64,000 bases of DNA from Desulfovibrio sp. (lineage in GTDB: Bacteria; Desulfobacterota; Desulfovibrionia; Desulfovibrionales; Desulfovibrionaceae), in NCBI GenBank assembly GCA_016208105.1, contig JACQYS010000029.1, positions 62,001 through 126,000 of the forward strand, written 5' to 3'. Under the pieces are notes generated by a model. The model was not told the DNA's origin. It saw only the letters and a program-made list of their open reading frames with translations, and did not search any database. The translations under genes were made by a program, and so were the position numbers. This document shows positions 1 to 64,000 of this stretch, piece after piece; the stretch's first letter is position 1, and every line of letters begins with the position of its first letter.

Positions 1-37
1 GGTCCGATTTTTTCAAGAAACCCCTGGAGCATTGTTC

Positions 38-850
38 ATGGCCCAAGTTAAGACACTGGTCATTACCGGCTACGGCACGAACTGCGAGACGGAGTCCGCT
101 CATGCCGCCAATCTGGCCGGTTCCGACCAGACCGACATCGTCTATTTTTCCGATATTACCGCCGGACGGGTCCGCCTGCCCGGGTATAATTTCATTATTT
201 TCCCCGGCGGATTTCTCGACGGCGACGACCTGGGTGCCGGGCAAGCCGGCGCCATCCGCTGGAAATACGCCAAGTCGGCCAAGGGTGAAACCTTGCTTGG
301 CCAACTGAAAACTTTTTTTGAAGACGGCGGCATCATCCTAGGCATCTGCAACGGCTTCCAGCTTCTGGTGAAGCTTGGGCTCCTGCCCGCCCTGGACAAG
401 AAGTACTTCGAGCGCCAGGTCACTCTTTCCAACAACGATTCTGGACGGTTCGAAGACCGCTGGGTCACGGTGCGCGTGAACAAAACGAGCCCCTGCGTGT
501 TCACCAAGGATATCGACCTGCTCGACCTGCCCGTGCGCCACGGCGAAGGCATGGTCATTCCTTTGGACAACGCCACCCTCTCCCGCATTGTCACCGAGAA
601 CCTGATCGCGCTGCAATACGCCGATCCGGCCACGGGGCGCCCGACCATGGAGTACCCCGGCAACCCCAACGGATCGCCCATGGCCATCGCCGGACTCACA
701 GACCCGTCCGGGCGCATCCTGGGGCTTATGCCGCACCCAGAGGCTTTCAACGACCCGACCAACCATCCCGGCTGGACCCGCGGCGAAAAGCCCCGTCTGG
801 GCATATCCATTCTGGAAAACGGTATTCGTTATCTCAAGGAAAACGCTTAG
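38..850 (+). CDS. purQ: Phosphoribosylformylglycinamidine synthase, glutaminase subunit
   Basis: Class I glutamine amidotransferase that supplies ammonia for FGAM synthesis in purine biosynthesis, cytoplasmic. Seen: the nucleophile-elbow motif GICNGFQLL carries the catalytic Cys, and PHPEAF near the C-terminus carries the His and Glu of the triad. The length (270 aa) fits a stand-alone PurQ of the longer type rather than a full PurL. The ATG at 38 is preferred over a TTG at 32 because CTGGAG at 24-29 is correctly spaced for it. A strong GC hairpin follows the stop. The upstream partner lies outside the window. Confidence 0.93.
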   Translation: MAQVKTLVITGYGTNCETESAHAANLAGSDQTDIVYFSDITAGRVRLPGYNFIIFPGGFLDGDDLGAGQAGAIRWKYAKSAKGETLLGQLKTFFEDGGIILGICNGFQLLVKLGLLPALDKKYFERQVTLSNNDSGRFEDRWVTVRVNKTSPCVFTKDIDLLDLPVRHGEGMVIPLDNATLSRIVTENLIALQYADPATGRPTMEYPGNPNGSPMAIAGLTDPSGRILGLMPHPEAFNDPTNHPGWTRGEKPRLGISILENGIRYLKENA

Positions 851-857
851 AGTATCC

Positions 858-880
858 GGCGGGGAGCCCGGCTCCCCGCC
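858..880. terminator. GC-rich hairpin after purQ
   Basis: An eleven-base inverted repeat (GGCGGGGAGCC and its complement) lies 8 bases after the purQ stop. There is no real T tract after it, only TT. It may be a transcript-end or stability hairpin rather than a full intrinsic terminator. Confidence 0.45.
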
Positions 881-903
881 TTACCCAAATCTTCGCCCCT
901 GAC

Positions 904-954
904 GCGAAGCCAAAAGGGATTCCAAAGGGACGTGTCCCTTTGGCCGCCGGAGGC
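904..954 (+). repeat. Dispersed intergenic palindromic element, copy 1
   Basis: About 51 bases that closely match a second copy at 23588-23639 in the same orientation. Both share the 3' block CCCTTTGGCCGCCGGAGGC. An internal palindrome pairs CCAAAGGG with CCCTTTGG. Both copies lie outside genes, so this looks like a REP-type element of this genome. Confidence 0.6.
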
Positions 955-1025
955 ATCCCCCGGCCTCCTTTTCGACCTCAATCGGGCGGCGGCAATCCCT
1001 GCGCCCTCTCCCTGCGAGGCCATCA

Positions 1026-1559
1026 GTGAACATTCTCCAAACGCCAGCCGCAATCTTCACACAGCCGCCGCACGGATGGAAATCCTGGCGCCTGGTCATG
1101 ACGCGGGCGCTCAAGCAGGCCTGGCGGGCCGGGAAAAGCGGCGAGGCCCCAATCGGGGCAGTGGTGATAGACGCCGCCTCGGGCAAGGTGCTGGCCGAGG
1201 CCTGCAACGGCCCCATCGCGACCAACGACCCCACGGCCCACGCCGAAATACTGGCTTTGCGCCAGGCCGGGCAGGAGCTCGGCAACTACCGGCTTGGCGG
1301 GGCGATCCTGGCCGTCACGCTTGAGCCGTGCATCATGTGCCTGGGAGCCATGGTACATGCGCGCATTGGCGGCCTGGTTTTCGGGGCGCGCGACCCCAAG
1401 GCCGGGGCCGTGGTCTCAAACCTGGACGGCCCGAACCTGCCTTTTCTGAACCACCGGTTTCCCGTTCTGGAGGGAATTCTGGCTGGCGAATGCGGAGCGA
1501 CGCTTTCACGGTTTTTCTCGGCGCGCCGCAAGGAAAAAGCCGCCCAAAGCGGCCCATAA
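1026..1559 (+). CDS. tadA: tRNA-specific adenosine deaminase
   Basis: Deaminates the wobble adenosine (A34) of tRNA-Arg(ACG) to inosine. Seen: the cytidine-deaminase-fold zinc site, with HAE in the segment TAHAEIL (zinc His and proton-shuttling Glu) and PCIMC (two zinc Cys). The substrate-shaping region GARDPKAGAV follows. The start is a GTG at 1026 with GCGAGG upstream. An in-frame ATG at 1098 would remove the conserved helix-1 segment that precedes MTRAL, so GTG is favoured. At 177 aa the length is normal. A tRNA-Ser gene lies immediately downstream on the same strand. Confidence 0.93.
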   Translation: MNILQTPAAIFTQPPHGWKSWRLVMTRALKQAWRAGKSGEAPIGAVVIDAASGKVLAEACNGPIATNDPTAHAEILALRQAGQELGNYRLGGAILAVTLEPCIMCLGAMVHARIGGLVFGARDPKAGAVVSNLDGPNLPFLNHRFPVLEGILAGECGATLSRFFSARRKEKAAQSGP

Positions 1560-1611
1560 GAGGCTTGCCAACAAGGCCCGATTTCTCTAATGTCCGCTTC
1601 CTTCATGGCGC

Positions 1612-1705
1612 GGAGAGGTACCGAAGTGGCCGTAACGGGCCCGACTCGAAATCGGGTTGCGGGTTAATAGCCTGCACGTGGGTTCGAATCCCACCCTCTC
1701 CGCCA
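1612..1705 (+). tRNA. tRNA-Ser (anticodon CGA)
   Basis: Seven-base acceptor stem GGAGAGG at 1612-1618 pairs with CCTCTCC at 1695-1701. Discriminator G is followed by encoded CCA at 1703-1705. The anticodon stem CCCGA/TCGGG encloses the loop CTCGAAA, with anticodon CGA at 1647-1649. A long class II variable arm and a T-loop TTCGAAT are present. The gene is intact although its 3' end serves as the attachment site for the island that starts here. Confidence 0.97.
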
Positions 1706-1717
1706 TCTACTCTTCCG
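1691..1717 (+). repeat. attL, tRNA-side copy of the 27-bp attachment repeat
   Basis: Identical over 27 bases to 17725-17751. It covers the last 15 bases of the tRNA-Ser gene, including CCA, plus 12 bases beyond. The bases flanking the repeat differ on both sides, which fixes its limits. Confidence 0.9.
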
Positions 1718-1818
1718 CCAACATCCTCATAAGTCCTAATTGCCACGAAATCATTGACAAATTGCTGTGTCGTTTGTCCTCGCTCGTCCACCAACGACCG
1801 CTGACAGCCTCTATTTCA

Positions 1819-1912
1819 CCGGATAACTCACCGGATAACTCAGGTTTATCTGGCCAACCCAACCGGATAACTATGGGATTCCCCGCTATATCTTGATCGA
1901 GAGGTTATCCGG
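1819..1912 (+). repeat. Candidate left integrase arm sites
   Basis: The decamer CCGGATAACT occurs at 1819-1828, 1831-1840 and 1863-1872. An inverted near-copy (GGTTATCCGG) at 1903-1912 abuts the integrase start codon. The first two are phased by 12 bp. The same decamer recurs near the right end. Position and repetition fit arm-type sites for the N-terminal domain of a P4-family integrase. The inverted copy could allow autoregulation of int. Confidence 0.65.
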
Positions 1913-3171
1913 ATGTCCCTGACCGATGTCGCCGTTAAGAATGCCAAACCGGGACCGAAGCCTTTCAAGCTCCATGACGAGCGTGGGCTTTTCCTTCTGG
2001 TGAACCCGAACGGCTCTAAGTGGTGGCGGTTCCGCTACAGCATGAAGGGCAAGGACAAGCTCCTGTCGATGGGGGTTTACCCCGACGTTCCTCTAAAGAT
2101 GGCCAGAGAGCGTCGTGATGAAGCTCGCCTTCTCCTCGCCCAAGGCATCGACCCCAGCGTTACCCGGAAGGCTCTCAAGGGGAAAATGGTCGAAGATGAG
2201 ATGACCTTCGAGCGTGTTGCCCGGCAGTATTACTCGGAAACCTCAATTTCCATGGGCTAGAGCGAAGGCCATGCCAAGACCGTCATCTCCCGCCTTGAGA
2301 AGAACATTTTCCCCTGGCTGGGTAGCAAGCCCATCAAGTCAATTCAGGCTGACGAGTGGCGCACCAACTTGAGGCGCATTTATGAGCGTGGAACGCACGA
2401 AGTTGCCAGCAGGGTGCGTGGAGTTTGCAGCCAAATCTACGACTATTCGGTCGACAACAACTTAGCCGACGCGAACCCCATTCCTCCAAGGAAGCGGTTG
2501 TTCCCACCGAGAGTCAAGAACCACTTCCCTACCATCCTGGACCCCAAGAAGGTTGGTCCGCTCCTGAGAGCCATCGACGGATACTCGGGCCAGTTCGAGA
2601 CGATGTGCGCCCTCAAGTTGGCCCCTCTCGTTTTCGTCCGCCCTTTCAACATCCGATCTGCCGAATGGTCAGAGTTCGAACTGGATAACCCCGATGGCCC
2701 TGTCTGGCGCATCCCCGCAGAGAAGATGAAAGGCGACAGGAACCGGAAAATCACCAAGATACCACATCTGGTTCCCCTCTCCACGCAGGCCGTTGGCATC
2801 CTGAACGAACTGCTCCCTTTGACCGGCTCCTACCAGTACCTGTTCCCGGGGCTAGGGATAAGTCGAAGTGCATGTGCGAGAACACCCTCAACAAGGCACT
2901 TGGGAAGTTGGGCTACAAGGGCGAAGTAGACAACATCTGCATTCATGGTCTTCGCCACATGGCAAGCACTTTGTTGAACGAGAAGGGCTTCCATAAGGAC
3001 GCGATTGAACGGCAGCTTGCCCATACCGACAAGGACAAGATCCGTTCCACCTATAACCATGCCGAGCATCTCCCGGAGCGCCGCAAAATGATGCAGGCCT
3101 GGGCGGACTACCTCGATTCGCTGAAAACTGGCGCGAAGGTTACCTCTCTCTTCCAGGAGGCTAACGGCTGA
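1913..3171 (+). pseudogene. int: P4-family tyrosine integrase, broken by a stop and a frameshift
   Basis: Read through two lesions, this is a full-length (about 419-codon) site-specific recombinase. Residues 1-90 are the DUF4102-type arm-binding domain. The catalytic core has the first Arg in FVRP, a Lys region before PHLVPLS, the HGLRH box, and the nucleophile Tyr in STYNHAE. The C-terminal ERRKMMQAWADYL block is typical of the P4 group. Lesion 1 is an in-frame TAG at 2258-2260; the same frame then resumes without a gap. Lesion 2 is a one-base loss near 2858, after which the rest continues in the +1-related frame from 2872. The start ATG at 1913 follows GAGAGG. Both lesions could in principle be sequence errors. 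Confidence 0.9.
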
Positions 3172-3196
3172 TCTTCACCCGCTAACCCGCCCCTTC

Positions 3197-3233
3197 ATGG
3201 CCCTGGACTTCGGTCTGGGGCCATTTTTATTTT
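3197..3233 (+). terminator. Intrinsic terminator after integrase
   Basis: A twelve-base stem starting ATGGCCC and ending GGGCCAT (with two G-T pairs) closes on a TTCG tetraloop. TTTTTATTTT follows at 3225. It lies 26 bases after the integrase stop. Confidence 0.88.
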
Positions 3234-3353
3234 CAAATCGTTCGGGACGTGAATTTGTGGCATCGCGTGTCTGTACTGCGCCACCGCCACCGATATCATC
3301 TCTTTCATCGACGTCCGAAAGGACAAAACCACCAACCGGAAGAGATAGATACT

Positions 3354-3839
3354 ATGTACGAAAACCAGTTCTGCCATGATTTTAAGACCTGGAGAAAGCG
3401 CAACAAGGTCCCCATGCTCCAGGTGAGCAAGGCACTATCCACGCCCGTGAGCACCCTCAACTCCTGGATCAACGGCTACATCCCGCTCCCGACTCAAATG
3501 AAGAAAGCCCTGGAGCGGAAATCTCTGGACGACCTGATCAGCTGCCTGACCACTGACCGGGACCGCTTCGAGCGTGAACTGGAGAGGGCCAGGAAGCTGG
3601 ACTACTTCTCGATCATCGTGGAGGCCAGCATGGAGGACGTAGCGAAAGGGTGTTATCGCAGTAAGCTCACCCCTCACTCTGCCTTCCAGTCGATTATGGC
3701 CTTCCAGGTGCGCTACGGCGTGAACTTCATCTGGGCTGGCAACCGGGAGAGAGGCGAGTACGCGACCTTCTGGACCCTGGGAAGTACCAGCGGGAGCACG
3801 ATGCCAGAGCTACAAAAGCACCGCCGGGCCTTGACGTAA
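3354..3839 (+). CDS. Small HTH / ERCC4-nuclease-like chimera
   Basis: 161 aa, start ATG at 3354 with GGAAGAG upstream; upstream in-frame codons look non-coding. Residues 8-55 resemble a Cro-like helix-turn-helix (WRKRNKVPMLQVSKAL then TLNSWINGY). Residues about 58-150 resemble the phage-type ERCC4 (XPF-like) nuclease fold: ERKSLDDL, DRFEREL, IIVEASMEDV, YRS and RYGVNFIWAGNR. In that family the ERK block is normally preceded by a GD-containing strand supplying a metal-binding Asp. Here the HTH runs straight into ERK, so the nuclease core appears truncated. It may be a fusion created by deletion between a regulator and a nuclease gene. Function uncertain. Confidence 0.6.
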   Translation: MYENQFCHDFKTWRKRNKVPMLQVSKALSTPVSTLNSWINGYIPLPTQMKKALERKSLDDLISCLTTDRDRFERELERARKLDYFSIIVEASMEDVAKGCYRSKLTPHSAFQSIMAFQVRYGVNFIWAGNRERGEYATFWTLGSTSGSTMPELQKHRRALT

Positions 3840-4433
3840 GGGCCAGGGGCGAGACGAGACAAAGTACGCATTGAGCTTCGGGAAGCCGGATTCCGAGAGG
3901 GGTCCGGCTTATTCACTTGCATGGCCTTCTCAGCATCCGGACGCTGTGCTGGAACCTTCACCCTGAGAATGGAACCTGGAGCCCCTCCCCGGCCACCCCC
4001 TACCCCCTTTTTATGGGAGGTGAGCAGAGCCGCTGTCATGCGCTCTGAAGCCTCTGAATCTCCCCCCGCAATTTTGGCCATCTCAGATACACCCGAAGAT
4101 GAGAACCCAGTAGCCACGGTAGTTCCCGGCTGTGGCTCCAACTTGAATCTTCCTCCAGGTACATCCCGCCGGGTTTAACAAAGACCTCATTGTTTCTGAG
4201 GTCGCTGTGGTCACTCTGTGGTCAGATTACGCGAGTATGTGGTCACTGTGTGGCCGATGTTGTGGTCAGAAGGTCAAAATTGATCCCGGCAGAGATGAAC
4301 CTGTGCTTAAAGCCGGAAGAGGTGAATGGCAAATATGTGATCATCATGTAACCTTGGGTGTGATCAGATACCCGGTTCGAAACCCGTCCCGAATCCTGTG
4401 GCTGTGAGGACTTATCATTGCAGTGGTCCAGAG
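3840..4433. other. Gene-poor stretch of the island
   Basis: Short ORFs here lack ribosome sites and recognisable protein patterns. The notable content is the TGTGRTCA octamer cluster at 4206-4366, described separately. The segment ends at the stop of the minus-strand cargo cluster, so any promoter for that cluster would lie at its other end. Confidence 0.5.
4206..4366 (+). repeat. Cluster of TGTGRTCA octamers
   Basis: TGTGGTCA occurs at 4206, 4217, 4238 and 4261. The variant TGTGATCA occurs at 4336 and 4359. Two of the intervals are exactly 23 bp. All six are in the same orientation. They may be protein-binding iterons, or the decayed remains of a replication or regulatory region. Confidence 0.45.
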
Positions 4434-5111
4434 TTAAAAGATAATAAACTGACCTGCCGCGACAAGTTCACCCTCGATGTAAATATCCACCTTGTAATTG
4501 CCCTTTTGCAATTTGCCCGGCTCCTCGTATCCCTTGCCCCAGGCTAGACTCAGGTTCTCCTTGTTGGGCTTGATATTGAATTCTCGCTCTTGCTCTTCCG
4601 TTTTTCCGCTTGGGAAGGTCCAGACCGCCCTGAGCTTGAAGGAATAAGGCGCATCGAAGGTATACTGGAAATTGAAGCCGATTTGCCAGTTGACGAAGCG
4701 CGTGGAGTTCAGAACGAAACTGTTCTGATAAAGACGTTCCTCCCGTGGAGGGTAGGTTTTCCCGGATTCGAAGAAAGAAAAGTAGTCCAGTTTTGCGCCA
4801 TAGTCGCGGAAGGCAGAAGCGTTGCCTGGCTTTTGGATGGCCCGGTCGATATGCCCTGACTCCATCCTGAGTTCGCGCTTGCCCTTAGTGCCGGGAGATG
4901 CCGCGCTTGATTTATCCTGTTGACGTGGTTGCGCCTGCTTCCCGGCCGGAAGCGATTGAGCCGCTGGGGTCTTCGGTGCGGGTTGGGCGGCCTTGTCCAA
5001 TGCCTTGTCCAGTGCATCGAGAGCCTTCTGCGCGGAGTCGTCCTGGGCGTGGGCGCTCCCAAAGGCGAGCAGGCTTACGGCCAGCAGGGCTGTGACAGCG
5101 AAACGGAACAT
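4434..5111 (-). CDS. Secreted protein with DALDKAL motif, function unknown
   Basis: 225 aa from the ATG at 5111, which has GAGGAG in good position; the longer ORF start lacks one. Residues 1-23 form a signal peptide ending SAHAQ. The mature protein opens with repeats of DALDKAL, then an Ala/Pro/Gln/Lys-rich linker to about residue 85. A beta-rich domain follows with many aromatic residues and ends YKVDIYIEGELVAAGQFIIF. That ending looks like an Ig-like or jelly-roll strand set in which a ligand increases or modifies an output. Last gene of the island cluster. The DALDKAL opening is shared with the TPR protein at 5575. Periplasmic or surface location inferred. Confidence 0.7.
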   Translation of the reverse strand: MFRFAVTALLAVSLLAFGSAHAQDDSAQKALDALDKALDKAAQPAPKTPAAQSLPAGKQAQPRQQDKSSAASPGTKGKRELRMESGHIDRAIQKPGNASAFRDYGAKLDYFSFFESGKTYPPREERLYQNSFVLNSTRFVNWQIGFNFQYTFDAPYSFKLRAVWTFPSGKTEEQEREFNIKPNKENLSLAWGKGYEEPGKLQKGNYKVDIYIEGELVAAGQFIIF

Positions 5112-5140
5112 GGATACTCCTCGCATGCGTTGACGTTTCA

Positions 5141-5482
5141 TCATTTGCCAATGGACGCCCGCGAGAGAGCATCGGACTTGAAGACCGTCCCGGGGTAATG
5201 GATTTCTGTGATGTGGCCTAAGGTCTTTGGAACGGAAGCCTTTTCGTAGACTAGCAATACCTTCTTCCCCTTGTTGCCGTTCATAATGGCCTCGAATTTG
5301 TCTTCGCCGTCCTCGAAATTCAATTCTATTGAAAATGGACCCTTGTCAGTGGTGACAAGAAATATACCCATTCTCAGGGGTTTGTAGCCCTTGAGGATAG
5401 CCTCGATGTTTTGCGTATCTGCTGCATGAACTGAGACGCATACTAGAAACACAAATGTGAACACGCAAATGACTCTGTACAT
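5141..5482 (-). CDS. Small secreted protein of unknown function
   Basis: 113 aa with a signal peptide (residues 1-20, ending VHAAD). The ATG at 5482 has GGAGGTG four bases upstream. The mature protein of about 93 residues is probably one small beta-rich domain with the segments PFSIELNFEDGED and KKVLLVYEKA. It is not recognised as a known family. It sits 29 bp before the downstream secreted protein and is probably co-transcribed. No Cys remains after the signal peptide, so it is not a lipoprotein. Confidence 0.65.
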   Translation of the reverse strand: MYRVICVFTFVFLVCVSVHAADTQNIEAILKGYKPLRMGIFLVTTDKGPFSIELNFEDGEDKFEAIMNGNKGKKVLLVYEKASVPKTLGHITEIHYPGTVFKSDALSRASIGK

Positions 5483-5574
5483 GTCACCTCCAAAAATTCA
5501 CATTTTGATGACGAATTGCTTATACCTGAACAATGCCATCACATACCAGCCCCGTCACAAGAGTCAGGTGACGC

Positions 5575-6516
5575 CTACTTGAAAACCGCATTCTCTATCC
5601 CAGAGTAGATCGCCTTTGCCTTCGCTTCGTCAGCAGAAGCCTTGTCCTTCTCGCCCTTGTCCCTTAGGGCGAGCGCTCTATAATAGTATGCAAGAGCCTG
5701 CTCGGTATCACCTTCAATCGCTTTTGTGTAGTCACTGATTGCAGCATCAATGTCACCCAACAGTTGGTACGCTCTGCCTCGTCGCATATATTCAGCCGAA
5801 CTGTTTTTCCCTAAGTCTATGGCTCTATTCAAATCAGACATGGCCTTCTGCTTGTCACCGATTTTCGTCCAGACCAATCCCCGGCTGGAGTATGCTTCTG
5901 CAGAATTTGGATTAATCTCGATCGCTCTATCGCAATCCATTATCGCCTGATCTATCTTTCCAATTTTTGCAAGCGTATAGCACCTACTGACAAACGCTTT
6001 CTCACTGGCGTGGTCCAATGAAACTGCCTTGTCCAGGTCTTCGAGCGCTCCTTCCAAATCACCAAGCATTCTTTTCGTGGAAGCCCGCAATCTGTATGAG
6101 GAAGCTGTGTTGCTGCGTACTGCAATGGCGGAACTTAGATCCGTCTTCGCTAAGTCGTACATCCAAAGTAAAATGTAGGCATTCCCTCGCAAGTAATATG
6201 CACTGACGGCCTCAGGATTATTCTCAAGTGCTTTTGTGAAATAATCCACTGCCTGTGCATACTGTTTATTTGTGAGACTTGACTTGCCTTTCTCTATGTA
6301 TTCCTGTGAGGAAATAGATCCTTCCTGCTTGCTTTTTTCTGAATACTTTTTTTGCTGGGTCGAAAGGGGGGACTGTTGATCAACAGCGGGCACAGGCTGC
6401 CCAAGCGCTTTGTCCAAAGCATCCATGGCGTCCTTGCTTGCGGCATCCTGGGCAAAGGTCAACTGGATTCGTAAAACTAAAGCAAGCACGCCGACCATGA
6501 TCAGTATTCTTGTCAT
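5575..6516 (-). CDS. Secreted TPR protein with DALDKAL motif
   Basis: 313 aa from the ATG at 6516 (GGGGTGA upstream); an ATG at 6552 is possible but would put 12 polar residues before the signal peptide. The signal peptide ends near TFAQD. DAMDALDKALGQP follows immediately, echoing the protein at 4434. A linker rich in Gln and Lys leads to about six tetratricopeptide repeats (from about residue 70 to 300), with motifs such as AYYLRGNAY, SAYSSRGL-like segments and YYYRALALRDKGE. TPR arrays mediate protein contacts, so a periplasmic scaffold or partner of the giant neighbour is plausible. Its stretch is AT-richer than its neighbours, which suggests separate acquisition. Confidence 0.75.
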   Translation of the reverse strand: MTRILIMVGVLALVLRIQLTFAQDAASKDAMDALDKALGQPVPAVDQQSPLSTQQKKYSEKSKQEGSISSQEYIEKGKSSLTNKQYAQAVDYFTKALENNPEAVSAYYLRGNAYILLWMYDLAKTDLSSAIAVRSNTASSYRLRASTKRMLGDLEGALEDLDKAVSLDHASEKAFVSRCYTLAKIGKIDQAIMDCDRAIEINPNSAEAYSSRGLVWTKIGDKQKAMSDLNRAIDLGKNSSAEYMRRGRAYQLLGDIDAAISDYTKAIEGDTEQALAYYYRALALRDKGEKDKASADEAKAKAIYSGIENAVFK

Positions 6517-6561
6517 ATTCGTCACCCCATTTATCTGCTTGTCTGACGACATCCCGCCTCG

Positions 6562-9500
6562 TTATTGAACTCTTGTAAGTTGGAATTTACAGTGATTCTC
6601 GATACGTGAGCTGTCATGGGTAACCAAATCTGAAGACCCGCTCGCGGTAGAACCCCGGATCACTCCTCGAAAAGTCATACTCCATGTTCTATCCTTATCT
6701 ACTCTATCTTTCCCCTTCACGGTCACGGAGAACTCCCCTGATTCAGCCACGGAGCCTTCCGACCGGAAGTTGCCCTTATTCGTTGTGGCCTCGAACAAGC
6801 ATTTGCCGTTGTTCACGGAAAGGGTGAATGGGACAACACCCGTCCCGCCGCTTTGGGGAACAACGCATTCTCCCTTGAATATCCCGTTATGGGACGTGAG
6901 CTTGCCTCCCCCGCCAACCGATGAGGCTGCCCCCCCCTGACGCGTGGCGCTCCAGGTACCGGGCTGCTCAACCCAGCCCTTGGCAAACCAGTTTCCTTTG
7001 GCCTGAGCACCTTCCAAAGAGCCCGACACCGTTCCGTTCACGGGATAGGATGAGTTTCCAAATTTGTAGGCACCACTAACCTGGGCGGTTATCTTGCCGC
7101 TGGCATCTACGCTCCCCCTGAGTTGGAGGGTGAAGTCCGTTGTCCCAACCGTTCCGGACACAACTCCGCCGGAGATGACCATGTTGACGTTCCCCTGGGC
7201 CTCGCCCGTGAAACGGCCCGCGTAGGTCCCGTCGAACCGCGCCGATCCTCCTGAGGGTTGCGTCGAAGCGGGAGAAGACGCTGGCGGGGATGAGGTGGGG
7301 GCGGTCGTTTGTGCCGGGCTCGCGGTGCTGGCTTTTTCGCTCGCTATGGCCGCCTTGGCCGACTCCACGTTGTTTTTGTAGAGTTCCTTGTCTGGATTGC
7401 ACTTCCTGGCCGACTCATACCAGGAAAGCGCCGCCTGGGCATCACCCTGCTTTCTCATTTGCACGCCGATGTTGTTCATGGCGCCGCAATTGTCCGGACA
7501 GATGGACAAAAGCTCCTTGTAGGCGCGAACGGCCGCTTGAGATTCACCCCTGTCGCCCATGCTTTTTGCCTGTTCAAAAAGCTTGTCGCACTGCTTTTTC
7601 GTGTCCTCTCGTGCCGATTCAGGGGGCTTGCCTCCGGAGGGTTTGCCGGAGTCAACGGCAAGCTGCGCAGTCTTGTTTTTCTCCATGACCTTCTGTTCGG
7701 CCTTGGCCTTAAGATCCTTGGCCTTCTTTAACAATTCGGCGTCTTGCGGCCCGAAGTCCTTCTCCGCGCCCTGCAGCGCTGAACCGAGCCTGTCCCGGCA
7801 ACTCTCCCAGTTTTCCTTACCGCAATCCGCTGAAGCGGCCACGATGTCATCCAGGCGCTGTTTGCGCGTGTTCTCCTTGAGCCCGGTTTCGAGCGACTGC
7901 ATTGCCTTGGCGTGGAGCGCCTTAGCCTTGTTCAGCACCTCGGGATCGCTCTTGCCGAGGACGGCGTCAGCGTTGAGCAGCGCCTCGTCAAGCTTGCTCT
8001 TGCAGGCGAACCAGTGCTGCTGGTTGCACAACTGCGCCGCAGAGGCGATCAGCTCCAGCCGCTTTGACCGCTCGGCGTTGTCCTTGGCCTCAGTCTGCTT
8101 CTTGGCAGCCAAGCCCTGCTCGGCTTTGGCCAGCAGTGCATTGGCCTTGCCTACCATCTCGGCGTCCTGGGGACCGAAAACCTTCTCTGAGCCGTTCAAG
8201 GCAGACGTCAGCTTCTCCTTGCAGGCCTGCCAGTTTTCCTTGGTGCATTCTCCCGCTCCAGAAACAATGAGGTCGGTGCGGCGCTTGCGCTCAGCTTCGT
8301 TCTGGGCGCTCTCGCGTGTGAGCTTCTCAAGCTCGGCTTCCACAGCGAGAAGCGGTTTGTAGCGGGAGCTGATCGCCTTCCCATCAGCCACGGCTGCCAT
8401 GCCCTTGGCCGTGTCCTTGGCGTTCAGCGCGTTCTTGGCCTCGCCCACGGCGAAATGGAGTTTATCGAGCCTTCCTGAGTAGGATTTCTTTTCCTCCTGG
8501 GCCTTGTCATGTTTCGGATCGACCTTGAGGGCTTCTTCAACCGTCGCGGCAGCCTTGTCTGCCTCCCCGTCGGACCACTCCCTGGCGGCTCTTGTGAGAA
8601 GTTTTTCCACCTGGCCGAGTTTGTCCTTTGCCTGCTTGATCTTCTCCTCGAGCACGGCCAGGGATTTGGCCTTGGCGTTTATCTTGCGCCCTGCCTCCAA
8701 CTGTGTTTGGGCCTTATCCACATGGTCCGCCGTCAGCTCGGCTTCGCCTTGCTTCACAGCCTGGGCTATTGCGTCGCGGCCCTGGCAGTGCAGGCCTGAA
8801 GCTGCTTTCGCCTCGGAGCTTGCCGGATCGAACTTCACCGCTTCCTGTGCCGTTTGGCAGGCCTCGTCCACCTCGCCGTCATCCCAGTGTTTTTTGGACT
8901 TCACCAAAAGCTTGGCCAGTTCCTGTTTCTTCTTCTTGAGCTCCATGAGCTCCTTCTCAAGGTCGAGCAGAGGCTTATAGGCGGCGTTCACGCCCTTGCC
9001 GTTCGTGACGGCGGTCAGGGCCGGATCGATTTCGCCCTTGGACTGAAGCGACTTGGCCTGTTCCAGGCTGGCCTTGAGTTTGGACAGCCCCTCGGCGTAG
9101 CGTTGTTTCTCGGACTTGGCCCGATCCATCTTTGGGGCTAGGGCGAGCGCCTCGGATGCCAAGCGCTCCGCGCCTTCGGCGTCGCCCTCCGTCCATTTTC
9201 TGGCGGCCTGGGCCAGAAGATCCTCGGCCTTAGATTTGGTTTCCTTGGCCTTCTTGATCTTCTCCTCGAGCGCGGCCAGGACCTTGGCCTTAGCGTTGAT
9301 GCGCTTGGCCTCGTCGAGCTTGGTCTGGGCGCGGTCCGGGGCGTCCTGCCCCAGTTCGTCTTCGCCTTGCTTAGCCAGGGTCAGGAGGTGCTCACGGCCG
9401 TCGCAGTAGGTTTTGACATCCGGGAATTTGGGGTCGATCTGTGCGGCTGCTTTGGCCTTGCCGCAGGCCAGGTCGATATCCCCGGCGTTCCAGGCGGCTG

Positions 9501-12500
9501 CGGCCTCTTGTTTGAGCTTCTCCAACTCCTGGGCCTTGGCCTTGCCCTGCTTGATGTCCTCGTCGGACACGGTGACGGGCACACTGACCGAGCCCGTGCC
9601 CAGAAGCGCGTTGTTGCCGTCGCGGACCTCCACCTTGGCCTCGATGGTTCCCTTGGACGACCGCTGCGCCCGAGTCTCCCGCGAGGCCGGATTGCCGGAC
9701 AGGGTGGAGCCCTCGTTGACCGTCCACTTGTAGCGGAGCGCCTGCCCCTGCGGCGGGGCGGGCGAGACGTCGGCGCGAAGGCCCACGTCCATGTGGGCGG
9801 CGATCTCCTTGTCCAGGGCGACGAGGCCCACGCCCGGCTTCCAGACCACTGGCCGCGTGGTCTCGCCGCCCCAGGTGTGGCCGAGGCTCACGGCCGTGAC
9901 CTGATAACTCTTGGGGGTTACGGTCAGCGAGGCCCTGGCCAGATCCTCGCCGCCCTTCTTGCCCTTGAGCATGGCGTTGACCGTGACCGGCTTGGCCTCC
10001 TTCACGGTGAACTTCCACTGCCGCTGGTTGGCCGTTGGGCCGGTTCCCGCGCCGCCCTGGGAGTCGTCCCACCAGTAGGCTGCGTCGGCGTCCAGGACTT
10101 TAGGGTTCTCCACGGCTGTAACCGTGACCTCTTGGCCGACCAAAGGCTCGGCCGGGGAGGCGGTCAGGGTTATGGACGTCCCCGCGACCTCCAGCTCGAT
10201 CTGGTTGGATTCGGCCACGGTCGTCAGCGCCGCGCCATCCTTCCTGAGCGCCACGGCCCAGACCTTGACCTTGCCGGGCCTTGTGAACGTGGCGGTGTTG
10301 GTAAGAAGGCCCTGCCCTTCGTTCCTGGCGAAGCGCGCCTCGGTGGAGGGCTCCCAGCGGATGACGAATGCGGATGCGTCGGCGGGCTTGCCTTCGCTCA
10401 TCAATTGGGCTTCGAAGCGCGCTTCGGCCCCGGCGGCAAGGGCGTTCCCGGCGGGAGCCGTCTTGCCCAGCTTGAGCGTGACTGCCTCCCCGGCAAGGCT
10501 TAAGTCCCCGTAGGCCGTCTGGCCTGCCGAATCGAACGCCTGCACCCTGGCGACCACATGCTTCTTTCCTTCGGGAATGGCGTATGTGGCCGAGTTCTCC
10601 CTGGAGGTTTCCGCTCCCTTGAAGACGTATGTGTAAGGAGGCTTGCCGCCCAAAGCCATCGCGACGACCGTGACGGGTTTTCCGGGCGCGGACTGTTTCC
10701 CGTCGATCCTGAGTTCGACCTTGAGCGCGGGTGGCGCGGATTGCTTGGGCGGCGCGATGTCCACCTTGCGGGAAGGACCGCCGCAGGTCTCCACGTAGAC
10801 CTGGACAGGCTTGGTCTTCCAGTCGAAGGGGGGGACTCCCCCCGCGTTCATCCAGAACTGGTCGGCCCTGGTCATGGCCGCCTCGTATCCCGCATCCGGA
10901 TCACCCCTGCCGGAGAGAATATCCCAAATGGCCTTGGCTTCCCGCGCCCTCTGGTCGAGGCGTCCCACGTACTCGTCTCTGGCGCGCTTGACCCTCTCGA
11001 AACAGGCCTTGTCGAAGACGTCTGGCACCGAGTCGGGAGTTTCGCCTTCCAGGTTGGTCACGGTGCTGGAGTGGTAGCCTTTGCGTTCATCTCCAGCGGG
11101 ATTGACCTTTGTGACCGGGCCCTGTCTTCGTTCAAATGCCTTCGAGGGGGCAGCCTGTTCCAGAGGTACCGGCTTCATTCCCTCATCGGAAGGCTCGAAT
11201 TGACTGGACGGCTTCCTCGGGGCAGCCGGTCCGGATGCCTTCGGCTGATTCTTGAGCACGTCGTCGTACGCCCTCCCGGCCTCGTCGCGCCATCTGGCGA
11301 GGTGCTCGGGCAGGCCGTCGAAGTTGGACCTGGCGTTGTTCCAATAATGCTTGAGCATGCCTTCGGCATATTGAAGCCGTTCCTCGTAGGCGCGCTTCTC
11401 CTTGGCCGCAAGCGAGGGAACGGCCAGTTTTTTCTTCATCTCGGCCCGAAGGCTCAGGGCCTCCCGCCACGACTCTACCCCGCTCTTGGAGGACAGCGAA
11501 TCCACCATGTCGCTTAAATCAATGGCCGGATCCTTTGCTTCTTTATCCTTGGGCCGCTGGGGGTCTTCTGGAACGAGTGGTTTCTGTCCCGAGTCCGCCC
11601 CGGTGGAAGGCTTTTGGACGTCCGCGCCCGGCTGGCCTGTCTTCGGGGGCTGCCCCTGGTCCCCCGGCTTGGTTGGTTGCGCGCCCGTTTGGCCTTGAGG
11701 CGTCACGGTAGAGGGCGGAACAACGGCCGGGGGCGGCGTCACAGGCGGGACCGGCGGGAAGACGGGACCGGGCGTCTTGTCCAGGGGAGTTTTGCCGTCC
11801 GCGCCGGGCTGATCCGGCCCTGACGTTTTATCGCCCTTGCCTTCCTTGCTGCCTTTGGCGTCTTTGTCGTCCTGAGCGTCCTTGTCCGTCTTGGGTTTCG
11901 GGGGGTCCTTCTTGTCATCGGGCGGGGCGGCCACCGTGAAGCGGGCCGAGGCCTGGGCCAGTTCCTTGCCGTCATCGCGCTTCATGCGCACCGAAACCTC
12001 CGCGCCGCCCTGTTCCGGAGCCCGGATCATCGCCTGGGAGCCGCGCCGGTCCACGATCTGGCAATTTTCGCACGACCATTCGTAGCCAAGCGGCCGTCGC
12101 GCCGACGTGGAGTCGGGCGAAGCTGAAGCCGTCACCGTGCCCCCTGCTTGGGGCGTACTCGGGTGCAACGTAAGCGAAACGGAGGGTTTTTCCGCGGGGC
12201 GCACCGTCACCTTGGTATGGACCGAGGCCTCCGCTGCCGGTTCGGCCTTGAGGCTGAAGGTTGCCTGCACCGTGGCCTGTCCCGGCTCGTCGGGGGTAAA
12301 GGAGGTCTTGAGCGATCGTTTATCGGAGAAGGCGGCACCATACTGGTCCGATGCCCACTCCACGATCACCTTGCCTTCATTGAACATGGTCCGCAGGGCT
12401 GGGTCGGTGATCCGGGCCTCGAACACGCCAGGTACACGCTCGATCATCTCTTTGCCAGGCGGAACAAGCATAACTCCCTTGGCCACCAGCTTCTTCAAGT

Positions 12501-15500
12501 CCACGGCCTTGGCGTAGAGGGCCTTCACCTTCTCCAGGGCGTCCTTGTACCATGCGTGGTAGGGGGAATCCTTCCCGGCCATGGGGGGCAAAAGGTCCGG
12601 GATGGGCGTGGCGGCAGAGTCCTTCGGGGTGTCCACCTTGGCGGAGTTGGCCGCATCCAGCGCCGCGCGGTTGCGGTAGGCGACCTCGGCCAGGATGCCA
12701 AGGGCCTTCAGGTCGGTCTCGTCCAGCACATCCGGGGCCGAGCCCTTTATCTTGCCCACGTCCTGCACGATGGCGTTGGTGGCGGCCATGAAGCCGCGCC
12801 GGGATTGCCGGGCCTTGGCCGCGTCCTGGAAGAAGTTCCCCGAGAACGGGAAGGCCAGGACTTTCGCCTCCTTGTAGCCCGTGCGTTCCACGATGTCGTT
12901 GAGGGTGTCGCTGGCCTCTTTGAGGATGGTCTCGTAAGCCTTGAGCGCCGCCTGGAGGTACCCGCCCTCGGCCAGGGCCTTGTCCCTTTTGGTGGAGGTG
13001 TCCCCGGAGATGGACGTTGCCCGGAGATCGCCAGCCTTGGCCGCACGTTGGGCGGCCTCCTGGGCCAGGTCCACGCCGAGCGGGGAGCCCCGCAGGCTCT
13101 CAAGCTCGCGCTGGATTTTCATGATCTGCTTGACCGCCTCGTCCGAGCCCGTGAGCGCCTTGTGCGCGTCCTCGGCCAGGGAGATGAGGTGGGGGACCAT
13201 CACGTTGGGGAAGATGTCGTCGGCGCGATCCTTGATCTTGTTCTGGTATATCGTGACCAGCTCGCACCACTGCTTGGGCAGCTTGGTGCAGACGCCTTCA
13301 ATGGCGAAAAGCAGCCTGAAGCCCGATTTGGCGGCCTCCAGCCACTGCTGGTCCGTGATCTGGCCCATGGCCTCGCCCACATTGATGCGCCCGATCTGCT
13401 GGATGAGCGCCTTCTTCAGGTCGTTTAGAACCGGGTCGTTCTCAACGTAGTGGCGGGCGTAGACCTCGGAGGCCTTCTCGGAGAGGTTGGCCGTGTAGAA
13501 GAGATCGGGTCTGTTGGTGTTGGCGAGCCTGACCGTCCGGTCTTCCTTGAGGAAGGCCGCGAGCCTGTCGCGGGGGACGGTCTCGCCGCCGGGAAGCTTT
13601 AAAGCCGTAAACCGCCCGTCCTCGAACACCCCGTGGGTTTCGAGGATGTCCACCAGTCCGTCCTTGTAATTGGAAAGCGTGACCGCGCGGGTGGCGTCGT
13701 AGGTCATCTCGGCCAGGTCCGCCGACAAGGCGGCGGGCCACAAAACTGTCAAGTACATGGACTCCTTGACGAACTGGTAGGCCAAGCCGGGAGAAATATA
13801 GCCGTCCTGCTTCATGCGCTCGAAACTCATGGCGCCGGGAAGGAAATCGGGCAGGGTGGAGGCGGCCGAGGAGAGGTCGTTGTACCAGCCGCCGTCCTTC
13901 CAGCGCTCGTTCATCTTGGAGAAGGCCACCGCTCCGCCGCTCATGGCCAGGGCCACGAGCACCTTCTTGCCCGCCGGGCTCTTGATCATGGCCACAACCA
14001 GGGCGTCGCCCTCCTTGGTGGCGGCCGCCTTGGACATCTCGTCCACCAGGGCCAGCTCGTTCTTGCGCGTTTGGCCGCCCGCGCCCGAAAGCATGGCCTT
14101 GCGGTCCGCCAGGGCCTTGGCGCGCTGCGCGGGAGTCATGGCGGGAAGCCGGGCCAGCATGGCCGCGAACTCGTCCTCCATTCCGGCCCATTGCCTGAGC
14201 ACCGCGAGCATGTCGTCGGCCTGCTTGCTGGCGGTGTAGAGCATCTTTTTGAGCTCGGGGTTGCCGTCGGCGTTTTTGATGAGCTCCTCGATCATTTCAT
14301 CAACATCCACCATGCCCTTGAACTCGGGCTTGCCGCCAAGGTCCTTGAGCATGGCGAAGCCGGTGGCCAGCTCGTCGATGGCTTCGCGCACCTGCGGGTT
14401 GGCGGCCAGGTTGCCGCCCGCCTGGCGGGCATTGAGGGACTGGAGGAAAAGCCGGTTGTTGGCCGCCTTGAACCCCTCCACGATGTTGTCCCGGCGAAGC
14501 TTGAGCAGGAAGGTAGCCTCGTCCGGGGTCATCTCAGGGGGAGGGAATCTGGAGAAGCGCGAGGCCATCTCCTCCAGCCTGCTCACGGAAGCGTCCGACG
14601 CCACGCCCCGGCTCTCGTTGAGCTTCTTGCGCGAGCGCAGCATGTACTTGACCTTCTCCGAGCCGGTCAGGTTGTCCCAGCCCTTGTGGGCGTCCACGAT
14701 CTGGCGCTCAACGCTTGCGGTCATGGTAAGGGGGCCGTACTTTCGGGCGGCATTGTCGATGAATGAGTCCAAGGCGGACTTCGTGGACTTGAGGCTTGAG
14801 AGGTGGTCAGCCAGGGAGACCCGCGTGAAAGTGAGCTTTCCGTCAGGTCCCTTGGCCAGAACCACGGCGCCCTTCTTCATGGTTTCGCCGCGTATGCCGC
14901 TCATGGCCGACTGGCCCACGAACTTTTCGGGATCGAGCAGGTCGAGGATTGCCTTGTCCTGCCGGGAAAACTTGCCCGGATCGTTCAAGGTGAAGCCCTT
15001 GACCTTCACCCCGCCAAGGCCCCTATTCCTCACTTGCTGGTTGAACCATGTCTTGGCCTCCTGCGCGCCTTCGCCGACGAAGGTGATGTCGTCGTCGGAG
15101 AGAAGCGGGCGATAACCCCCTCCCGCGTCCTTGCCCAGATGGCGAAGTCCCGACGAGCCCGTGCGCACGGCAGCTTCCAGGTTTGGAAATTTGGTTGCGG
15201 CCTCGCGCAGGATGTCGTCCACCTGGGCGAAGCGCCTGGCGTCGAGTTCCTCCAGGATGCTCGCGCGGAATTTGTCGCGGGCCTGCTGCGTGGCGGGGAC
15301 GCCGTTGAAGGTGTTGATGGAGTTGATCGAGCTGTCGAGCAGGCGCAGGAATTCCTCAGTGTCCTTGCCGCCTTCGATATTGATGAAAGGTAGCATCTCG
15401 TCGAAGTCGCGCTGCTGCCAGTTGTCGGCCGCTTTATGAATAAGGTTGGCGAGCGTGGTCTGATTGGAGGCCCATGCGCTTTGGAGGGCAGAGCAGGGAA

Positions 15501-15588
15501 AAAGCAGTGAAAGAAGCAGGACTGTGAGGAAGAAGAACGGCAAGCAATAGTGAAACGCTCCCACCGGCAGGCATGGATGCTTGATCAT
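6562..15588 (-). CDS. Giant secreted multidomain protein (3008 aa)
   Basis: Not assignable to a known family. Residues 1-40 are a signal peptide (hydrophobic FFFLTVLLLSLLF, ending AWA). Residues about 140-330 include GGG then SDDDITFVG, reminiscent of the G-G and D-x-D core of nucleotidyltransferase folds. Residues about 330-1080 are mostly alpha-helical. Ig/PKD-like beta modules lie at about 1125-1220. A Pro/Lys/Asp-rich linker covers about 1220-1360. More Ig-like modules run from 1615 to 2010, with motifs such as ALRYKWTVNEG. Next come helical/TPR-like repeats: two tandem copies of about 200 aa (2020-2430) and three of about 70 aa (2430-2640). A TPR pair lies near 2665-2735. Two beta-rich domains end the protein (about 2780-2890 and 2900-3008). 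No transmembrane anchor or sorting signal is evident. It lies 45 bp before the TPR gene. Likely a periplasmic or extracellular scaffold; the activity is inference. Confidence 0.8.
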   Translation of the reverse strand: MIKHPCLPVGAFHYCLPFFFLTVLLLSLLFPCSALQSAWASNQTTLANLIHKAADNWQQRDFDEMLPFINIEGGKDTEEFLRLLDSSINSINTFNGVPATQQARDKFRASILEELDARRFAQVDDILREAATKFPNLEAAVRTGSSGLRHLGKDAGGGYRPLLSDDDITFVGEGAQEAKTWFNQQVRNRGLGGVKVKGFTLNDPGKFSRQDKAILDLLDPEKFVGQSAMSGIRGETMKKGAVVLAKGPDGKLTFTRVSLADHLSSLKSTKSALDSFIDNAARKYGPLTMTASVERQIVDAHKGWDNLTGSEKVKYMLRSRKKLNESRGVASDASVSRLEEMASRFSRFPPPEMTPDEATFLLKLRRDNIVEGFKAANNRLFLQSLNARQAGGNLAANPQVREAIDELATGFAMLKDLGGKPEFKGMVDVDEMIEELIKNADGNPELKKMLYTASKQADDMLAVLRQWAGMEDEFAAMLARLPAMTPAQRAKALADRKAMLSGAGGQTRKNELALVDEMSKAAATKEGDALVVAMIKSPAGKKVLVALAMSGGAVAFSKMNERWKDGGWYNDLSSAASTLPDFLPGAMSFERMKQDGYISPGLAYQFVKESMYLTVLWPAALSADLAEMTYDATRAVTLSNYKDGLVDILETHGVFEDGRFTALKLPGGETVPRDRLAAFLKEDRTVRLANTNRPDLFYTANLSEKASEVYARHYVENDPVLNDLKKALIQQIGRINVGEAMGQITDQQWLEAAKSGFRLLFAIEGVCTKLPKQWCELVTIYQNKIKDRADDIFPNVMVPHLISLAEDAHKALTGSDEAVKQIMKIQRELESLRGSPLGVDLAQEAAQRAAKAGDLRATSISGDTSTKRDKALAEGGYLQAALKAYETILKEASDTLNDIVERTGYKEAKVLAFPFSGNFFQDAAKARQSRRGFMAATNAIVQDVGKIKGSAPDVLDETDLKALGILAEVAYRNRAALDAANSAKVDTPKDSAATPIPDLLPPMAGKDSPYHAWYKDALEKVKALYAKAVDLKKLVAKGVMLVPPGKEMIERVPGVFEARITDPALRTMFNEGKVIVEWASDQYGAAFSDKRSLKTSFTPDEPGQATVQATFSLKAEPAAEASVHTKVTVRPAEKPSVSLTLHPSTPQAGGTVTASASPDSTSARRPLGYEWSCENCQIVDRRGSQAMIRAPEQGGAEVSVRMKRDDGKELAQASARFTVAAPPDDKKDPPKPKTDKDAQDDKDAKGSKEGKGDKTSGPDQPGADGKTPLDKTPGPVFPPVPPVTPPPAVVPPSTVTPQGQTGAQPTKPGDQGQPPKTGQPGADVQKPSTGADSGQKPLVPEDPQRPKDKEAKDPAIDLSDMVDSLSSKSGVESWREALSLRAEMKKKLAVPSLAAKEKRAYEERLQYAEGMLKHYWNNARSNFDGLPEHLARWRDEAGRAYDDVLKNQPKASGPAAPRKPSSQFEPSDEGMKPVPLEQAAPSKAFERRQGPVTKVNPAGDERKGYHSSTVTNLEGETPDSVPDVFDKACFERVKRARDEYVGRLDQRAREAKAIWDILSGRGDPDAGYEAAMTRADQFWMNAGGVPPFDWKTKPVQVYVETCGGPSRKVDIAPPKQSAPPALKVELRIDGKQSAPGKPVTVVAMALGGKPPYTYVFKGAETSRENSATYAIPEGKKHVVARVQAFDSAGQTAYGDLSLAGEAVTLKLGKTAPAGNALAAGAEARFEAQLMSEGKPADASAFVIRWEPSTEARFARNEGQGLLTNTATFTRPGKVKVWAVALRKDGAALTTVAESNQIELEVAGTSITLTASPAEPLVGQEVTVTAVENPKVLDADAAYWWDDSQGGAGTGPTANQRQWKFTVKEAKPVTVNAMLKGKKGGEDLARASLTVTPKSYQVTAVSLGHTWGGETTRPVVWKPGVGLVALDKEIAAHMDVGLRADVSPAPPQGQALRYKWTVNEGSTLSGNPASRETRAQRSSKGTIEAKVEVRDGNNALLGTGSVSVPVTVSDEDIKQGKAKAQELEKLKQEAAAAWNAGDIDLACGKAKAAAQIDPKFPDVKTYCDGREHLLTLAKQGEDELGQDAPDRAQTKLDEAKRINAKAKVLAALEEKIKKAKETKSKAEDLLAQAARKWTEGDAEGAERLASEALALAPKMDRAKSEKQRYAEGLSKLKASLEQAKSLQSKGEIDPALTAVTNGKGVNAAYKPLLDLEKELMELKKKKQELAKLLVKSKKHWDDGEVDEACQTAQEAVKFDPASSEAKAASGLHCQGRDAIAQAVKQGEAELTADHVDKAQTQLEAGRKINAKAKSLAVLEEKIKQAKDKLGQVEKLLTRAAREWSDGEADKAAATVEEALKVDPKHDKAQEEKKSYSGRLDKLHFAVGEAKNALNAKDTAKGMAAVADGKAISSRYKPLLAVEAELEKLTRESAQNEAERKRRTDLIVSGAGECTKENWQACKEKLTSALNGSEKVFGPQDAEMVGKANALLAKAEQGLAAKKQTEAKDNAERSKRLELIASAAQLCNQQHWFACKSKLDEALLNADAVLGKSDPEVLNKAKALHAKAMQSLETGLKENTRKQRLDDIVAASADCGKENWESCRDRLGSALQGAEKDFGPQDAELLKKAKDLKAKAEQKVMEKNKTAQLAVDSGKPSGGKPPESAREDTKKQCDKLFEQAKSMGDRGESQAAVRAYKELLSICPDNCGAMNNIGVQMRKQGDAQAALSWYESARKCNPDKELYKNNVESAKAAIASEKASTASPAQTTAPTSSPPASSPASTQPSGGSARFDGTYAGRFTGEAQGNVNMVISGGVVSGTVGTTDFTLQLRGSVDASGKITAQVSGAYKFGNSSYPVNGTVSGSLEGAQAKGNWFAKGWVEQPGTWSATRQGGAASSVGGGGKLTSHNGIFKGECVVPQSGGTGVVPFTLSVNNGKCLFEATTNKGNFRSEGSVAESGEFSVTVKGKDRVDKDRTWSMTFRGVIRGSTASGSSDLVTHDSSRIENHCKFQLTRVQ
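7665..8300 (-). repeat. Three tandem ~70-residue C-W-C repeats inside the giant gene
   Basis: Three consecutive protein repeats begin near 8300, 8080 and 7870. Each has the pattern R-x-x-x-I followed by Cys, Trp and Cys (ECTKENWQACKEKL, LCNQQHWFACKSKL, DCGKENWESCRDRL) and then a D-x-E helix ending in AKA. The paired Cys could form disulfides in the periplasm. Confidence 0.8.
8310..9530 (-). repeat. Two tandem ~200-residue repeats inside the giant gene
   Basis: At protein level, two copies follow each other, with the boundary near 8920. Each contains a Trp-Asp/Gly-Asp TPR-like start (AAWNAGDIDLAC, KKHWDDGEVDEAC), then RINAKAK or KINAKAK, LEEKIK, a second TPR-like unit (KWTEGDAEGAE, EWSDGEADKAA) and YKPLL followed by a coiled-coil end. 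Copies are diverged but collinear over their whole length. Confidence 0.8.
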
Positions 15589-15701
15589 GAAGAACCCTTC
15601 GCTGCTTGTGTGTTCAAACGGAAAACAACTGCCACCCTCACCCCTTCATCTTCATCGGCTCCGCCGCGCGCCTGCGCGCGTCCAGGGTCTCCCTGCGGCT
15701 A

Positions 15702-16319
15702 TCAGCCCGCGTCCCGCAAGGGTTTGACCTTGGATTTGGACCGCGAAAGCCCCTTCTCCACCAGTGCCTCGGCCTTGGCGTAGTTGTCCGGGCGGCAATA
15801 GAGCCGGACGTGCTTGAACCATTTGTCGCGCAGACTGATGACCGCCGGTTCGGGCGAGAAACGCACACGGCGTAGCTCGGAAAATTCCAGGCGTGTATGC
15901 TCCTGAGCACGGGCGGTGAGACCAACTCCGACGGCAACGGGCTTTCCGGCAAGGATGCCAAGAAGGATGGCCAGACGGTTGCCTGCTTTGGCCTTGCGGC
16001 TTGCAACCAGGGCGTTGATCCCGTCTTCGTCGATAGCGAACGCTAGCTCCATGCGGTTTCTGAAGAAGATCAGCATGATCAGCACGAACAGCACTGTCAT
16101 CCCAGCGCAGATGAGTCCGAAGAGCTGGAGGACACCGAGGAATACCTTCATGTCGCGGGCGAAGAGCCCGATCAGGCAGGCTATCAGCGCCATGGCCGCG
16201 TAGGTCAAGAGCATCCAGCGCGCGAAGTCGGTGAGCATGAAGCGGTTGGTGAGCAATGGAACTGTGATGTCCCAAGCCAAGAGGGGCTCAACGGGCTTTG
16301 GTGCGGCGCGTTGTCTCAC
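15702..16319 (-). CDS. Two-helix membrane protein, possible PH-like domain
   Basis: 205 aa from a GTG at 16319, which has AGGAG eight bases upstream; a GTG at 16361 lacks one. Two strong transmembrane segments lie at about residues 30-55 and 60-85, joined by a short turn (FARDMK). A soluble C-terminal part follows, about residues 90-200, with strands such as MELAFAIDEDGINALV and ISLRDKWFKHVRLY and a final helix (KAEALVEKGL). This layout resembles membrane-anchored PH-like proteins (YcxB/DUF-type), but that is only a shape comparison. First gene of the island cluster, 113 bp before the giant gene. It may anchor or assist its export. Confidence 0.65.
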   Translation of the reverse strand: MRQRAAPKPVEPLLAWDITVPLLTNRFMLTDFARWMLLTYAAMALIACLIGLFARDMKVFLGVLQLFGLICAGMTVLFVLIMLIFFRNRMELAFAIDEDGINALVASRKAKAGNRLAILLGILAGKPVAVGVGLTARAQEHTRLEFSELRRVRFSPEPAVISLRDKWFKHVRLYCRPDNYAKAEALVEKGLSRSKSKVKPLRDAG

Positions 16320-16630
16320 GGAAGTAGCTCCTGACGGGCTTTTGGCCGGGACCTTGCGCACGACGAATGAATCGCCCAGCTAACTTTTAATGACAAATAT
16401 GGTCTTGGGATGTCAATGAGAGGACGGAACAGGCTCATTTAGGGCCTGAAGGGGGTTCTCTTGGCTTTTCGGCTGCTGACTCTCAAAAATGGAAAAATAT
16501 GGAGTAACGCAAGAGGTCGTCTTCCTGGGCGGTTCGCGACGATCCTATGAGGTCATGTTACGACCCGCAGTTCTGGGCAGCCGTTAAGAGGAGGCAAGCA
16601 TCGTCACCTGTAACAACCACAGGACCCACA
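16320..16630. promoter_or_regulatory. Divergent intergenic region of the island cargo
   Basis: It separates the minus-strand cluster from the plus-strand secreted protein, so promoters for both should lie here. AT-rich stretches occur at 16380-16410 and 16485-16505. I could not define a convincing -35/-10 pair. GAGGAGG at about 16590 lies too far from the ATG at 16631 to serve it. Confidence 0.4.
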
Positions 16631-17119
16631 ATGATTTCGAACAGGTCGGCCGGTTATTACGCATTGCTCGCTTACGCTGTATTCGTCCTGCTGCTGTGGG
16701 ATTCACCCAAAACCCTGGCCCAGGAGTGCACTCCACTGCCGGAGAGCGATCGTTACACCGTTCTGGCCTACCTCCAGGCGATGCACCAGGGGCAGTACTC
16801 GCGTACAGGCCCTTCCATCAAAGTGTTTGAGGTTGGAGGAGGCGACCCCGCAATGAACGGTTCATTCATTTATCTTCGCATCGACCACAATGACCGATCG
16901 TTCGTATGGAACACGGGGTTGAACGTACGCTCCGTCAAGAGGATGTCATTTGGTTCCGGAAACGCTATTTTGCTCCGCGTGGACGAGGATTTCATGAACA
17001 GCAATGCTGCTATCGTCCACCGCACGGCTACGTACCGGTTGTTATTTTATTTAGACGGCGGTGTGCTTCGGAACACCGTGACTCTAGATGGTGGTGTGCC
17101 TGGTATCAAAAAAGAATAA
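16631..17119 (+). CDS. Secreted protein of unknown function
   Basis: 162 aa from the ATG at 16631, chosen because it opens a good signal peptide (two basic-polar residues, then YYALLAYAVFVLLLW, ending TLAQ). The ATG at 16547 would add 28 unlikely residues. Neither start has a good ribosome site. The mature part has two Cys at most (ECTPLPESDRY) and a beta-rich C-terminal half (FIYLRIDHNDRSFVW, AILLRVDEDF, YRLLFYLDGG). No family recognised. It faces away from the giant-protein cluster and may be an accessory of it. Confidence 0.6.
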   Translation: MISNRSAGYYALLAYAVFVLLLWDSPKTLAQECTPLPESDRYTVLAYLQAMHQGQYSRTGPSIKVFEVGGGDPAMNGSFIYLRIDHNDRSFVWNTGLNVRSVKRMSFGSGNAILLRVDEDFMNSNAAIVHRTATYRLLFYLDGGVLRNTVTLDGGVPGIKKE

Positions 17120-17645
17120 GAAGCAAAGAGCGCTCCGTATTGGCAATAGCAATCTCAGTTAATCTCGTGTCTCAAGGTGCTACAGCTTCCTTTGGCATCC
17201 CAAGGTCCAAACCAAAAGCAAGAGTGCACAGGCCAGGAGGGCAGAGCTCTTCCGGCATAGTTGTGATCCCAAAAGCTGACGCGCATGGCTGGCCTCCCGC
17301 TCGTAGACCACATCAGGGTTGAAGATGGGAGACCTCTTTTGGCCATCTTCAGGCTAGCTTGAATAAACGAACATAGGAGGGTTAAAAAAGCGCGTTTACC
17401 CTCCTCAGTTGACCAGAAGGCCAACGTCGAGATCAGACGAGATTCTAGGGCTGGATGCGTTGATAAAAGTGGGATGCTCTGACTTAGGCGTAGGCGACTC
17501 CGCCTGCGGACGTTCCACTTGAGCCTCTACCGGGGTGGATGGAACCACTGAGCGGGGGGCAGGGGGTTACCCTCCCTTTTCTCGAAGGGGCTATGAAATT
17601 GGGGTGCTCTGTGCGATAATTGAGTAGATGCAGCTCCATCGTTTT
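17120..17645. other. Right end of the island without a convincing gene
   Basis: Minus-strand ORFs at 17155-17424 and 17527-17850 lack ribosome sites, and the second crosses the attachment repeat, so neither is accepted. The segment holds GC-rich, low-complexity runs (for example around 17550-17575) and leads into the right arm sites. Confidence 0.5.
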
Positions 17646-17667
17646 CCGGGTAATTTTCCGGATAACT
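17646..17667 (+). repeat. Candidate right integrase arm sites
   Basis: CCGGATAACT at 17658-17667 is identical to the left-end decamer and has the same orientation. A degenerate copy, CCGGGTAATT, lies at 17646-17655. The 12-bp phase equals that of the first two left sites. Confidence 0.6.
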
Positions 17668-17724
17668 ATTTATTTCTAAAAAATAATGTCTACTATAATA
17701 GTAAATTAGAATCCAGTTTGACGG

Positions 17725-17751
17725 CCACCCTCTCCGCCATCTACTCTTCCG
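17725..17751 (+). repeat. attR, distal copy of the 27-bp attachment repeat
   Basis: Perfect 27-base match to 1691-1717, including the last 15 bases of tRNA-Ser. It marks the right border of the island. The chromosomal sequence that originally followed the tRNA resumes at 17752. Confidence 0.9.
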
Positions 17752-17927
17752 TAAAATCCCGCTTTTCAATTCTCCCCAGACCCCTGGGACGCTGGAAAAC
17801 ATCTCCATCCGCCGGATTGTGTTAGGCATTACCTCCAGCAATGCCGTCATATTACGGTTGCCTCATCCTCCCCCCGACTGTAGAGATTTTTTAAAATTGG
17901 ACCGCCTAACAGAGCAGGAGCGCCCAT

Positions 17928-18764
17928 ATGGCCCACGCCCTAGCATCCCTGACCTTCCTCGCCGTCGCATTCGCCATTTTCTGGCTTGCACACCGCCTCT
18001 GTGCCCTTCGCATTGAAAAGTCCAACAACGTTTCCATTGATGACCACATAACCAATGGCAACAATACCGCCTTGGCCCTTCGCTTCTCGTCCTTCGCGCT
18101 GGCTACCGCCCTTGGACTCTGCGGCCCGCTAAGCGCGCCCTCCACGGGATTCCTGCGCGACATCGCAAGCTTCGCCTTCACAGGAGTGATCCTTCTGGCC
18201 CTTCTGTTCATCGCTTTCGCCATTCTCGACCGGGTAGTCCTGCCTGGGCTCAACAACACCCAAGCCATCCTAGGCGGCAACAGCGCGGTCGGGTTCGCCG
18301 AAGCCGGTGGCGGCCTGGCCACGGGATTCATTCTCCGGTCAGCCTTTTCGGGCCAAGGCTCCCTTCTCTCCGGCGTGGTTTTCTTCCTCCTGGGGCAACT
18401 CACCCTCGTCCTTTTTCTTAAACTTCTCGAACGGTTGTCCCCTTTTGACGATCAGGCTGAAATCGCCCAGGGAAATCCGGCTCTTGGCCTGCATCTGGGC
18501 TCCATGCTGGTCTGCCTCTCGCTTATCCTGGCCTCGGCCGTATCGGGAGATTTCACTGATTGGGGCCGTGACATCTGGGCCTTCTGCCTTGCCGCCATCC
18601 GGGGCATAATTCTCCTCCTGGCCGGGTGCTACCTGACCGACAAGGTCCTTCTGGCAAAGACCACCCTGACCCAGGAAATCGCCCGGGACAAAAATGCCGC
18701 GGCCGTGATCGCGGACATGGGCGTCAAGCTGGGCTTGGCCCTCATCATCGCTGCCACCGCATAG
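17928..18764 (+). CDS. DUF350 inner-membrane protein (YjfL-like)
   Basis: 278 aa with about eight hydrophobic helices in two similar halves, matching the duplicated DUF350 architecture. Seen: FTGVILLALLFIAFAILDRVVLP in half one and GIILLLAGCYLTDKVLL in half two, each followed by a polar helix with small residues. ATG at 17928 with AGGAG seven bases upstream. First gene of a three-gene set with a lipoprotein and a glutathionylspermidine-synthase-like protein, the same trio as YjfL-YjfM-YjfC of enterobacteria. Role in the envelope unknown. It is the first chromosomal gene after the island. Confidence 0.85.
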   Translation: MAHALASLTFLAVAFAIFWLAHRLCALRIEKSNNVSIDDHITNGNNTALALRFSSFALATALGLCGPLSAPSTGFLRDIASFAFTGVILLALLFIAFAILDRVVLPGLNNTQAILGGNSAVGFAEAGGGLATGFILRSAFSGQGSLLSGVVFFLLGQLTLVLFLKLLERLSPFDDQAEIAQGNPALGLHLGSMLVCLSLILASAVSGDFTDWGRDIWAFCLAAIRGIILLLAGCYLTDKVLLAKTTLTQEIARDKNAAAVIADMGVKLGLALIIAATA

Positions 18765-18773
18765 GGCACGGCC

Positions 18774-19091
18774 ATGAAACGATCGCGCCACGTCACCATC
18801 GGCCTCGTAGTATCGGTCAGCCTTGCGTTAAGCGGCTGCGTTTCCGACGACGATGACGAAGAATACCAGCGAGGGAATTATCACAACATCATCTACCATT
18901 CCTCCGGGCGCCCCTACCTCGTCGGCGAGGACAGGTCCGTAAGGCCTTTGCCAGCCGACCATCCGAACTACAACGCGGCTGTCGCGGAGGGTCAGGCCAT
19001 CGCATCGGGCAATAAGTCCTCGACAGGAAAAACCTTCGTCAGCCGTGGCGGCTTCGGTTCCACAGGCGCACACCTTTCATCCGCATCCTGA
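18774..19091 (+). CDS. Small lipoprotein (YgiB/YjfM-like)
   Basis: 105 aa. A type II signal peptide ends in the lipobox LALSGC (Cys at about residue 23). The mature protein begins with an acidic run (DDDDEE), followed by a Tyr/Gly/Ser-rich body ending FGSTGAHLSS. The pattern (acidic start, RGGFG near the C-terminus) resembles YgiB/YjfM proteins that accompany glutathionylspermidine-synthase-like genes. It lies 9 bp after the DUF350 gene and 8 bp before the ligase gene, so co-transcription is likely. Confidence 0.8.
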   Translation: MKRSRHVTIGLVVSVSLALSGCVSDDDDEEYQRGNYHNIIYHSSGRPYLVGEDRSVRPLPADHPNYNAAVAEGQAIASGNKSSTGKTFVSRGGFGSTGAHLSSAS

Positions 19092-19099
19092 CCCAACCC

Positions 19100-20242
19100 A
19101 TGAGACGCATTCGTGTAGACCCCCGCCCCGGCTGGCAAGGCATTGTCGAAAGCCAGGGATTCATCTTTCACAGCCTGGACGACGTCCCCTATTGGGACGA
19201 ATCGGCCTACTACCTATTCACTGCCAATGAGGTGGACGTCATCGAGCTTGCCGCCAACGAACTCCATGAGCGCTGCCTCGATGCCGCCCAGCACATCATA
19301 AGCGAAGGCCGCTACACGGATCTGGGTATTCCGGGCTTTGCCGTCCCGCTCATCGAGCAGGCATGGGAGGAAGAACCTCCCTCGATCTACGGCCGCTTCG
19401 ACTTCGCGTACGACGGCGTCTCCCCTCCGAAGCTTCTCGAATACAACGCGGACACGCCGACCAGCCTGCTCGAAGCCTCGGTTATTCAATGGTTCTGGCT
19501 GCAGGATGTTTTCCCGAAACGCGACCAGTTCAACTCCATTCACGAAAAACTCCTGGCCAGATGGGCTGAAGTCAAACCCGGACTGAAAGGAGAAATCCTC
19601 CATTTCGCCTCAACCCGCGACATCGAAGACATCATCACCGCCAACTACCTGCGCGACACCGCCGAATCCGCAAACATCGCCACGGACTTTCTCCATGTCG
19701 ACGAGATCGGCTGGGACGCCCTGGCTTTGCGCTATGTGGACACCAAGAACCGCCCGATCCAGAGCATTTTCAAGCTCTATCCCTGGGAATGGCTCACGCG
19801 GGAGGACTTCAGCCAATACTTGTCGTTCACATCGCCACACATGCGCTGGTTAGAGCCGATCTGGAAGATGCTCCTCTCCAACAAGGCCATCCTGCCAATC
19901 CTGTGGGAGCTTTTCCCGGACCACCCCAACCTTCTGCCCGCCTATCTCGACGGGCCGAACGGGCTCTCGGATTACGTAGTGAAACCAAAGCTGGCACGCG
20001 AAGGGGCGAACCTGACCGTGGTGAAGGACGGCAGGATCGTGGAAAAAACGGCCGGGGCCTACGACGAGAACGATGTGGTGTGGCAGGGATTGTGCGAGTT
20101 GCCGGACTTTGACGGCGCAAGGCCTGTGATAGGAGCCTGGGTAATCGGCGGTTGGGCTGCGGGCATGGGCATTCGCGAAGCCACGCAATGCGTGACAACG
20201 AATCTCAGCCGGTTCGTGCCCCACGCCTTCGAGCCTGCATGA
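19100..20242 (+). CDS. Glutathionylspermidine-synthase-family ATP-grasp protein (YjfC/YgiC-like)
   Basis: 380 aa, the size of the stand-alone synthetase-like branch that lacks the amidase domain. Seen: PSIYGRFDFAYDG and KLLEYNADTPTSLLEAS (ATP/Mg and substrate region), FKLYPWEW, and SDYVVKPKLAREGANL (ATP-grasp Lys region), then GAWVIGGWAAGMGIRE. The true substrate of this branch is not established; peptide-spermidine type ligation is the family precedent. Third gene of the set with the DUF350 protein and the lipoprotein. Translation start at 19100, without a strong ribosome site. Confidence 0.88.
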   Translation: MRRIRVDPRPGWQGIVESQGFIFHSLDDVPYWDESAYYLFTANEVDVIELAANELHERCLDAAQHIISEGRYTDLGIPGFAVPLIEQAWEEEPPSIYGRFDFAYDGVSPPKLLEYNADTPTSLLEASVIQWFWLQDVFPKRDQFNSIHEKLLARWAEVKPGLKGEILHFASTRDIEDIITANYLRDTAESANIATDFLHVDEIGWDALALRYVDTKNRPIQSIFKLYPWEWLTREDFSQYLSFTSPHMRWLEPIWKMLLSNKAILPILWELFPDHPNLLPAYLDGPNGLSDYVVKPKLAREGANLTVVKDGRIVEKTAGAYDENDVVWQGLCELPDFDGARPVIGAWVIGGWAAGMGIREATQCVTTNLSRFVPHAFEPA

Positions 20243-20297
20243 ACACTGCCACGCCTGAGGGTCGCCTGGGCGCAAACCACACGACAATCGGAGATGT

Positions 20298-20741
20298 ATG
20301 ATAATCCGGCAAGCCACATCACAAGACAGGCCCGGCATCGAAACAATCCTGCAGGACGCCTACGTGGCCTATGTCCCGCGTATTGGGAGAAAGCCAGGAC
20401 CCATGCTGGACGACTATGGCGAGCTCATAGCGGCCGGAGAGACGTTCGTGGTTGAGGATGGCGGCCATGTGCTCGGGGTTCTCGTTCTGAAAGACGAGCC
20501 TGACGCCCTGCTCCTGGACAACGTGGCGGTGCATCCCGAAGCTCAGGGGCGCGGCCTGGGGAGAGGCCTCATATCGTTTGCGCAAGAAGAGGCCCGCCGC
20601 CGGGGCCACCCGGCAATCCGGCTGTACACCAACGAGGCCATGACCGAGAATGTGGCATTCTATGAGCGCCTTGGCTTTGTGGAAACGCACCGATGCGAAG
20701 ACAAGGGCTTCCGACGCGTGTTCATGACGAAGAAACTCTAG
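20298..20741 (+). CDS. GNAT-family N-acetyltransferase
   Basis: 147 aa, a single GNAT domain. Seen: the acetyl-CoA pyrophosphate loop in LDNVAVHPEAQGRGLGRGLI (motif A, Q/R-x-x-G-x-G/A), and FYERLGFVETHR (motif B). The substrate cannot be predicted. ATG at 20298 with CGGAG five bases upstream. It follows the ATP-grasp gene by 55 bp and is convergent with the phosphatase gene at 20817. Confidence 0.88.
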   Translation: MIIRQATSQDRPGIETILQDAYVAYVPRIGRKPGPMLDDYGELIAAGETFVVEDGGHVLGVLVLKDEPDALLLDNVAVHPEAQGRGLGRGLISFAQEEARRRGHPAIRLYTNEAMTENVAFYERLGFVETHRCEDKGFRRVFMTKKL

Positions 20742-20816
20742 AGAGAATGCCCCACAATTGCCACGCCCCGGCATTCAACGCCAAGCGGGATTGGCTTCAG
20801 GCGGTCTGCCGGGGGA

Positions 20817-21488
20817 TTACTTCAGCCCCTGCTGGGCGCGCAATTCCGCCTTGGCCAGGTTGAAATCGCTCTGGAATTGCGGGCTGGCGGACAGAATCGG
20901 CAAGAGGAAGGTGGCTTCCATCTGGCCGGCGCCAACGTCCGTGGGCCAATGCTGGCCCAGGATCAGGCGATTGAGCCCGAATTGGACGCCGTAGGTGAGA
21001 AGCTGGTCCTTTTTTTCCGGAAGCATTTCCCCAAGCAGCACGCCGTCTATATATCCAAGCACCGTGTGCGCGCTGGGGTAGGAAGCCGCCGTTACAGGCC
21101 CCTGGCTGTTGTACGTGCGATCAAGGGCAATGTTCGTGTTTTGCGTGTTAATGGTGACCTTGTTGAAGAAAGCGTTGGTCAGCGGCAGGTTCTGGGCGTT
21201 GAAACCCGCGCCCAGCACATTGGAGAAGTCGAAGACCGAGGGGACAACGTCAGCTTGGGCATTGGCCACCATTGCTGGGGAAGCGGTGGCCATCACGGTG
21301 TTCAGGAGGAGAATGTTCGCGGCCTGAGCGGCAGTGCCGGGCGCAGGCGGGGGCGGCAGGAGCAACAGGGCTTGCTGCGCGGCCGAGGTGCTTGAAAAAT
21401 AGGCGTCGGGGCCTAACGTTTGTCCAAAGCAGGTGTGGGGAAAAACCAGAACAACCAGCAAAGCCAAAAAGCCAGCCATCGAACGCAA
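20817..21488 (-). CDS. Secreted PAP2/class A acid-phosphatase-like protein, eroded motif 1
   Basis: About 223 aa. A TTG at 21488 is preferred: AAGGGG precedes it and it gives a basic signal-peptide start (MRSMAGFLALLVVLV); an ATG at 21479 is the alternative. Superfamily motif 2 appears as YPSAHTVLG (Ala for the usual Gly) and motif 3 as NRLILGQHWPTDVGAG (Asn for Ser before Arg). Motif 1 (K-x6-R-P) is not seen; only LDRTY lies at that position. The fold is therefore likely, but phosphatase activity is uncertain. It may be a phosphatase or haloperoxidase-fold relative acting in the periplasm. It follows hemerythrin by 10 bp. Confidence 0.78.
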   Translation of the reverse strand: MRSMAGFLALLVVLVFPHTCFGQTLGPDAYFSSTSAAQQALLLLPPPPAPGTAAQAANILLLNTVMATASPAMVANAQADVVPSVFDFSNVLGAGFNAQNLPLTNAFFNKVTINTQNTNIALDRTYNSQGPVTAASYPSAHTVLGYIDGVLLGEMLPEKKDQLLTYGVQFGLNRLILGQHWPTDVGAGQMEATFLLPILSASPQFQSDFNLAKAELRAQQGLK

Positions 21489-21498
21489 GAGGCACCCC

Positions 21499-21903
21499 TT
21501 ACTGTTTTTTCTGCCACTCGAAGAAGCTTCTGTCTTGCACCTTGATGTGGTCCACAAGCCATGTAAGCAGGAATCGCAGCATATCCAAGGCGGTCCATTC
21601 GCTGTCCTCAGGGTACTCGCTGGTAAAAAAAACCGTCTTCAGCATGAATTCCGCGTGCATTCCCTTGTGGCGGGTCAACCCCGGCCACCCGGCCTTGGCC
21701 ATCAACGCTTCCTCCATTTCAAAATGCGTATGGGCATAGGCCATCATGCCTTGGAGAGCGTCCTGCACCCCCTGGCCGGATTCATCGTTGGACAGGCGTT
21801 CGTCAAGCTCCACAATCATGCCGAACAGGGCCCGGTGTTGCGCGTCAATGTCCTCGTGCCCTACTTCCAGCGACGAATCCCAGGTTTCAGGAGCATTGAT
21901 CAT
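21499..21903 (-). CDS. Bacteriohemerythrin
   Basis: 134 aa, full-length single hemerythrin domain. It binds O2 at a non-heme diiron site. Seen ligands: His in DAQH, His and Glu in HFEMEE, two His in HKGMH, and His plus Asp in HIKVQD, so the complete set is present. It has no transmembrane or signalling domain, so it is a soluble oxygen-binding or storage protein, common in microaerophiles and sulfate reducers. The start overlaps the upstream gene by four bases (ATGA), implying translational coupling. Confidence 0.93.
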   Translation of the reverse strand: MINAPETWDSSLEVGHEDIDAQHRALFGMIVELDERLSNDESGQGVQDALQGMMAYAHTHFEMEEALMAKAGWPGLTRHKGMHAEFMLKTVFFTSEYPEDSEWTALDMLRFLLTWLVDHIKVQDRSFFEWQKKQ

Positions 21904-22370
21904 TTATGGGCTTTCCTCAGTTCCTTGATGAATTTTCCCAGGTCCTTGTCGCCCTTGGCCTGCCTGGCAACAGCCCAGATCCCCCAATAGATGGGAATGT
22001 TCCTGTTGGCCGCGTCCTCGTAGAAGGTGTCCAGGCCCGTGGCTATCTGAGCTGTGGTCAGGTTGTCCAAATACTTGCCCGTCTGGGCCATGATGCTTTC
22101 GATAACATCCGTGCAAACGGAATAGCTCTCCCGGACGACGATATGGATAAGGCTTTCCGATAACGCCATGCCGTCGAAGAAGCCGAGAATGATGTCCAGC
22201 TTTTCGGTTTCCGGTATGGTGCGCCAGTAATTTCCGTCGCGTTTGTCCTGAGCCTGAAGCTGCCCGGCAAGGACCGTCACGACCAGTACGGCAGCCATGA
22301 AAAGGCGAAGATATGCAGCCATACCAGGCCTTTTCGGAGGAATGGGGAAAACCTTAACCGCCATGTTCAT
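21900..22370 (-). CDS. Periplasmic protein of unknown function
   Basis: About 156 aa. A signal peptide ends QLQAQD; three in-frame starts (22370, 22364, 22322) are possible and none has a strong ribosome site. The mature part is helical with the segments KLDIILGFFDGMALSE, VCTDVIESIMAQTGKYLDNL and TFYEDAANRNIPIYWGIWAV. This layout (helix, then DxFYxDxxNxxIP) is seen in small secreted proteins that often accompany stress genes, but I cannot name the family. It is coupled to hemerythrin. Confidence 0.7.
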   Translation of the reverse strand: MNMAVKVFPIPPKRPGMAAYLRLFMAAVLVVTVLAGQLQAQDKRDGNYWRTIPETEKLDIILGFFDGMALSESLIHIVVRESYSVCTDVIESIMAQTGKYLDNLTTAQIATGLDTFYEDAANRNIPIYWGIWAVARQAKGDKDLGKFIKELRKAHK

Positions 22371-22401
22371 CACCGTATATATTTCGTTCTGAGCAACCTA
22401 T

Positions 22402-22446
22402 AAAAAAAGGCCGTGGTCACGTCCAGGACCACGGCCTTTTTTTTAA
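22402..22446. terminator. Bidirectional intrinsic terminator after ilvC
   Basis: The stem AAGGCCGTGGTC pairs with GACCACGGCCTT around the loop ACGTCCAG. A-run at 22402-22408 and T-run at 22437-22444, so it works on both strands. It lies 14 bases past the ilvC stop on the minus strand. Confidence 0.93.
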
Positions 22447-22459
22447 GTATTCCCGCGAA

Positions 22460-23527
<1,068 letters not shown>

Positions 23528-23543
23528 AATAGTGCAAGCAAAC

Positions 23544-23569
23544 GGGAGCCCACCTTGCGGTGGGCTCCC
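23544..23569. terminator. Hairpin between ilvH and ilvC
   Basis: An eleven-base perfect stem (GGGAGCCCACC and its complement) with a four-base loop. On the minus strand GTTTGCTTGC follows, only partly U-rich. It could reduce read-through from ilvBH into ilvC. Confidence 0.5.
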
Positions 23570-23587
23570 AGGTTCCGGTCATTCAAT

Positions 23588-23639
23588 GCGCAAGCGGAAA
23601 GGGAGTCCAGAGGGCGATAGCCCTTTGGCCGCCGGAGGC
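23588..23639 (+). repeat. Dispersed intergenic palindromic element, copy 2
   Basis: Second copy of the element at 904-954. Conserved blocks are AAGC, AAAGGG, TCCA, AGGG and CCCTTTGGCCGCCGGAGGC. It ends 20 bases from the ilvH stop. Confidence 0.6.
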
Positions 23640-23659
23640 TTCCTCGCGCCGCGCCGTTG

Positions 23660-24139
23660 CTACTGCATGCTCCTGCGCATGGCCACCGCTCCGGTGCGGG
23701 CCACTTCCTTGATGCCGAAGCGCTGCATGAGGTTGATGAGCGCCGTGATCTTGTCCTGGGTGCCGGTGATCTCCAGGGTGAACTCGTCAAGGCCCACATC
23801 CACCACCTTGCAGCGGAACACGTCCACGATACGCAGGATCTCGGCCCGCTTGCCTTCTTCGGCAGCAACCTTGAGGAGCATCATCTCCCGCTCGACGTTC
23901 TTCACCTCGGTCAGGTCCACCACCTTGATCACCGTGACCAGCTTGCGCAGCTGCTTTATTATCTGCTCGATGATCGTCTCGTCGCCGATGGTGGTGATGG
24001 TCATGATGGACACACCCTCTTCAAGGGTAGGAGCCACGTTCAGGGTTTCGATGTTGAAGCCCCTGCCGGAAAAAAGCCCGGACACCCGGGAGAGAACGCC
24101 GGGTTCGTTTTCAACGAGAATGGAAAGAATGTGGCGCAC
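23660..24139 (-). CDS. ilvH: Acetolactate synthase small (regulatory) subunit
   Basis: 159 aa. An N-terminal ACT domain (ILVENEPGVLSRVSGLFSGRGFNIETL) binds valine for feedback control, and a C-terminal domain activates the catalytic subunit. GTG start at 24139 with AGGAGG five bases upstream, 10 bases after the ilvB stop. The length is standard. Confidence 0.95.
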   Translation of the reverse strand: MRHILSILVENEPGVLSRVSGLFSGRGFNIETLNVAPTLEEGVSIMTITTIGDETIIEQIIKQLRKLVTVIKVVDLTEVKNVEREMMLLKVAAEEGKRAEILRIVDVFRCKVVDVGLDEFTLEITGTQDKITALINLMQRFGIKEVARTGAVAMRRSMQ

Positions 24140-24149
24140 GGCGTCCTCC

Positions 24150-25850
24150 TTAGACCAGGATCATTTCGGTGATGGATTTTCCGGCGGGAACCATGGGGTA
24201 CACGTTCTCTTCCGGGTCTACGATCACGTCCACGATGCATGGCTTGGGTGTGGAGAAAGCCTGCTTGAGGGTGGCTTCCAGTTCCTTGGCCTGGGTGACC
24301 CTGAAGCCGGCCGCGCCATAGGCTTCGGCCAGTTTCACGAAGTCCGGGGCGATATCTAAGCAGGTGCTGCAGTAGTTCTTCTCGTAGAAGAGCTCCTGCC
24401 ACTGACGCACCATGCCCAGGTAGCCGTTGTTCAAAATGACGATCTTCACCGGCAGGTTGTAGCACACGGCCGTGGCCAGCTCCTGGATGCACATCTGGAT
24501 GGAGCCGTCGCCGGCCACGTCGATGACCAGCTTGTCCGGGTAGGCGGCCTGGGCCCCGATGGCTGCGGGGAAACCAAACCCCATGGTGCCGAGGCCCCCG
24601 GAGGTAAGAAGCGTGCGCGGTTTCTTGTAGTTGAAGAATTGGGCCGCCCACATCTGGTTCTGCCCCACTTCGGTGGAAATGATGCAGTCGCCCTTGGTGA
24701 TCTTGTAGAGCATCTCAACAACGGACTGGGGCTTTATGAATCCGCCCTTGGTGGCCGGTTTGTACTTCACCGGATGCTTGGCCTTCCACTCGCTCAGTTG
24801 GGCCAGCCACTTGTCCTTGGGAACGAACACGTCCTTCTGCCCGGCCAGATCGGCCATCTCCTTGTTGAGGGCCTCCATGAAGAGGCGGCAGTCGGCCACT
24901 ATAGGCACGTCCACGTGCACGTTCTTCTGGATGGAGGTGGGGTCGATGTCGATGTGGACCATGGTGGCCTTGGTGGCGAACTCCGACAGCTTGCCGGTTA
25001 CCCGGTCGTCGAAGCGCGCGCCCACGGCCAGGATGAGGTCCGCGTTGGACATGCCGTGGTTGGCCGCATAGGTGCCGTGCATGCCGAGCATACCGAGCCA
25101 GCGGGGATCGTCTCCCGGGAAGCAGCCCAGGGCCATGAGCGTGGCCGTGACCGGCAAACCGTAGGCCTGGGCCAGCTTGGTGAGCTCCTTGGAGGCGCTT
25201 GAACTGATGACGCCGCCCCCGGCGTAAATGACGGGATGCTTGGCCTTGCACAGAAGCTCGGCCACCTTGCGCACCTGCTTGACGTTGGGGTCGTAGTGCG
25301 GGTTGTAGCCTCTAAGCGCCACCTTTTTGGGATAATTGAACGCGCACAGCTGCTGCTGCACGTCCTTGGGCAGGTCGATGAGAACCGGCCCGGGCCTGCC
25401 GGACTGGGCAAGGAAGAAGGCTTCCTTGATGGTCTTGGCCAGCTTGGTGATGTCTTTGACCAGGAAGTTGTGCTTGGTGCAGGGCCGCGTGATGCCCACG
25501 ATGTCCACTTCCTGGAAGGCGTCGTTGCCTATGAGCGGAGTGGGCACCTGCCCGGTGATGATCACCACCGGAATGGAGTCCATGTAGGCCGTGGCGATCC
25601 CTGTAACAGTGTTGGTGGCGCCGGGGCCCGACGTTACCAGACATACCCCCACCTTGCCCGTGGCCCGCGCATAGCCGTCCGCCATGTGAATGGCGCCTTG
25701 CTCGTGGCGTACCAGAACGTGCTTGAGGTTGGGATAATTGGGGATCTGGTGATAGATATCTATCACCGCCCCGCCTGGGAAGCCGAAGATAACGTCAACT
25801 CCCTCGCGCCCCAGGGACTCGAGGAGAATTTGGGCCCCGGTCAGTTCCAT
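24150..25850 (-). CDS. ilvB: Acetolactate synthase large (catalytic) subunit
   Basis: 566 aa thiamine-diphosphate enzyme that makes acetolactate or acetohydroxybutyrate from pyruvate. Seen: the catalytic Glu in RHEQGAIHMADGYARATGK (about residue 49), FAD-binding middle domain, and the ThDP motif GDGSIQMCIQELATA with the downstream NNGYLGMVRQWQ. The gene starts three bases after the stop of the DUF465 gene, so it belongs to the divIVA-DUF167-DUF465 transcript, an unusual lead-in for ilv genes. Confidence 0.96.
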   Translation of the reverse strand: MELTGAQILLESLGREGVDVIFGFPGGAVIDIYHQIPNYPNLKHVLVRHEQGAIHMADGYARATGKVGVCLVTSGPGATNTVTGIATAYMDSIPVVIITGQVPTPLIGNDAFQEVDIVGITRPCTKHNFLVKDITKLAKTIKEAFFLAQSGRPGPVLIDLPKDVQQQLCAFNYPKKVALRGYNPHYDPNVKQVRKVAELLCKAKHPVIYAGGGVISSSASKELTKLAQAYGLPVTATLMALGCFPGDDPRWLGMLGMHGTYAANHGMSNADLILAVGARFDDRVTGKLSEFATKATMVHIDIDPTSIQKNVHVDVPIVADCRLFMEALNKEMADLAGQKDVFVPKDKWLAQLSEWKAKHPVKYKPATKGGFIKPQSVVEMLYKITKGDCIISTEVGQNQMWAAQFFNYKKPRTLLTSGGLGTMGFGFPAAIGAQAAYPDKLVIDVAGDGSIQMCIQELATAVCYNLPVKIVILNNGYLGMVRQWQELFYEKNYCSTCLDIAPDFVKLAEAYGAAGFRVTQAKELEATLKQAFSTPKPCIVDVIVDPEENVYPMVPAGKSITEMILV

Positions 25851-25853
25851 GAT

Positions 25854-26087
25854 CTATTTCGCCTCCGCCTTGCGGTATGAATCCAAAATGACGTTTATAC
25901 GGGTCTTGCCGGCCAGCTTCTTCTTTTTGAGCTCCTTGATCTCAAGATCTTCGGTGGCGTTCAAGTAGGGCTTGCTTTCAAGCTTCTCGATCAGTTTCCC
26001 GAAGGCTACGTGCTCGTCGTAGAGTGCTCTGAGTTCCTGGTCCGAATCGCTGAGCTTTTGAATGAGCTCAATATCGCGACTGTCCAT
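25854..26087 (-). CDS. DUF465/YdcH-family small helical protein
   Basis: 77 aa, a helical hairpin: helix one IQKLSDSDQELRALYDEHVAF, helix two ending LEIKELKKKKLAGKTRI. The layout matches DUF465 proteins. AGGAGG eight bases before the ATG. Function unknown; it lies directly before ilvB. Confidence 0.85.
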   Translation of the reverse strand: MDSRDIELIQKLSDSDQELRALYDEHVAFGKLIEKLESKPYLNATEDLEIKELKKKKLAGKTRINVILDSYRKAEAK

Positions 26088-26108
26088 GGCCGTTGCCTCC
26101 TGTTCAGG

Positions 26109-26426
26109 TTAATTCCCTTCGTGATTGGCCTTATCCAGTGCGCGCCAATCGGGCTCGAAGCCTTCTTTGACGCGTATCGTCTTTTTCCTGCTGGTCTGCC
26201 CGGAGGTGAGCTCAAGCGAGCTTCTCGGCAGACCAAGACACTTGGCCAGAAACACAACCAGCGCCTCGTTGGCCTTGTTCTCCTGGGCCTGGGCCTTGAG
26301 CTTCACCTTGAGGCGCCCGTCCACCACTCCGACAGCGGCGTCCTGTTTGGCCCCTGGCTGCACCCACACCAGCACCCTGAGCCCGCCGCCCTTGGCTTCC
26401 CCGGCATAGGGCGGCCGGTCCACCAT
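26109..26426 (-). CDS. DUF167/YggU-family protein
   Basis: 105 aa. Seen: the core VWVQPGAKQDAAVGVVDGRLKVKLKA and the ENKANEALVVFLAKCLGL helix, then a strand pattern ending KKTIRV, all typical of DUF167. Its ATG directly follows the divIVA stop (TAGATG). YggU and YggT genes often travel together; yggT lies two genes upstream here. Function unknown. Confidence 0.9.
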   Translation of the reverse strand: MVDRPPYAGEAKGGGLRVLVWVQPGAKQDAAVGVVDGRLKVKLKAQAQENKANEALVVFLAKCLGLPRSSLELTSGQTSRKKTIRVKEGFEPDWRALDKANHEGN

Positions 26427-26945
26427 CTATTCCTGGCCTTCGGCGAAGGTAAATTCTCCGCCGAGCGTGCCGGCTCCGGAGGGGGCTTCGGAGGCCTCCA
26501 GCAGCCTGAAATGGTCTTCGAGGAGTTTGCGCATTTCCTGATCAAAGGCTTCTTTCTGGGCCCGAAGATCCGCGATCTCCTCGAAAATGCGGGCCTTCAC
26601 CAGATTGGCGTCCGCAACAATGCGGCTCCCTTCGGCCCGGGCCTCCTCTATGATGCGCTGGGAGTCGCGCCGGGCGTTTTCATGAATTTCCTCAACGATC
26701 TTTCGTCCCGTGGCAAGAGCACCGCGAAGGTCGGAGGGAGGTTGCGCGAGGGCTGGGTCCTGATAGCGGCCGCCTTGGGCACGCTCCAACTCGGCCAGAC
26801 GCTCCGTAAGCCTGCGGTTCTCGTCGGCCACTTCGCCGAGCGCTTCCGCGGCTTCGTGCATGACCAGGTCCACCTCTTCAGGGGAGTACCCGCGCATGCA
26901 ACGGTTGAATTTCTTTCCCAAGAGGTCGATCTTGGAGATCGTCAC
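26427..26945 (-). CDS. DivIVA-family coiled-coil protein
   Basis: 172 aa, GTG start. The N-terminal lipid-binding DivIVA segment is seen as ISKIDLLGKKFNRCMRGYSPEEVDLVM, followed by a coiled coil (residues about 30-60) and a second long coiled coil (about 85-155) rich in Glu, Arg and Ala. Likely a membrane-curvature or polarity scaffold. In this lineage it lies with yggT, as ylmG-divIVA do in Gram-positives, which supports a role in division or envelope growth. Confidence 0.88.
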   Translation of the reverse strand: MTISKIDLLGKKFNRCMRGYSPEEVDLVMHEAAEALGEVADENRRLTERLAELERAQGGRYQDPALAQPPSDLRGALATGRKIVEEIHENARRDSQRIIEEARAEGSRIVADANLVKARIFEEIADLRAQKEAFDQEMRKLLEDHFRLLEASEAPSGAGTLGGEFTFAEGQE

Positions 26946-26958
26946 AGCCTCTTCCTGG

Positions 26959-27264
26959 TTAGCGCATCATGAAGGCCAGTTGAGCGATCGATTCGACGAT
27001 GAACACCTGGCCGATGAACTGCAACGCCAAAATAACCACAATAGGCGAGAGATCCATCCCCCCCACCATGACGAACGGCAACATGCGGCGCACCCTGTAG
27101 AGCACGGGTTCCGTCGCGGAATAGAGAAAGCGGACAACGGGATGGTAGGGATCGGGCCGAATCCAGGAGACCACCGCCGCTATGATGATGATCCACTTAT
27201 AGGTGCCGAAAACGAAATCAAGAATGAGAGCAATGGTCTTTAAAAGAGGTCCCACAAAAGGCAT
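26959..27264 (-). CDS. YggT-family membrane protein
   Basis: 101 aa from the ATG at 27264. Two hydrophobic segments, LLKTIALILDFVFGTYKWIIIIAAVVSW and IVVILALQFIGQVFIVESIAQ, flank the conserved loop with RPDPYHP and LYRVRRMLP. This is the single YggT repeat. It is located upstream of divIVA. The family is linked to membrane organisation and osmotic tolerance in some bacteria. Confidence 0.88.
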   Translation of the reverse strand: MPFVGPLLKTIALILDFVFGTYKWIIIIAAVVSWIRPDPYHPVVRFLYSATEPVLYRVRRMLPFVMVGGMDLSPIVVILALQFIGQVFIVESIAQLAFMMR

Positions 27265-27358
27265 GTTTTTCCCCGTATAACTGGCTTGGCCGGACATTTC
27301 CCGGCTAAGCGAGACTCGCACACGCACCCACGCAAATCAAGGGCTTTTTAGTCCGCCC

Positions 27359-28024
27359 CTAAGTCGCCCCCTGGAGGAAACACCTGCGCAGGCGTTCGAA
27401 ACTCCCCACATGCAGCGCGGCGGAAAGCTTCGGATTTTTGTAAGCCCAGAACGGCACGCCAGCGGCCCTGGCGGTGAGTTCGTCCACACTGGAATCGCCA
27501 ATGTAGGCCACCTGCTGCCTGGTGAGGCTCCAGTGCCTGAGAATCTGGTGGACCCCCTCGGGATTGGGCTTGGGGTGGCTCACTTTGGCGGCGGTGACCA
27601 CCGGTGAAAAATATTCCGTCAGGTCGAAGGTTTCCAGGAGCATCTCCATGGAATCCGTCCGGTTGGTGTTCACCGCCAGAAGGTATCCCTGGTCTCGCAT
27701 GGTGGAAAGAAGGTCCACCAAACCGTCCTCCAGGAAAGTGAACGGCATGATGTCCTGCTCGTAGTCGATCTCCCGGCGGGCCTCTTCGGCCTCGGCCAGG
27801 CGCTCCACCGGAATGATATGGGCAATGGACACCGTTACCGCGTGGGCGTGGACGAATTCTTCCTCCTCAGGAGTCATGGGGAGAAGGCCGAGCTTTTTGC
27901 GCACCGTGTTGTAGTACATGCGGTTGGCGACCTTGGAGTCCACCAGCACGCCATCGCAGTCGAATATCACGCCTTTAACGCCGTCCAGGAAGGCGGCGGG
28001 TGATGTGTCATTACACTCGGGCAT
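27359..28024 (-). CDS. HAD-superfamily phosphatase (phosphoglycolate-phosphatase-like)
   Basis: 221 aa. Motif I FDCDGVLVDSK (nucleophile Asp), motif II VNTNRTDS, motif III KVSHPKPNPEG and motif IV GDSSVDELTARAAG are all present, with a helical cap between I and II, as in Gph-like enzymes. The substrate is not fixed by sequence. GGAGGG precedes the ATG. It follows the hypothetical gene at 28028 by three bases. Confidence 0.9.
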   Translation of the reverse strand: MPECNDTSPAAFLDGVKGVIFDCDGVLVDSKVANRMYYNTVRKKLGLLPMTPEEEEFVHAHAVTVSIAHIIPVERLAEAEEARREIDYEQDIMPFTFLEDGLVDLLSTMRDQGYLLAVNTNRTDSMEMLLETFDLTEYFSPVVTAAKVSHPKPNPEGVHQILRHWSLTRQQVAYIGDSSVDELTARAAGVPFWAYKNPKLSAALHVGSFERLRRCFLQGAT

Positions 28025-28027
28025 GGG

Positions 28028-28846
28028 CTATTTCCCTCCAGGGGAGACGATCAAACGAACCGCGTCCAGCCACGGCTTTGAGGCGTCGGGGCGCTTGTTC
28101 AGGCACAACGTGTAGCCAGGGGCCAAGGCCTGGCGCCATTCCCCTTCAAGGCCAAACCTGGCCAGGGTTTCCGCGGACGCCTCGGAGAAGGCCACCCCGT
28201 ACTCCGCCCAGTCAGCCAAAATATTTTCGTCCGCGCAATAGAGCCCCTGGCCGTCTGGAACAAAGGCCAGAATGGACTCCATCAGCACGGCAAGGGGGAT
28301 CTTCGGCCCATCGGGAGTGAGATCGGGTTTGGCCCCGGCCAGGGCGGCAGCCGAGCCCTCCAAGGCGTCTTCCTCTTCCAGGCCGAGTGATTTCTCGAAC
28401 GTGCTCCACTGGGCGTCCAGTTTGTCCTTGAGGCTCGCCAATTCGAAAGCCGCGTCCTCCAGGGCCCAGGCCAGACAAAGTTCCGTCTGCGCACGGGAAA
28501 GAGCCTTGCGCATCTCGATTTCGCGGGCTGAGCCGGAAAGAGCTGCCCGGAGATCATCTTTTATGGCGAAACTCGTGCCCGAAAAGAAGTTCTCGAAGTG
28601 CCCTGAGACAAGCGCCGATATATCGCCCAGGTTCTTGGTCTCGCGGGCCAATTGGGCGAACTGGGCCAGCATGGCCTTCACCACGGCATCATTCATGGGC
28701 AGGTTGTCCGGCTTGTAGAGGGAAGCGTCATGTCCGGGGACAGGCACGCCAGGGTTCAAAAAACGCACGGCAGAAGGTGCATCGGGCGCGCTCCCGGGAT
28801 TGAGAGCTGGGACATTGACCAGGAAATTCGTGGTGTTGAGACTCAT
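28028..28846 (-). CDS. Hypothetical protein, largely helical
   Basis: 272 aa, no signal peptide or membrane segment. An N-terminal extended part with Pro is followed by helices (AVVKAMLAQFAQLARETKNL, LSRAQTELCLAWALEDAAFELASLKDKLD) and an acidic linker (LGLEEEDALEG). The C-terminal part has YCADENILADWAEYG. I do not recognise a family; it looks lineage-specific. It precedes the HAD gene by three bases and is probably co-translated with it. Confidence 0.65.
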   Translation of the reverse strand: MSLNTTNFLVNVPALNPGSAPDAPSAVRFLNPGVPVPGHDASLYKPDNLPMNDAVVKAMLAQFAQLARETKNLGDISALVSGHFENFFSGTSFAIKDDLRAALSGSAREIEMRKALSRAQTELCLAWALEDAAFELASLKDKLDAQWSTFEKSLGLEEEDALEGSAAALAGAKPDLTPDGPKIPLAVLMESILAFVPDGQGLYCADENILADWAEYGVAFSEASAETLARFGLEGEWRQALAPGYTLCLNKRPDASKPWLDAVRLIVSPGGK

Positions 28847-28856
28847 AGTCCGTGGG

Positions 28857-29228
28857 TCATCCCCGAGATTTTGATGTGAAATTCTGGCAGCGCCCCGCGC
28901 ATTCGGGAAGCTTCAGGACGCAGACATCCTCCAGGCAATGAAGACAGCCGGGAAAGGGATCAATAACATCGGGCTTGTGATCCTGACAACCCGTATCCTC
29001 CTGGCAGAGCTCCCGGAATCGCTTCTCCCAGATGCCGCAGGCCACCGACTCTTCCAGCCCGAAGGCATCGGCCTGGGCAAGGAAGGAGTCGTAGAATGCC
29101 TGCAGCTTTTCCAGAACAGCGCAACGGTAGGCAGCATGATAACCGGGATTCAAGTGTTCTTCATACAGGCACCGGCCGCGAATGAAATGTCCGCAACCGG
29201 TGGCTGGAAGCCGTAATATCTGGGTCAA
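28857..29228 (-). CDS. Cys-rich small protein, possible metal site
   Basis: 123 aa, TTG start with a weak ribosome site. It has 13 Cys or so: CGHFIRGRC near the N-terminus and a dense C-terminal set (CQEDTGCQD, FPGCLHCLEDVCVL, CAGRC). This spacing suggests zinc or iron-sulfur binding. No family recognised. It is 10 bp upstream of the helical protein at 28028. Confidence 0.65.
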   Translation of the reverse strand: MTQILRLPATGCGHFIRGRCLYEEHLNPGYHAAYRCAVLEKLQAFYDSFLAQADAFGLEESVACGIWEKRFRELCQEDTGCQDHKPDVIDPFPGCLHCLEDVCVLKLPECAGRCQNFTSKSRG

Positions 29229-29303
29229 AGGGTTCTCGCTTCGCTTGACCGGTTACTGGCAGCAATGTAGCCTTTTGAGAAGCAATCGATTGGGAGGCTT
29301 GGC

Positions 29304-29483
29304 ATGTTCGGCTTAGGTTTTTGGGAGTTATCGCTCATTTTGCTTATCGTTCTGCTTCTTTTCGGGGGAAGCAAACTTCCCGATCTTGGACGCGGTCTGG
29401 GCAAGGCCATCAGGGATTTCCGCCGGGCCACTTCCGAAACGGACAAAATCGAAGAGACCAAGGACAAGAAGGACACCCACTAG
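29304..29483 (+). CDS. tatA: Twin-arginine translocase subunit TatA/E
   Basis: 59 aa. It has the canonical order: an N-terminal helix ([15 protein letters not shown]), the FG hinge with [16 protein letters not shown], an amphipathic helix, and a charged tail (ETKDKKDTH). ATG at 29304 with GGGAGG six bases upstream. It forms the pore-like oligomers of the Tat pathway. It stands alone here; a tatB gene is at 61383, and no tatC is seen in the window. The last four bases overlap the convergent gene's end. Confidence 0.93.
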
Positions 29484-30058
29484 TCCTGGTCAGAGGCCCC
29501 TTTGAACATCGTCAGTCCGGAAACCACGTAGAGAGATCCCGAAACGAACGTCAGGGCCGCCGTTGCCCAGGCCAGCCAATCCACTGCGAGCCCCAAAGCA
29601 CCTTCCAAACCGGCCATGCCCCGCCAAAAGGCCGCCAGGGCAAGAGCCATCTGAAAAACCGTCGTGGCCTTGCTGGTAAGGCTCGGCTTGATACTCGCCC
29701 TCATGTCCTGACCCCAGAAGGTCAGAAGCGCCACCCCTCCAAGAATCAAGACGTCCCGGCTGACCACGGCCACCGCCAGCCAGGTTGGGATCCAGCCGGC
29801 ATGGGCCAGACAGACATAGGCCGAGTCCAGAAGGATTTTGTCCGCCACGGGGTCGAGCACGGCTCCGAGCGGGGATCGCTGGTTGAGCACTCGGGCCAGG
29901 AATCCGTCCAACGCGTCCGTTGCTCCGGCCAAAAAGAACATGAACAGCGCAGCCCTGTGGCTTCCATCCAGAAAAAAGCCCACGAACAGGGGCGTAAAGA
30001 GAATCCGCGCCATGGTAAGGGCATTGGGGATGGTCCAGTTGCTTGAGCCGGAAACCAT
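29480..30058 (-). CDS. CDP-alcohol phosphatidyltransferase (PgsA paralogue)
   Basis: 192 aa integral membrane enzyme. The family signature D-G-x2-A-R-x8-G-x3-D-x3-D is complete in [16 protein letters not shown] continuing [11 protein letters not shown]. About five hydrophobic helices. It resembles PgsA but is less standard than the copy at 43331. The acceptor (glycerol phosphate or another alcohol) is therefore open. It follows the amidase gene by 14 bp. Confidence 0.88.
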
Positions 30059-30072
30059 GATCAGTGAAAACC

Positions 30073-31194
30073 CTATCCAAGGCTTCGAGTCAAGGCCCTG
30101 GCAAGCTCATCGGCAAGCTTCTCCAGGAATTCCGGGTTTTTGAGGGCAGTTTCGTCCGGCTGGTTGGAGAGAAAGCCCGTTTGCAGCAAAACGGACGGCC
30201 GCCCGGCATTGGCCAGCACCTTGAGGGGCGCGGCACGCACAGTGACCGTATCCAGCGGTTTCCCGGCCCTAAGCCCGGTTGCGATCCGCTGGGCCGCTTC
30301 CCTGCCCATCACCGACAGCCGCCTCGTGTACCAGGACGACACAAAATCCATGGCAACCGGAACCTGGACCATCGGGGCCTGGATCCGCTCGAAGCGGATG
30401 ACCCCGTTTTCCAGGTCGGCCACTGCCGCTGCCTGAGGATCCGAAGGAGTTGGGGAATAGGAGTAGATTTCGATGCCGGAATACCCCGGCAGGGAAGCCG
30501 CGCAATGCAGGGAAACGAAAAGATCGGCCCCCAGAAGCCCGGCCAGAGCGGATCTGCTCCACAGCGGCTGGTCGTGGTCCGCGTTCCTGGTCAGGAGAAC
30601 CCGCACGCCCGCCTGTTGGGCTTCCACTGCCGAAGCGACCTTTATTGCCAACTCGAAGGCAATTGTCTTTTCCGCCAGTCCCGTTGAACCCGCCACACCC
30701 TTGTCAGCCCCGCCATGGCCGGGATCGATGAGGATGAGCCGCGCCCCGGAAGGCTTGCCGCTGGCGGCGTACGCTTCGAGTTCCTTGCGGGCGTCCTCCT
30801 CAATCTGGGAAGGCTTCCTGTGCTTGGCGGGCTTTTCTGGGGTGTGGGCAGGCCCCAGGGGTTTCTGGGACAGCACGTCGAGCATCATGCGGGCATAGCC
30901 GTCGCCTGGGTCAGCCCGAAGAGCCATTCGGAAGCTCTCGGCAGCCAGGGAGTTCTGGTCGGACATGAAATAAACCCGCCCAAGCAGGTTGAACACCCAG
31001 GGGTTGGCGGGATCTAACCTGGCCGCCTCCTTGAGCATGGCGAGCGCCTCGGACGGCTTCCCGGAAAGGAGCAGTTCGTGCCCCTTGGAGGCGAGCTCCT
31101 GGCCTGTGTCCTTGCTGGCAAAGCACTGCACGGAAAGGCCCAAGCAGGCGGTTGTCACTATTGAGATGGCGCTGCGCCTGGAAATGCGGGACAT
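30073..31194 (-). CDS. TPR / N-acetylmuramoyl-L-alanine amidase-like protein, catalytic Glu replaced
   Basis: 373 aa from the ATG at 31194; longer starts overlap miaA. The N-terminus has SRRSAISIV, a Tat-like signal, before QCFAS. Residues about 35-110 carry two or three TPRs. The C-terminal Amidase_3 domain starts LILIDPGHGG and keeps the zinc ligands: His in GHGG, Glu in AEKTIAF and His in SLHCAAS. The usual catalytic Glu in the E-T-x-F-x-S-N motif is Gln here (LLQTGFLSN, codon CAA). It is therefore either a non-hydrolytic peptidoglycan-binding relative or a sequence variant. Zinc binding and cell-wall localisation in the periplasm are expected. Confidence 0.88.
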   Translation of the reverse strand: MSRISRRSAISIVTTACLGLSVQCFASKDTGQELASKGHELLLSGKPSEALAMLKEAARLDPANPWVFNLLGRVYFMSDQNSLAAESFRMALRADPGDGYARMMLDVLSQKPLGPAHTPEKPAKHRKPSQIEEDARKELEAYAASGKPSGARLILIDPGHGGADKGVAGSTGLAEKTIAFELAIKVASAVEAQQAGVRVLLTRNADHDQPLWSRSALAGLLGADLFVSLHCAASLPGYSGIEIYSYSPTPSDPQAAAVADLENGVIRFERIQAPMVQVPVAMDFVSSWYTRRLSVMGREAAQRIATGLRAGKPLDTVTVRAAPLKVLANAGRPSVLLQTGFLSNQPDETALKNPEFLEKLADELARALTRSLG

Positions 31195-31214
31195 ACCAAC
31201 GCCCTTGGCACTGT

Positions 31215-32135
31215 TCACGGCGTGTGCAACCATTTTTGCGCCGTCGTAAGCATCGCCCCTGCCTCGCCCGGGCTGAACCAGCGAATGTCCGGGTCCTTCT
31301 TGAACCAGGTCATCTGCCGCTTGGCGTAGGCCTTTGTATTGGAAAGCCACAGGGCCTTGGCCTCATCCAGGCTCGTTTCCCCGCGCAGATGGGCGGCCAG
31401 TTCGGCGCAGCCTATTCCGGAAAGCCCCGGCGCATTGGGCTCCGGGCAGAGTTCCACGGCGCGCCGGATTTCCTCCAGGGCACCCGCTTCGAGCATGGCC
31501 TCGATGCGGCGGGCCAGACGTTTTTCCAGGACTCCCTTGTCCAGGCCGATGCCCATCTTCAGGCAGGGCACGTCAAGCACCTTCTCGGTGGCCGCATGCC
31601 ACTGGGAGAACGTCCTGCCTGTGGCATCGAAGACTTCCAGGGCTCTGGTCACGCGTTGGCGGTCGTTCGGGTGCACTTTTGTAGCATAGGCGGGATCGCT
31701 CAGTGCCAGACGTTCGTGCATGGCCAGAGGTCCGTGGAAATCCCAGTCGTCGAGAACCTTTTGGCGGACCTCGCCGGGCACATCCGGGATCGGGGCCATG
31801 CCCTCGAGCAAGGCCTTCAGGTACAGGCCGGTGCCACCGACCAGAATGGGGACCATCTCCTGGGCCAGCACATCCCGGATTACGGGCGCGGCCAGCTCGG
31901 CATAAGCTCCAGCGGATATGGCCCGCGAACAGGAAAGAAAACCGTAGAGCATGTGCCCGCACCGGGTCTGCTCCTCGGGAGTGGGCTGGGCGGTGGTGAC
32001 CGGAATCTCCCGATACACCTGGCGTGAATCGAAATTGACCACCACGCCTCGTACCGCGTCTGCCAAAGCCAGAGCCGCCTCGGTTTTTCCGGCTCCTGTC
32101 GGCCCCAGTATGCAAAGAGCCTTTGCGGGATGCAC
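31215..32135 (-). CDS. miaA: tRNA dimethylallyltransferase
   Basis: 306 aa from a GTG at 32135. Earlier in-frame codons overlap coaD and look non-coding. It transfers a dimethylallyl group to A37 of tRNAs reading UNN codons. Seen: P-loop GPTGAGKT at the N-terminus, DSRQVYR (substrate-binding), GGTGLYLKAL, and the C-terminal TKAYAKRQMTWFKKD, which is characteristic of the family. It starts 14 bp after the coaD stop. Confidence 0.94.
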   Translation of the reverse strand: MHPAKALCILGPTGAGKTEAALALADAVRGVVVNFDSRQVYREIPVTTAQPTPEEQTRCGHMLYGFLSCSRAISAGAYAELAAPVIRDVLAQEMVPILVGGTGLYLKALLEGMAPIPDVPGEVRQKVLDDWDFHGPLAMHERLALSDPAYATKVHPNDRQRVTRALEVFDATGRTFSQWHAATEKVLDVPCLKMGIGLDKGVLEKRLARRIEAMLEAGALEEIRRAVELCPEPNAPGLSGIGCAELAAHLRGETSLDEAKALWLSNTKAYAKRQMTWFKKDPDIRWFSPGEAGAMLTTAQKWLHTP

Positions 32136-32149
32136 GTGGAAAGCGAGCC

Positions 32150-32662
32150 CTATTTTCTCTTGCCGTTGGGGGGGCCGAAGCGTTCCCGCAAGCGGCGCGT
32201 CACCGCGTCCGGCACCAGCCCCTCGTAGTCGCCTCCCGCCCTGGCAAGTTCCTTGATGATGGTGGAGCTTATGTAGAGCCACCTGAAGTCGGTCATGAGA
32301 AATACGCTTTCGATGTCCTTGTCCAGACGCCTGTTCATGAGCGCCAGCTGGAATTCATAGTCGAAGTCCGAAACCGCGCGCATGCCCCGCAGAATGACGT
32401 TGGCCCCGGAGGAGCGAACGTACTCCACCAAAAGCCCGCTGAACGGCTCGACCTTGACGCGGGGTTCGCTTGCGAAAACCTCGCGGATCATCTCCACCCG
32501 CTCTTCCAGGGTGAAAAGAGGTTGCTTGGGCGTCTGTTCCGCCACCGCCACGGTGACCCCGTCGAAAACCTTGAGCGCACGGCGCACAAGGCTGCGGTGG
32601 CCCATGGTCAGGGGGTCGAAGGTTCCGGGATAGACGGCTGTGTGGGATTTGCGAGAGTCCAT
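32150..32662 (-). CDS. coaD: Phosphopantetheine adenylyltransferase
   Basis: 170 aa. It makes dephospho-CoA from phosphopantetheine and ATP. Seen: YPGTFDPLTMGH (the T/HxGH nucleotidyltransferase motif), LRGMRAVSDFDYE, and ISSTIIKELARAGGD. ATG at 32662. Its first 55 bases overlap the end of rsmD in another frame. CoaE activity is predicted in the fusion at 54381, so the last two CoA steps are both encoded here. Confidence 0.95.
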   Translation of the reverse strand: MDSRKSHTAVYPGTFDPLTMGHRSLVRRALKVFDGVTVAVAEQTPKQPLFTLEERVEMIREVFASEPRVKVEPFSGLLVEYVRSSGANVILRGMRAVSDFDYEFQLALMNRRLDKDIESVFLMTDFRWLYISSTIIKELARAGGDYEGLVPDAVTRRLRERFGPPNGKRK

Positions 32663-33204
32663 ACGAGTATCCTGGTTTGTCCGTAAAGCCGGTCCGCCTC
32701 CAGTTCCAGTGAGGCGGGGCAGATATTCAGGTTGAGATCTTTTTCCAGCTCGGCCACGACAAAGGCGCCGGGGGCAAGCCAGTGGTTGGCGACAACACGC
32801 GTAAGCACCGGAGCCAGAAGATCGCGGCCGTACGGCGGATCGATAAACACGAGTCCGAAAGGCTCCCGGGGCGGTCTTGAGAGAAGCTTGAGGGCGTCTC
32901 CCGGGGAAGCCGAGCAGGATTCGGGGCCAAGACCCAGGAGGCGTCCGTTGTCGGCTATCCGCCTGGCCAGGGTCTTGTTGGCTTCCACAAACCGGACAAA
33001 CGCCGCGCCTCGGCTCAGGCATTCAAATCCCAGGCTGCCGGTGCCCGCGAACACGTCAAGCACCCTTAGGCCTTCCACGTCAAGCCCTCTGGCCGCCAGC
33101 ATGTTAAAAAGCGCCTCGCGCACCTTGGCCATGGCCGGCCGGCAGCCGTCGCCCGAAAGCGTGGGCAGGTCGCGCCCCTTGAATCTTCCCCCCAATATGC
33201 GCAC
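32608..33204 (-). CDS. rsmD: 16S rRNA (guanine-N2)-methyltransferase RsmD
   Basis: 198 aa, GTG start just after the fusA stop. It methylates G966 of 16S rRNA. Seen: the SAM-binding VLDVFAGTGSLGFECLSRGA and the catalytic DPPYGRDLL. The order rsmD-coaD is common in bacteria. The C-terminal tail (TLANPTQPSIPEPSTP) overlaps the coaD start by 55 bases. Confidence 0.94.
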   Translation of the reverse strand: MRILGGRFKGRDLPTLSGDGCRPAMAKVREALFNMLAARGLDVEGLRVLDVFAGTGSLGFECLSRGAAFVRFVEANKTLARRIADNGRLLGLGPESCSASPGDALKLLSRPPREPFGLVFIDPPYGRDLLAPVLTRVVANHWLAPGAFVVAELEKDLNLNICPASLELEADRLYGQTRILVWTLANPTQPSIPEPSTP

Positions 33205-33206
33205 GG

Positions 33207-35246
33207 CTATTCCAGGAGGTCGAACCGGGCGAACTTCATCACCATGCCCGCCCTGCCCTGGGTGGCGGAACGAAGCTCGGTGGAAAAGCCGAACAGCCTG
33301 CGCAGGGGTGTGAGCGCCTGGACGATCTTCTGCCCTGCCCGGTCGAAAAGATTCTCAATCTTCGCCCCTTTGGAACCCAGCAGGCCGATCACGTCGCCCA
33401 CGAAGTCGTCCGGGACCGAGATATCAAGATACATGATGGGTTCCAGCAGCGCCGGGGAAGCGTTTCGAAGCGCGCTCTTCAGGGCCTGGGCTGCGGCCAT
33501 GCGGTAGCCCGCCGGGGACGACTGGCCTTCCACCCTTCCCATGTCCTCCACGCGCACGGAGACGTCCTGAACCGGAAAGCCCTCCAGGGCCCCGGATTCA
33601 AGCCCATCCTCCAGGCCCTCTGCCACAGCGTCCAGCCAGACCTTGGGCCAGACTTTCGGGTCGAGCGGCACATGGATTTCCCTGCCCTTTTCACGGGGCA
33701 GAGGCGCCACAGTGAGCACAACTTTCCCGTAGTGCATCTGTCCGCCCAGCTCGCGGGCGAATTCCGCTTCGCCGCGGCCTTCCCTGGTGACTGTCTCGTG
33801 GCAGACCACCTGGGGCTTGCCCGCCCTGGGCGTCAGACCGTGCTCGCGCCGGATGCGCTCCAGCACCACTTCCAGGTGCAGCTCTCCCATGCCGGAAAGG
33901 ATGAGCTGGGCGGTGTCCTCGTCGTGAGCGCAGGTCAAGGTGGGGTCTTCCAGGAGCACCCTGGCCATGGCGTCCTTCAACTTATCAAGTTCCTCGGTGT
34001 TGCGAGGCTCCAGGGCCATGGAAAGCACCGGCTTGTACTGGGAGATGCTCTCCAACAGTACTGGCTGCGCCTTGCTGGCCAAGGTGTCGCCGGTGCGCGG
34101 CAGTTTCATCCCGGCCAGAGCCACGATCTCGCCTGGTCCGGCCTTGGGCAGGGGCTCCTTCTGGTCCGCGTGCAGATGGAAGATGCGGCCAATCCTCTCG
34201 GTCTTGCCCTGGGTGACGTTCACGGCATCCTCGCCTTCGACCAGGGTGCCGGAATACACGCGCACCAGGGCGAGCTTGCGCCCCGCTTCCATGATCACCT
34301 TGAACACCAGGGCGGAGAGCGGAGCCTTGGGGTCTGGAGCGAGCTCGACCGTCTTCCTGGAAACAGGATCCAGGCCCTGCACCGATCCGATGTCGGCCGG
34401 GCTCGGCAGATAGTCGCAGACAGCGTCCATGACGGGCTGGACGCCCATGTTCCGAAGAGCCGAACCGGTCAGAACCGGGGTGAGCCCGCGCGACAGCGTG
34501 GCCTTCCTGATCACGGCGGCTATCATGTCCGAAGCGATGGCCTCGCCGCCAAGATAGGCTACCATGAGGGCTTCGTCATGTTCGGCAAGGGCTTCGAGCA
34601 TGGTGTCCCGCCAGGGCTCGGCCAGGGCTCTCTCGTCGGCGGCGAGAGGAGCGCGTTCAGCCGTATCGCCGGAGAAAACTATTTTCTCCATGCGCACAAG
34701 ATCGGCAATGCCGGAAAAATCAGGGCCCGCACCCAGAGGGATCTGGATGGCGAGCGGGACAGCACCGAGGCGCTGGCGCATGGAGTCCAAAACAGCCCGG
34801 AAATCCGCCCCCGGCCTGTCCATCTTGTTCACAAAGGCCAGCTTCGGAACTCGGTAATGCTCGGATTGGCGCCACACGGTCTCGGACTGGGGTTCGACTC
34901 CGGACACACCGCAAAAGACGCCGATGGCTCCGTCCAGAACGCGCAGGGAGCGCTCCACCTCAATGGTGAAGTCGACGTGTCCGGGAGTGTCGATGATGTT
35001 TATCTGGCGGCCCGCCCAGTAGCAGGTGGTGCAGGCCGAGGTGATGGTGATGCCCCGTTCCTGTTCCTCGGGCAGATAGTCCATGGTGGCGGTGCCTTCG
35101 TGGACCTCGCCCATGCGGTGTATCTTGCCGGCGTAATAGAGAATCCTCTCGGTCAGAGTGGTCTTGCCCGCATCGATATGGGCGATGATGCCGATATTGC
35201 GCAGAGAGCCGATTCCCGGCTTGCCCGAGGGAGAATGTGAAGCCAT
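33207..35246 (-). CDS. Elongation factor G paralogue
   Basis: 679 aa, a five-domain EF-G. GTPase motifs: AHIDAGKTT (P-loop), DTPGHVDF (switch II with catalytic His) and NKMDRPGAD. The switch I region is seen as [12 protein letters not shown]. Domain IV carries the segment starting [14 protein letters not shown]. The C-terminal domain V includes [17 protein letters not shown]. It is shorter than a standard FusA (about 692) and not next to rps/tuf genes, so it is probably a second EF-G (type II or recycling/stress form) rather than the main factor. It lies between a hypothetical gene and rsmD. Confidence 0.9.
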
Positions 35247-35254
35247 GATGGGAA

Positions 35255-36073
35255 TCAGCTATAGACGAGACGCCGGCCAAAGAAAAGCTCGCGCGGCAGG
35301 TCGTTCCAGTCCCACAGGGCCTCGCGCCCGGGTTCGAGAACCAGCCTGGCCGAACGCGGCGCCGCCGCATAGGGAGCGAGCACAACCTCGTGTTCCGAAT
35401 GGGCCAGAGCAGAGGCGTCGCCATACACGGCAAGCTCCACCCCGGCATGCGCGAACTCGATTGCGTCCTGATCCCAGGTGATGCCAGAAACAACAAGCTG
35501 GCCCATCTGAGGGGGAGGTGCCAGCCAGTGCGTGCGCACCCCGCTCCCGGCCAATACCGCAATCTTCTTCCAGAAAGGCTCAGCACCAAGACAGGCCAGG
35601 CCTCCCCGGCCGAATGCATCCCGAAGAAAGCCCAGGCAGTATTCGAAGTTCTTCATGGACGGGGAAAATACTTGCTCCACGCCGCACAGTTCAAGGGCGG
35701 TCAGGAGCGCATCCGGCCAGCCGCTTCGCGCCTTGGGCCGGAAAACCAGCACATTGGGGATGCGCGCGGCCACCGCCGGGATGAGGGCGGCCACGATCTG
35801 GGCTGGAGACACAACCCCGGGATCAAGGGCGAGTGCGTACCAGGGGCGGGGGGCGGTCTCTTCGGAGCGGGTCTCGCCGCCATGAAAGCGGGTGGAGATG
35901 GCTACACTGGCGCAGGCTGAAGGCTGCCAGGCCTGGAAGGCGGCGGCGATAGCGCTCTTGATAACGGCCCTGCCCCGGTCCCCGGTCCGATGGTACGCCT
36001 TGGCGAACCGGGCATCGCTTACGCGCCAGGCATCAAACAAATCAGGAAGTGCGCCAGGCCGGTCTTGAGTCAT
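35255..36073 (-). CDS. Hypothetical protein, possible histidinol-dehydrogenase-like remnant
   Basis: 272 aa, no signal peptide. Alternating strands and helices ([56 protein letters not shown]) suggest a Rossmann-type protein. The segment [29 protein letters not shown] faintly recalls histidinol dehydrogenase. None of its zinc ligands can be placed with confidence. The ATG at 36073 lacks a ribosome site: the bamD terminator ends just upstream of it. Confidence 0.6.
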
Positions 36074-36075
36074 GG

Positions 36076-36106
36076 GATGAAGAAAAAGGCGGCCCGAAGG
36101 CCGCCT
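36076..36106 (-). terminator. Intrinsic terminator after bamD
   Basis: On the minus strand AGGCGGCC, TTCG loop, GGGCCGCCT form the hairpin, and TTTTTCTTC follows. It lies just after the bamD stop and directly before the ATG at 36073. Confidence 0.92.
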
Positions 36107-36110
36107 CGTC

Positions 36111-36845
36111 TTAGAGCCATTTCAGGAACTTGAGCCAACTGCCTTCCACTTCCCGGCGTTCCGACTCGGAAAGGGTCTTCTGGTATTTCAAGTAGGAGAG
36201 CTGGGCCCTCTCCTTGGAATACGCGAAGATCTCGGGCAGATCCTTGAAGTTCTCGGCAACGTACATGTAGCGGCGCCAAGCGGCTCCGAACCTGTCCGTG
36301 TTCCAGTAGAAGTCGGCCACGAAAATCTCGTGGGAAGCCATGCGGGTCCGGCACTTCACGATCCAGTTGGGCGCGTCCTGTCCCCACTGGGTGTTGGGAT
36401 AGGCGTCCTTGAGCAGGGTGAAGTACTGGATGGCCTCCTGGAGACCGTCCTGAGGCAGATCGATGGACTCGAGCCGGCGGAAGGTGGACACGCCGACCTG
36501 GTAGAGCACGTAAGGGATCTGCTCGTGCCTGGGATGAAGGGCTTCGAATTCCTTGTAGGCGTCCGCGGCCTGCAGGAACTTGTCGTCCATGAAGTAGGCG
36601 TCGCCCAACCCGATGAGTCCGTCAGGGGTGTAGGGACTGAAAGGATAGCGGTCCTTAAGCTTCAGGAAGTACTCCTGAGCTTCGGTGTAGCGCTTTTCCT
36701 TCATGGCGTCCCGCCCGGCTTCCCAGAGTTCCTGAGCGGTGTCCTCGGCCGGAGGCAGGAAATAGTAGTCGATGAAGCCGCAGCCGGAAAGGCCGAAAAG
36801 CAGAAGCGCCAGTGATATGGCGCGCACGAAATTGGTTCTTGTCAT
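36111..36845 (-). CDS. bamD: Outer-membrane assembly lipoprotein BamD
   Basis: 244 aa. A type II signal peptide ends FGLSGC (acylated Cys near residue 22). About five TPR-like repeats follow, including AGRDAMKEKRYTEAQEYFLKLKDRYPFSPYTPDGLIGLGDAYF and FTLLKDAYPNTQWGQDAPNWI. It works with BamA to insert beta-barrel proteins. The C-terminus has SYLKYQKTLSESE. A strong terminator follows. Confidence 0.93.
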   Translation of the reverse strand: MTRTNFVRAISLALLLFGLSGCGFIDYYFLPPAEDTAQELWEAGRDAMKEKRYTEAQEYFLKLKDRYPFSPYTPDGLIGLGDAYFMDDKFLQAADAYKEFEALHPRHEQIPYVLYQVGVSTFRRLESIDLPQDGLQEAIQYFTLLKDAYPNTQWGQDAPNWIVKCRTRMASHEIFVADFYWNTDRFGAAWRRYMYVAENFKDLPEIFAYSKERAQLSYLKYQKTLSESERREVEGSWLKFLKWL

Positions 36846-36866
36846 GTGTTTGCTTGCGAACCTGTG

Positions 36867-37796
36867 TTAATGGTGGGTCAGGGTCTCCAGATAACTGATG
36901 ACTGTGCTCGCCGCACCCGCGCCATCTCCCACGGCGGTGGCCACTTGGCGGACGTGCTTGGAGCGCACATCCCCGGCGGCGTAGATGCCCGGCACGCTGG
37001 TACGGTAGTTCTGGTCCGTGACAATAAACCCCTGTGTATCGAGTTCCATCTCCGGCGGGAAAAAACCGCCGTTGGGTTCGTAGCCCACAAAGACGAACAC
37101 CCCTTGCACTTCCAGCCGCGAAACTTCGCCCGATTTGAGGTTGCGAATGGTCACGGCCTCGACCTTATCGGTACCGACGATCTCTTCCACAACCGAACTG
37201 CGGACAAGCTCTATGGCCGGGTTTATGACACAGCGTTCCTGATAACAGCGCTGGGCCCGGAAGTCGTCGCGGCGGTGAATGAGGTAGAGCTTTTTTACCA
37301 GTCTGGCAAGGTACAGCGACTCTTCCAGGGCGGAATTGCCGCCGCCGATGACCGCCACGTCCTGGCCCCGAAAGAAATTGCCGTCGCACAGGGCGCAGTA
37401 GGACACGCCCTTGCCAAGCAGTTCGCTTTCCCCCGGGATGCCTACACGCTTGTATCTGGCCCCTGAACAGATGATCACGGACCTGGCCTGGATCCACTCG
37501 GAACCGACCAAAAGCTTGTGTGCACCCTCATGGGGCTCGATGGCTTTGACCTCGTCGTTCAACCTGGCGATTGCCGGATAAGAGTCGAGATGCTTGGCGA
37601 AAATATCCGCCAGTTTCCATCCCTCGATGCCGTCGGGATAGCCGGGATAATTCTCAATGAAATGCGTCATGAGCACCTGGCCGCCGGGAGAAAGCTTCTC
37701 CACCATGGCCACAGTGAGCTCGGACCTGGCCAGATAGAGAGCGGCCGTCATTCCGGACGGCCCGCCTCCCACGACCACTGCGTCGTAACTCTTCAT
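36867..37796 (-). CDS. trxB: Thioredoxin-disulfide reductase
   Basis: 309 aa flavoenzyme. FAD motif VVVGGGPSGMTAALYLAR near the N-terminus, redox-active Cys pair in SYCALCDGNFF, and NADPH motif VAVIGGGNSALEE. The C-terminal FAD-binding segment is GIYAAGDVR. It reduces the TrxA encoded just upstream; only three bases separate their coding sequences. Confidence 0.95.
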   Translation of the reverse strand: MKSYDAVVVGGGPSGMTAALYLARSELTVAMVEKLSPGGQVLMTHFIENYPGYPDGIEGWKLADIFAKHLDSYPAIARLNDEVKAIEPHEGAHKLLVGSEWIQARSVIICSGARYKRVGIPGESELLGKGVSYCALCDGNFFRGQDVAVIGGGNSALEESLYLARLVKKLYLIHRRDDFRAQRCYQERCVINPAIELVRSSVVEEIVGTDKVEAVTIRNLKSGEVSRLEVQGVFVFVGYEPNGGFFPPEMELDTQGFIVTDQNYRTSVPGIYAAGDVRSKHVRQVATAVGDGAGAASTVISYLETLTHH

Positions 37797-37799
37797 GGA

Positions 37800-38120
37800 C
37801 TAGAGCGCCTTCTGAGTGATCATTTCCTTGATGGAGGACTTGGAAACGGCGCCGGTAATCTGCTCAACCACTTCGCCAGCCTTGAAAAGGATCAGGGTGG
37901 GAATAGCGCGGATACCGTACTTGCTGGGGGTGGCGGGGTTTTCGTCCACGTTCATCTTGGTCACTTTGATCTGACCGGTATACTCGTTGGCCAGTTCGTC
38001 GATCACCGGACCCATGGCTCGGCAGGGGCCGCACCAGGGAGCCCAGAAATCCACCAGAACTGGCAGCTGGCACTTGAGGATTTCTTCTTCAAAATTTGCA
38101 TCGGTGACTTGGATGGCCAT
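37800..38120 (-). CDS. trxA: Thioredoxin
   Basis: 106 aa, complete thioredoxin fold. WAPWCGPCRAM holds the active site, with the conserved Pro in RAIPTLILF and the GA at the C-terminal end. AAGGAG is seven bases before the ATG. It is reduced by the adjacent TrxB. Confidence 0.96.
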   Translation of the reverse strand: MAIQVTDANFEEEILKCQLPVLVDFWAPWCGPCRAMGPVIDELANEYTGQIKVTKMNVDENPATPSKYGIRAIPTLILFKAGEVVEQITGAVSKSSIKEMITQKAL

Positions 38121-38462
38121 GCGTATTCTCCTTTGCTGAATCGTGAACCTCGAAGAGAAAGGCCCGCTTCATTCATGGACGGGCCCGCAGGAACGAGGGC
38201 GTTCCGGCTTGATTGGTTCTTACAGAACGTCCCGGATTTTGAGAAGCGAATAATTCCTGAATTTTTAAAATCAGCGTTGGTCCTTCTACATCTAAGCCTG
38301 ATGTCTCGAACTTCGTCAAGGCCACCAAATAGAACCACCAGCTCAATTAAAAAATATAACCATCTATTACAAGGTGATAAATCGCCTCTCAGAATCGCGA
38401 GCCGGGAACCCCCTGAGTGAACGCTGGTGCGGCGGACCTGAGCCCGGCCTGTTTATCCTTGG
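38121..38462. other. Intergenic region between trxA and tsaD
   Basis: It should hold the trxA promoter and the tsaD terminator. AT-rich tracts lie at 38255-38275 and 38345-38385. I saw no convincing U-tracted hairpin, promoter pair, or small gene. Confidence 0.4.
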
Positions 38463-39515
38463 CTATACCCGAGAATAATCAAAGGGAACCGGGCGGCCGC
38501 GCGGGATGGCCATAAGCTCCATGCCGTGGCTCAGACCGGCGCATGCCAGCTTCTCGCCCAGAGAGGCAATCATGGCCGCATTGTCCGTGCATAAGGACAT
38601 GGAAGGAAACACAGCCTCAACTCCGGCGTCCTTACAGAAGCCGGTCAGTACCCGGCGGATCATGGAATTTGCAGCGACTCCCCCGGCCACGATGAGGGCC
38701 TTCATCCCGGGGTGCGCGGCAAAGGCGCGTTTGGTCTTGATGCGTAGCGTGTCCGCGACAGCCCAATTGATGGAGGAGCAGAAAAGAGGCAGTCCGGGCA
38801 CGTCCGGCAATTGGCCTTCGGGCAGCACCGGCAGTTTCAGGTGCGGATGCGCGTCCACGTAGCGGGCCACAGAGGTTTTCAGGCCGCTGAAACTGAAATC
38901 CAGGCCGGGATGGCTGGTGTTGGGCCGGGGAAACAGGGATCTGTCGGGCTCCATGCCTTGACCCAACAGGTCGATGAACTTGCCGCCAGGATAGGGAAGA
39001 TTGACCAGCTTGGCGGCCTTGTCCAGGGCCTCGCCGGCAGCGTCGTCCAAAGTGCGTCCCAACAGCTCGAAATCAAAAAAAGATTTGATGAGATAGAGGT
39101 GGGTGTGGCCACCGGAAATCAGGAGACCGAGAGAGGGAAAGGGGACATCGCGCTCAAGCCCGACTGCCATCAAATGGGCGTGCAGGTGGTTCACCCCCAC
39201 AAGGGGAACCCCAAGCCCCAGCGAAAGCCCTTTGGCAAAGTTCAATCCCACCAGCAGGCTGCCCAGCAGGCCGGGCCCCCTGGCTATGGCCACGGCCCCG
39301 ATACGCTCGGAGCGTACGCCGGTTGATTCAAGCAGGGAATTGAACAAGGCCGACATTTTGCGAAGGTGTTCGCGGGAGGCAAGCTCGGGAACGACGCCGC
39401 CGAAGAGGGCGTGCAGCTCCACCTGGCTGGCCATCCTCTCTCCGAGGAGCTTGCCGTCCTCCACCAGTGCCAGCGCGGTCTCGTCGCAGGAGGTCTCGAC
39501 GCCAAGACAAATCAT
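38463..39515 (-). CDS. tsaD: tRNA threonylcarbamoyladenosine transferase TsaD
   Basis: 350 aa. It transfers threonylcarbamoyl to A37 of tRNAs reading ANN codons. Seen: [14 protein letters not shown] at the start, the metal-binding pair in [10 protein letters not shown], the glycine-rich [14 protein letters not shown], and the ATP-binding segment [11 protein letters not shown] near residue 270. Its start overlaps the fbp stop by four bases (ATGA). Confidence 0.95.
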
Positions 39516-40525
39516 TTCTTATGCTTGCCGTAAATCTCCACCACCTTTTCCACGTCTTTCCTGCTGCCGATGAACAGCGGGACGCGCTCGTGCAATTCGG
39601 TGGGTTCGATGTCCAGGATGTCGCCCCGGCCGTCGCTGGCCGCCCCGCCGGCCTGCTTGCAGACGAAGGCCAGGGGGCTCGCTTCGCACATGAGGCGCAG
39701 CTTGCCGTGGGGCTTCTTGGGATCCTGGGTGTCGGCGGGATAGAGGAAGATGCCCCCGTAGAGGAGATTCCGGTGGAAATCCGCCACCAGCGACCCGATG
39801 TAGCGGCCGGAGTACGGCGCGCCGCGCTCGTTCCCGGGGCTCTTGAAATAATCGACTATCTCGCGGGTGGGTTCGTCCCAATAGGTCCAGTAGGCCTCGT
39901 TGACGGAGTAAATCTTGCCCCTTTCCGGGGTGCGGATTTCAGGATGGGAGAGCAGGAACTCGCCCACGCTGGGATCCAGGGTGAAGCCGTTCACGCCGCG
40001 CCCGGTGGTGTAGACCATCATGGTGGAGGTGCCGTAGAGGAAATACCCGGCCGCCACCTGCTCCGCACCCTTCTGGAGCACTTCGCACAGCCTGGCCGAA
40101 CATTCGCTTTTCTCCTTGCGGCGCAGAATGGAGAAGATGGTGCCGACGTTGACGTTGGCGTCGATGTTGGTGGAGCCGTCCAGCGGATCGATGACCAGGA
40201 TGTAGTCGCCTTTCGGGAGATGGTCCGGAATCTCGATGAGATCCGCGTTCTCTTCCGAGGCGATGGCGCAGAGCACTCCGGCCCGCTGCATCCGGTGAAT
40301 GAGCACGGAGTTGGCGTATTCGTCCAGTTTGCGCACAGCCTCGCCCTGAACATTCACTTCACCGGTCAATCCGAGCACGTCCACCAAGCCGGCCTTGTTC
40401 ACCTCTCGGGATATGATCTTGGCGGCCAGGATCAGCTCGTTGAACATGGAGGTGAAACGCCCGGTGGCCATGGGCGATTCCTTCTGGTGCAGGAGGAGGT
40501 GTTCAGTGACGGTGACCTGGCGCAT
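39512..40525 (-). CDS. fbp: Fructose-1,6-bisphosphatase, class I
   Basis: 337 aa from the ATG at 40525, which has AAGGAG eight bases upstream; the longer ORF start lacks one. Gluconeogenic phosphatase. Seen: [13 protein letters not shown] (metal and phosphate site), GASEEN-like region [11 protein letters not shown], and [11 protein letters not shown] with [14 protein letters not shown] (substrate-binding). It is translationally coupled to tsaD. Confidence 0.95.
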
Positions 40526-40648
40526 GCGGCCGGCTCCTTGTTTGGCGAGTTGAAATTCCAATGGTTCTTCCGCAACGGTTTGGAGAGGCTACTCTCTGCA
40601 CAAACCGTTACGGGAGGGCTTTCGCCCCCCCAGCTTCAGTTGATGCGT

Positions 40649-41470
40649 TTATTGAGCCGGTGCTGGCGCGGGCTGCGGCTTGGCTTCCGCCTTGGCGGGT
40701 TTGGCCGGGGCTTGCGCCGCGGAAACCGCGTAGATCAAGCGGGCCTGGGCCACAAAGCGCGACTGCCAGAGGTACCGGGTTCCCCCGACAGCCTGTTCTC
40801 CGGCCACGTCGCTCTTGAATATGTTTTTCCAATTCAGCTGCGCAAGAGACTGGCAGGCCGCGGCATTATCCCCGGTCCAAAGAGTCGCTCCGGGTGCGAA
40901 GATCATCAACTGGCCTGGCTCGGGAGAAAACTTCGCCAGGTTGCCCGGATCGAAGCTCACAACCAGAAGCCCCTTGTATTCGTTGTTCACAAAAAGGGGC
41001 TTGGCCACAAGTACCTCGGATCCAAGCTCGGAAGCGGCGACATATGCGGCCATCTTTCTGTTCTTGTAGAGCTTCTCGAACTCCAGCAGAGGCGCGTAGT
41101 CGATGGGTTTGATGGTATACGTGGGCAGTTTGAACGAAACCAGCCCGGTGTCGGTCAGAACGGCCATGCCGGAAAGCCACGGGAAGGCGTCCATGAATGC
41201 CTGGCACCATTCGCGTTCAGGAGGCAGGTCCTGGGCCGAGAGACTGCGCAGCAAGAATTCCAGATGCTCGTCCACGGGAGCGAACAAAGCGGCCAGTTTG
41301 CGCACGGAAGGGTCGGAATCCCCCGGATCCTTGAGGTCAATGGACGGATCGACGTTGACGTACTCTTTGTAGAATTTCTTCGTGCCCTTCCAGTAGGGCT
41401 TGACCGTGTCGCAGCCAGAGGCCGCGAAAAGAACGCAGGCCAGCATGGCCGGAATAACGCGTTTAAGCAT
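40649..41470 (-). CDS. Lipoprotein with sensor-like (Cache/PAS-type) domain
   Basis: 273 aa. Lipobox FAASGC near residue 20. The body has a beta-rich core (WLSGMAVLTDTGLVSFKLP, GSEVLVAKPLFVNNEYKGLLVVSFDPGNLAKF) of the kind found in extracellular Cache/PAS folds. The tail is Ala/Pro/Lys-rich (PAKPAKAEAKPQPAPAPAQ). There is no attached signalling domain. It probably sits at the outer or inner membrane and binds a small ligand; this is inference. Confidence 0.72.
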   Translation of the reverse strand: MLKRVIPAMLACVLFAASGCDTVKPYWKGTKKFYKEYVNVDPSIDLKDPGDSDPSVRKLAALFAPVDEHLEFLLRSLSAQDLPPEREWCQAFMDAFPWLSGMAVLTDTGLVSFKLPTYTIKPIDYAPLLEFEKLYKNRKMAAYVAASELGSEVLVAKPLFVNNEYKGLLVVSFDPGNLAKFSPEPGQLMIFAPGATLWTGDNAAACQSLAQLNWKNIFKSDVAGEQAVGGTRYLWQSRFVAQARLIYAVSAAQAPAKPAKAEAKPQPAPAPAQ

Positions 41471-41560
41471 GACGCCGTTCCTTTTTACCGAGTGTGAGAT
41501 GGGGTGAGACCCAAGCGTACCTGGCCCGTGTACTCTTTGGTGAGGGCGATTTCAAGCGGC

Positions 41561-42403
41561 TCAGGCGGTAGCCCGGGCATCCAGGCGGTTGGCGAGGGCT
41601 TCGAGCATGCTCACCAGTTTGGCCTTGGATTTGGGCTGCTGTCCCAGAGCGGGTCTGGCCGGAGCCACGCCGGCGGCCATTTGGGATTCGATTTCCGCGA
41701 TGCGGGCGGTGATGTTCTTTTTCTCCTGCTCGGAGGAGGACATGCGAAGAAGTTCGCCATAAATCTCAAGGGACGAGGAATAGTCGCCATGCCGGGCCAA
41801 AAGATCGGCCATGGTCCTGGTCTTCACCGTGGCGAAAGCCTGGGAGGCGCATTCCGGCGGCAGTTGCTCCTTCGGGGTCAGACGTTCCTGGGACACGATC
41901 TGCTGGGTCAAGGCCATGACCTCGTCGGCCCCACGCAGGCTGAACCCGCCAGAAACGTCAGAGCCTTCATGAGCGTCGTCGTCATCTGCGGAGACAGGCG
42001 TCCCTGATGCGATGCCGAGCCCCTGCTCCATGATGCTCAGCCAGGAGACATCCTTGCCCTGCAGGGACAGAGCCAGAAATTTGAGGGCCAGGGCGGAATC
42101 TTTTGAAAGGCCGGTGGTTTTGGAGGCCCAGAGAGTCCAGACCGAGGGGTAGCTCGACATGAGCGAAGAAAGCCCCTCGAACGCGCCCAGAGCCTCCTCT
42201 TGGCGACCCAGGCGGGTGAGAAGCTCCACCAGCAGGAACTTTGCTTCCAGATGCCCGGGATGAAACCCCACGGACCGGTTGAGCACGGAGACGGCTTCTT
42301 CGGCCTCGCCCTGCTCAGCAAGCATCTTGGCCAGCGGGAAGAAGACGCGGGAGTTGGGGTCGTCGTTTAGGACTTCACGGTAGAAATCAATTTTTGATGT
42401 CAT
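41561..42403 (-). CDS. TPR protein, cytoplasmic
   Basis: 280 aa. N-terminal TPR units (FYREVLNDDPNSRVFFPLAKMLAEQGEAEEAVSVLNRSVGFHPGHLEAKFLLVELLTRLGR) are followed by less regular helices and a C-terminal region with MADLLARHGDYSSSLEIYGELL. There is no signal peptide. ATG at 42403 with GGAAG. It overlaps the end of the FtsB-like gene by 17 bases, so the two are coupled. Possibly a division or envelope-complex adaptor. Confidence 0.75.
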   Translation of the reverse strand: MTSKIDFYREVLNDDPNSRVFFPLAKMLAEQGEAEEAVSVLNRSVGFHPGHLEAKFLLVELLTRLGRQEEALGAFEGLSSLMSSYPSVWTLWASKTTGLSKDSALALKFLALSLQGKDVSWLSIMEQGLGIASGTPVSADDDDAHEGSDVSGGFSLRGADEVMALTQQIVSQERLTPKEQLPPECASQAFATVKTRTMADLLARHGDYSSSLEIYGELLRMSSSEQEKKNITARIAEIESQMAAGVAPARPALGQQPKSKAKLVSMLEALANRLDARATA

Positions 42404-42704
42404 CGCCGACGCTTCCTTCGGGAGTGTTCCCTGGGAAAAGATAGATGATTTCGTTATCGCGGAGATAGTTCCCGTGTGCGCGCGTCATTTTTTCCGTAAA
42501 TGCCTTGTCGGATTTCAACCAGCGGATTTCCTGACTCAAATCAAGCGATCGTCCGCCCAGGTTTTCCAGCCTGGACTTCAGCTGCTTCTGGTGATTCTTC
42601 AGATCCAGGTAGGCGAATATGCCTTTGTCGCTCCATACAAGGTTGTAAAGCAATATTGCATTGCAAGAGAGGATCATCGTCAGAAGCAGGCGCCGCATGA
42701 ACAT
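42387..42704 (-). CDS. FtsB/DivIC-like septum-formation protein
   Basis: 105 aa. A single N-terminal membrane helix (LLLTMILSCNAILLYNLVW) is followed by a coiled coil (KNHQKQLKSRLENLGGRSLDLSQEIRWLK) and the typical C-terminal block with YLRDNEIIYLFP, which matches the Y/F-x-x-x-x-E-x-x-x-x-F ending of FtsB. Bitopic; expected to join FtsL and FtsQ at the septum. Confidence 0.82.
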   Translation of the reverse strand: MFMRRLLLTMILSCNAILLYNLVWSDKGIFAYLDLKNHQKQLKSRLENLGGRSLDLSQEIRWLKSDKAFTEKMTRAHGNYLRDNEIIYLFPGNTPEGSVGDDIKN

Positions 42705-42706
42705 GG

Positions 42707-42985
42707 CTATTGAAGAGTCACTCTGTTGGCGCCGCCCGGGGCCGTGAAAGCCACGGGCGTCTTCAGTTCCTGGAGGAAATGCTCAGTGGCGGTTTCTATA
42801 CGCGTCACGTCGTCCTCGTCAAGCGACAGGCCGTCCATGTCGTTCAAGAAGGCTTTGAGAACCTTGAATTCTGAGAGCAGGATGTGTCCGGAATCAAGAC
42901 GGCTAAGCATTGGTTCAAGCTCCAGAATGGTCTGGAGGCAGTTCATGATGCGCGCGGCAAGGGTTGTCGAATCGAGCTCTTGCAT
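42707..42985 (-). CDS. Small helical protein of unknown function
   Basis: 92 aa, acidic, no membrane segment. Helices: TLAARIMNCLQTILELEPMLSRL and LSEFKVLKAFLNDMDGL, then DEDDVTRIETATEHFLQEL. It ends two bases before the ATG region of the FtsB-like gene, suggesting one transcript with the FtsB and TPR genes. Not recognised. Confidence 0.6.
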   Translation of the reverse strand: MQELDSTTLAARIMNCLQTILELEPMLSRLDSGHILLSEFKVLKAFLNDMDGLSLDEDDVTRIETATEHFLQELKTPVAFTAPGGANRVTLQ

Positions 42986-43272
42986 GAAGACTTACCCTGC
43001 TCTATCCAAAAATTGAGGCCAAAGTCCTTTTCTTCCTACTTCAACCAGCCAGGGAAGGCAATCCCGGCAAGGGTTGGCGAACTCTTTGTTGTTTCATTAC
43101 ATACCAGAAAAGGAAATGCAAAGCAAAATAGAGAGAAATGTATTTTTTAAGACCAAAAAAAGGACACTTCTCCTCCAAGACATCATCCATGCATCCCTAC
43201 ACTGAAAAGCAAGGGAGTGTTATCCAATTACAGCCGATCGCACCATCGTCTCTGGAACCAACAACGAAAGAA
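42986..43272. other. Intergenic region upstream of the FtsB-like operon
   Basis: It contains the AT-rich run at 43100-43160, likely part of the promoter region for the minus-strand genes below it. No gene seen. Confidence 0.4.
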
Positions 43273-43306
43273 GCCGCCCGAAGCACCCCATGATGCTCCG
43301 GACGGC
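43273..43306 (-). terminator. Probable terminator after pgsA
   Basis: On the minus strand GCCGTCCGGAGCA and TGCTTCGGGCGGC pair over 13 positions (two G-U). TTCTTTCGTTGTT follows. It lies 25 bases after the pgsA stop. Confidence 0.65.
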
Positions 43307-43330
43307 CAAAAGCCCTTGGCAACGCCAAGA

Positions 43331-43873
43331 CTATTGAGGAGACCAGTTTTTAAAGAAGGTGTACATGTAATTGGCCCCTGATCCGACAGTTAATCCCAGC
43401 GCAACATAGAGCAGCATGTCCCCGAAAGGCTGAGGATCGACACCTGCGAAGGGATAATGCAGAATCAAGGGACACAGGGCGAAAGTCTGAATAATAGTCT
43501 TCAACTTGCCGAAACGGTCTGCGGCGATCACCACGCCAGCGTCCGCCGCAACTGCCCGCAGACCTGTCACAGCCATCTCGCGTCCGATGATGAGCACCGC
43601 CACCCAGGCTTCCACCCAACCCAGGCGCACCAGCATGATGATCACCGAGCCGATGAGCAGCTTGTCCGCAAGGGGGTCCAGGAACTTGCCGAGGTTCGTC
43701 ACCAAACCCATTTGCCGGGCAAGGAACCCGTCAACGATGTCGGTCACGGACGCGAGGATGAACACGAGCATGGCCGCAAAGCACATGGACTGGCCCGGGA
43801 AATAAAGCATGAGCACGAGCACCGGCACCACGCCGATGCGGGCAAGAGTGAGAATATTGGGTAGGTTCATCAT
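43331..43873 (-). CDS. pgsA: CDP-diacylglycerol-glycerol-3-phosphate 3-phosphatidyltransferase
   Basis: 180 aa integral membrane enzyme of phosphatidylglycerol synthesis. It starts NLPNILTLARIGVVPVLVLML. The catalytic signature is seen as SVTDIVDGFLARQMGLVTN followed by LGKFLDPLADKLL. It has standard PgsA length. GGGAG precedes the ATG. A second, less standard family member lies at 29480. Confidence 0.93.
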   Translation of the reverse strand: MMNLPNILTLARIGVVPVLVLMLYFPGQSMCFAAMLVFILASVTDIVDGFLARQMGLVTNLGKFLDPLADKLLIGSVIIMLVRLGWVEAWVAVLIIGREMAVTGLRAVAADAGVVIAADRFGKLKTIIQTFALCPLILHYPFAGVDPQPFGDMLLYVALGLTVGSGANYMYTFFKNWSPQ

Positions 43874-43983
43874 GCACGGTCTCCCATGCCGCGTTCCGGG
43901 CGAACCGGATGGACCTGGCCAAAGGCCCGGTCATTCCGGCCAGGCCGGCGAAAGCACAAACAGGTGATACTCATGGCAAAGCG

Positions 43984-44919
43984 TCAGCGACTCAAGGTGG
44001 AATGGGCCTCCAAGCTGGACTGGGCGGCTTTGTCGATATTGTCGGCCAGAGTCATGAGGGCGTCCTTCACTGGAGAGGGAGCATCCATGAGCACCACCGG
44101 CTTGCCTACGTCACCGGCCACCACAGTGACCGGGTCCAGGGGGATGGCGCCCAAAAATTCGATGCCGTACTTTTTGGCCAGTTCCTCTCCGCCGCCCTTC
44201 TTGAACAGATTTATCTCCTTGGAACAGTGCGGGCAGATGAGCCCGCTCATGTTCTCAACCAGCCCCAGGATGTTCGCCTGGGCGTATTGCAGGAAATTTA
44301 TGGCCTTGCGCACGTCCGCCAGGGAGACTTCCTGCGGCGTGGTCACAACCACGCACAGGGCGTCGGGAATGGTGCGCAGAACGGTCATGTGTTCGTCTCC
44401 GGTTCCGGGCGGGGAATCGATGACGAGATAGTCCAGGTCGCCCCACTTCACTTCTCCTATGAACTGCCGGATGGCGGAGGTTTTCATGGGGCCGCGCCAC
44501 AGGACAGCCTGGTCCGGGTCCTTCAAAAGGGACTCCATGGACACCACATAGAGATTCTCGTCGTAGGCCTTGGGGGAAACCTCGCCCTTTTCGTTGGCCT
44601 CCAGGTTTCCCGAGAGCCCAAGCATGCGCGGAACGCTCGGACCATGGAGATCCACGTCCAGAATGCCGACCTTGTGTCCCTTTCGGGCCAGGGCCGCGGC
44701 CAGGTTCACGGTGATAGAACTCTTGCCCACTCCGCCCTTGCCGCTCATGACGAAGAGCTTGTAGCCGATCTTCGACAGGGCCGAAGAGATCCGTTCGTCC
44801 TGCTGCTGCGCCTTGGAGTCCTTGCAATCTTCGGAGGACGACTTGGAGCCGCAGGTGCTCGCTTTCGAGCAGCTCTTGCAGGCTGCTGGGTCCTTCTCGC
44901 CTTTCTTCTTGATATTCAT
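43984..44919 (-). CDS. Mrp/NBP35 (ApbC) Fe-S carrier ATPase with Cys-rich N-terminus
   Basis: 311 aa. P-loop VMSGKGGVGKSS near residue 56, DSPPGTGDEH (switch), and the ligand pair in CPHCSKEI near residue 226, which binds the bridging cluster. The N-terminus has four Cys (AACKSCSKASTCGSKSSSEDC), recalling the N-terminal ferredoxin-like motif of Nbp35. It probably delivers Fe-S clusters. GGAGG is seven bases before the ATG. It follows pcm by 18 bases. Confidence 0.92.
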   Translation of the reverse strand: MNIKKKGEKDPAACKSCSKASTCGSKSSSEDCKDSKAQQQDERISSALSKIGYKLFVMSGKGGVGKSSITVNLAAALARKGHKVGILDVDLHGPSVPRMLGLSGNLEANEKGEVSPKAYDENLYVVSMESLLKDPDQAVLWRGPMKTSAIRQFIGEVKWGDLDYLVIDSPPGTGDEHMTVLRTIPDALCVVVTTPQEVSLADVRKAINFLQYAQANILGLVENMSGLICPHCSKEINLFKKGGGEELAKKYGIEFLGAIPLDPVTVVAGDVGKPVVLMDAPSPVKDALMTLADNIDKAAQSSLEAHSTLSR

Positions 44920-44937
44920 GGAATTCCTCCGTCCAGC

Positions 44938-45582
44938 CTACCAGCCGTGGCGGCCGACGAGATCGACAAACATTACCTGTCCCACGGACTTGCGTCCGAT
45001 CTTCCCATCCTGTTTGCGCAAGAGAAGCAGATTCTGGCTGCGCCGTTCAGGTCCCACCGGCATAATCAACAGGCCGGGATCGGCCAGTTGTTCCACATAC
45101 GGCTCCGGCACCCTGGGGCCGCCGGCAGTGACCAGAATCCGGTCGTAAGGGGCGTATTCGGGCCAGCCCATCGTCCCGTCGTCGAGTTTGAGATGAACAT
45201 TGCCATACCCCATCGAGGCCAGGCGGTTCCGGGTCAGCTCGTAGAGTTCGGCCACCCGCTCCACGGAGTAGATGACGGCGTTCATCTCCGCCAGAATCGC
45301 CGTCTGGTACCCCGAGCCGGTGCCGATCTCAAGGACCTTCATGCCCGGACGGATGTCCAAAAGCTCGGTCATCCAGGCCACCACGTAGGGCTGGGAAATG
45401 GTCTGTCCCTGTCCGATGGGCAGGGGGTGGTCCTCATAGGCCTGGGGTTTGAGCGCCTCTTCCACGAAAAGATGACGCGGAACCTTGCGCATCGCGGCCA
45501 GCACCGCGGAAGAGGAGACGCCCCTGGCGATGATCTGGTCGCGCACCATGCGCTCTCGACTGCGTTTGGGATCGATTTCCAA
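44938..45582 (-). CDS. pcm: Protein-L-isoaspartate O-methyltransferase
   Basis: 214 aa, TTG start with GGAG seven bases upstream. It repairs isoaspartyl residues using SAM. Seen: [38 protein letters not shown] (family block around the substrate) and the SAM motif [15 protein letters not shown]. The C-terminus has [15 protein letters not shown]. The start codon and coverage are normal for Pcm. Confidence 0.92.
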
Positions 45583-45853
45583 GCGACAACTCCGGCGTTA
45601 CATCGAGGAAAATACCTGTTTTTTCACCAAGACGCCAGCCGTTGGAGTCCGTATGGGAAAATAGATGAATTCTCCCGGCAGGGTTTACAGGCGCCACGCG
45701 ACTTGGTAAATATGTAAGAATGGAAAAATCGGAAACTGCAACGCCCAACTGGAATTGACCGCGGCATGCACCCTCGAACATCCAACACCGGCAAGGGCAA
45801 CGCGACGCCTTCACCATGGTTTTTTGCAGGATACTAACCCCAGGAGAACGAAC

Positions 45854-46285
45854 ATGCTCACTGTCAGCGACCTCATGACCACCCAGTTGTTCACTCTGCT
45901 GGAGTCGGATTCCCTCTACACCGCCAAACAGATCATGGAGATGGCCAGAGTGCGGCACGTGCCCATTGTCGACTCGAAGGACAGCTTCATCGGGCTCATC
46001 ACCCACCGGGACATGTTGGCTGTTGCCGTTTCCAAGCTCTCGGAGATCGACTCTTCCACCCAGGACGAACTGGACGCTGGAATCCCCCTGCGCGAAATCA
46101 TGCGCACGGACGTGGCCGTTGTCTCCTCCGACACCCAGCTTCGCGACGCCGCCCAAATGCTCCTGGACCACAAATACGGCTGCCTGCCCGTGGTGGACGG
46201 CGACAAGCTGGTTGGCATCATAACCGAAGCGGATTTCCTGCGCCTGACAATAAGCCTTATGGACGCGCTTGACGAGCGGGACTAG
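45854..46285 (+). CDS. Tandem CBS-domain protein
   Basis: 143 aa from the ATG at 45854 (AGGAG seven bases upstream). Two CBS domains: residues about 1-60 (TVSDLMTTQLFTLLESDSL, VRHVPIVDSKDSFIGLITHRDML) and 75-140 (IMRTDVAVVSSDTQL, GCLPVVDGDKLVGIITEADFL). No further catalytic domain. It likely senses adenine nucleotides or SAM and regulates a partner. It is divergent from pcm and lacks near neighbours on its strand. Confidence 0.9.
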   Translation: MLTVSDLMTTQLFTLLESDSLYTAKQIMEMARVRHVPIVDSKDSFIGLITHRDMLAVAVSKLSEIDSSTQDELDAGIPLREIMRTDVAVVSSDTQLRDAAQMLLDHKYGCLPVVDGDKLVGIITEADFLRLTISLMDALDERD

Positions 46286-46460
46286 CGTAAGACGATCTGC
46301 CAACATTATAAAGGCAAAACGTAATACGACATCTCTCGCGGAGCCCTGGCACCGTCCAGAAAGAGCAATCGCAAACTTGCCTTCGGGCCGCCCTCGATTC
46401 CATGGGGGAGGCCCGGCTTGTTCCTTGGGTATTCACACGCCGCACCCAAGACGCCAGCGG

Positions 46461-47684
46461 CTACCCTACGGACAGTATGCCAAAACTGTCTCCAGTGAGG
46501 CACACCCCGCCCGACGGCGTCACCTCGAAGGTGTTTTCGACTCCCACCATGCCGACGCCCGCGATGCCCATCTTGGGTTCCACGGCCATAACCATGCCGG
46601 CCTCGAAGGGCTCGTCGAAACCTTTGGCCAGCACGGGCCATGCGTCCACCACAAGGCCTATGCCATGCCCCAGGAAGGGCACCTTGTTTCCGCCAAGCCC
46701 CATGAAACCTTCGGCAAACCCCTGTTTCACGGCCCATTCCCGGCAATGGGCGTAGAGTTCGCTGGGTATGGCTCCGGGCTTTAAGTTTTCAGCCACAAAG
46801 GACTGCACGTCCATGCAGAACGAATGCGCGGATGCGACTTCGTCCGAAATGGCTGGACCGGAGGCTGCCCAGAATATCTGGGTTTTATCAGTAACATAGC
46901 CTTCGAGCGCAAAGCCGCAGTCCACGCTGAGCGGCTCACCGGCCCGCCAGACCTGGCCCGCATACCCCATGAAGGGAGTGGCCGGGTGTTCACCGCGCAG
47001 GCCCAGGGGGCCGTTGAACACGCTCGGGTAGTTGCCGGAATCCCCGGCCGACACGTGTCCCAGGAAAATTTCCTCTCCGTGCGAGCCCATGCGCATTATC
47101 CCGGTATGTCCGAGTTCAAAAAAGATATCCCATATTGTGTGGGACACCTCGCGCTCGGTCATGCCCGGCTTCAGCCGCGCGGGTAAAAGTTCAACCATGG
47201 CTTTAGCGTGTCGCTGCCCGCACAGACGGATTTTGGCCAGCTCCCACTCGGTTTTCACGGCCTGACACTTTGAAAGCGCCATATCACCCGGAACGAAGCG
47301 GACATCCTTGAGCTTTGACAAGAGCAAACCGGATAAACTCCAGGAAAGCCCGTTCATCTCGGCCGCCACCACCGGAGTCAGGGGGGACCCGGCCTCGGCG
47401 CATATCCCCGGAACATCACCGTAGGAGCGGAAAGCCACCACCCGGCTGAGCGGCGACTCCATCATGGCCCGTTCGATTCCCTTGCGGATCAAGAGCACCG
47501 GCTCGCCCTCCATGGGCAGCCACAGCATTCCGTTGCCAAAGGTCCCCGTGAGATAGTAGATGGCCAGCCGGGAAAAGACCGCCAATCCTCCCGCTTCGGG
47601 AGCCGTTTTGGCCAAAACCGCCCGGCAGGCCTGATGGCGCCGGGCGATCTCTTCAGCGGGCATCACTTCAATGGCTTCAAACAT
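46461..47684 (-). CDS. M24-family metallopeptidase (Xaa-Pro aminopeptidase-like)
   Basis: 407 aa from the ATG at 47684 (GGAGAAGG upstream). An N-terminal creatinase-type domain lies before residue 150. The catalytic pita-bread domain has metal ligands: two Asp in DCGFALEGYVTD, His in LGHGIGL, Glu in VEPKMG and Glu in GVENTFEV. It may cleave N-terminal residues before proline or have another substrate. The start overlaps the start of the divergent EamA gene by 14 bases. Confidence 0.88.
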   Translation of the reverse strand: MFEAIEVMPAEEIARRHQACRAVLAKTAPEAGGLAVFSRLAIYYLTGTFGNGMLWLPMEGEPVLLIRKGIERAMMESPLSRVVAFRSYGDVPGICAEAGSPLTPVVAAEMNGLSWSLSGLLLSKLKDVRFVPGDMALSKCQAVKTEWELAKIRLCGQRHAKAMVELLPARLKPGMTEREVSHTIWDIFFELGHTGIMRMGSHGEEIFLGHVSAGDSGNYPSVFNGPLGLRGEHPATPFMGYAGQVWRAGEPLSVDCGFALEGYVTDKTQIFWAASGPAISDEVASAHSFCMDVQSFVAENLKPGAIPSELYAHCREWAVKQGFAEGFMGLGGNKVPFLGHGIGLVVDAWPVLAKGFDEPFEAGMVMAVEPKMGIAGVGMVGVENTFEVTPSGGVCLTGDSFGILSVG

Positions 47685-48558
47685 ACCTTCTTCTCCTGCT
47701 ACATGGACTGCATCCGCCGCTTTGGTGGCGGCCATGCTTCTCTACGGCGGGTCCTTCGTGGCCATGAAGGCCGCCGTGCAGTACCTCGATCCCTGGCTGA
47801 TCGTGCTGGGCCGGCTTCTCTTGGCCCTGGCGGCATTCAGCCTTTACTGGAAACGCATCCCTCCAATAAACAAAGTGCGGGCCCATATTCCGAAACTGAT
47901 GCTGATGGCCCTGAGCGAGCCGTGCCTCTACTTCGTGTTCGAGGCCAAAGCCCTCACCCTGACCCAGGCATCCCAGGCCGGAGTCATAACCGCGCTCCTG
48001 CCCGTGATGGTGGCCTGCGCAGCGGGATTGTTCCTGCACGAAAGGACCTCCCGCAGGGGTTGGCTGGGACTGGCCATGGGTGTTGCCGGCGCGACGCTCC
48101 TGAGCGCCTTCGCGCCAGAGGACCAATACTCGCCAAACCCGGCTCTAGGCAACCTCCTGGAATTCGCGGCCATGGCCTGCGCCACAGTCTACACGCTCAT
48201 GGTCAAACACCTGGTGCGGGTATTTCCGCCGCTTTTTCTCACCGCCTTCCAGGTGATCATCGGGGCGATCTTCTTTCTCCCCGCCCTTCTCATCTCCCCC
48301 TGGCCAGCGGAGATACACTGGGAAGCCCTGGCCGCCATAGCGTACCTGGGCATTGGCGTGAGCGTGGGGGCATACTCTCTCTACAACTACTGCCTCTCGA
48401 AACTGACCGCCGGGAGCGTGGCCGCAGCGGTGAACCTTATTCCAGCCTTCACCTTGATGCTTGGCTGGCTTCTCCTGGGCGAATCGCTCCAGGGCTGGCA
48501 GTGGTTCGGCATCGCCCTTATCCTCACCGGAGCCCGCCTGGCGGGACATACCCCTTGA
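47671..48558 (+). CDS. EamA-family (DMT) transporter
   Basis: 295 aa, about ten hydrophobic helices forming two EamA repeats. Seen: AAMLLYGGSFVAMKAAV at the start of repeat one, and ALAAIAYLGIGVSVGAYSLYNYCL plus PAFTLMLGWLLLGE at the end of repeat two. It exports or imports small metabolites. The start at 47671 keeps helix one complete. No ribosome site is visible there, and it lies inside the 5' end of the divergent peptidase gene. Confidence 0.85.
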   Translation: MASNIPSSPATWTASAALVAAMLLYGGSFVAMKAAVQYLDPWLIVLGRLLLALAAFSLYWKRIPPINKVRAHIPKLMLMALSEPCLYFVFEAKALTLTQASQAGVITALLPVMVACAAGLFLHERTSRRGWLGLAMGVAGATLLSAFAPEDQYSPNPALGNLLEFAAMACATVYTLMVKHLVRVFPPLFLTAFQVIIGAIFFLPALLISPWPAEIHWEALAAIAYLGIGVSVGAYSLYNYCLSKLTAGSVAAAVNLIPAFTLMLGWLLLGESLQGWQWFGIALILTGARLAGHTP

Positions 48559-48641
48559 GAGGGACGGACTTTGCGGTTAGTAAGGGGCACGTCGGGATTA
48601 TACCCCCAATTGTACGGCACTTTCAGGACAAGGCGGCGAAC

Positions 48642-49055
48642 ATGCTTTTAGGCGATGCCGAGATGCGCAAGGCTCTGGCCGGCTGTGCGTCCGTGGCCGT
48701 GGTCGGGGCCAAGGACAAGCCCGGCAGCCCCGTGGACCGTGTGGGGCGCTACCTCATTGAAAAGGGATTCACGGTTTACCCGGTTCATCCTGTCCGCAAG
48801 GACGTCTGGGGACTCCCCACCTTCGCCAAACTCACCGACATCGGCCAGCCCATAGACATCGTGAATCTGTTTCGAGCAGCGGAGAACTGTCCGGAACACG
48901 CCCGGGAAGCCCTCCAGCTGGTTGCGCCTCCCAGGATTTTCTGGATGCAGCTTGGCATCTTCAGCTTTGAGGCCCGCACGATCCTCTCCGGCAGCCCCGC
49001 AATGGTGGTGGAGGACCTGTGTCTCATGGTGGAACACCGCCGCCTTTTCCAATAG
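48642..49055 (+). CDS. CoA-binding (YccU-like) domain protein
   Basis: 137 aa. A Rossmann-type CoA-binding fold: ASVAVVGAKDKPGSPVDRVGRYLIEKGFTVYPVHP, followed by DIVNLFRAAENCPEHAREAL and PPRIFWMQLGI, all hallmarks of the YccU/DUF family. ATG at 48642 preceded by AAGGCGG. Earlier codons of the long open frame from 47634 are antisense or out of frame with transporter sequence and are not coding. Confidence 0.9.
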   Translation: MLLGDAEMRKALAGCASVAVVGAKDKPGSPVDRVGRYLIEKGFTVYPVHPVRKDVWGLPTFAKLTDIGQPIDIVNLFRAAENCPEHAREALQLVAPPRIFWMQLGIFSFEARTILSGSPAMVVEDLCLMVEHRRLFQ

Positions 49056-49062
49056 ACCCGGC

Positions 49063-49518
49063 ATGGACCAAACACCCTCCGCATTCGAATGCCGCCGCTG
49101 CGGCCACTGCTGCCAGGGCGACGGGGGCATCGTGCTCACCGCCAAGGACCAGTTGCGCCTGGCTGAACACCTGGGTATGGCGCTCGGCGCTTTTCTTGCC
49201 GAGCATACCAGCCGGAAAGGGGAAAAAGTCCACCTCGGGGTCCGAAGCGACTCCTACTGCGTCTTTTTCGAGAACGGCTGCGGGGTTCACCCTGCCCGGC
49301 CGGACATCTGCCGGGCCTGGCCCTATTTCCGGGGCAACCTGCTGGACTCGTCCAGTTGGGAACTGGCCCAGGATTACTGCCAGGGGATAAACGGAGAGCT
49401 CTCACACGAGCAGTTCGTCAAGGAAGGCTTGGCAACGCTCAAAAATGCGGACGTGGGCGTCACCGGCGACCCGGACGCCCCGAGCGCCCTCAAACTGGAT
49501 GGGATTAAAGCGCCGTGA
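49063..49518 (+). CDS. YkgJ-family cysteine-cluster protein
   Basis: 151 aa from the ATG at 49063. The CxxCGHCC motif (CRRCGHCCQGDGG) and later Cys (YCVFFENGC and ICRAWPYFRG) match the UPF0153/YkgJ family, which binds zinc or an Fe-S cluster. It lies seven bases after the CoA-binding gene and overlaps the J-domain gene by four bases, forming a three-gene unit. Confidence 0.9.
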   Translation: MDQTPSAFECRRCGHCCQGDGGIVLTAKDQLRLAEHLGMALGAFLAEHTSRKGEKVHLGVRSDSYCVFFENGCGVHPARPDICRAWPYFRGNLLDSSSWELAQDYCQGINGELSHEQFVKEGLATLKNADVGVTGDPDAPSALKLDGIKAP

Positions 49519-50276
49519 ACGTCGCCGAAGCCAGCAAGATTCTTGGTCTTGGCCCTGAGGACGGCCCTGAGGAACTCAAAAAGAACTACCGCAATCTTGC
49601 CTTCAGCTACCACCCCGACTTGAACCCCGGCGACTCCCTGGCCAAGCGCAAGTTCCAGCATTTGAACGAGGCCTATCTGCTGCTCAAGCAGGTCATGGCC
49701 GAAGGCCCGCCCAAGGGCGCGCGCGGCTCCCACCGGGAAAAGGCTGGGGAACAACCGCAAGCCGACGCCACCACCCGTCGCAAGGCCAAGACGGCCTACA
49801 CCAAGGCATCCACCCAGGATACCGACAAGACCAACTACTATTTCCGGCGCGAGGACGTTCTCCAGGACCTGCTCAAGGACGCTTTCGCGCGCCAGGTCTT
49901 CGACGACATCTACAACGAACTTCACAAATCCAAGGCCCGGACTCCCGGCCAAAGCACCACCAGCCGCACCCTGGACGTTCGGGTGGGAAAATCCAAATGG
50001 AGCCTGGATTTCTCCTCCGGCTTTCTGGGCGGGATCAAGGGAGCGATGCTCAGACAGCTCGACGACGAACAGACCGTCGAGGTCCCTCCGACAAGCATTC
50101 TTCCAGGAGCCAAACTCCGGGTCGGCATCAGGCAAGGGGTTGGCAGCGAGCAGAAGACCGTGGAGTTCACCCTGCCCAAGGACTACACTCTGGGCCAGCC
50201 CATCAGGCTCAAGGGGCTTGGCCGCAGGATCGGCCCCTGGAAAGGCGATTTGTATCTCAAGCTCACCATCGGCTGA
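49515..50276 (+). CDS. J-domain (DnaJ-class) protein
   Basis: 253 aa, GTG start overlapping the YkgJ stop (GTGA). N-terminal J-domain, residues 1-65, with helix II and the HPD motif (FSYHPDLNPGD). A Lys/Ala/Thr-rich linker follows to about residue 100. Residues from about 170 form a beta domain resembling the C-terminal DnaJ substrate-binding domain (VEVPPTSILPGAKLRVGI, then QPIRLKGLGRRIGPWKGDLYLKL). There is no zinc-finger domain, so it is a CbpA-like J-protein. Confidence 0.88.
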   Translation: MNVAEASKILGLGPEDGPEELKKNYRNLAFSYHPDLNPGDSLAKRKFQHLNEAYLLLKQVMAEGPPKGARGSHREKAGEQPQADATTRRKAKTAYTKASTQDTDKTNYYFRREDVLQDLLKDAFARQVFDDIYNELHKSKARTPGQSTTSRTLDVRVGKSKWSLDFSSGFLGGIKGAMLRQLDDEQTVEVPPTSILPGAKLRVGIRQGVGSEQKTVEFTLPKDYTLGQPIRLKGLGRRIGPWKGDLYLKLTIG

Positions 50277-50337
50277 AATTCGGCCTGCCTTCTCCCCCCT
50301 CAAAGAACCTGGGCACACATCCGGCCCAAGAAAGAGC

Positions 50338-50787
50338 CTAGAACGTCCCGTCCAGAAGCAGATGGGAATAATACCCCAGCACCGCTGCCAAATAGAACGG
50401 CAGCAGGAACTGCCAGGTCATGCCCATGAGCATCATGGGCGCGATGAGGATGGGGCTTGGAATGATGAGCCCGGCCCACCAGGTGTGGGTCCAGCCCCGG
50501 TGGGCGCCAACGGCGGGGAGAATGGCGCAGAACCCGAGCAGGGCAGCGTACCGGTACTGCTGTTTGAGAATAAGAACCGCATCAGCAAGAAGCGCGGCAC
50601 CGTAATACAGGTGCCTGCCCTTGGAATTGGTGTCCACATCCGGGAACAGGGAGCCGAGAATGGCCAGGGCGGCCAGGATGGCCATCATTTTTGGTTCCGG
50701 CCGGTAGAGTCCGAGCCACCAAGCCCCGCCGAGAGCGATTCCCGTTGAGACCACAGCGCCAGCAACATGTCCTTTGAATCCGGGCAT
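50338..50787 (-). CDS. YdjM/DUF457-family membrane metal-dependent hydrolase-like protein
   Basis: 149 aa with about four membrane helices. It begins GFKGHVAGAVV (His ligand region) and has LGSLFPDVDTNS (Asp ligands) and AHRGWTHTWWAG (His ligands), then YYSHLLLDGTF. This pattern fits the YdjM family of membrane-bound putative metal-dependent hydrolases. Substrate unknown. Confidence 0.88.
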   Translation of the reverse strand: MPGFKGHVAGAVVSTGIALGGAWWLGLYRPEPKMMAILAALAILGSLFPDVDTNSKGRHLYYGAALLADAVLILKQQYRYAALLGFCAILPAVGAHRGWTHTWWAGLIIPSPILIAPMMLMGMTWQFLLPFYLAAVLGYYSHLLLDGTF

Positions 50788-50824
50788 GCGCAGGCGCTAC
50801 CATCAGCCTGGGCGGGCTGGCAAG

Positions 50825-51193
50825 TCAGACCGCCAGAGCCTGGCGGGCGAGATCAAGCAGAACATGCAGTGGGGCCGGTTTGCCCACCACGGTCTGGCCC
50901 CCTACCCGGTAGCCTCTGGCCTTCGTCTCCTCCAGGGTCAATAAGCCCGTGAGGAAAATGACTCTGGTGGAAAGGCCCTTCTCACGGATCATTTCCGCCA
51001 GTTCCTGGCCTCCCAGAACCGGCATCACCACATCCAGAACGGCTAAATCCGGGGGCGAATGAGCTATGGCATCCCAGGCCTGGTGCGCGTCCGTGAAGGC
51101 CAATGCCGAAAATTCCCCATTACCGTCGAAAAAGGTCTTCAAGGCCTCGCACCAGCAGGGATCGTCTTCAACGATGACAACGGATTTCGTCAT
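50825..51193 (-). CDS. Single-domain response regulator (CheY-like)
   Basis: 122 aa from the ATG at 51193 (GGAGGAG upstream); the longer open frame upstream is AT-rich and non-coding. Receiver residues are complete: acidic pair VIVEDDP, phospho-acceptor Asp in LAVLDVVMP, Thr in FLTG, and Lys in VGKP. There is no output domain. It must act through a partner histidine kinase or target not encoded nearby. Confidence 0.9.
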   Translation of the reverse strand: MTKSVVIVEDDPCWCEALKTFFDGNGEFSALAFTDAHQAWDAIAHSPPDLAVLDVVMPVLGGQELAEMIREKGLSTRVIFLTGLLTLEETKARGYRVGGQTVVGKPAPLHVLLDLARQALAV

Positions 51194-51504
51194 CACTCCT
51201 CCGCTCAAAGGAAGATGCCATAGGAACGACGACATCTTTTTTTCTACCATAGCCGGGATGACACCACTGGGAAAGGCAAAACAACATAAATATAAATAAA
51301 CAAATAACAATTCCATCTGTTTATTTATACAAAAACACGAGAGTATTCTCCTTCCCAGTGTAGCGTTTATTAATAACAGGTACATGCTTGAAAAAACCAA
51401 ACTCAATGCTTCCGCATTGTTGAACACTTGCAATAGCGGGAGGCTTTCGCGGACACCACGCTCGGCGGGAGCTTACAGTTTGTGACGGCGGGAGCTGGCA
51501 AAGC
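51194..51504. other. AT-rich intergenic region upstream of the response regulator
   Basis: It contains AT-rich sequence from about 51280 to 51390, very unlike the surrounding GC-rich DNA. This probably includes the promoter of the receiver gene. No gene is supported. Confidence 0.4.
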
Positions 51505-51544
51505 CGAAAAAAAGCCGGAAAAAGAGATCACTCTTTCTCCGGCT
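51505..51544 (-). terminator. Intrinsic terminator after the SUF pair
   Basis: On the minus strand AGCCGGAGAAAGAG and CTCTTTTTCCGGCT form the stem around TGAT, followed by TTTTTTTCGGC. It lies 82 bases past the sufB-like stop. Confidence 0.92.
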
Positions 51545-51625
51545 CAACAATCATTCAGACCAAGACAACACAATCTCAGGTCTGTCGGCAATAAAGCCAC
51601 CCAAGCGTTGCCTTACGGGCGCAAA

Positions 51626-52783
51626 TCAGAACATGTCCTTCTCGCACTCCGTGATGGTTTCGTCGATAACCTGCTGCAGCTTTTCCGGCAGGCCCATGAT
51701 GTCCACGTTGAGGAAGCCGCGGACAATGGTCGAGGTGGCCTGCTCTTCGTCCAGGCCTCTGGCCATGAGGTACTCTATCTCTTCCTGGGCGATCTTGCCC
51801 ACGGCCGCCTCGTGGGAGAGCTCCACCCCGTCCACGGTGGCCTCCAATTCAGGGATGGCGTGGATCACGCCGCCGCCGAGAATAAGCCCCTTGCATTCCA
51901 GATGCCCCCGGGCGGGCACGGCATTGCCGGCGATATGGCCACGGGCGATGATGGTGCCTCCGGTGGTGATGGTGCGGGCGATCATCTCGCCCTTGGTCTC
52001 GGGAGCGCCCAGGATGATGCGGCTGCCGGTATCCAGATGCGATCCCACCGGCGCAACCATGACCGAATTGAAGCGGGCCACGGCCCCTTTGCCCGCCAGG
52101 GTGACGGTGGGGTACATCTGCAGGTCGCGCACGGGCTTCAGCAGCACATAGTTGTTGAGGAAGACGCCCCCCTCCTCCACCACTCCGGCCGAACGGGGAC
52201 GAACCACCGTGTTTTCGGCCCAGTTGTGGATCATGGTGAAGGTCAGCTTTGCGTTTTTCTTGACGAAAAACTCCGAAATCCCCAAGTGGGCCGCGCCCTT
52301 GGACGAATGCGCCGCAGAGCAGCCGGTGATGATGTGCAGCTCCGAGTCCTCTTCCACCACGATGATGTTGTGCACGGCCTGGCCGGTCATGTCGCCCTTG
52401 ATGAACAGACAGGACTGAACAGGCTCGGTGATCTTGGCGCCCTTTTCGGTGCGGATGAAGTAACCGCCGTGCAGGCTCTCATGCGCGGTTTTGGTGAACT
52501 GGTCCTTGTCCTTGTCCACCAGTTTCCACATGTACTCCTTGAGGCCGTCGTACTTGGCCATGGCGGTCTTGATGTCAAGGATTTCCACGCCCTTCTGGCG
52601 GGACTTGCAGTGCACAGCCCCGTGGTCCAGGTGCATGTAGGTGCCGCTTACGGCGGTTGCGGTCACGTCCACGCCGGCCATTAGCAGCTGCTGCTTGTCG
52701 GCCTCGTCCAGGGTGGTGAGGTCCGGGATCTCCTTGGGCGCGGGAGCGGTGAAATCGAAGGCTTTCAGGTCGATGGGTTTCAT
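51626..52783 (-). CDS. SufB/SufD-family Fe-S assembly scaffold (minimal-SUF type)
   Basis: 385 aa. Beta-helix core typical of SufB/D, with the C-terminal helical end VGKIAQEEIEYLMARGLDEEQATSTIVRGF. Conserved residues include Cys in GCSAAH, Cys in LECKGLIL, and His in SHEAAVGKI, which may bind Fe and S. GGAG is eight bases before the ATG. It lies 13 bases after the SufC gene. No sufD, sufS or sufU is adjacent, so this is the two-gene SmsCB-like system described in anaerobes and archaea. Confidence 0.93.
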   Translation of the reverse strand: MKPIDLKAFDFTAPAPKEIPDLTTLDEADKQQLLMAGVDVTATAVSGTYMHLDHGAVHCKSRQKGVEILDIKTAMAKYDGLKEYMWKLVDKDKDQFTKTAHESLHGGYFIRTEKGAKITEPVQSCLFIKGDMTGQAVHNIIVVEEDSELHIITGCSAAHSSKGAAHLGISEFFVKKNAKLTFTMIHNWAENTVVRPRSAGVVEEGGVFLNNYVLLKPVRDLQMYPTVTLAGKGAVARFNSVMVAPVGSHLDTGSRIILGAPETKGEMIARTITTGGTIIARGHIAGNAVPARGHLECKGLILGGGVIHAIPELEATVDGVELSHEAAVGKIAQEEIEYLMARGLDEEQATSTIVRGFLNVDIMGLPEKLQQVIDETITECEKDMF

Positions 52784-52796
52784 ATGGGAACTCCGG

Positions 52797-53555
52797 TTAG
52801 GCCAGGCAGCGCAGGCATTCCTGGTAGCCGAAACGGCTGATGTGATCGAGGATGTCTCTCGGGTTTGATTCGCAGCAGAGCTTGCCTTCGTACATCACCT
52901 GGCCCCGGTCGGCGTTGATGTATTCGAGGATGTAGCCGGTGTGGGTGATGATGAGCCCGGCCACATGGCGGCCGCACTTGGCCATGCGCAGGCTGCGCTC
53001 GGTGCCCATGGCGCATTCGCCGCCCAGGAGCTCGCGCACCGTGTGCCCGATGAGCTTCATGTTCTCCAGATCCACTCCGGATTCCGGCTCGTCGAAAAGC
53101 ACCATGTGCGGCTGCTGGCTCATGAGCTGCAGGAGCTCGGAGCGCTTGATCTCCCCGCCTGAGAAGCCGGCGTTCACGTCGCGTTCCAGAAAGTCGGTCA
53201 TGTTCACGCGCTTGGCCATTGCGTCCACGGCCACGGGGCGGCCCTGGGAGGCCATGGAGACAAGCTGGCGGAGCTTCAGGCCGTGGATGGTGGGGGGGCG
53301 CTGGAAGGACATGCCGATGCCCAAACGGGCGCGCTCGTAAATGGAAGCGTGGGTGATGTCCTGACCGCGAAACATTATGCGGCCCTGGGTGATGGTGTAG
53401 TTCCCGAAGCCCATAAGGGTCATGAGCAGGGTCGTCTTGCCCGACCCGTTGGGACCGAACAGGATAAATGTCTCGTTTTCCTTGATTTCCAGGTTGATGC
53501 CCTTGAGCACCTCCCGTTCGCCGATGGTCACGTGCAGGTTTTCTATGCTGAGCAT
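52797..53555 (-). CDS. sufC: SufC-family ATPase of the minimal SUF system
   Basis: 252 aa ABC ATPase. Walker A GPNGSGKTTLLMT, signature FSGGEIKRSELL (the acidic residue after the GG matches SufC), and Walker B MVLFDEPESGVDLEN. It binds the scaffold protein encoded next and drives cluster assembly. First gene of the pair. Confidence 0.95.
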   Translation of the reverse strand: MLSIENLHVTIGEREVLKGINLEIKENETFILFGPNGSGKTTLLMTLMGFGNYTITQGRIMFRGQDITHASIYERARLGIGMSFQRPPTIHGLKLRQLVSMASQGRPVAVDAMAKRVNMTDFLERDVNAGFSGGEIKRSELLQLMSQQPHMVLFDEPESGVDLENMKLIGHTVRELLGGECAMGTERSLRMAKCGRHVAGLIITHTGYILEYINADRGQVMYEGKLCCESNPRDILDHISRFGYQECLRCLA

Positions 53556-53651
53556 TGAGGCCTCGCGTTTGATTCAGGGAAACATGCGGATTTGTTCCGA
53601 AGCAGGGAGGGTTATGTCAGATGGGCGTCGTTGTCCAGAGAGGGCGAAACA

Positions 53652-54374
53652 TCAGCGGCGTTCGTAGGAACGGCTCTCGCGCATGTAACAGTAGCGGCAA
53701 TCAAGCCCTCCGAAAAACTTCACCAGTAGCATGCCGAAAACGAAGCCCCCGGCATGCGCCCACCAGGCCACGGACTGGCCGTCGTTCAAGGGCGTGGAGG
53801 CAAGCAGGCCCGATGACACCTGGATGAGAAACCAGATGCCCAAAAATACCACGGCCGGGACTTCCACGATCCAGGGTATGAACAACAGCGGTATGAGCAC
53901 GATGACCCTGGCCTGGGGAAACAGGCGGAAATACGCGCCCATGATTCCTGCTATGGCTCCGGAGGCGCCCACCACCGGCATGTCCGACCCCGGGTTGAAA
54001 ATCACGTGCAGGCTAAGCGCCGCCAGACCCGAGAGCAGATAGAACAAGAGGAAGCGCCAGTGCCCCAGCGCATCCTCGACGTTGTCCGCGAAAATCCAGA
54101 ACACCCACATGTTCAGGAGAAAATGGAGCCAACCGCCGTGCAGGAACATATAGGTGAACGCCGTGGTCCAAACCCCGGACGGATACCCGGCGTATATGGC
54201 CCATTGGGAATCGGTAAACCGAATGGGCACAGCTCCGTAAACGTGCAGCAAAAGGCTCAGGGTCTGTTCGGGAAGCACAAGCTCGAAAAGAAACACCACC
54301 AGATTGAGCGCGAAAATGATCCACACCACCAGTGGCCTTCGAATGCGGGGAATATTGTCTTTCAATGGGATCAT
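53652..54374 (-). CDS. Rhomboid-family intramembrane serine protease
   Basis: 240 aa with six or so membrane helices. Catalytic Ser in VVGASGAIAGIMGAYF and His in VAWWAHAGGFVFGML. The N-terminal region has WGVTFVFLHGGWLHFLLNMWVFWIF-like residues (MFLHGGWLHFLLNMWVFWIF), as in classic rhomboids. The tail (GLDCRYCYMRESRSYERR) has two Cys. It cleaves membrane proteins; the substrate is unknown. Confidence 0.92.
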   Translation of the reverse strand: MIPLKDNIPRIRRPLVVWIIFALNLVVFLFELVLPEQTLSLLLHVYGAVPIRFTDSQWAIYAGYPSGVWTTAFTYMFLHGGWLHFLLNMWVFWIFADNVEDALGHWRFLLFYLLSGLAALSLHVIFNPGSDMPVVGASGAIAGIMGAYFRLFPQARVIVLIPLLFIPWIVEVPAVVFLGIWFLIQVSSGLLASTPLNDGQSVAWWAHAGGFVFGMLLVKFFGGLDCRYCYMRESRSYERR

Positions 54375-54380
54375 GGGAAC

Positions 54381-55976
54381 TCAGGCGTAGTTTTGCGACC
54401 GCAACCAGGCGAGCAGTCCGGCGGGGCGGGAGGTCCGCTCCTTGCGCAGCAAAGGAAGAATTGCATCCACCGCCCGGGCGGCATCCTCCAGGGAACCGGA
54501 ATTGTCGACCACATGTCCGCACGCGGCCAGCTTCTTCTCTTCAGGCCACTGCCAGGACTCCACCAGGGCGATCATGGCCTGGTCCCATCCCCGCTTGTTT
54601 GCGAGTCGCTGGCGGCGGACGGTTTCCGGGCACCGAACGCCCACAACCGAATCCACCACGTCTTTTCCCAGCCACCCGGCCTCCAGCAGCATGGGAACCT
54701 CGGCGAAGGCCGCCCGTAAGCGGGCGTTCTTCGCCCAGAAATCCTCCAATTGGTGTTGCACCATGGGGTAGAGAAGCTCCATGAGCTCGCGCCGGAATGT
54801 CTCGGACTTGCGCATGGCAGCCAGCAGAGCCTTCTTGTTCACTGGCGCGCCAGCTGTAACAAAGCGGTCCCCGTACCTGGAGCGCAGCATGTGCCAGGCG
54901 TCCGCTTCCGGCTCGTAAAGCGCGGCCACGCTCGCATCCGCGCTCCAGACCGGATAGCCGCGCCTGGCCAGGGCGTCCAGGACAGCGCTTTTGCCGCTGC
55001 CTGGCAGGCCCACGATGCCCACCCGTTGGAGAGTGCGGGAGAGATACAGCGGAACCCGCCAGAAATCCTTGGGCACCGGGCAGCGAAAAGCCAGAGCCTC
55101 CCCGGTTTCCGGATGCGTGAACGAGAGCTTCCAGGCATGAAGCATCTGGCGCGAAGCCAGCCGGTAGAGAAGACGATCCCGGCGCTTGAGCAGAGCCTGC
55201 TCCATGGAGCCGTAGAGGCTGTCGCCCAGAAGCGGATGGCCGATGTGGGCCATGTGCACCCGTATCTGGTGGGTCCGGCCCGTGGCTATGGTCACCTCGA
55301 CCATGCTGACGTCCCGGTCCGGGGATGTCCAGACCACACGGTAGGAGCTCAAGGCCTCCCGGCCGCCCTTCTGCACGGCCATGCGGGTCTTGTGGGCAGG
55401 GTCGCGCCGGATGGGGGCGTCTATGCTCTCGGCATCCCTTTTTGGACGGCCGTGAATCAGGGCCAGATAGGTCTTGCTTACCTCGCGCTCGGCGAATGCC
55501 GCGGAGAGTTTCACGCGGACCGGTTCGCTCAAGGCCACGGCCAGGAGCCCCGTGGTGTCCTTGTCAATGCGGTGGACGATGCCGGGGCGTTTGCCTTCGA
55601 GATTCTTCAGTTCCGGAAAATGATGCAGCAGCCGGTTGACCAGGGTCCCTTGGGGGCAACTGGGCGCGGGGTGCACCGTGAGCCCGGGGGGCTTGTCCAC
55701 AACGGCCAATACCGTGTCCCGGTAGAGCACGGTGAGCCCCCCCTGCTCCGGCTCGGGAACGGCGCGGACCTCGGGCACGGTAAGGCCGAGTGTCTCCCCG
55801 CCGCGAAGCTTAAAGGAGGCCTTGCGGACGACCACGGCGTCCACCGTGGCCAAACCGGCCTTGATCCATTCCTGAATCCTGCCCCTGGTCATGGAGCGGT
55901 GCGCAAGATGCTCCGCCCAGAACTGGTCCAGCCTGCCCGGCCCCTCGACAACAGCCTGCAGCTGTTCGCCGCTCAT
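54381..55976 (-). CDS. Fusion of RluA-family pseudouridine synthase and dephospho-CoA kinase
   Basis: 531 aa from the ATG at 55976, which overlaps the AraC stop by four bases. Residues about 15-75 form an S4-like RNA-binding region. RluA domain: catalytic Asp in HRIDKDTTGLL and ATGRTHQIRVHMAHIGHPLLGD. From about residue 314 a CoaE domain begins: P-loop VGLPGSGKSAVLDAL, the D in VWSADASV, and the lid RCPETVRRQRL. Both catalytic sets look intact. With coaD at 32150, this supplies the final CoA step. No frameshift joins the two parts, so this is a genuine single frame. Confidence 0.9.
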   Translation of the reverse strand: MSGEQLQAVVEGPGRLDQFWAEHLAHRSMTRGRIQEWIKAGLATVDAVVVRKASFKLRGGETLGLTVPEVRAVPEPEQGGLTVLYRDTVLAVVDKPPGLTVHPAPSCPQGTLVNRLLHHFPELKNLEGKRPGIVHRIDKDTTGLLAVALSEPVRVKLSAAFAEREVSKTYLALIHGRPKRDAESIDAPIRRDPAHKTRMAVQKGGREALSSYRVVWTSPDRDVSMVEVTIATGRTHQIRVHMAHIGHPLLGDSLYGSMEQALLKRRDRLLYRLASRQMLHAWKLSFTHPETGEALAFRCPVPKDFWRVPLYLSRTLQRVGIVGLPGSGKSAVLDALARRGYPVWSADASVAALYEPEADAWHMLRSRYGDRFVTAGAPVNKKALLAAMRKSETFRRELMELLYPMVQHQLEDFWAKNARLRAAFAEVPMLLEAGWLGKDVVDSVVGVRCPETVRRQRLANKRGWDQAMIALVESWQWPEEKKLAACGHVVDNSGSLEDAARAVDAILPLLRKERTSRPAGLLAWLRSQNYA

Positions 55977-56755
55977 TGGCAGGCCCGTGCGAATGCGCCA
56001 GGCGGCATGCCCATGTACTTCTTGAACCGAAGCGTCAGATGGCTCTGATCGTGGAAGCCGCTGCCTGCTGCCGCATCCGCAAGTGATACTCCGTGAGACA
56101 AGAGCATGCGGGCCTGTCTGAGCCTCGAAAGGGTTCTGTATTCGTTGGGAGAAACGCCGGTCTCGCGCTTGAAAAGCCTGCACAGATGAAACCGGCTGGC
56201 ACCGCATCGACTGGCCAGCTCCGCAAGAGGAGTCTCCAGACCTTCCGGTCCATCGAGAATGGCCCTGGCTTGTCGTACTGCCGAGTTTACCACTTCGGAT
56301 GCCGGGTGGGCAGGAAGGTCATCTTTTGCAGGGCATACGCTCGGTCTGAGCGCTCCTAACAGTGCCTGGACGGTCTCCGAGCCGCGATGATTGTTCACAA
56401 CAGCGTAGAGCAGACCAGGCAGAGTGTTCCCGGGAATCCGCGAGAAGCCTTGCGCGGTAAGTTGCCGCGCGTAAGTGGATTCCAAGATGTCCAGTGAGAA
56501 ACTCACGGCCCAGAAAGAACATCCCGCTGGAGCGCCTGAACAGGAGTGCGCAGTATCCTTCGGGATAATGACAGCATCGCCGGGTGTAAGATGATATACG
56601 CGACCAGCCCCAGTCACTGATCGCTCGCCCTGTTCCATGACCAGCACGCACCAGGATGCGTGGACATGGGTGGGGATAGCTGCGGTAGCATGTTCGACAT
56701 GGAAAATTTCCAGACCAGGCGGACTCAGGCGACAAATTCGGACAGCAGGCTTCAT
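55973..56755 (-). CDS. AraC-family transcriptional regulator
   Basis: 260 aa. N-terminal cupin-like effector domain (IFHVEHATAAIPTHVHASWCVLVMEQGERSV, then LTPGDAVIIPKDTAHSC). C-terminal double HTH: LAELASRCGASRFHLCRLFKRETGVSPNEYRTLSRLRQAR and SLADAAAGSGFHDQSHLTLRFKKYMGMPPG. The target is unknown; the cupin/dehydrogenase pair downstream in coordinates (56884-58303) is a candidate. Its stop overlaps the start of the RluA-CoaE gene. Confidence 0.93.
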   Translation of the reverse strand: MKPAVRICRLSPPGLEIFHVEHATAAIPTHVHASWCVLVMEQGERSVTGAGRVYHLTPGDAVIIPKDTAHSCSGAPAGCSFWAVSFSLDILESTYARQLTAQGFSRIPGNTLPGLLYAVVNNHRGSETVQALLGALRPSVCPAKDDLPAHPASEVVNSAVRQARAILDGPEGLETPLAELASRCGASRFHLCRLFKRETGVSPNEYRTLSRLRQARMLLSHGVSLADAAAGSGFHDQSHLTLRFKKYMGMPPGAFARACQ

Positions 56756-56883
56756 CCCCCATGGATGCTACGAATCCCCGGCGGGGTCAATGTCTCCGGC
56801 CCCGAACGATACAGGGACCGGAGACACCAGCCGTTGAAAATACTGACGGTAAGGCTCATGAGAGTACTGGCAAAATGACAACC

Positions 56884-57270
56884 CTACAAAAGCGCCGGTG
56901 AAAATTTGGCCATGAGGTGCAGGTCGCTGCCTTTGGCCGCCACAGCGTGCCGCTCGCCTACGGGAATCACCAGGCAGACACCGGGCTGGTACGGAGTGTC
57001 GCGACCGTCCATGAGGCAATTGCCTGTCCCGGACAGAACTTCATGCAGTTCCAGCGAGGCTTCATGGGTATGCATTCCAATTTCGCATCCGTCTTCAACT
57101 CGCACCAGATGACAACTGAGAAGTCCTCCGGTATCTTTCCCTGTGACAAGATGTTTCATCCAAACACCTGAAAATACAGGATGCTGCACCCATTCCAGCC
57201 GGGCGGCCAACCTTTCGCCCGTGGGCGTGACTATTGTCGCCTCCTGGAAAACACTCTTTGTTTGCAACAT
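56884..57270 (-). CDS. Cupin-domain protein
   Basis: 128 aa. Cupin motif 1 is seen as GCEIGMHTHEASLELHEVLSG (His, His, Glu ligands) and motif 2 as GVCLVIPVGERHAV (His). AAAGGAGGT is close to a perfect ribosome site before the ATG. A small metal-binding sensor or enzyme. It lies between the AraC regulator and the divergent MDR dehydrogenase. Confidence 0.88.
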   Translation of the reverse strand: MLQTKSVFQEATIVTPTGERLAARLEWVQHPVFSGVWMKHLVTGKDTGGLLSCHLVRVEDGCEIGMHTHEASLELHEVLSGTGNCLMDGRDTPYQPGVCLVIPVGERHAVAAKGSDLHLMAKFSPALL

Positions 57271-57364
57271 GATAGCGACCTCCTTTAACGTGAGTTTCGT
57301 CTACAGCTAGCAAGCTACCAGGCGGTCGTATTGGAAAATCGTGCTTACTTTTGGAGGCAATTGC

Positions 57365-58303
57365 ATGCTGCGCGTCGTGTTCACAAACGGGTCTTTTTTC
57401 CTTGAGCCACAGCAAAAGCCGGTTCCGGCGGAGGATGAAGTCCTGGTGCGCGTTCTGGTCGCGGGCATCTGCAACACCGATATCGAACTCATTAAGGGGT
57501 ATATGAACTTTTCCGGCACGCCCGGGCATGAGTTCGTTGGCGTGGTCGAGGCTGCGCCATCCGCTCCTGGCATCATGGGAAAGCGGGTGGTGGCCGACAT
57601 CAACATAGCCACCGGTACCGGCGACCACCGGCACGCTCCGGGCAGGAAGGTGCTCGGAATACTCGGCAAGGACGGCGCCTTCGCCCATTACCTCACCCTT
57701 CCCGCTTCCAACTGCCACCTGGTGCCGGACTTGCTGAACGACGAAGCCGCCGTGTTCGCCGAGCCCCTGGCCGCGGCCCTGGAGGTGGGCCAGCAGGTGC
57801 ATATCCTGGCCACGGACAGGGTGGCCGTGCTGGGGGACGGAAAGCTCGGGATACTGGCAGCCCTTGGGCTTCGCCACCTCTGCCCGGGGCTTGTGCTGGT
57901 GGGCAAACACCCGGACAAGCTGGCCATCGCCGGGAACCAGGGGATTAAGACCTGCCTGGCCGGGAACGTCGCCGGACCGTTCGACCTGGTGGTGGAAGCC
58001 ACGGGCAGGCCGCAAGGCATCCAGATGGCTCTTGATCTGGTGCGGCCTGAAGGAGTGATCGTATTGAAATCCACTACGGAAGCGCAGGCGTGCCTCAACC
58101 TCTCGAGGGTGGTGGTGCAGGAAATCACCCTGGTGGGGTCACGCTGCGGGGACACGGCCCTGGCCCTGGATCACCTGGCAAGAGGCCTGGTGGACCCAGC
58201 CGGGCTCATAGAGGCGACATACCCCCTGGAAAGCTTCGAAGAGGCGTTCGCGCATGCCTCGCGTCCAGGCGCCAGGAAGGTGCTCTTAAGGATGAGCCAG
58301 TAG
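57365..58303 (+). CDS. MDR-family zinc dehydrogenase lacking the structural-zinc lobe
   Basis: 312 aa from the ATG at 57365 (GGAGG seven bases upstream). Catalytic zinc ligands: Cys in GICNTDIEL, His and Glu in PGHEFVGVVE. The nucleotide-binding region is VAVLGDGKLGILAA. The usual four-Cys structural-zinc loop, expected just after VVADINIATG, is missing: the chain passes straight to GDHRHAPGRKVLGILGKDGAFAHY. Catalysis may still be possible. It is divergent from the cupin gene, and the two may share regulation. Confidence 0.88.
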   Translation: MLRVVFTNGSFFLEPQQKPVPAEDEVLVRVLVAGICNTDIELIKGYMNFSGTPGHEFVGVVEAAPSAPGIMGKRVVADINIATGTGDHRHAPGRKVLGILGKDGAFAHYLTLPASNCHLVPDLLNDEAAVFAEPLAAALEVGQQVHILATDRVAVLGDGKLGILAALGLRHLCPGLVLVGKHPDKLAIAGNQGIKTCLAGNVAGPFDLVVEATGRPQGIQMALDLVRPEGVIVLKSTTEAQACLNLSRVVVQEITLVGSRCGDTALALDHLARGLVDPAGLIEATYPLESFEEAFAHASRPGARKVLLRMSQ

Positions 58304-58906
58304 GACAACACCGTTAATGATATTGCCGCTTCGGGTCGGCGCGGGAGCCTCGCTCACCTCGTCCACCCGGCCGCCCGCCTCCCGTATGAGCTCATTGAGC
58401 TCATCCAGGCTGAAATGCCTGGCCCAGTAGAGCACATCCCCGTTTCCTTCCCGGCGTACAGGGAAGGTGCCGAACTGGCCGGTCAAGGAATGACCTTCGG
58501 CATACCGGGCTGCGTAAAGCGGCAATGCCGGTGTGAGAAGAAAATCCTGAATTCCGAGCACGCCCCGGCACACGCGCAATGCTTCGCGCACCACTGCAAG
58601 GCTCTCAACAGGACTAACAAGAACGGTCAGTACCGCCCGAAGAAGAACAAGGTCGAAGGAAGCGGGCTTGAACGGAAGATTCCCCCCCTCCCCGCAAGCC
58701 ACCCGGTGCCGGTTCGCCGCCCGCCTCAAGCTCGGCAGGTTGACGTCCAGACCGGTGTAGACCCCTCCGGCCTCCTGGATCAAAGCCCCTGCTCCCGCCT
58801 CCCCGCAGCCGATGTCCAGGACGCGCGTGCCTGGCCTCACCAGCCGCAGAAAGAGTTCCGGCAGGGGCAGGCTTGTCGGAACGGTGGGAGCTGTACGCCA
58901 ATTCAT
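58286..58906 (-). CDS. Class I SAM-dependent methyltransferase
   Basis: 206 aa. SAM-binding motif I VLDIGCGEAGAGALI, motif II region VYTGLDVN, and a post-I block GNLPFKPASFDLVLLRAVLTVL. The C-terminal part includes VLYWARHFSLDELNELIREAG. The substrate is not predictable. Convergent with the dehydrogenase gene, whose end it overlaps by 18 bases. Confidence 0.88.
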   Translation of the reverse strand: MNWRTAPTVPTSLPLPELFLRLVRPGTRVLDIGCGEAGAGALIQEAGGVYTGLDVNLPSLRRAANRHRVACGEGGNLPFKPASFDLVLLRAVLTVLVSPVESLAVVREALRVCRGVLGIQDFLLTPALPLYAARYAEGHSLTGQFGTFPVRREGNGDVLYWARHFSLDELNELIREAGGRVDEVSEAPAPTRSGNIINGVVLLAHP

Positions 58907-58989
58907 GGTCTGCCGGGGCTAGGCCTGCGGCTCTCCAGCGGACGATTGCCAGCAGCTACAGAACGCGTTGAAGTCGCCCTGCACAGTGG

Positions 58990-59202
58990 TTACCTGAAAC
59001 CGCCGGGAATAAAACCAATTCGCTCGATGGTCGCTTTCACCAGGGCCTCGTCCACGGGTTTGACTTCGTCGTAGGTGGCGGTGCCGAAAGTGAGATCGAC
59101 CTTCACGTTGGCCAAACCGTCTATTCCGCTCAGGGCCTGGGTGACGGACTGGACGCAGTGGTTACAGCTCATTCCTTTGACTTCAATGGTGCGTGTTTTC
59201 AT
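58990..59202 (-). CDS. Heavy-metal-associated (HMA) metallochaperone, CopZ-like
   Basis: 70 aa from the ATG at 59202 (GGAGG nine bases upstream). The metal-binding motif GMSCNHCVQSV and a beta-alpha-beta fold ending IGFIPGGF match copper chaperones. No copper ATPase is adjacent. Confidence 0.9.
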   Translation of the reverse strand: MKTRTIEVKGMSCNHCVQSVTQALSGIDGLANVKVDLTFGTATYDEVKPVDEALVKATIERIGFIPGGFR

Positions 59203-59369
59203 ATGTTTTTGCCTCCGTAAGGATTGCTTCCACAATTTTACACCTTCCGGCTTGAACCGCAAAGAGAATTGGTCCGCCAGCCCTGACATCGCGACTGGAT
59301 GCTCACAACCTGTTCACGAACAGCGGCCAGCCCATGAACAGGTGAACCATCCGTTCCGCCACGCAAATG

Positions 59370-59396
59370 AAAAGGCCGCCTGGGGGGCGGCCAAAA
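59370..59396 (-). terminator. Intrinsic terminator of the guaB-hisA operon
   Basis: On the minus strand GGCCGCC pairs with GGCGGCC around a C-rich loop, and TTTTCATTTG follows. It lies about 30 bases after the hisA stop. Confidence 0.85.
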
Positions 59397-59424
59397 CGAT
59401 CAGACAATGCTCGTGATACGTTTG

Positions 59425-60162
59425 TTAGAAACTATTGCTGCCGACCCATTCCATGGCCTGCGCGAAATCAAGCGTCCCGGTGTAGATGGCCCGGCCGCTG
59501 ATCACGCCCTGAAGCCCCTTGGACACCAGGGGAGCCAAGGCCTTCAGGTCATCGAGGGTGGCCACCCCGCCGGCTGCGACCACCGGCAGTTTGGTTTTTA
59601 AGAGCAAAGATTCCATGGCCTCAAGGTTCACGCCGCTCTGCATGCCGTCGCGGCTGATGTCGGTGTACACCAGGAAAGCGGCGCCCTGGGCTTCCAGCCT
59701 TGGCAGCACGTCGTCCACGGTGAGCCCGGAATCCTCAACCCAGCCTTTGGTCTTGAGCCTGCCATGATCCGCATCCAAGGACACGCCCACCTTTCCCGGC
59801 AGCGCCTTGCACAACTCCCCGAACCTGTCGGGGTCTGCCAGGGCCATGGTGCCGATGAGCAGCCGGGACACTCCGGCGGCCACATAGGCCTGGGCCGTGG
59901 CCAGATCGCGAATGCCGCCGCCCAGCTGCACCGGCACGGAACCAGCCCGTTTGCAGATTCCGGCCACCAGATCCTTGTTCTTGGGCTCGCCGTCGAAAGC
60001 GCCGTCCAGATCCACCACATGCAGGGCAGTGGCACCAAGATCAAGCCAGTGCCCGGCCGCTGATACCGGGTCGGGATCGAAAACCGTCACCTGGTCGGCC
60101 AGCCCCTGCTTGAGGCGCACGCACTGGCCATCCTTGATATCAATGGCCGGATACAAAATCAC
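59425..60162 (-). CDS. hisA: Phosphoribosylformimino-5-aminoimidazole carboxamide ribotide isomerase
   Basis: 245 aa (beta/alpha)8 barrel, GTG start overlapping the lipoprotein stop (GTGA) with AAGGAG eight bases upstream. First catalytic Asp in [14 protein letters not shown], second in the [14 protein letters not shown] region, phosphate-binding GGGIRD and [11 protein letters not shown]. Histidine biosynthesis. Confidence 0.95.
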
Positions 60163-60809
60163 AGACCGAACTCCTTGAGCCCCTTCTCGATGCCCTCACG
60201 GGCGAGATCAGCCGCAGTGACCCACTGGCCGCGACGCTTGAAGAACTTGTCCGCTTCCAGAATGTTGTCCGTCAGGGCTTTCTGCTGGTAGTCGTAGTGG
60301 AAATGGTTGAGTACGCCGCCAGTCTTCACATTGACCAGATACAAATCGAGAATGACCCAGGCCGGGCTGGTGGAGCCGGCGGCCGATCCCTGGCGCTCTT
60401 TCCAGTGGGTGACCATGGGCACCAGCAGGAACTGGACGTCCATGCACTTGCCCACTTCCTGCCAGTACTTCAGGCTGGCCAGACGGTTGGCGTCAGGTGC
60501 GCGGCGCACGCTCTCGGTGCAGGACTTGGCCTTGCTCCCGGCCACGATATTGCGCTCGGGCGTTATCTTCATGGCCTTGACCAGGATGGAGTCCAGGTCG
60601 TCAAGGGAGTCGGCCTTGGGCGGCTGGGCCCTATCCGGCATGTAACCCGCCAGAAGCTCCCAGGGTTCTTGCACCACGGCAAACGAGGCGACGCCCACGC
60701 TGAACATGGGGTTCATTTTGGACTCCACCTGGGCCGGACGGCGCTGACAGGCTGAAGCGAGGACGCAAGACACGACCAGCAGAACGACAATAGCGCGGTT
60801 TGAACGCAT
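60159..60809 (-). CDS. Lipoprotein of unknown function, inserted between hisB and hisA
   Basis: 216 aa. The lipobox is seen as CVLASAC (acylated Cys about residue 21). The mature protein has no clear family; motifs include [35 protein letters not shown] and [28 protein letters not shown]. The last resembles outer-membrane lipoprotein-penicillin-binding-activator or curli-type GTP-like folds, but this is weak. Start overlaps the hisB stop by one base and its stop overlaps the hisA start, so it is coupled to both. Confidence 0.75.
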
Positions 60810-61390
60810 CAGCCTAGGCTCCCTTTGGTGCTGGGCACCCCGGCCCGGTCACGCGCTATGGCCTGACGCAGCGCCACGCCGAGGGCCTTGAAGGCCGACT
60901 CCAGCAAATGGTGCCCGTTCTTGCCGTAGAGCATGCGGACGTGGAGGTTCATCTGGCCCTTGAAGGCCAGGGATTTGAAAAACTCCCGCCAAACATCCTT
61001 TTCCTCCCCGGCCACCTGGGCGGGAAGAAGCGTATCCTCGTAGACCAGATAGGCCCTGCCGGAGAGGTCCACCACCACCTCGGAAAGGGCCTCGTCCAGG
61101 GGGAACCGGGCATGGCCCACGCGGTTGATCCCGGATTTGTCGCCCAGGGCCTCGACAATGGCCTGGCCAAGGCAGAGGCCGACGTCTTCGAGGGTGTGGT
61201 GCGAGTCGACGTGCAGGTCACCCTTGCAGAAAAGCTTCAGGTCCATGCCGGACCAGAAGGCCAGCAAGGTGAGCATGTGGTCGGCGAACCCGACCCCGGT
61301 GGACACCTCGGCAACACCCTGGCCATCCAGGTTGACGTCTAATTCTATGGAGGTCTCTTTGGTGCTGCGGGTTACTTGGGCCTTACGCAT
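60809..61390 (-). CDS. hisB: Imidazoleglycerol-phosphate dehydratase
   Basis: 193 aa from the ATG at 61390; the monofunctional form without the phosphatase part. Seen: the two metal-binding repeats, [18 protein letters not shown] with [15 protein letters not shown], and [13 protein letters not shown] with [21 protein letters not shown]. It overlaps tatB by eight bases. Histidine biosynthesis. Confidence 0.94.
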
Positions 61391-61847
61391 GGCTCTTGTC
61401 CTGGGCCTGGGAAGCGGGCTTGGCATCGGCCTGGGGCGCGGTTCCCGGGGCGGTTTGCGAAACGGCCGGTTGTTCGGCTGGAACTGCCTGGGTCGCCGGT
61501 TTTGTGCCGGAGGGATCGGCCTGAGCGGAACTCACGTTTTTTGGGGCGTCAACGGCCTGGGCGGCCACCTCACCCGCTTTCGCGGGTTCCGCCGGAGTCT
61601 GGGCGGCTTCGGCGGGTTTCTGGGCATCGTCTCCGAAAAGCTCGTTTTTCATCTCTTCGATGCGCTTGAGCTCGTCGGCCTTCTGGATTTCGCGCTCCAG
61701 AGTGGACTTCACGTCCGTACTCATGCGCCTGAACTCGGAAAGCCCCTTGCCGAACGTCTTCATGAGGTCTGGCAGCTTCTGGGGTCCGATCAGGATAAGA
61801 GCAACGATCAGGATGATCAGAAGTTCTGTGGAGCCGATGCCGAACAT
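61383..61847 (-). CDS. tatB: Twin-arginine translocase subunit TatB
   Basis: 154 aa. An N-terminal helix ([20 protein letters not shown]) and [20 protein letters not shown] follow the TatA/B plan, but the conserved Glu at position 8 and the long tail mark it as TatB. The tail is Ala/Pro/Gln-rich ([20 protein letters not shown]). GGGAG precedes the ATG and overlaps the guaA stop. No tatC follows; tatA is at 29304. Confidence 0.9.
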
Positions 61848-61851
61848 GCGT

Positions 61852-64000
<2,149 letters not shown>

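What the first reader, a model, noticed from the sequence alone, without database searches (positions are those of the whole stretch)
4434..16319. Uncharacterised secreted gene cluster built around a 3008-residue protein
One minus-strand cluster encodes a two-helix membrane protein, a giant exported protein, a secreted TPR protein and two further secreted proteins. It is carried on an island and fits no system I know. The combination of an NTase-like N-terminus, Ig modules, a disordered linker, TPR-like repeats and beta-rich C-terminal domains suggests a large periplasmic or surface assembly. This is the best candidate for a new system here.
Basis: partly seen in the sequence, partly recalled or inferred. 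Interest (0 to 1): 0.75.

Follow-up and report, generated by a model that had tools for sequence, protein, structure and literature searches.

The report
Mobile giant-protein cluster with shared tags
A block of genes that moves between sulfate-reducing bacteria encodes one giant exported protein plus small exported proteins that share a short tag, which may be how they are gathered into one undescribed machine.

Summary
The cluster is real. It is the cargo of a 16.0-kb island at tRNA-Ser(CGA), bounded by an exact 27-bp repeat (1691-1717, 17725-17751). Relatives of the giant were found in 8 other genomes of the phylum: 3 in the window's family, 4 in a second, 1 in a third. One (G666, by size D. 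magneticus RS-1) lies on another island, at tRNA-Leu, with a different type of integrase. The five-gene set as such is not conserved. The giant is, and in 8 of 9 giant genomes (not the window's) so is an undescribed inner-membrane protein.

New finding: 10 exported ORFs beside the giant in 4 genomes share a ~17-residue tag behind the signal peptide (49% mean identity; flanks 21-22%), ahead of mostly unrelated domains (TPR, Sel1, PDZ, PAN, FGE-type). In 288 family genomes it occurs in those 4, plus diverged copies in a fifth that has the membrane protein but no giant. In one genome the tag hit led to the locus that the N-domain search had missed.

The N-terminal nucleotidyltransferase-like fold has moderate support. 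Best reading, untested: a giant envelope scaffold recruiting tagged modules. Pfam, NCBIfam, PADLOC and PDB sequence searches name no known system.

The parts
1612..1705 (+). tRNA-Ser (anticodon CGA), the island's integration target
   Evidence: ARAGORN and Rfam
1691..1717 (.). attL-like direct repeat, 27 bp, 3' end of tRNA-Ser
   Evidence: exact copy at 17725-17751
1913..3171 (+). tyrosine integrase in three separate ORF pieces (1913-2260, 2369-2929, 2872-3171)
   Evidence: Pfam Arm-DNA-bind_3, Phage_int_M, Phage_integrase, one per piece
3249..3839 (+). HTH plus ERCC4-nuclease-like protein of the island; not known to belong to the system
   Evidence: Pfam ERCC4 E 4.4e-10; HTH_3 below cut-off
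4434..5144 (-). tagged exported 236-aa protein, fold unknown
   Evidence: no Pfam or NCBIfam match above cut-off
4968..5048 (-). N-terminal tag of the 236-aa protein (DDSAQKALDALDKALDK)
   Evidence: tag profile hit G000:C29:66968-67048, E 8.9e-9; a training row of the profile
5141..5482 (-). exported 113-aa protein without tag
   Evidence: no family match; signal peptide read from the sequence
5575..6552 (-). tagged exported TPR protein, 325 aa
   Evidence: Pfam TPR_1 E 4.2e-37
6382..6453 (-). N-terminal tag of the TPR protein (DAASKDAMDALDKALGQ)
   Evidence: tag profile hit G000:C29:68382-68453, E 1.9e-8; a training row of the profile
6562..15588 (-). giant exported protein, 3008 aa
   Evidence: relatives in 8 other genomes
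14848..15246 (-). nucleotidyltransferase-like part of the giant (about residues 115-247)
   Evidence: AlphaFold2 model, Foldseek and VIA-align matches
15088..15159 (-). G144-S145 ... D165-x-D167 motif of the giant, invariant in the 6 aligned N-domains
   Evidence: alignment A1
11464..11931 (-). fast-changing P/K/D-rich linker of the giant (about residues 1220-1375)
   Evidence: composition and 36-37% identity to relatives against 82-83% for the N-domain
9376..10491 (-). conserved middle core of the giant (residues 1700-2071; Ig-like part running into TPR-like repeats)
   Evidence: profile A3 finds giants with other N-domains
15702..16361 (-). two-helix membrane protein, 219 aa (alternative start 16319)
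   Evidence: 85% identical relative directly upstream of the MBC34 giant; dN/dS 0.13
16547..17119 (+). exported 190-aa protein at the island's right end
   Evidence: 45% identical relative in the RS-1-like island, next to the membrane protein B gene
17725..17751 (.). attR-like direct repeat, 27 bp

Best explanation
The island carries a modular, exported assembly. The giant is a periplasmic or cell-surface scaffold: a ~1000-residue N-terminal part with a nucleotidyltransferase-like fold, a flexible linker, an Ig-like and TPR-like backbone, and a C-terminal domain. Small exported proteins with different working domains (TPR, Sel1, PDZ, PAN, FGE-type, unknown) carry one ~17-residue amphipathic helix directly behind the signal peptide. 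This helix is the docking tag that recruits them to the giant, most likely onto its TPR-like repeats, since the tag resembles a lone TPR helix B. In most relatives an inner-membrane protein (B), with a periplasmic beta-propeller fused or encoded nearby, anchors the assembly; in the window genome the two-helix protein may take that place. Shown: gene content, mobility, conservation, co-occurrence of tag and giant, purifying selection on the giant. Inferred: export, location, that the tag binds, what it binds, anchoring. Unknown: what the assembly does and whether the NTase-like domain is catalytic.
For: Giant relatives in 8 other genomes, on islands at two different tRNA genes in the two best-resolved cases. 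dN/dS 0.15 for the N-domain. Ten tagged ORFs beside giants in 4 genomes, scores well clear of 1896 reversed ORFs (best decoy E 3.9; the three tags outside the training rows E 9.6e-8, 4e-4, 1.5e-3). Tag 49% mean pairwise identity against 22% (signal) and 21% (after). Remaining sequences mostly unrelated: only the two TPR proteins match each other. In 288 family genomes, 8 hits below 1e-5, each in one of 3 giant genomes; reading the 41 weaker places gave 2 tags in G011, whose giant was not known at that point, and 2 diverged copies in G662. B occurs in 8 of 9 giant genomes and 1 of 23 without, that one being G662.
Against: No binding, location or export data. The tag was found in none of the four second-family loci nor in the G328 locus, so the giant can do without it. 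The window genome lacks B, and the two-helix protein shows no relation to B. Seven of the ten tags trained the profile. Two of the ten are in apparently broken or truncated genes (MBC34 FGE-type gene in two frames; 84-aa ORF). Tag-like stretches are common inside TPR proteins, so the motif alone is not specific; its place behind a signal peptide is. The NTase fold rests on a model of pLDDT 62 with no Foldseek match at E <= 0.001.
Confidence: 0.4

Rival explanations
1. A polymorphic-toxin-like weapon: the giant delivers an NTase-like domain into rival cells, the swapped N-terminal domains are different payloads, and neighbouring small exported proteins are immunity or accessory proteins.
For: Mobile islands; three N-domain types on one conserved body; RelA/SpoT-like NTase-fold toxin domains and their use in delta-proteobacteria are described (PMC3482391, passages only); Rel among the Foldseek matches.
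Against: In the described systems the variable toxin sits at the C-terminus (abstract wording, listing); here the variable part is N-terminal and about 900-1000 residues. No secretion or processing domain was recognised by Pfam in the pieces searched. No small partner gene follows an N-domain type consistently.
Confidence: 0.17
2. The tag is an export, sorting or self-association signal rather than a dock to the giant; giant and tagged proteins share a destination but do not form one complex.
For: Its fixed place directly behind the signal peptide in all ten ORFs suits a sorting signal as well as a docking tag.
Against: Only proteins next to a giant carry it, whereas a general sorting signal should appear on many proteins of a genome.
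Confidence: 0.25
3. The shared N-terminus is a by-product of gene duplication and domain shuffling within islands, without present function.
For: Some pairs are clearly recent copies (MBC34 215-aa and 84-aa ORFs look alike from the signal peptide through the tag). One tag helix resembles a common TPR helix.
Against: Mean identity falls to 21-22% on both sides of the tag, the opposite of simple 5' copying, and the tag persists across four genomes of three genera ahead of different domains.
Confidence: 0.13

Closest known systems
Cellulosome (cohesin-dockerin scaffolds)
   Same: Works like it in outline: one large exported scaffold, several exported proteins with unrelated working domains that share a short common module.
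   Different: No cohesin or dockerin match in the Pfam scans made; the shared module is an N-terminal ~17-residue helix; Gram-negative sulfate reducers; binding untested. Comparison rests on recall and paper listings.
Polymorphic toxin systems
   Same: Large exported mobile proteins with swapped terminal domains; NTase-fold toxins exist among them (PMC3482391, passages).
   Different: Variable part N-terminal, no recognised toxin, processing or immunity family.
DNA polymerase beta-like nucleotidyltransferases (MNT/MntA, CCA-adding enzyme, Rel)
TolB / PD40 beta-propellers
   Same: G011 and G328 loci encode PD40-repeat exported proteins next to B or the giant; NCBIfam TolB is a weak match (31.9 bits).
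   Different: Far below the TolB cut-off (343 bits); no Tol-Pal genes noticed beside them.
Undescribed ~830-1230-residue chromosomal relatives of the giant's middle part
   Same: Same middle core (A3 E 1e-85 to 1e-145) with TPR-like ends.
   Different: No N-domain; found in 17 of 288 family genomes, mostly one genus (13), with or without a giant.

Membership tests
Genomic island at a tRNA gene | integrase next to a tRNA gene and direct repeat of the tRNA 3' end at the far end | tested here: met
   tRNA-Ser 1612-1705, integrase pieces 1913-3171, 27-bp repeat 16,034 bp apart
Genomic island at a tRNA gene | empty site in a close relative | tested here: inconclusive
   right-flank gene found in 2 of 5 same-genus genomes, no tRNA within the stretches fetched
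DNA polymerase beta-like nucleotidyltransferase | GS...DxD motif | tested here: met
   G144-S145 and D165-D166-D167 invariant in 6 of 6 aligned N-domains; other two N-domain types have look-alike motifs by eye only
DNA polymerase beta-like nucleotidyltransferase | NTase fold | tested here: inconclusive
DNA polymerase beta-like nucleotidyltransferase | catalytic transfer of a nucleotide | not testable with these tools
   needs biochemistry
Cohesin-dockerin scaffold (cellulosome) | cohesin modules in the scaffold, dockerin modules in the partners | tested here: not met
   no such Pfam match in the window proteins and relatives scanned
Cohesin-dockerin scaffold (cellulosome) | specific binding of shared module to scaffold | not testable with these tools
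Polymorphic toxin system | C-terminal variable toxin domain with adjacent immunity gene | tested here: not met
   variable part is N-terminal; no toxin or immunity family in Pfam or NCBIfam scans
Known anti-phage defence systems | match to a PADLOC model | tested here: not met
   7 proteins scanned; only weak TPR-type matches in the TPR protein, best E 0.0037
Tol-Pal TolB | NCBIfam TolB score above 343 bits | tested here: not met
   31.9 bits for the G011 propeller

The most novel reading that the evidence does not exclude
An undescribed class of mobile exported machine in Desulfobacterota-type bacteria: a giant scaffold with an exchangeable NTase-like head recruits a locus-specific set of exported modules through a short N-terminal helix tag that mimics a TPR helix, a docking code unrelated to cohesin-dockerin, so that each island builds a different assembly on the same chassis.
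Probability: 0.3. Interest if true: 0.85.

Novelty: categorically new. Interest (0 to 1): 0.62.

Why it matters
If the docking reading holds, Gram-negative bacteria have an independently evolved, mobile tag-and-scaffold system for building exported protein assemblies, with a 17-residue tag that could be tested and reused at once, and a nucleotidyltransferase-like domain outside the cytoplasm, where no ATP is expected (general knowledge), would pose a clear biochemical question. Even if it does not, a conserved giant-protein family with an undescribed membrane partner, moving on islands of different integrase types, is a new family to be named. 'Categorically new' here means that no described system was found to file it under; the function is untested.

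Tried and rejected
Relation of the window's two-helix protein to membrane protein B: none by profile comparison. Homology between the three giant N-domain types: the window type shows none to the G011 or G328 type by hhalign (G011 against G328 not compared). PDB sequence relatives of the N-domain: none up to E 10. Plasmids and phage records: no match for the N-domain, nor for the middle core in plasmids. IMG/VR viral contigs: no relative for A1 or A3. Defence systems: nothing. A G004 match to the N-domain (E 1.9e-4, 28% over 132 residues) was not confirmed by profile and dropped. The structure model of the two-helix protein is poor (pLDDT 49) and was not searched. Tag search in 232 phylum genomes with the ten-row profile: only the window genome below 1e-5; five others between 0.001 and 0.005, internal to other proteins when read. 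Eight of the 16 phylum genomes matching A3 are weak, short matches (E 1e-5 to 6e-4), mostly at the TPR-like end, and are not counted as giants. Literature: seven searches gave listings without a description of this system in the open-access library held; one paper was seen in passages only (PMC3482391). The library lacks most subscription journals.

Names Desulfobacterota and Solidesulfovibrio for other G handles are inference.

Full report
What is there. Five minus-strand genes lie at 4434-16361: exported 236 aa, exported 113 aa, exported TPR protein (325 aa), giant exported protein (3008 aa), two-helix membrane protein (219 aa, or start at 16319). They are the main cargo of an island: tRNA-Ser at 1612-1705, exact 27-bp repeat at 1691-1717 and 17725-17751, an integrase in three ORF pieces, an HTH/ERCC4-like gene and one exported 190-aa gene at the right end. 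Sister species did not show an empty site in the stretches looked at.

Relatives of the giant. The N-domain has an 80%-identical relative in the Solidesulfovibrio magneticus MBC34 record. Across samples it was found in 5 of 395 phylum genomes including the window's, 4 of 6 genomes of the second family's class and 3 of 288 genomes of the window's family. A profile of the middle core found two further giants with other N-domains: G011 in the family search (19 of 288 with a match) and G328 in the phylum search (16 of 395). In all, nine genomes: window, G666, G667, G011 (one family), G070, G107, G143, G172 (second family), G328 (third). G107 and G070 run off their contigs; G107 shows only 317 residues. 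The other 17 family matches, counting genomes, hold an ~830-1230-residue chromosomal relative without N-domain (13 in one genus, 3 and 1 in two others); G666 and G667 have both.

Mobility. In G666 (by size D. magneticus RS-1) the giant lies between a 23-bp repeat of the tRNA-Leu 3' end, 44.4 kb apart, with an integrase of DUF6538 type, different from the window's Arm-DNA-bind_3 type. G667 has pieces of the same island on several contigs. Selection: giant dN/dS 0.24 overall (window-G666, dS 0.97), 0.15 for residues 40-1060; two-helix protein 0.13.

Partners. Membrane protein B (four or five hydrophobic stretches by eye) was found in 8 of 9 giant genomes and in 1 of 23 genomes without a giant that were tested. 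It is the neighbour, or next but one, upstream of the giant in G070, G107, G143, G172 and G328, divergent in G011, 17 kb away on the same island in G666, and on another contig in G667. The G143 copy is short (214 aa). In G070, G107 and G172 B is fused to a C-terminal repeat part that looks like a beta-propeller by eye (no Pfam match for the two of these scanned); G011 and G328 encode separate PD40 proteins. The window genome has no B, and its two-helix protein is not related to B by profile comparison.

The tag. Exported proteins beside the giant begin, directly behind the signal peptide, with a segment of the form xxxKALxALDKALGK. Ten ORFs carry it: window 2, G667/MBC34 4, G666 2, G011 2. Their other parts match TPR, Sel1, PDZ, PAN, FGE-sulfatase-type or nothing, and only the two TPR proteins resemble each other. 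Mean pairwise identity is 49% in the tag, 22% in the signal peptide, 21% in the next 25 residues. A profile of seven tags scored the three others at E 9.6e-8, 4e-4 and 1.5e-3 in 1896 ORFs of the loci; the best reversed ORF had E 3.9. In 288 family genomes it gave 8 hits below 1e-5, in the window genome, G666 and G667, each at the giant locus or its contig pieces. The 41 weaker places (E 0.0017-0.1) were all read or attempted: 2 are the G011 tags, which led to that locus before its giant was known; 2 are diverged copies behind signal-like stretches in G662, which has B but no giant; 36 lie inside other proteins or not behind a signal peptide, many in TPR helices; 1 (G498) gave no ORF match. In 232 phylum genomes only the window genome was below 1e-5. 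The tag was not found in the second-family or G328 loci.

How it may work. The most economical reading is a scaffold (giant) that gathers locus-specific tagged modules in the envelope, often with a membrane anchor and propeller. The tag resembles TPR helix B, and the giant carries many TPR-like repeats, which suggests, without proof, insertion of the tag helix into that repeat array. Rivals are a toxin-like system, a sorting tag without complex, and a shuffling by-product; all are given with their tests. No function of the assembly is claimed.

Known or new. Pfam, NCBIfam and PADLOC name none of the central parts, the PDB has no sequence relative of the N-domain up to E 10, and seven paper searches listed no description. 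The arrangement resembles cohesin-dockerin scaffolds in logic but not in parts.

Noticed in passing
window 17928-20242: Right behind the right repeat lies a DUF350 / lipoprotein / glutathionylspermidine-synthase-like operon (YjfL-M-C-like by recall). The RS-1-like island ends beside DUF2491 and a coiled-coil protein, YjfK/J-like by recall (L032:6723-9200).
   Followed up: partly
L021:5112-8339, L116:5819-9043, L117:7865-11143: Chromosomal exported ~1080-residue proteins share the giant's middle core and TPR-like end but lack the N-domain; probable ancestors or helpers of the giant's backbone.
   Followed up: partly
L061:750-986 and L157:290-688 (G662): Two diverged tag-like N-termini (QDDSAQMALEALTKTLDTT, QDNTAQKALEALTKTLDTT) very like the N-terminus of the window's 236-aa protein, in a genome with membrane protein B but no giant found.
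   Followed up: partly
L115:13216-14736: A transglutaminase-core lipoprotein-like gene precedes B and the giant in G328.
   Followed up: no
L021:3-2753: Long protein made of near-identical short repeats (LSTTQLAALGTAQMAS...), next but one to the giant's chromosomal relative in MBC34.
   Followed up: no
L010:13066-13374 and 3270-3572: Two related ~100-aa one-helix proteins (DUF7489-like, below cut-off) flank the giant in G172; one lies between B and the giant in each of the four second-family loci.
   Followed up: no
L003:7931-8814: The tagged FGE-sulfatase-type gene of MBC34 is split over two overlapping reading frames in this metagenome-derived record; error or decay cannot be told apart here.
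   Followed up: no
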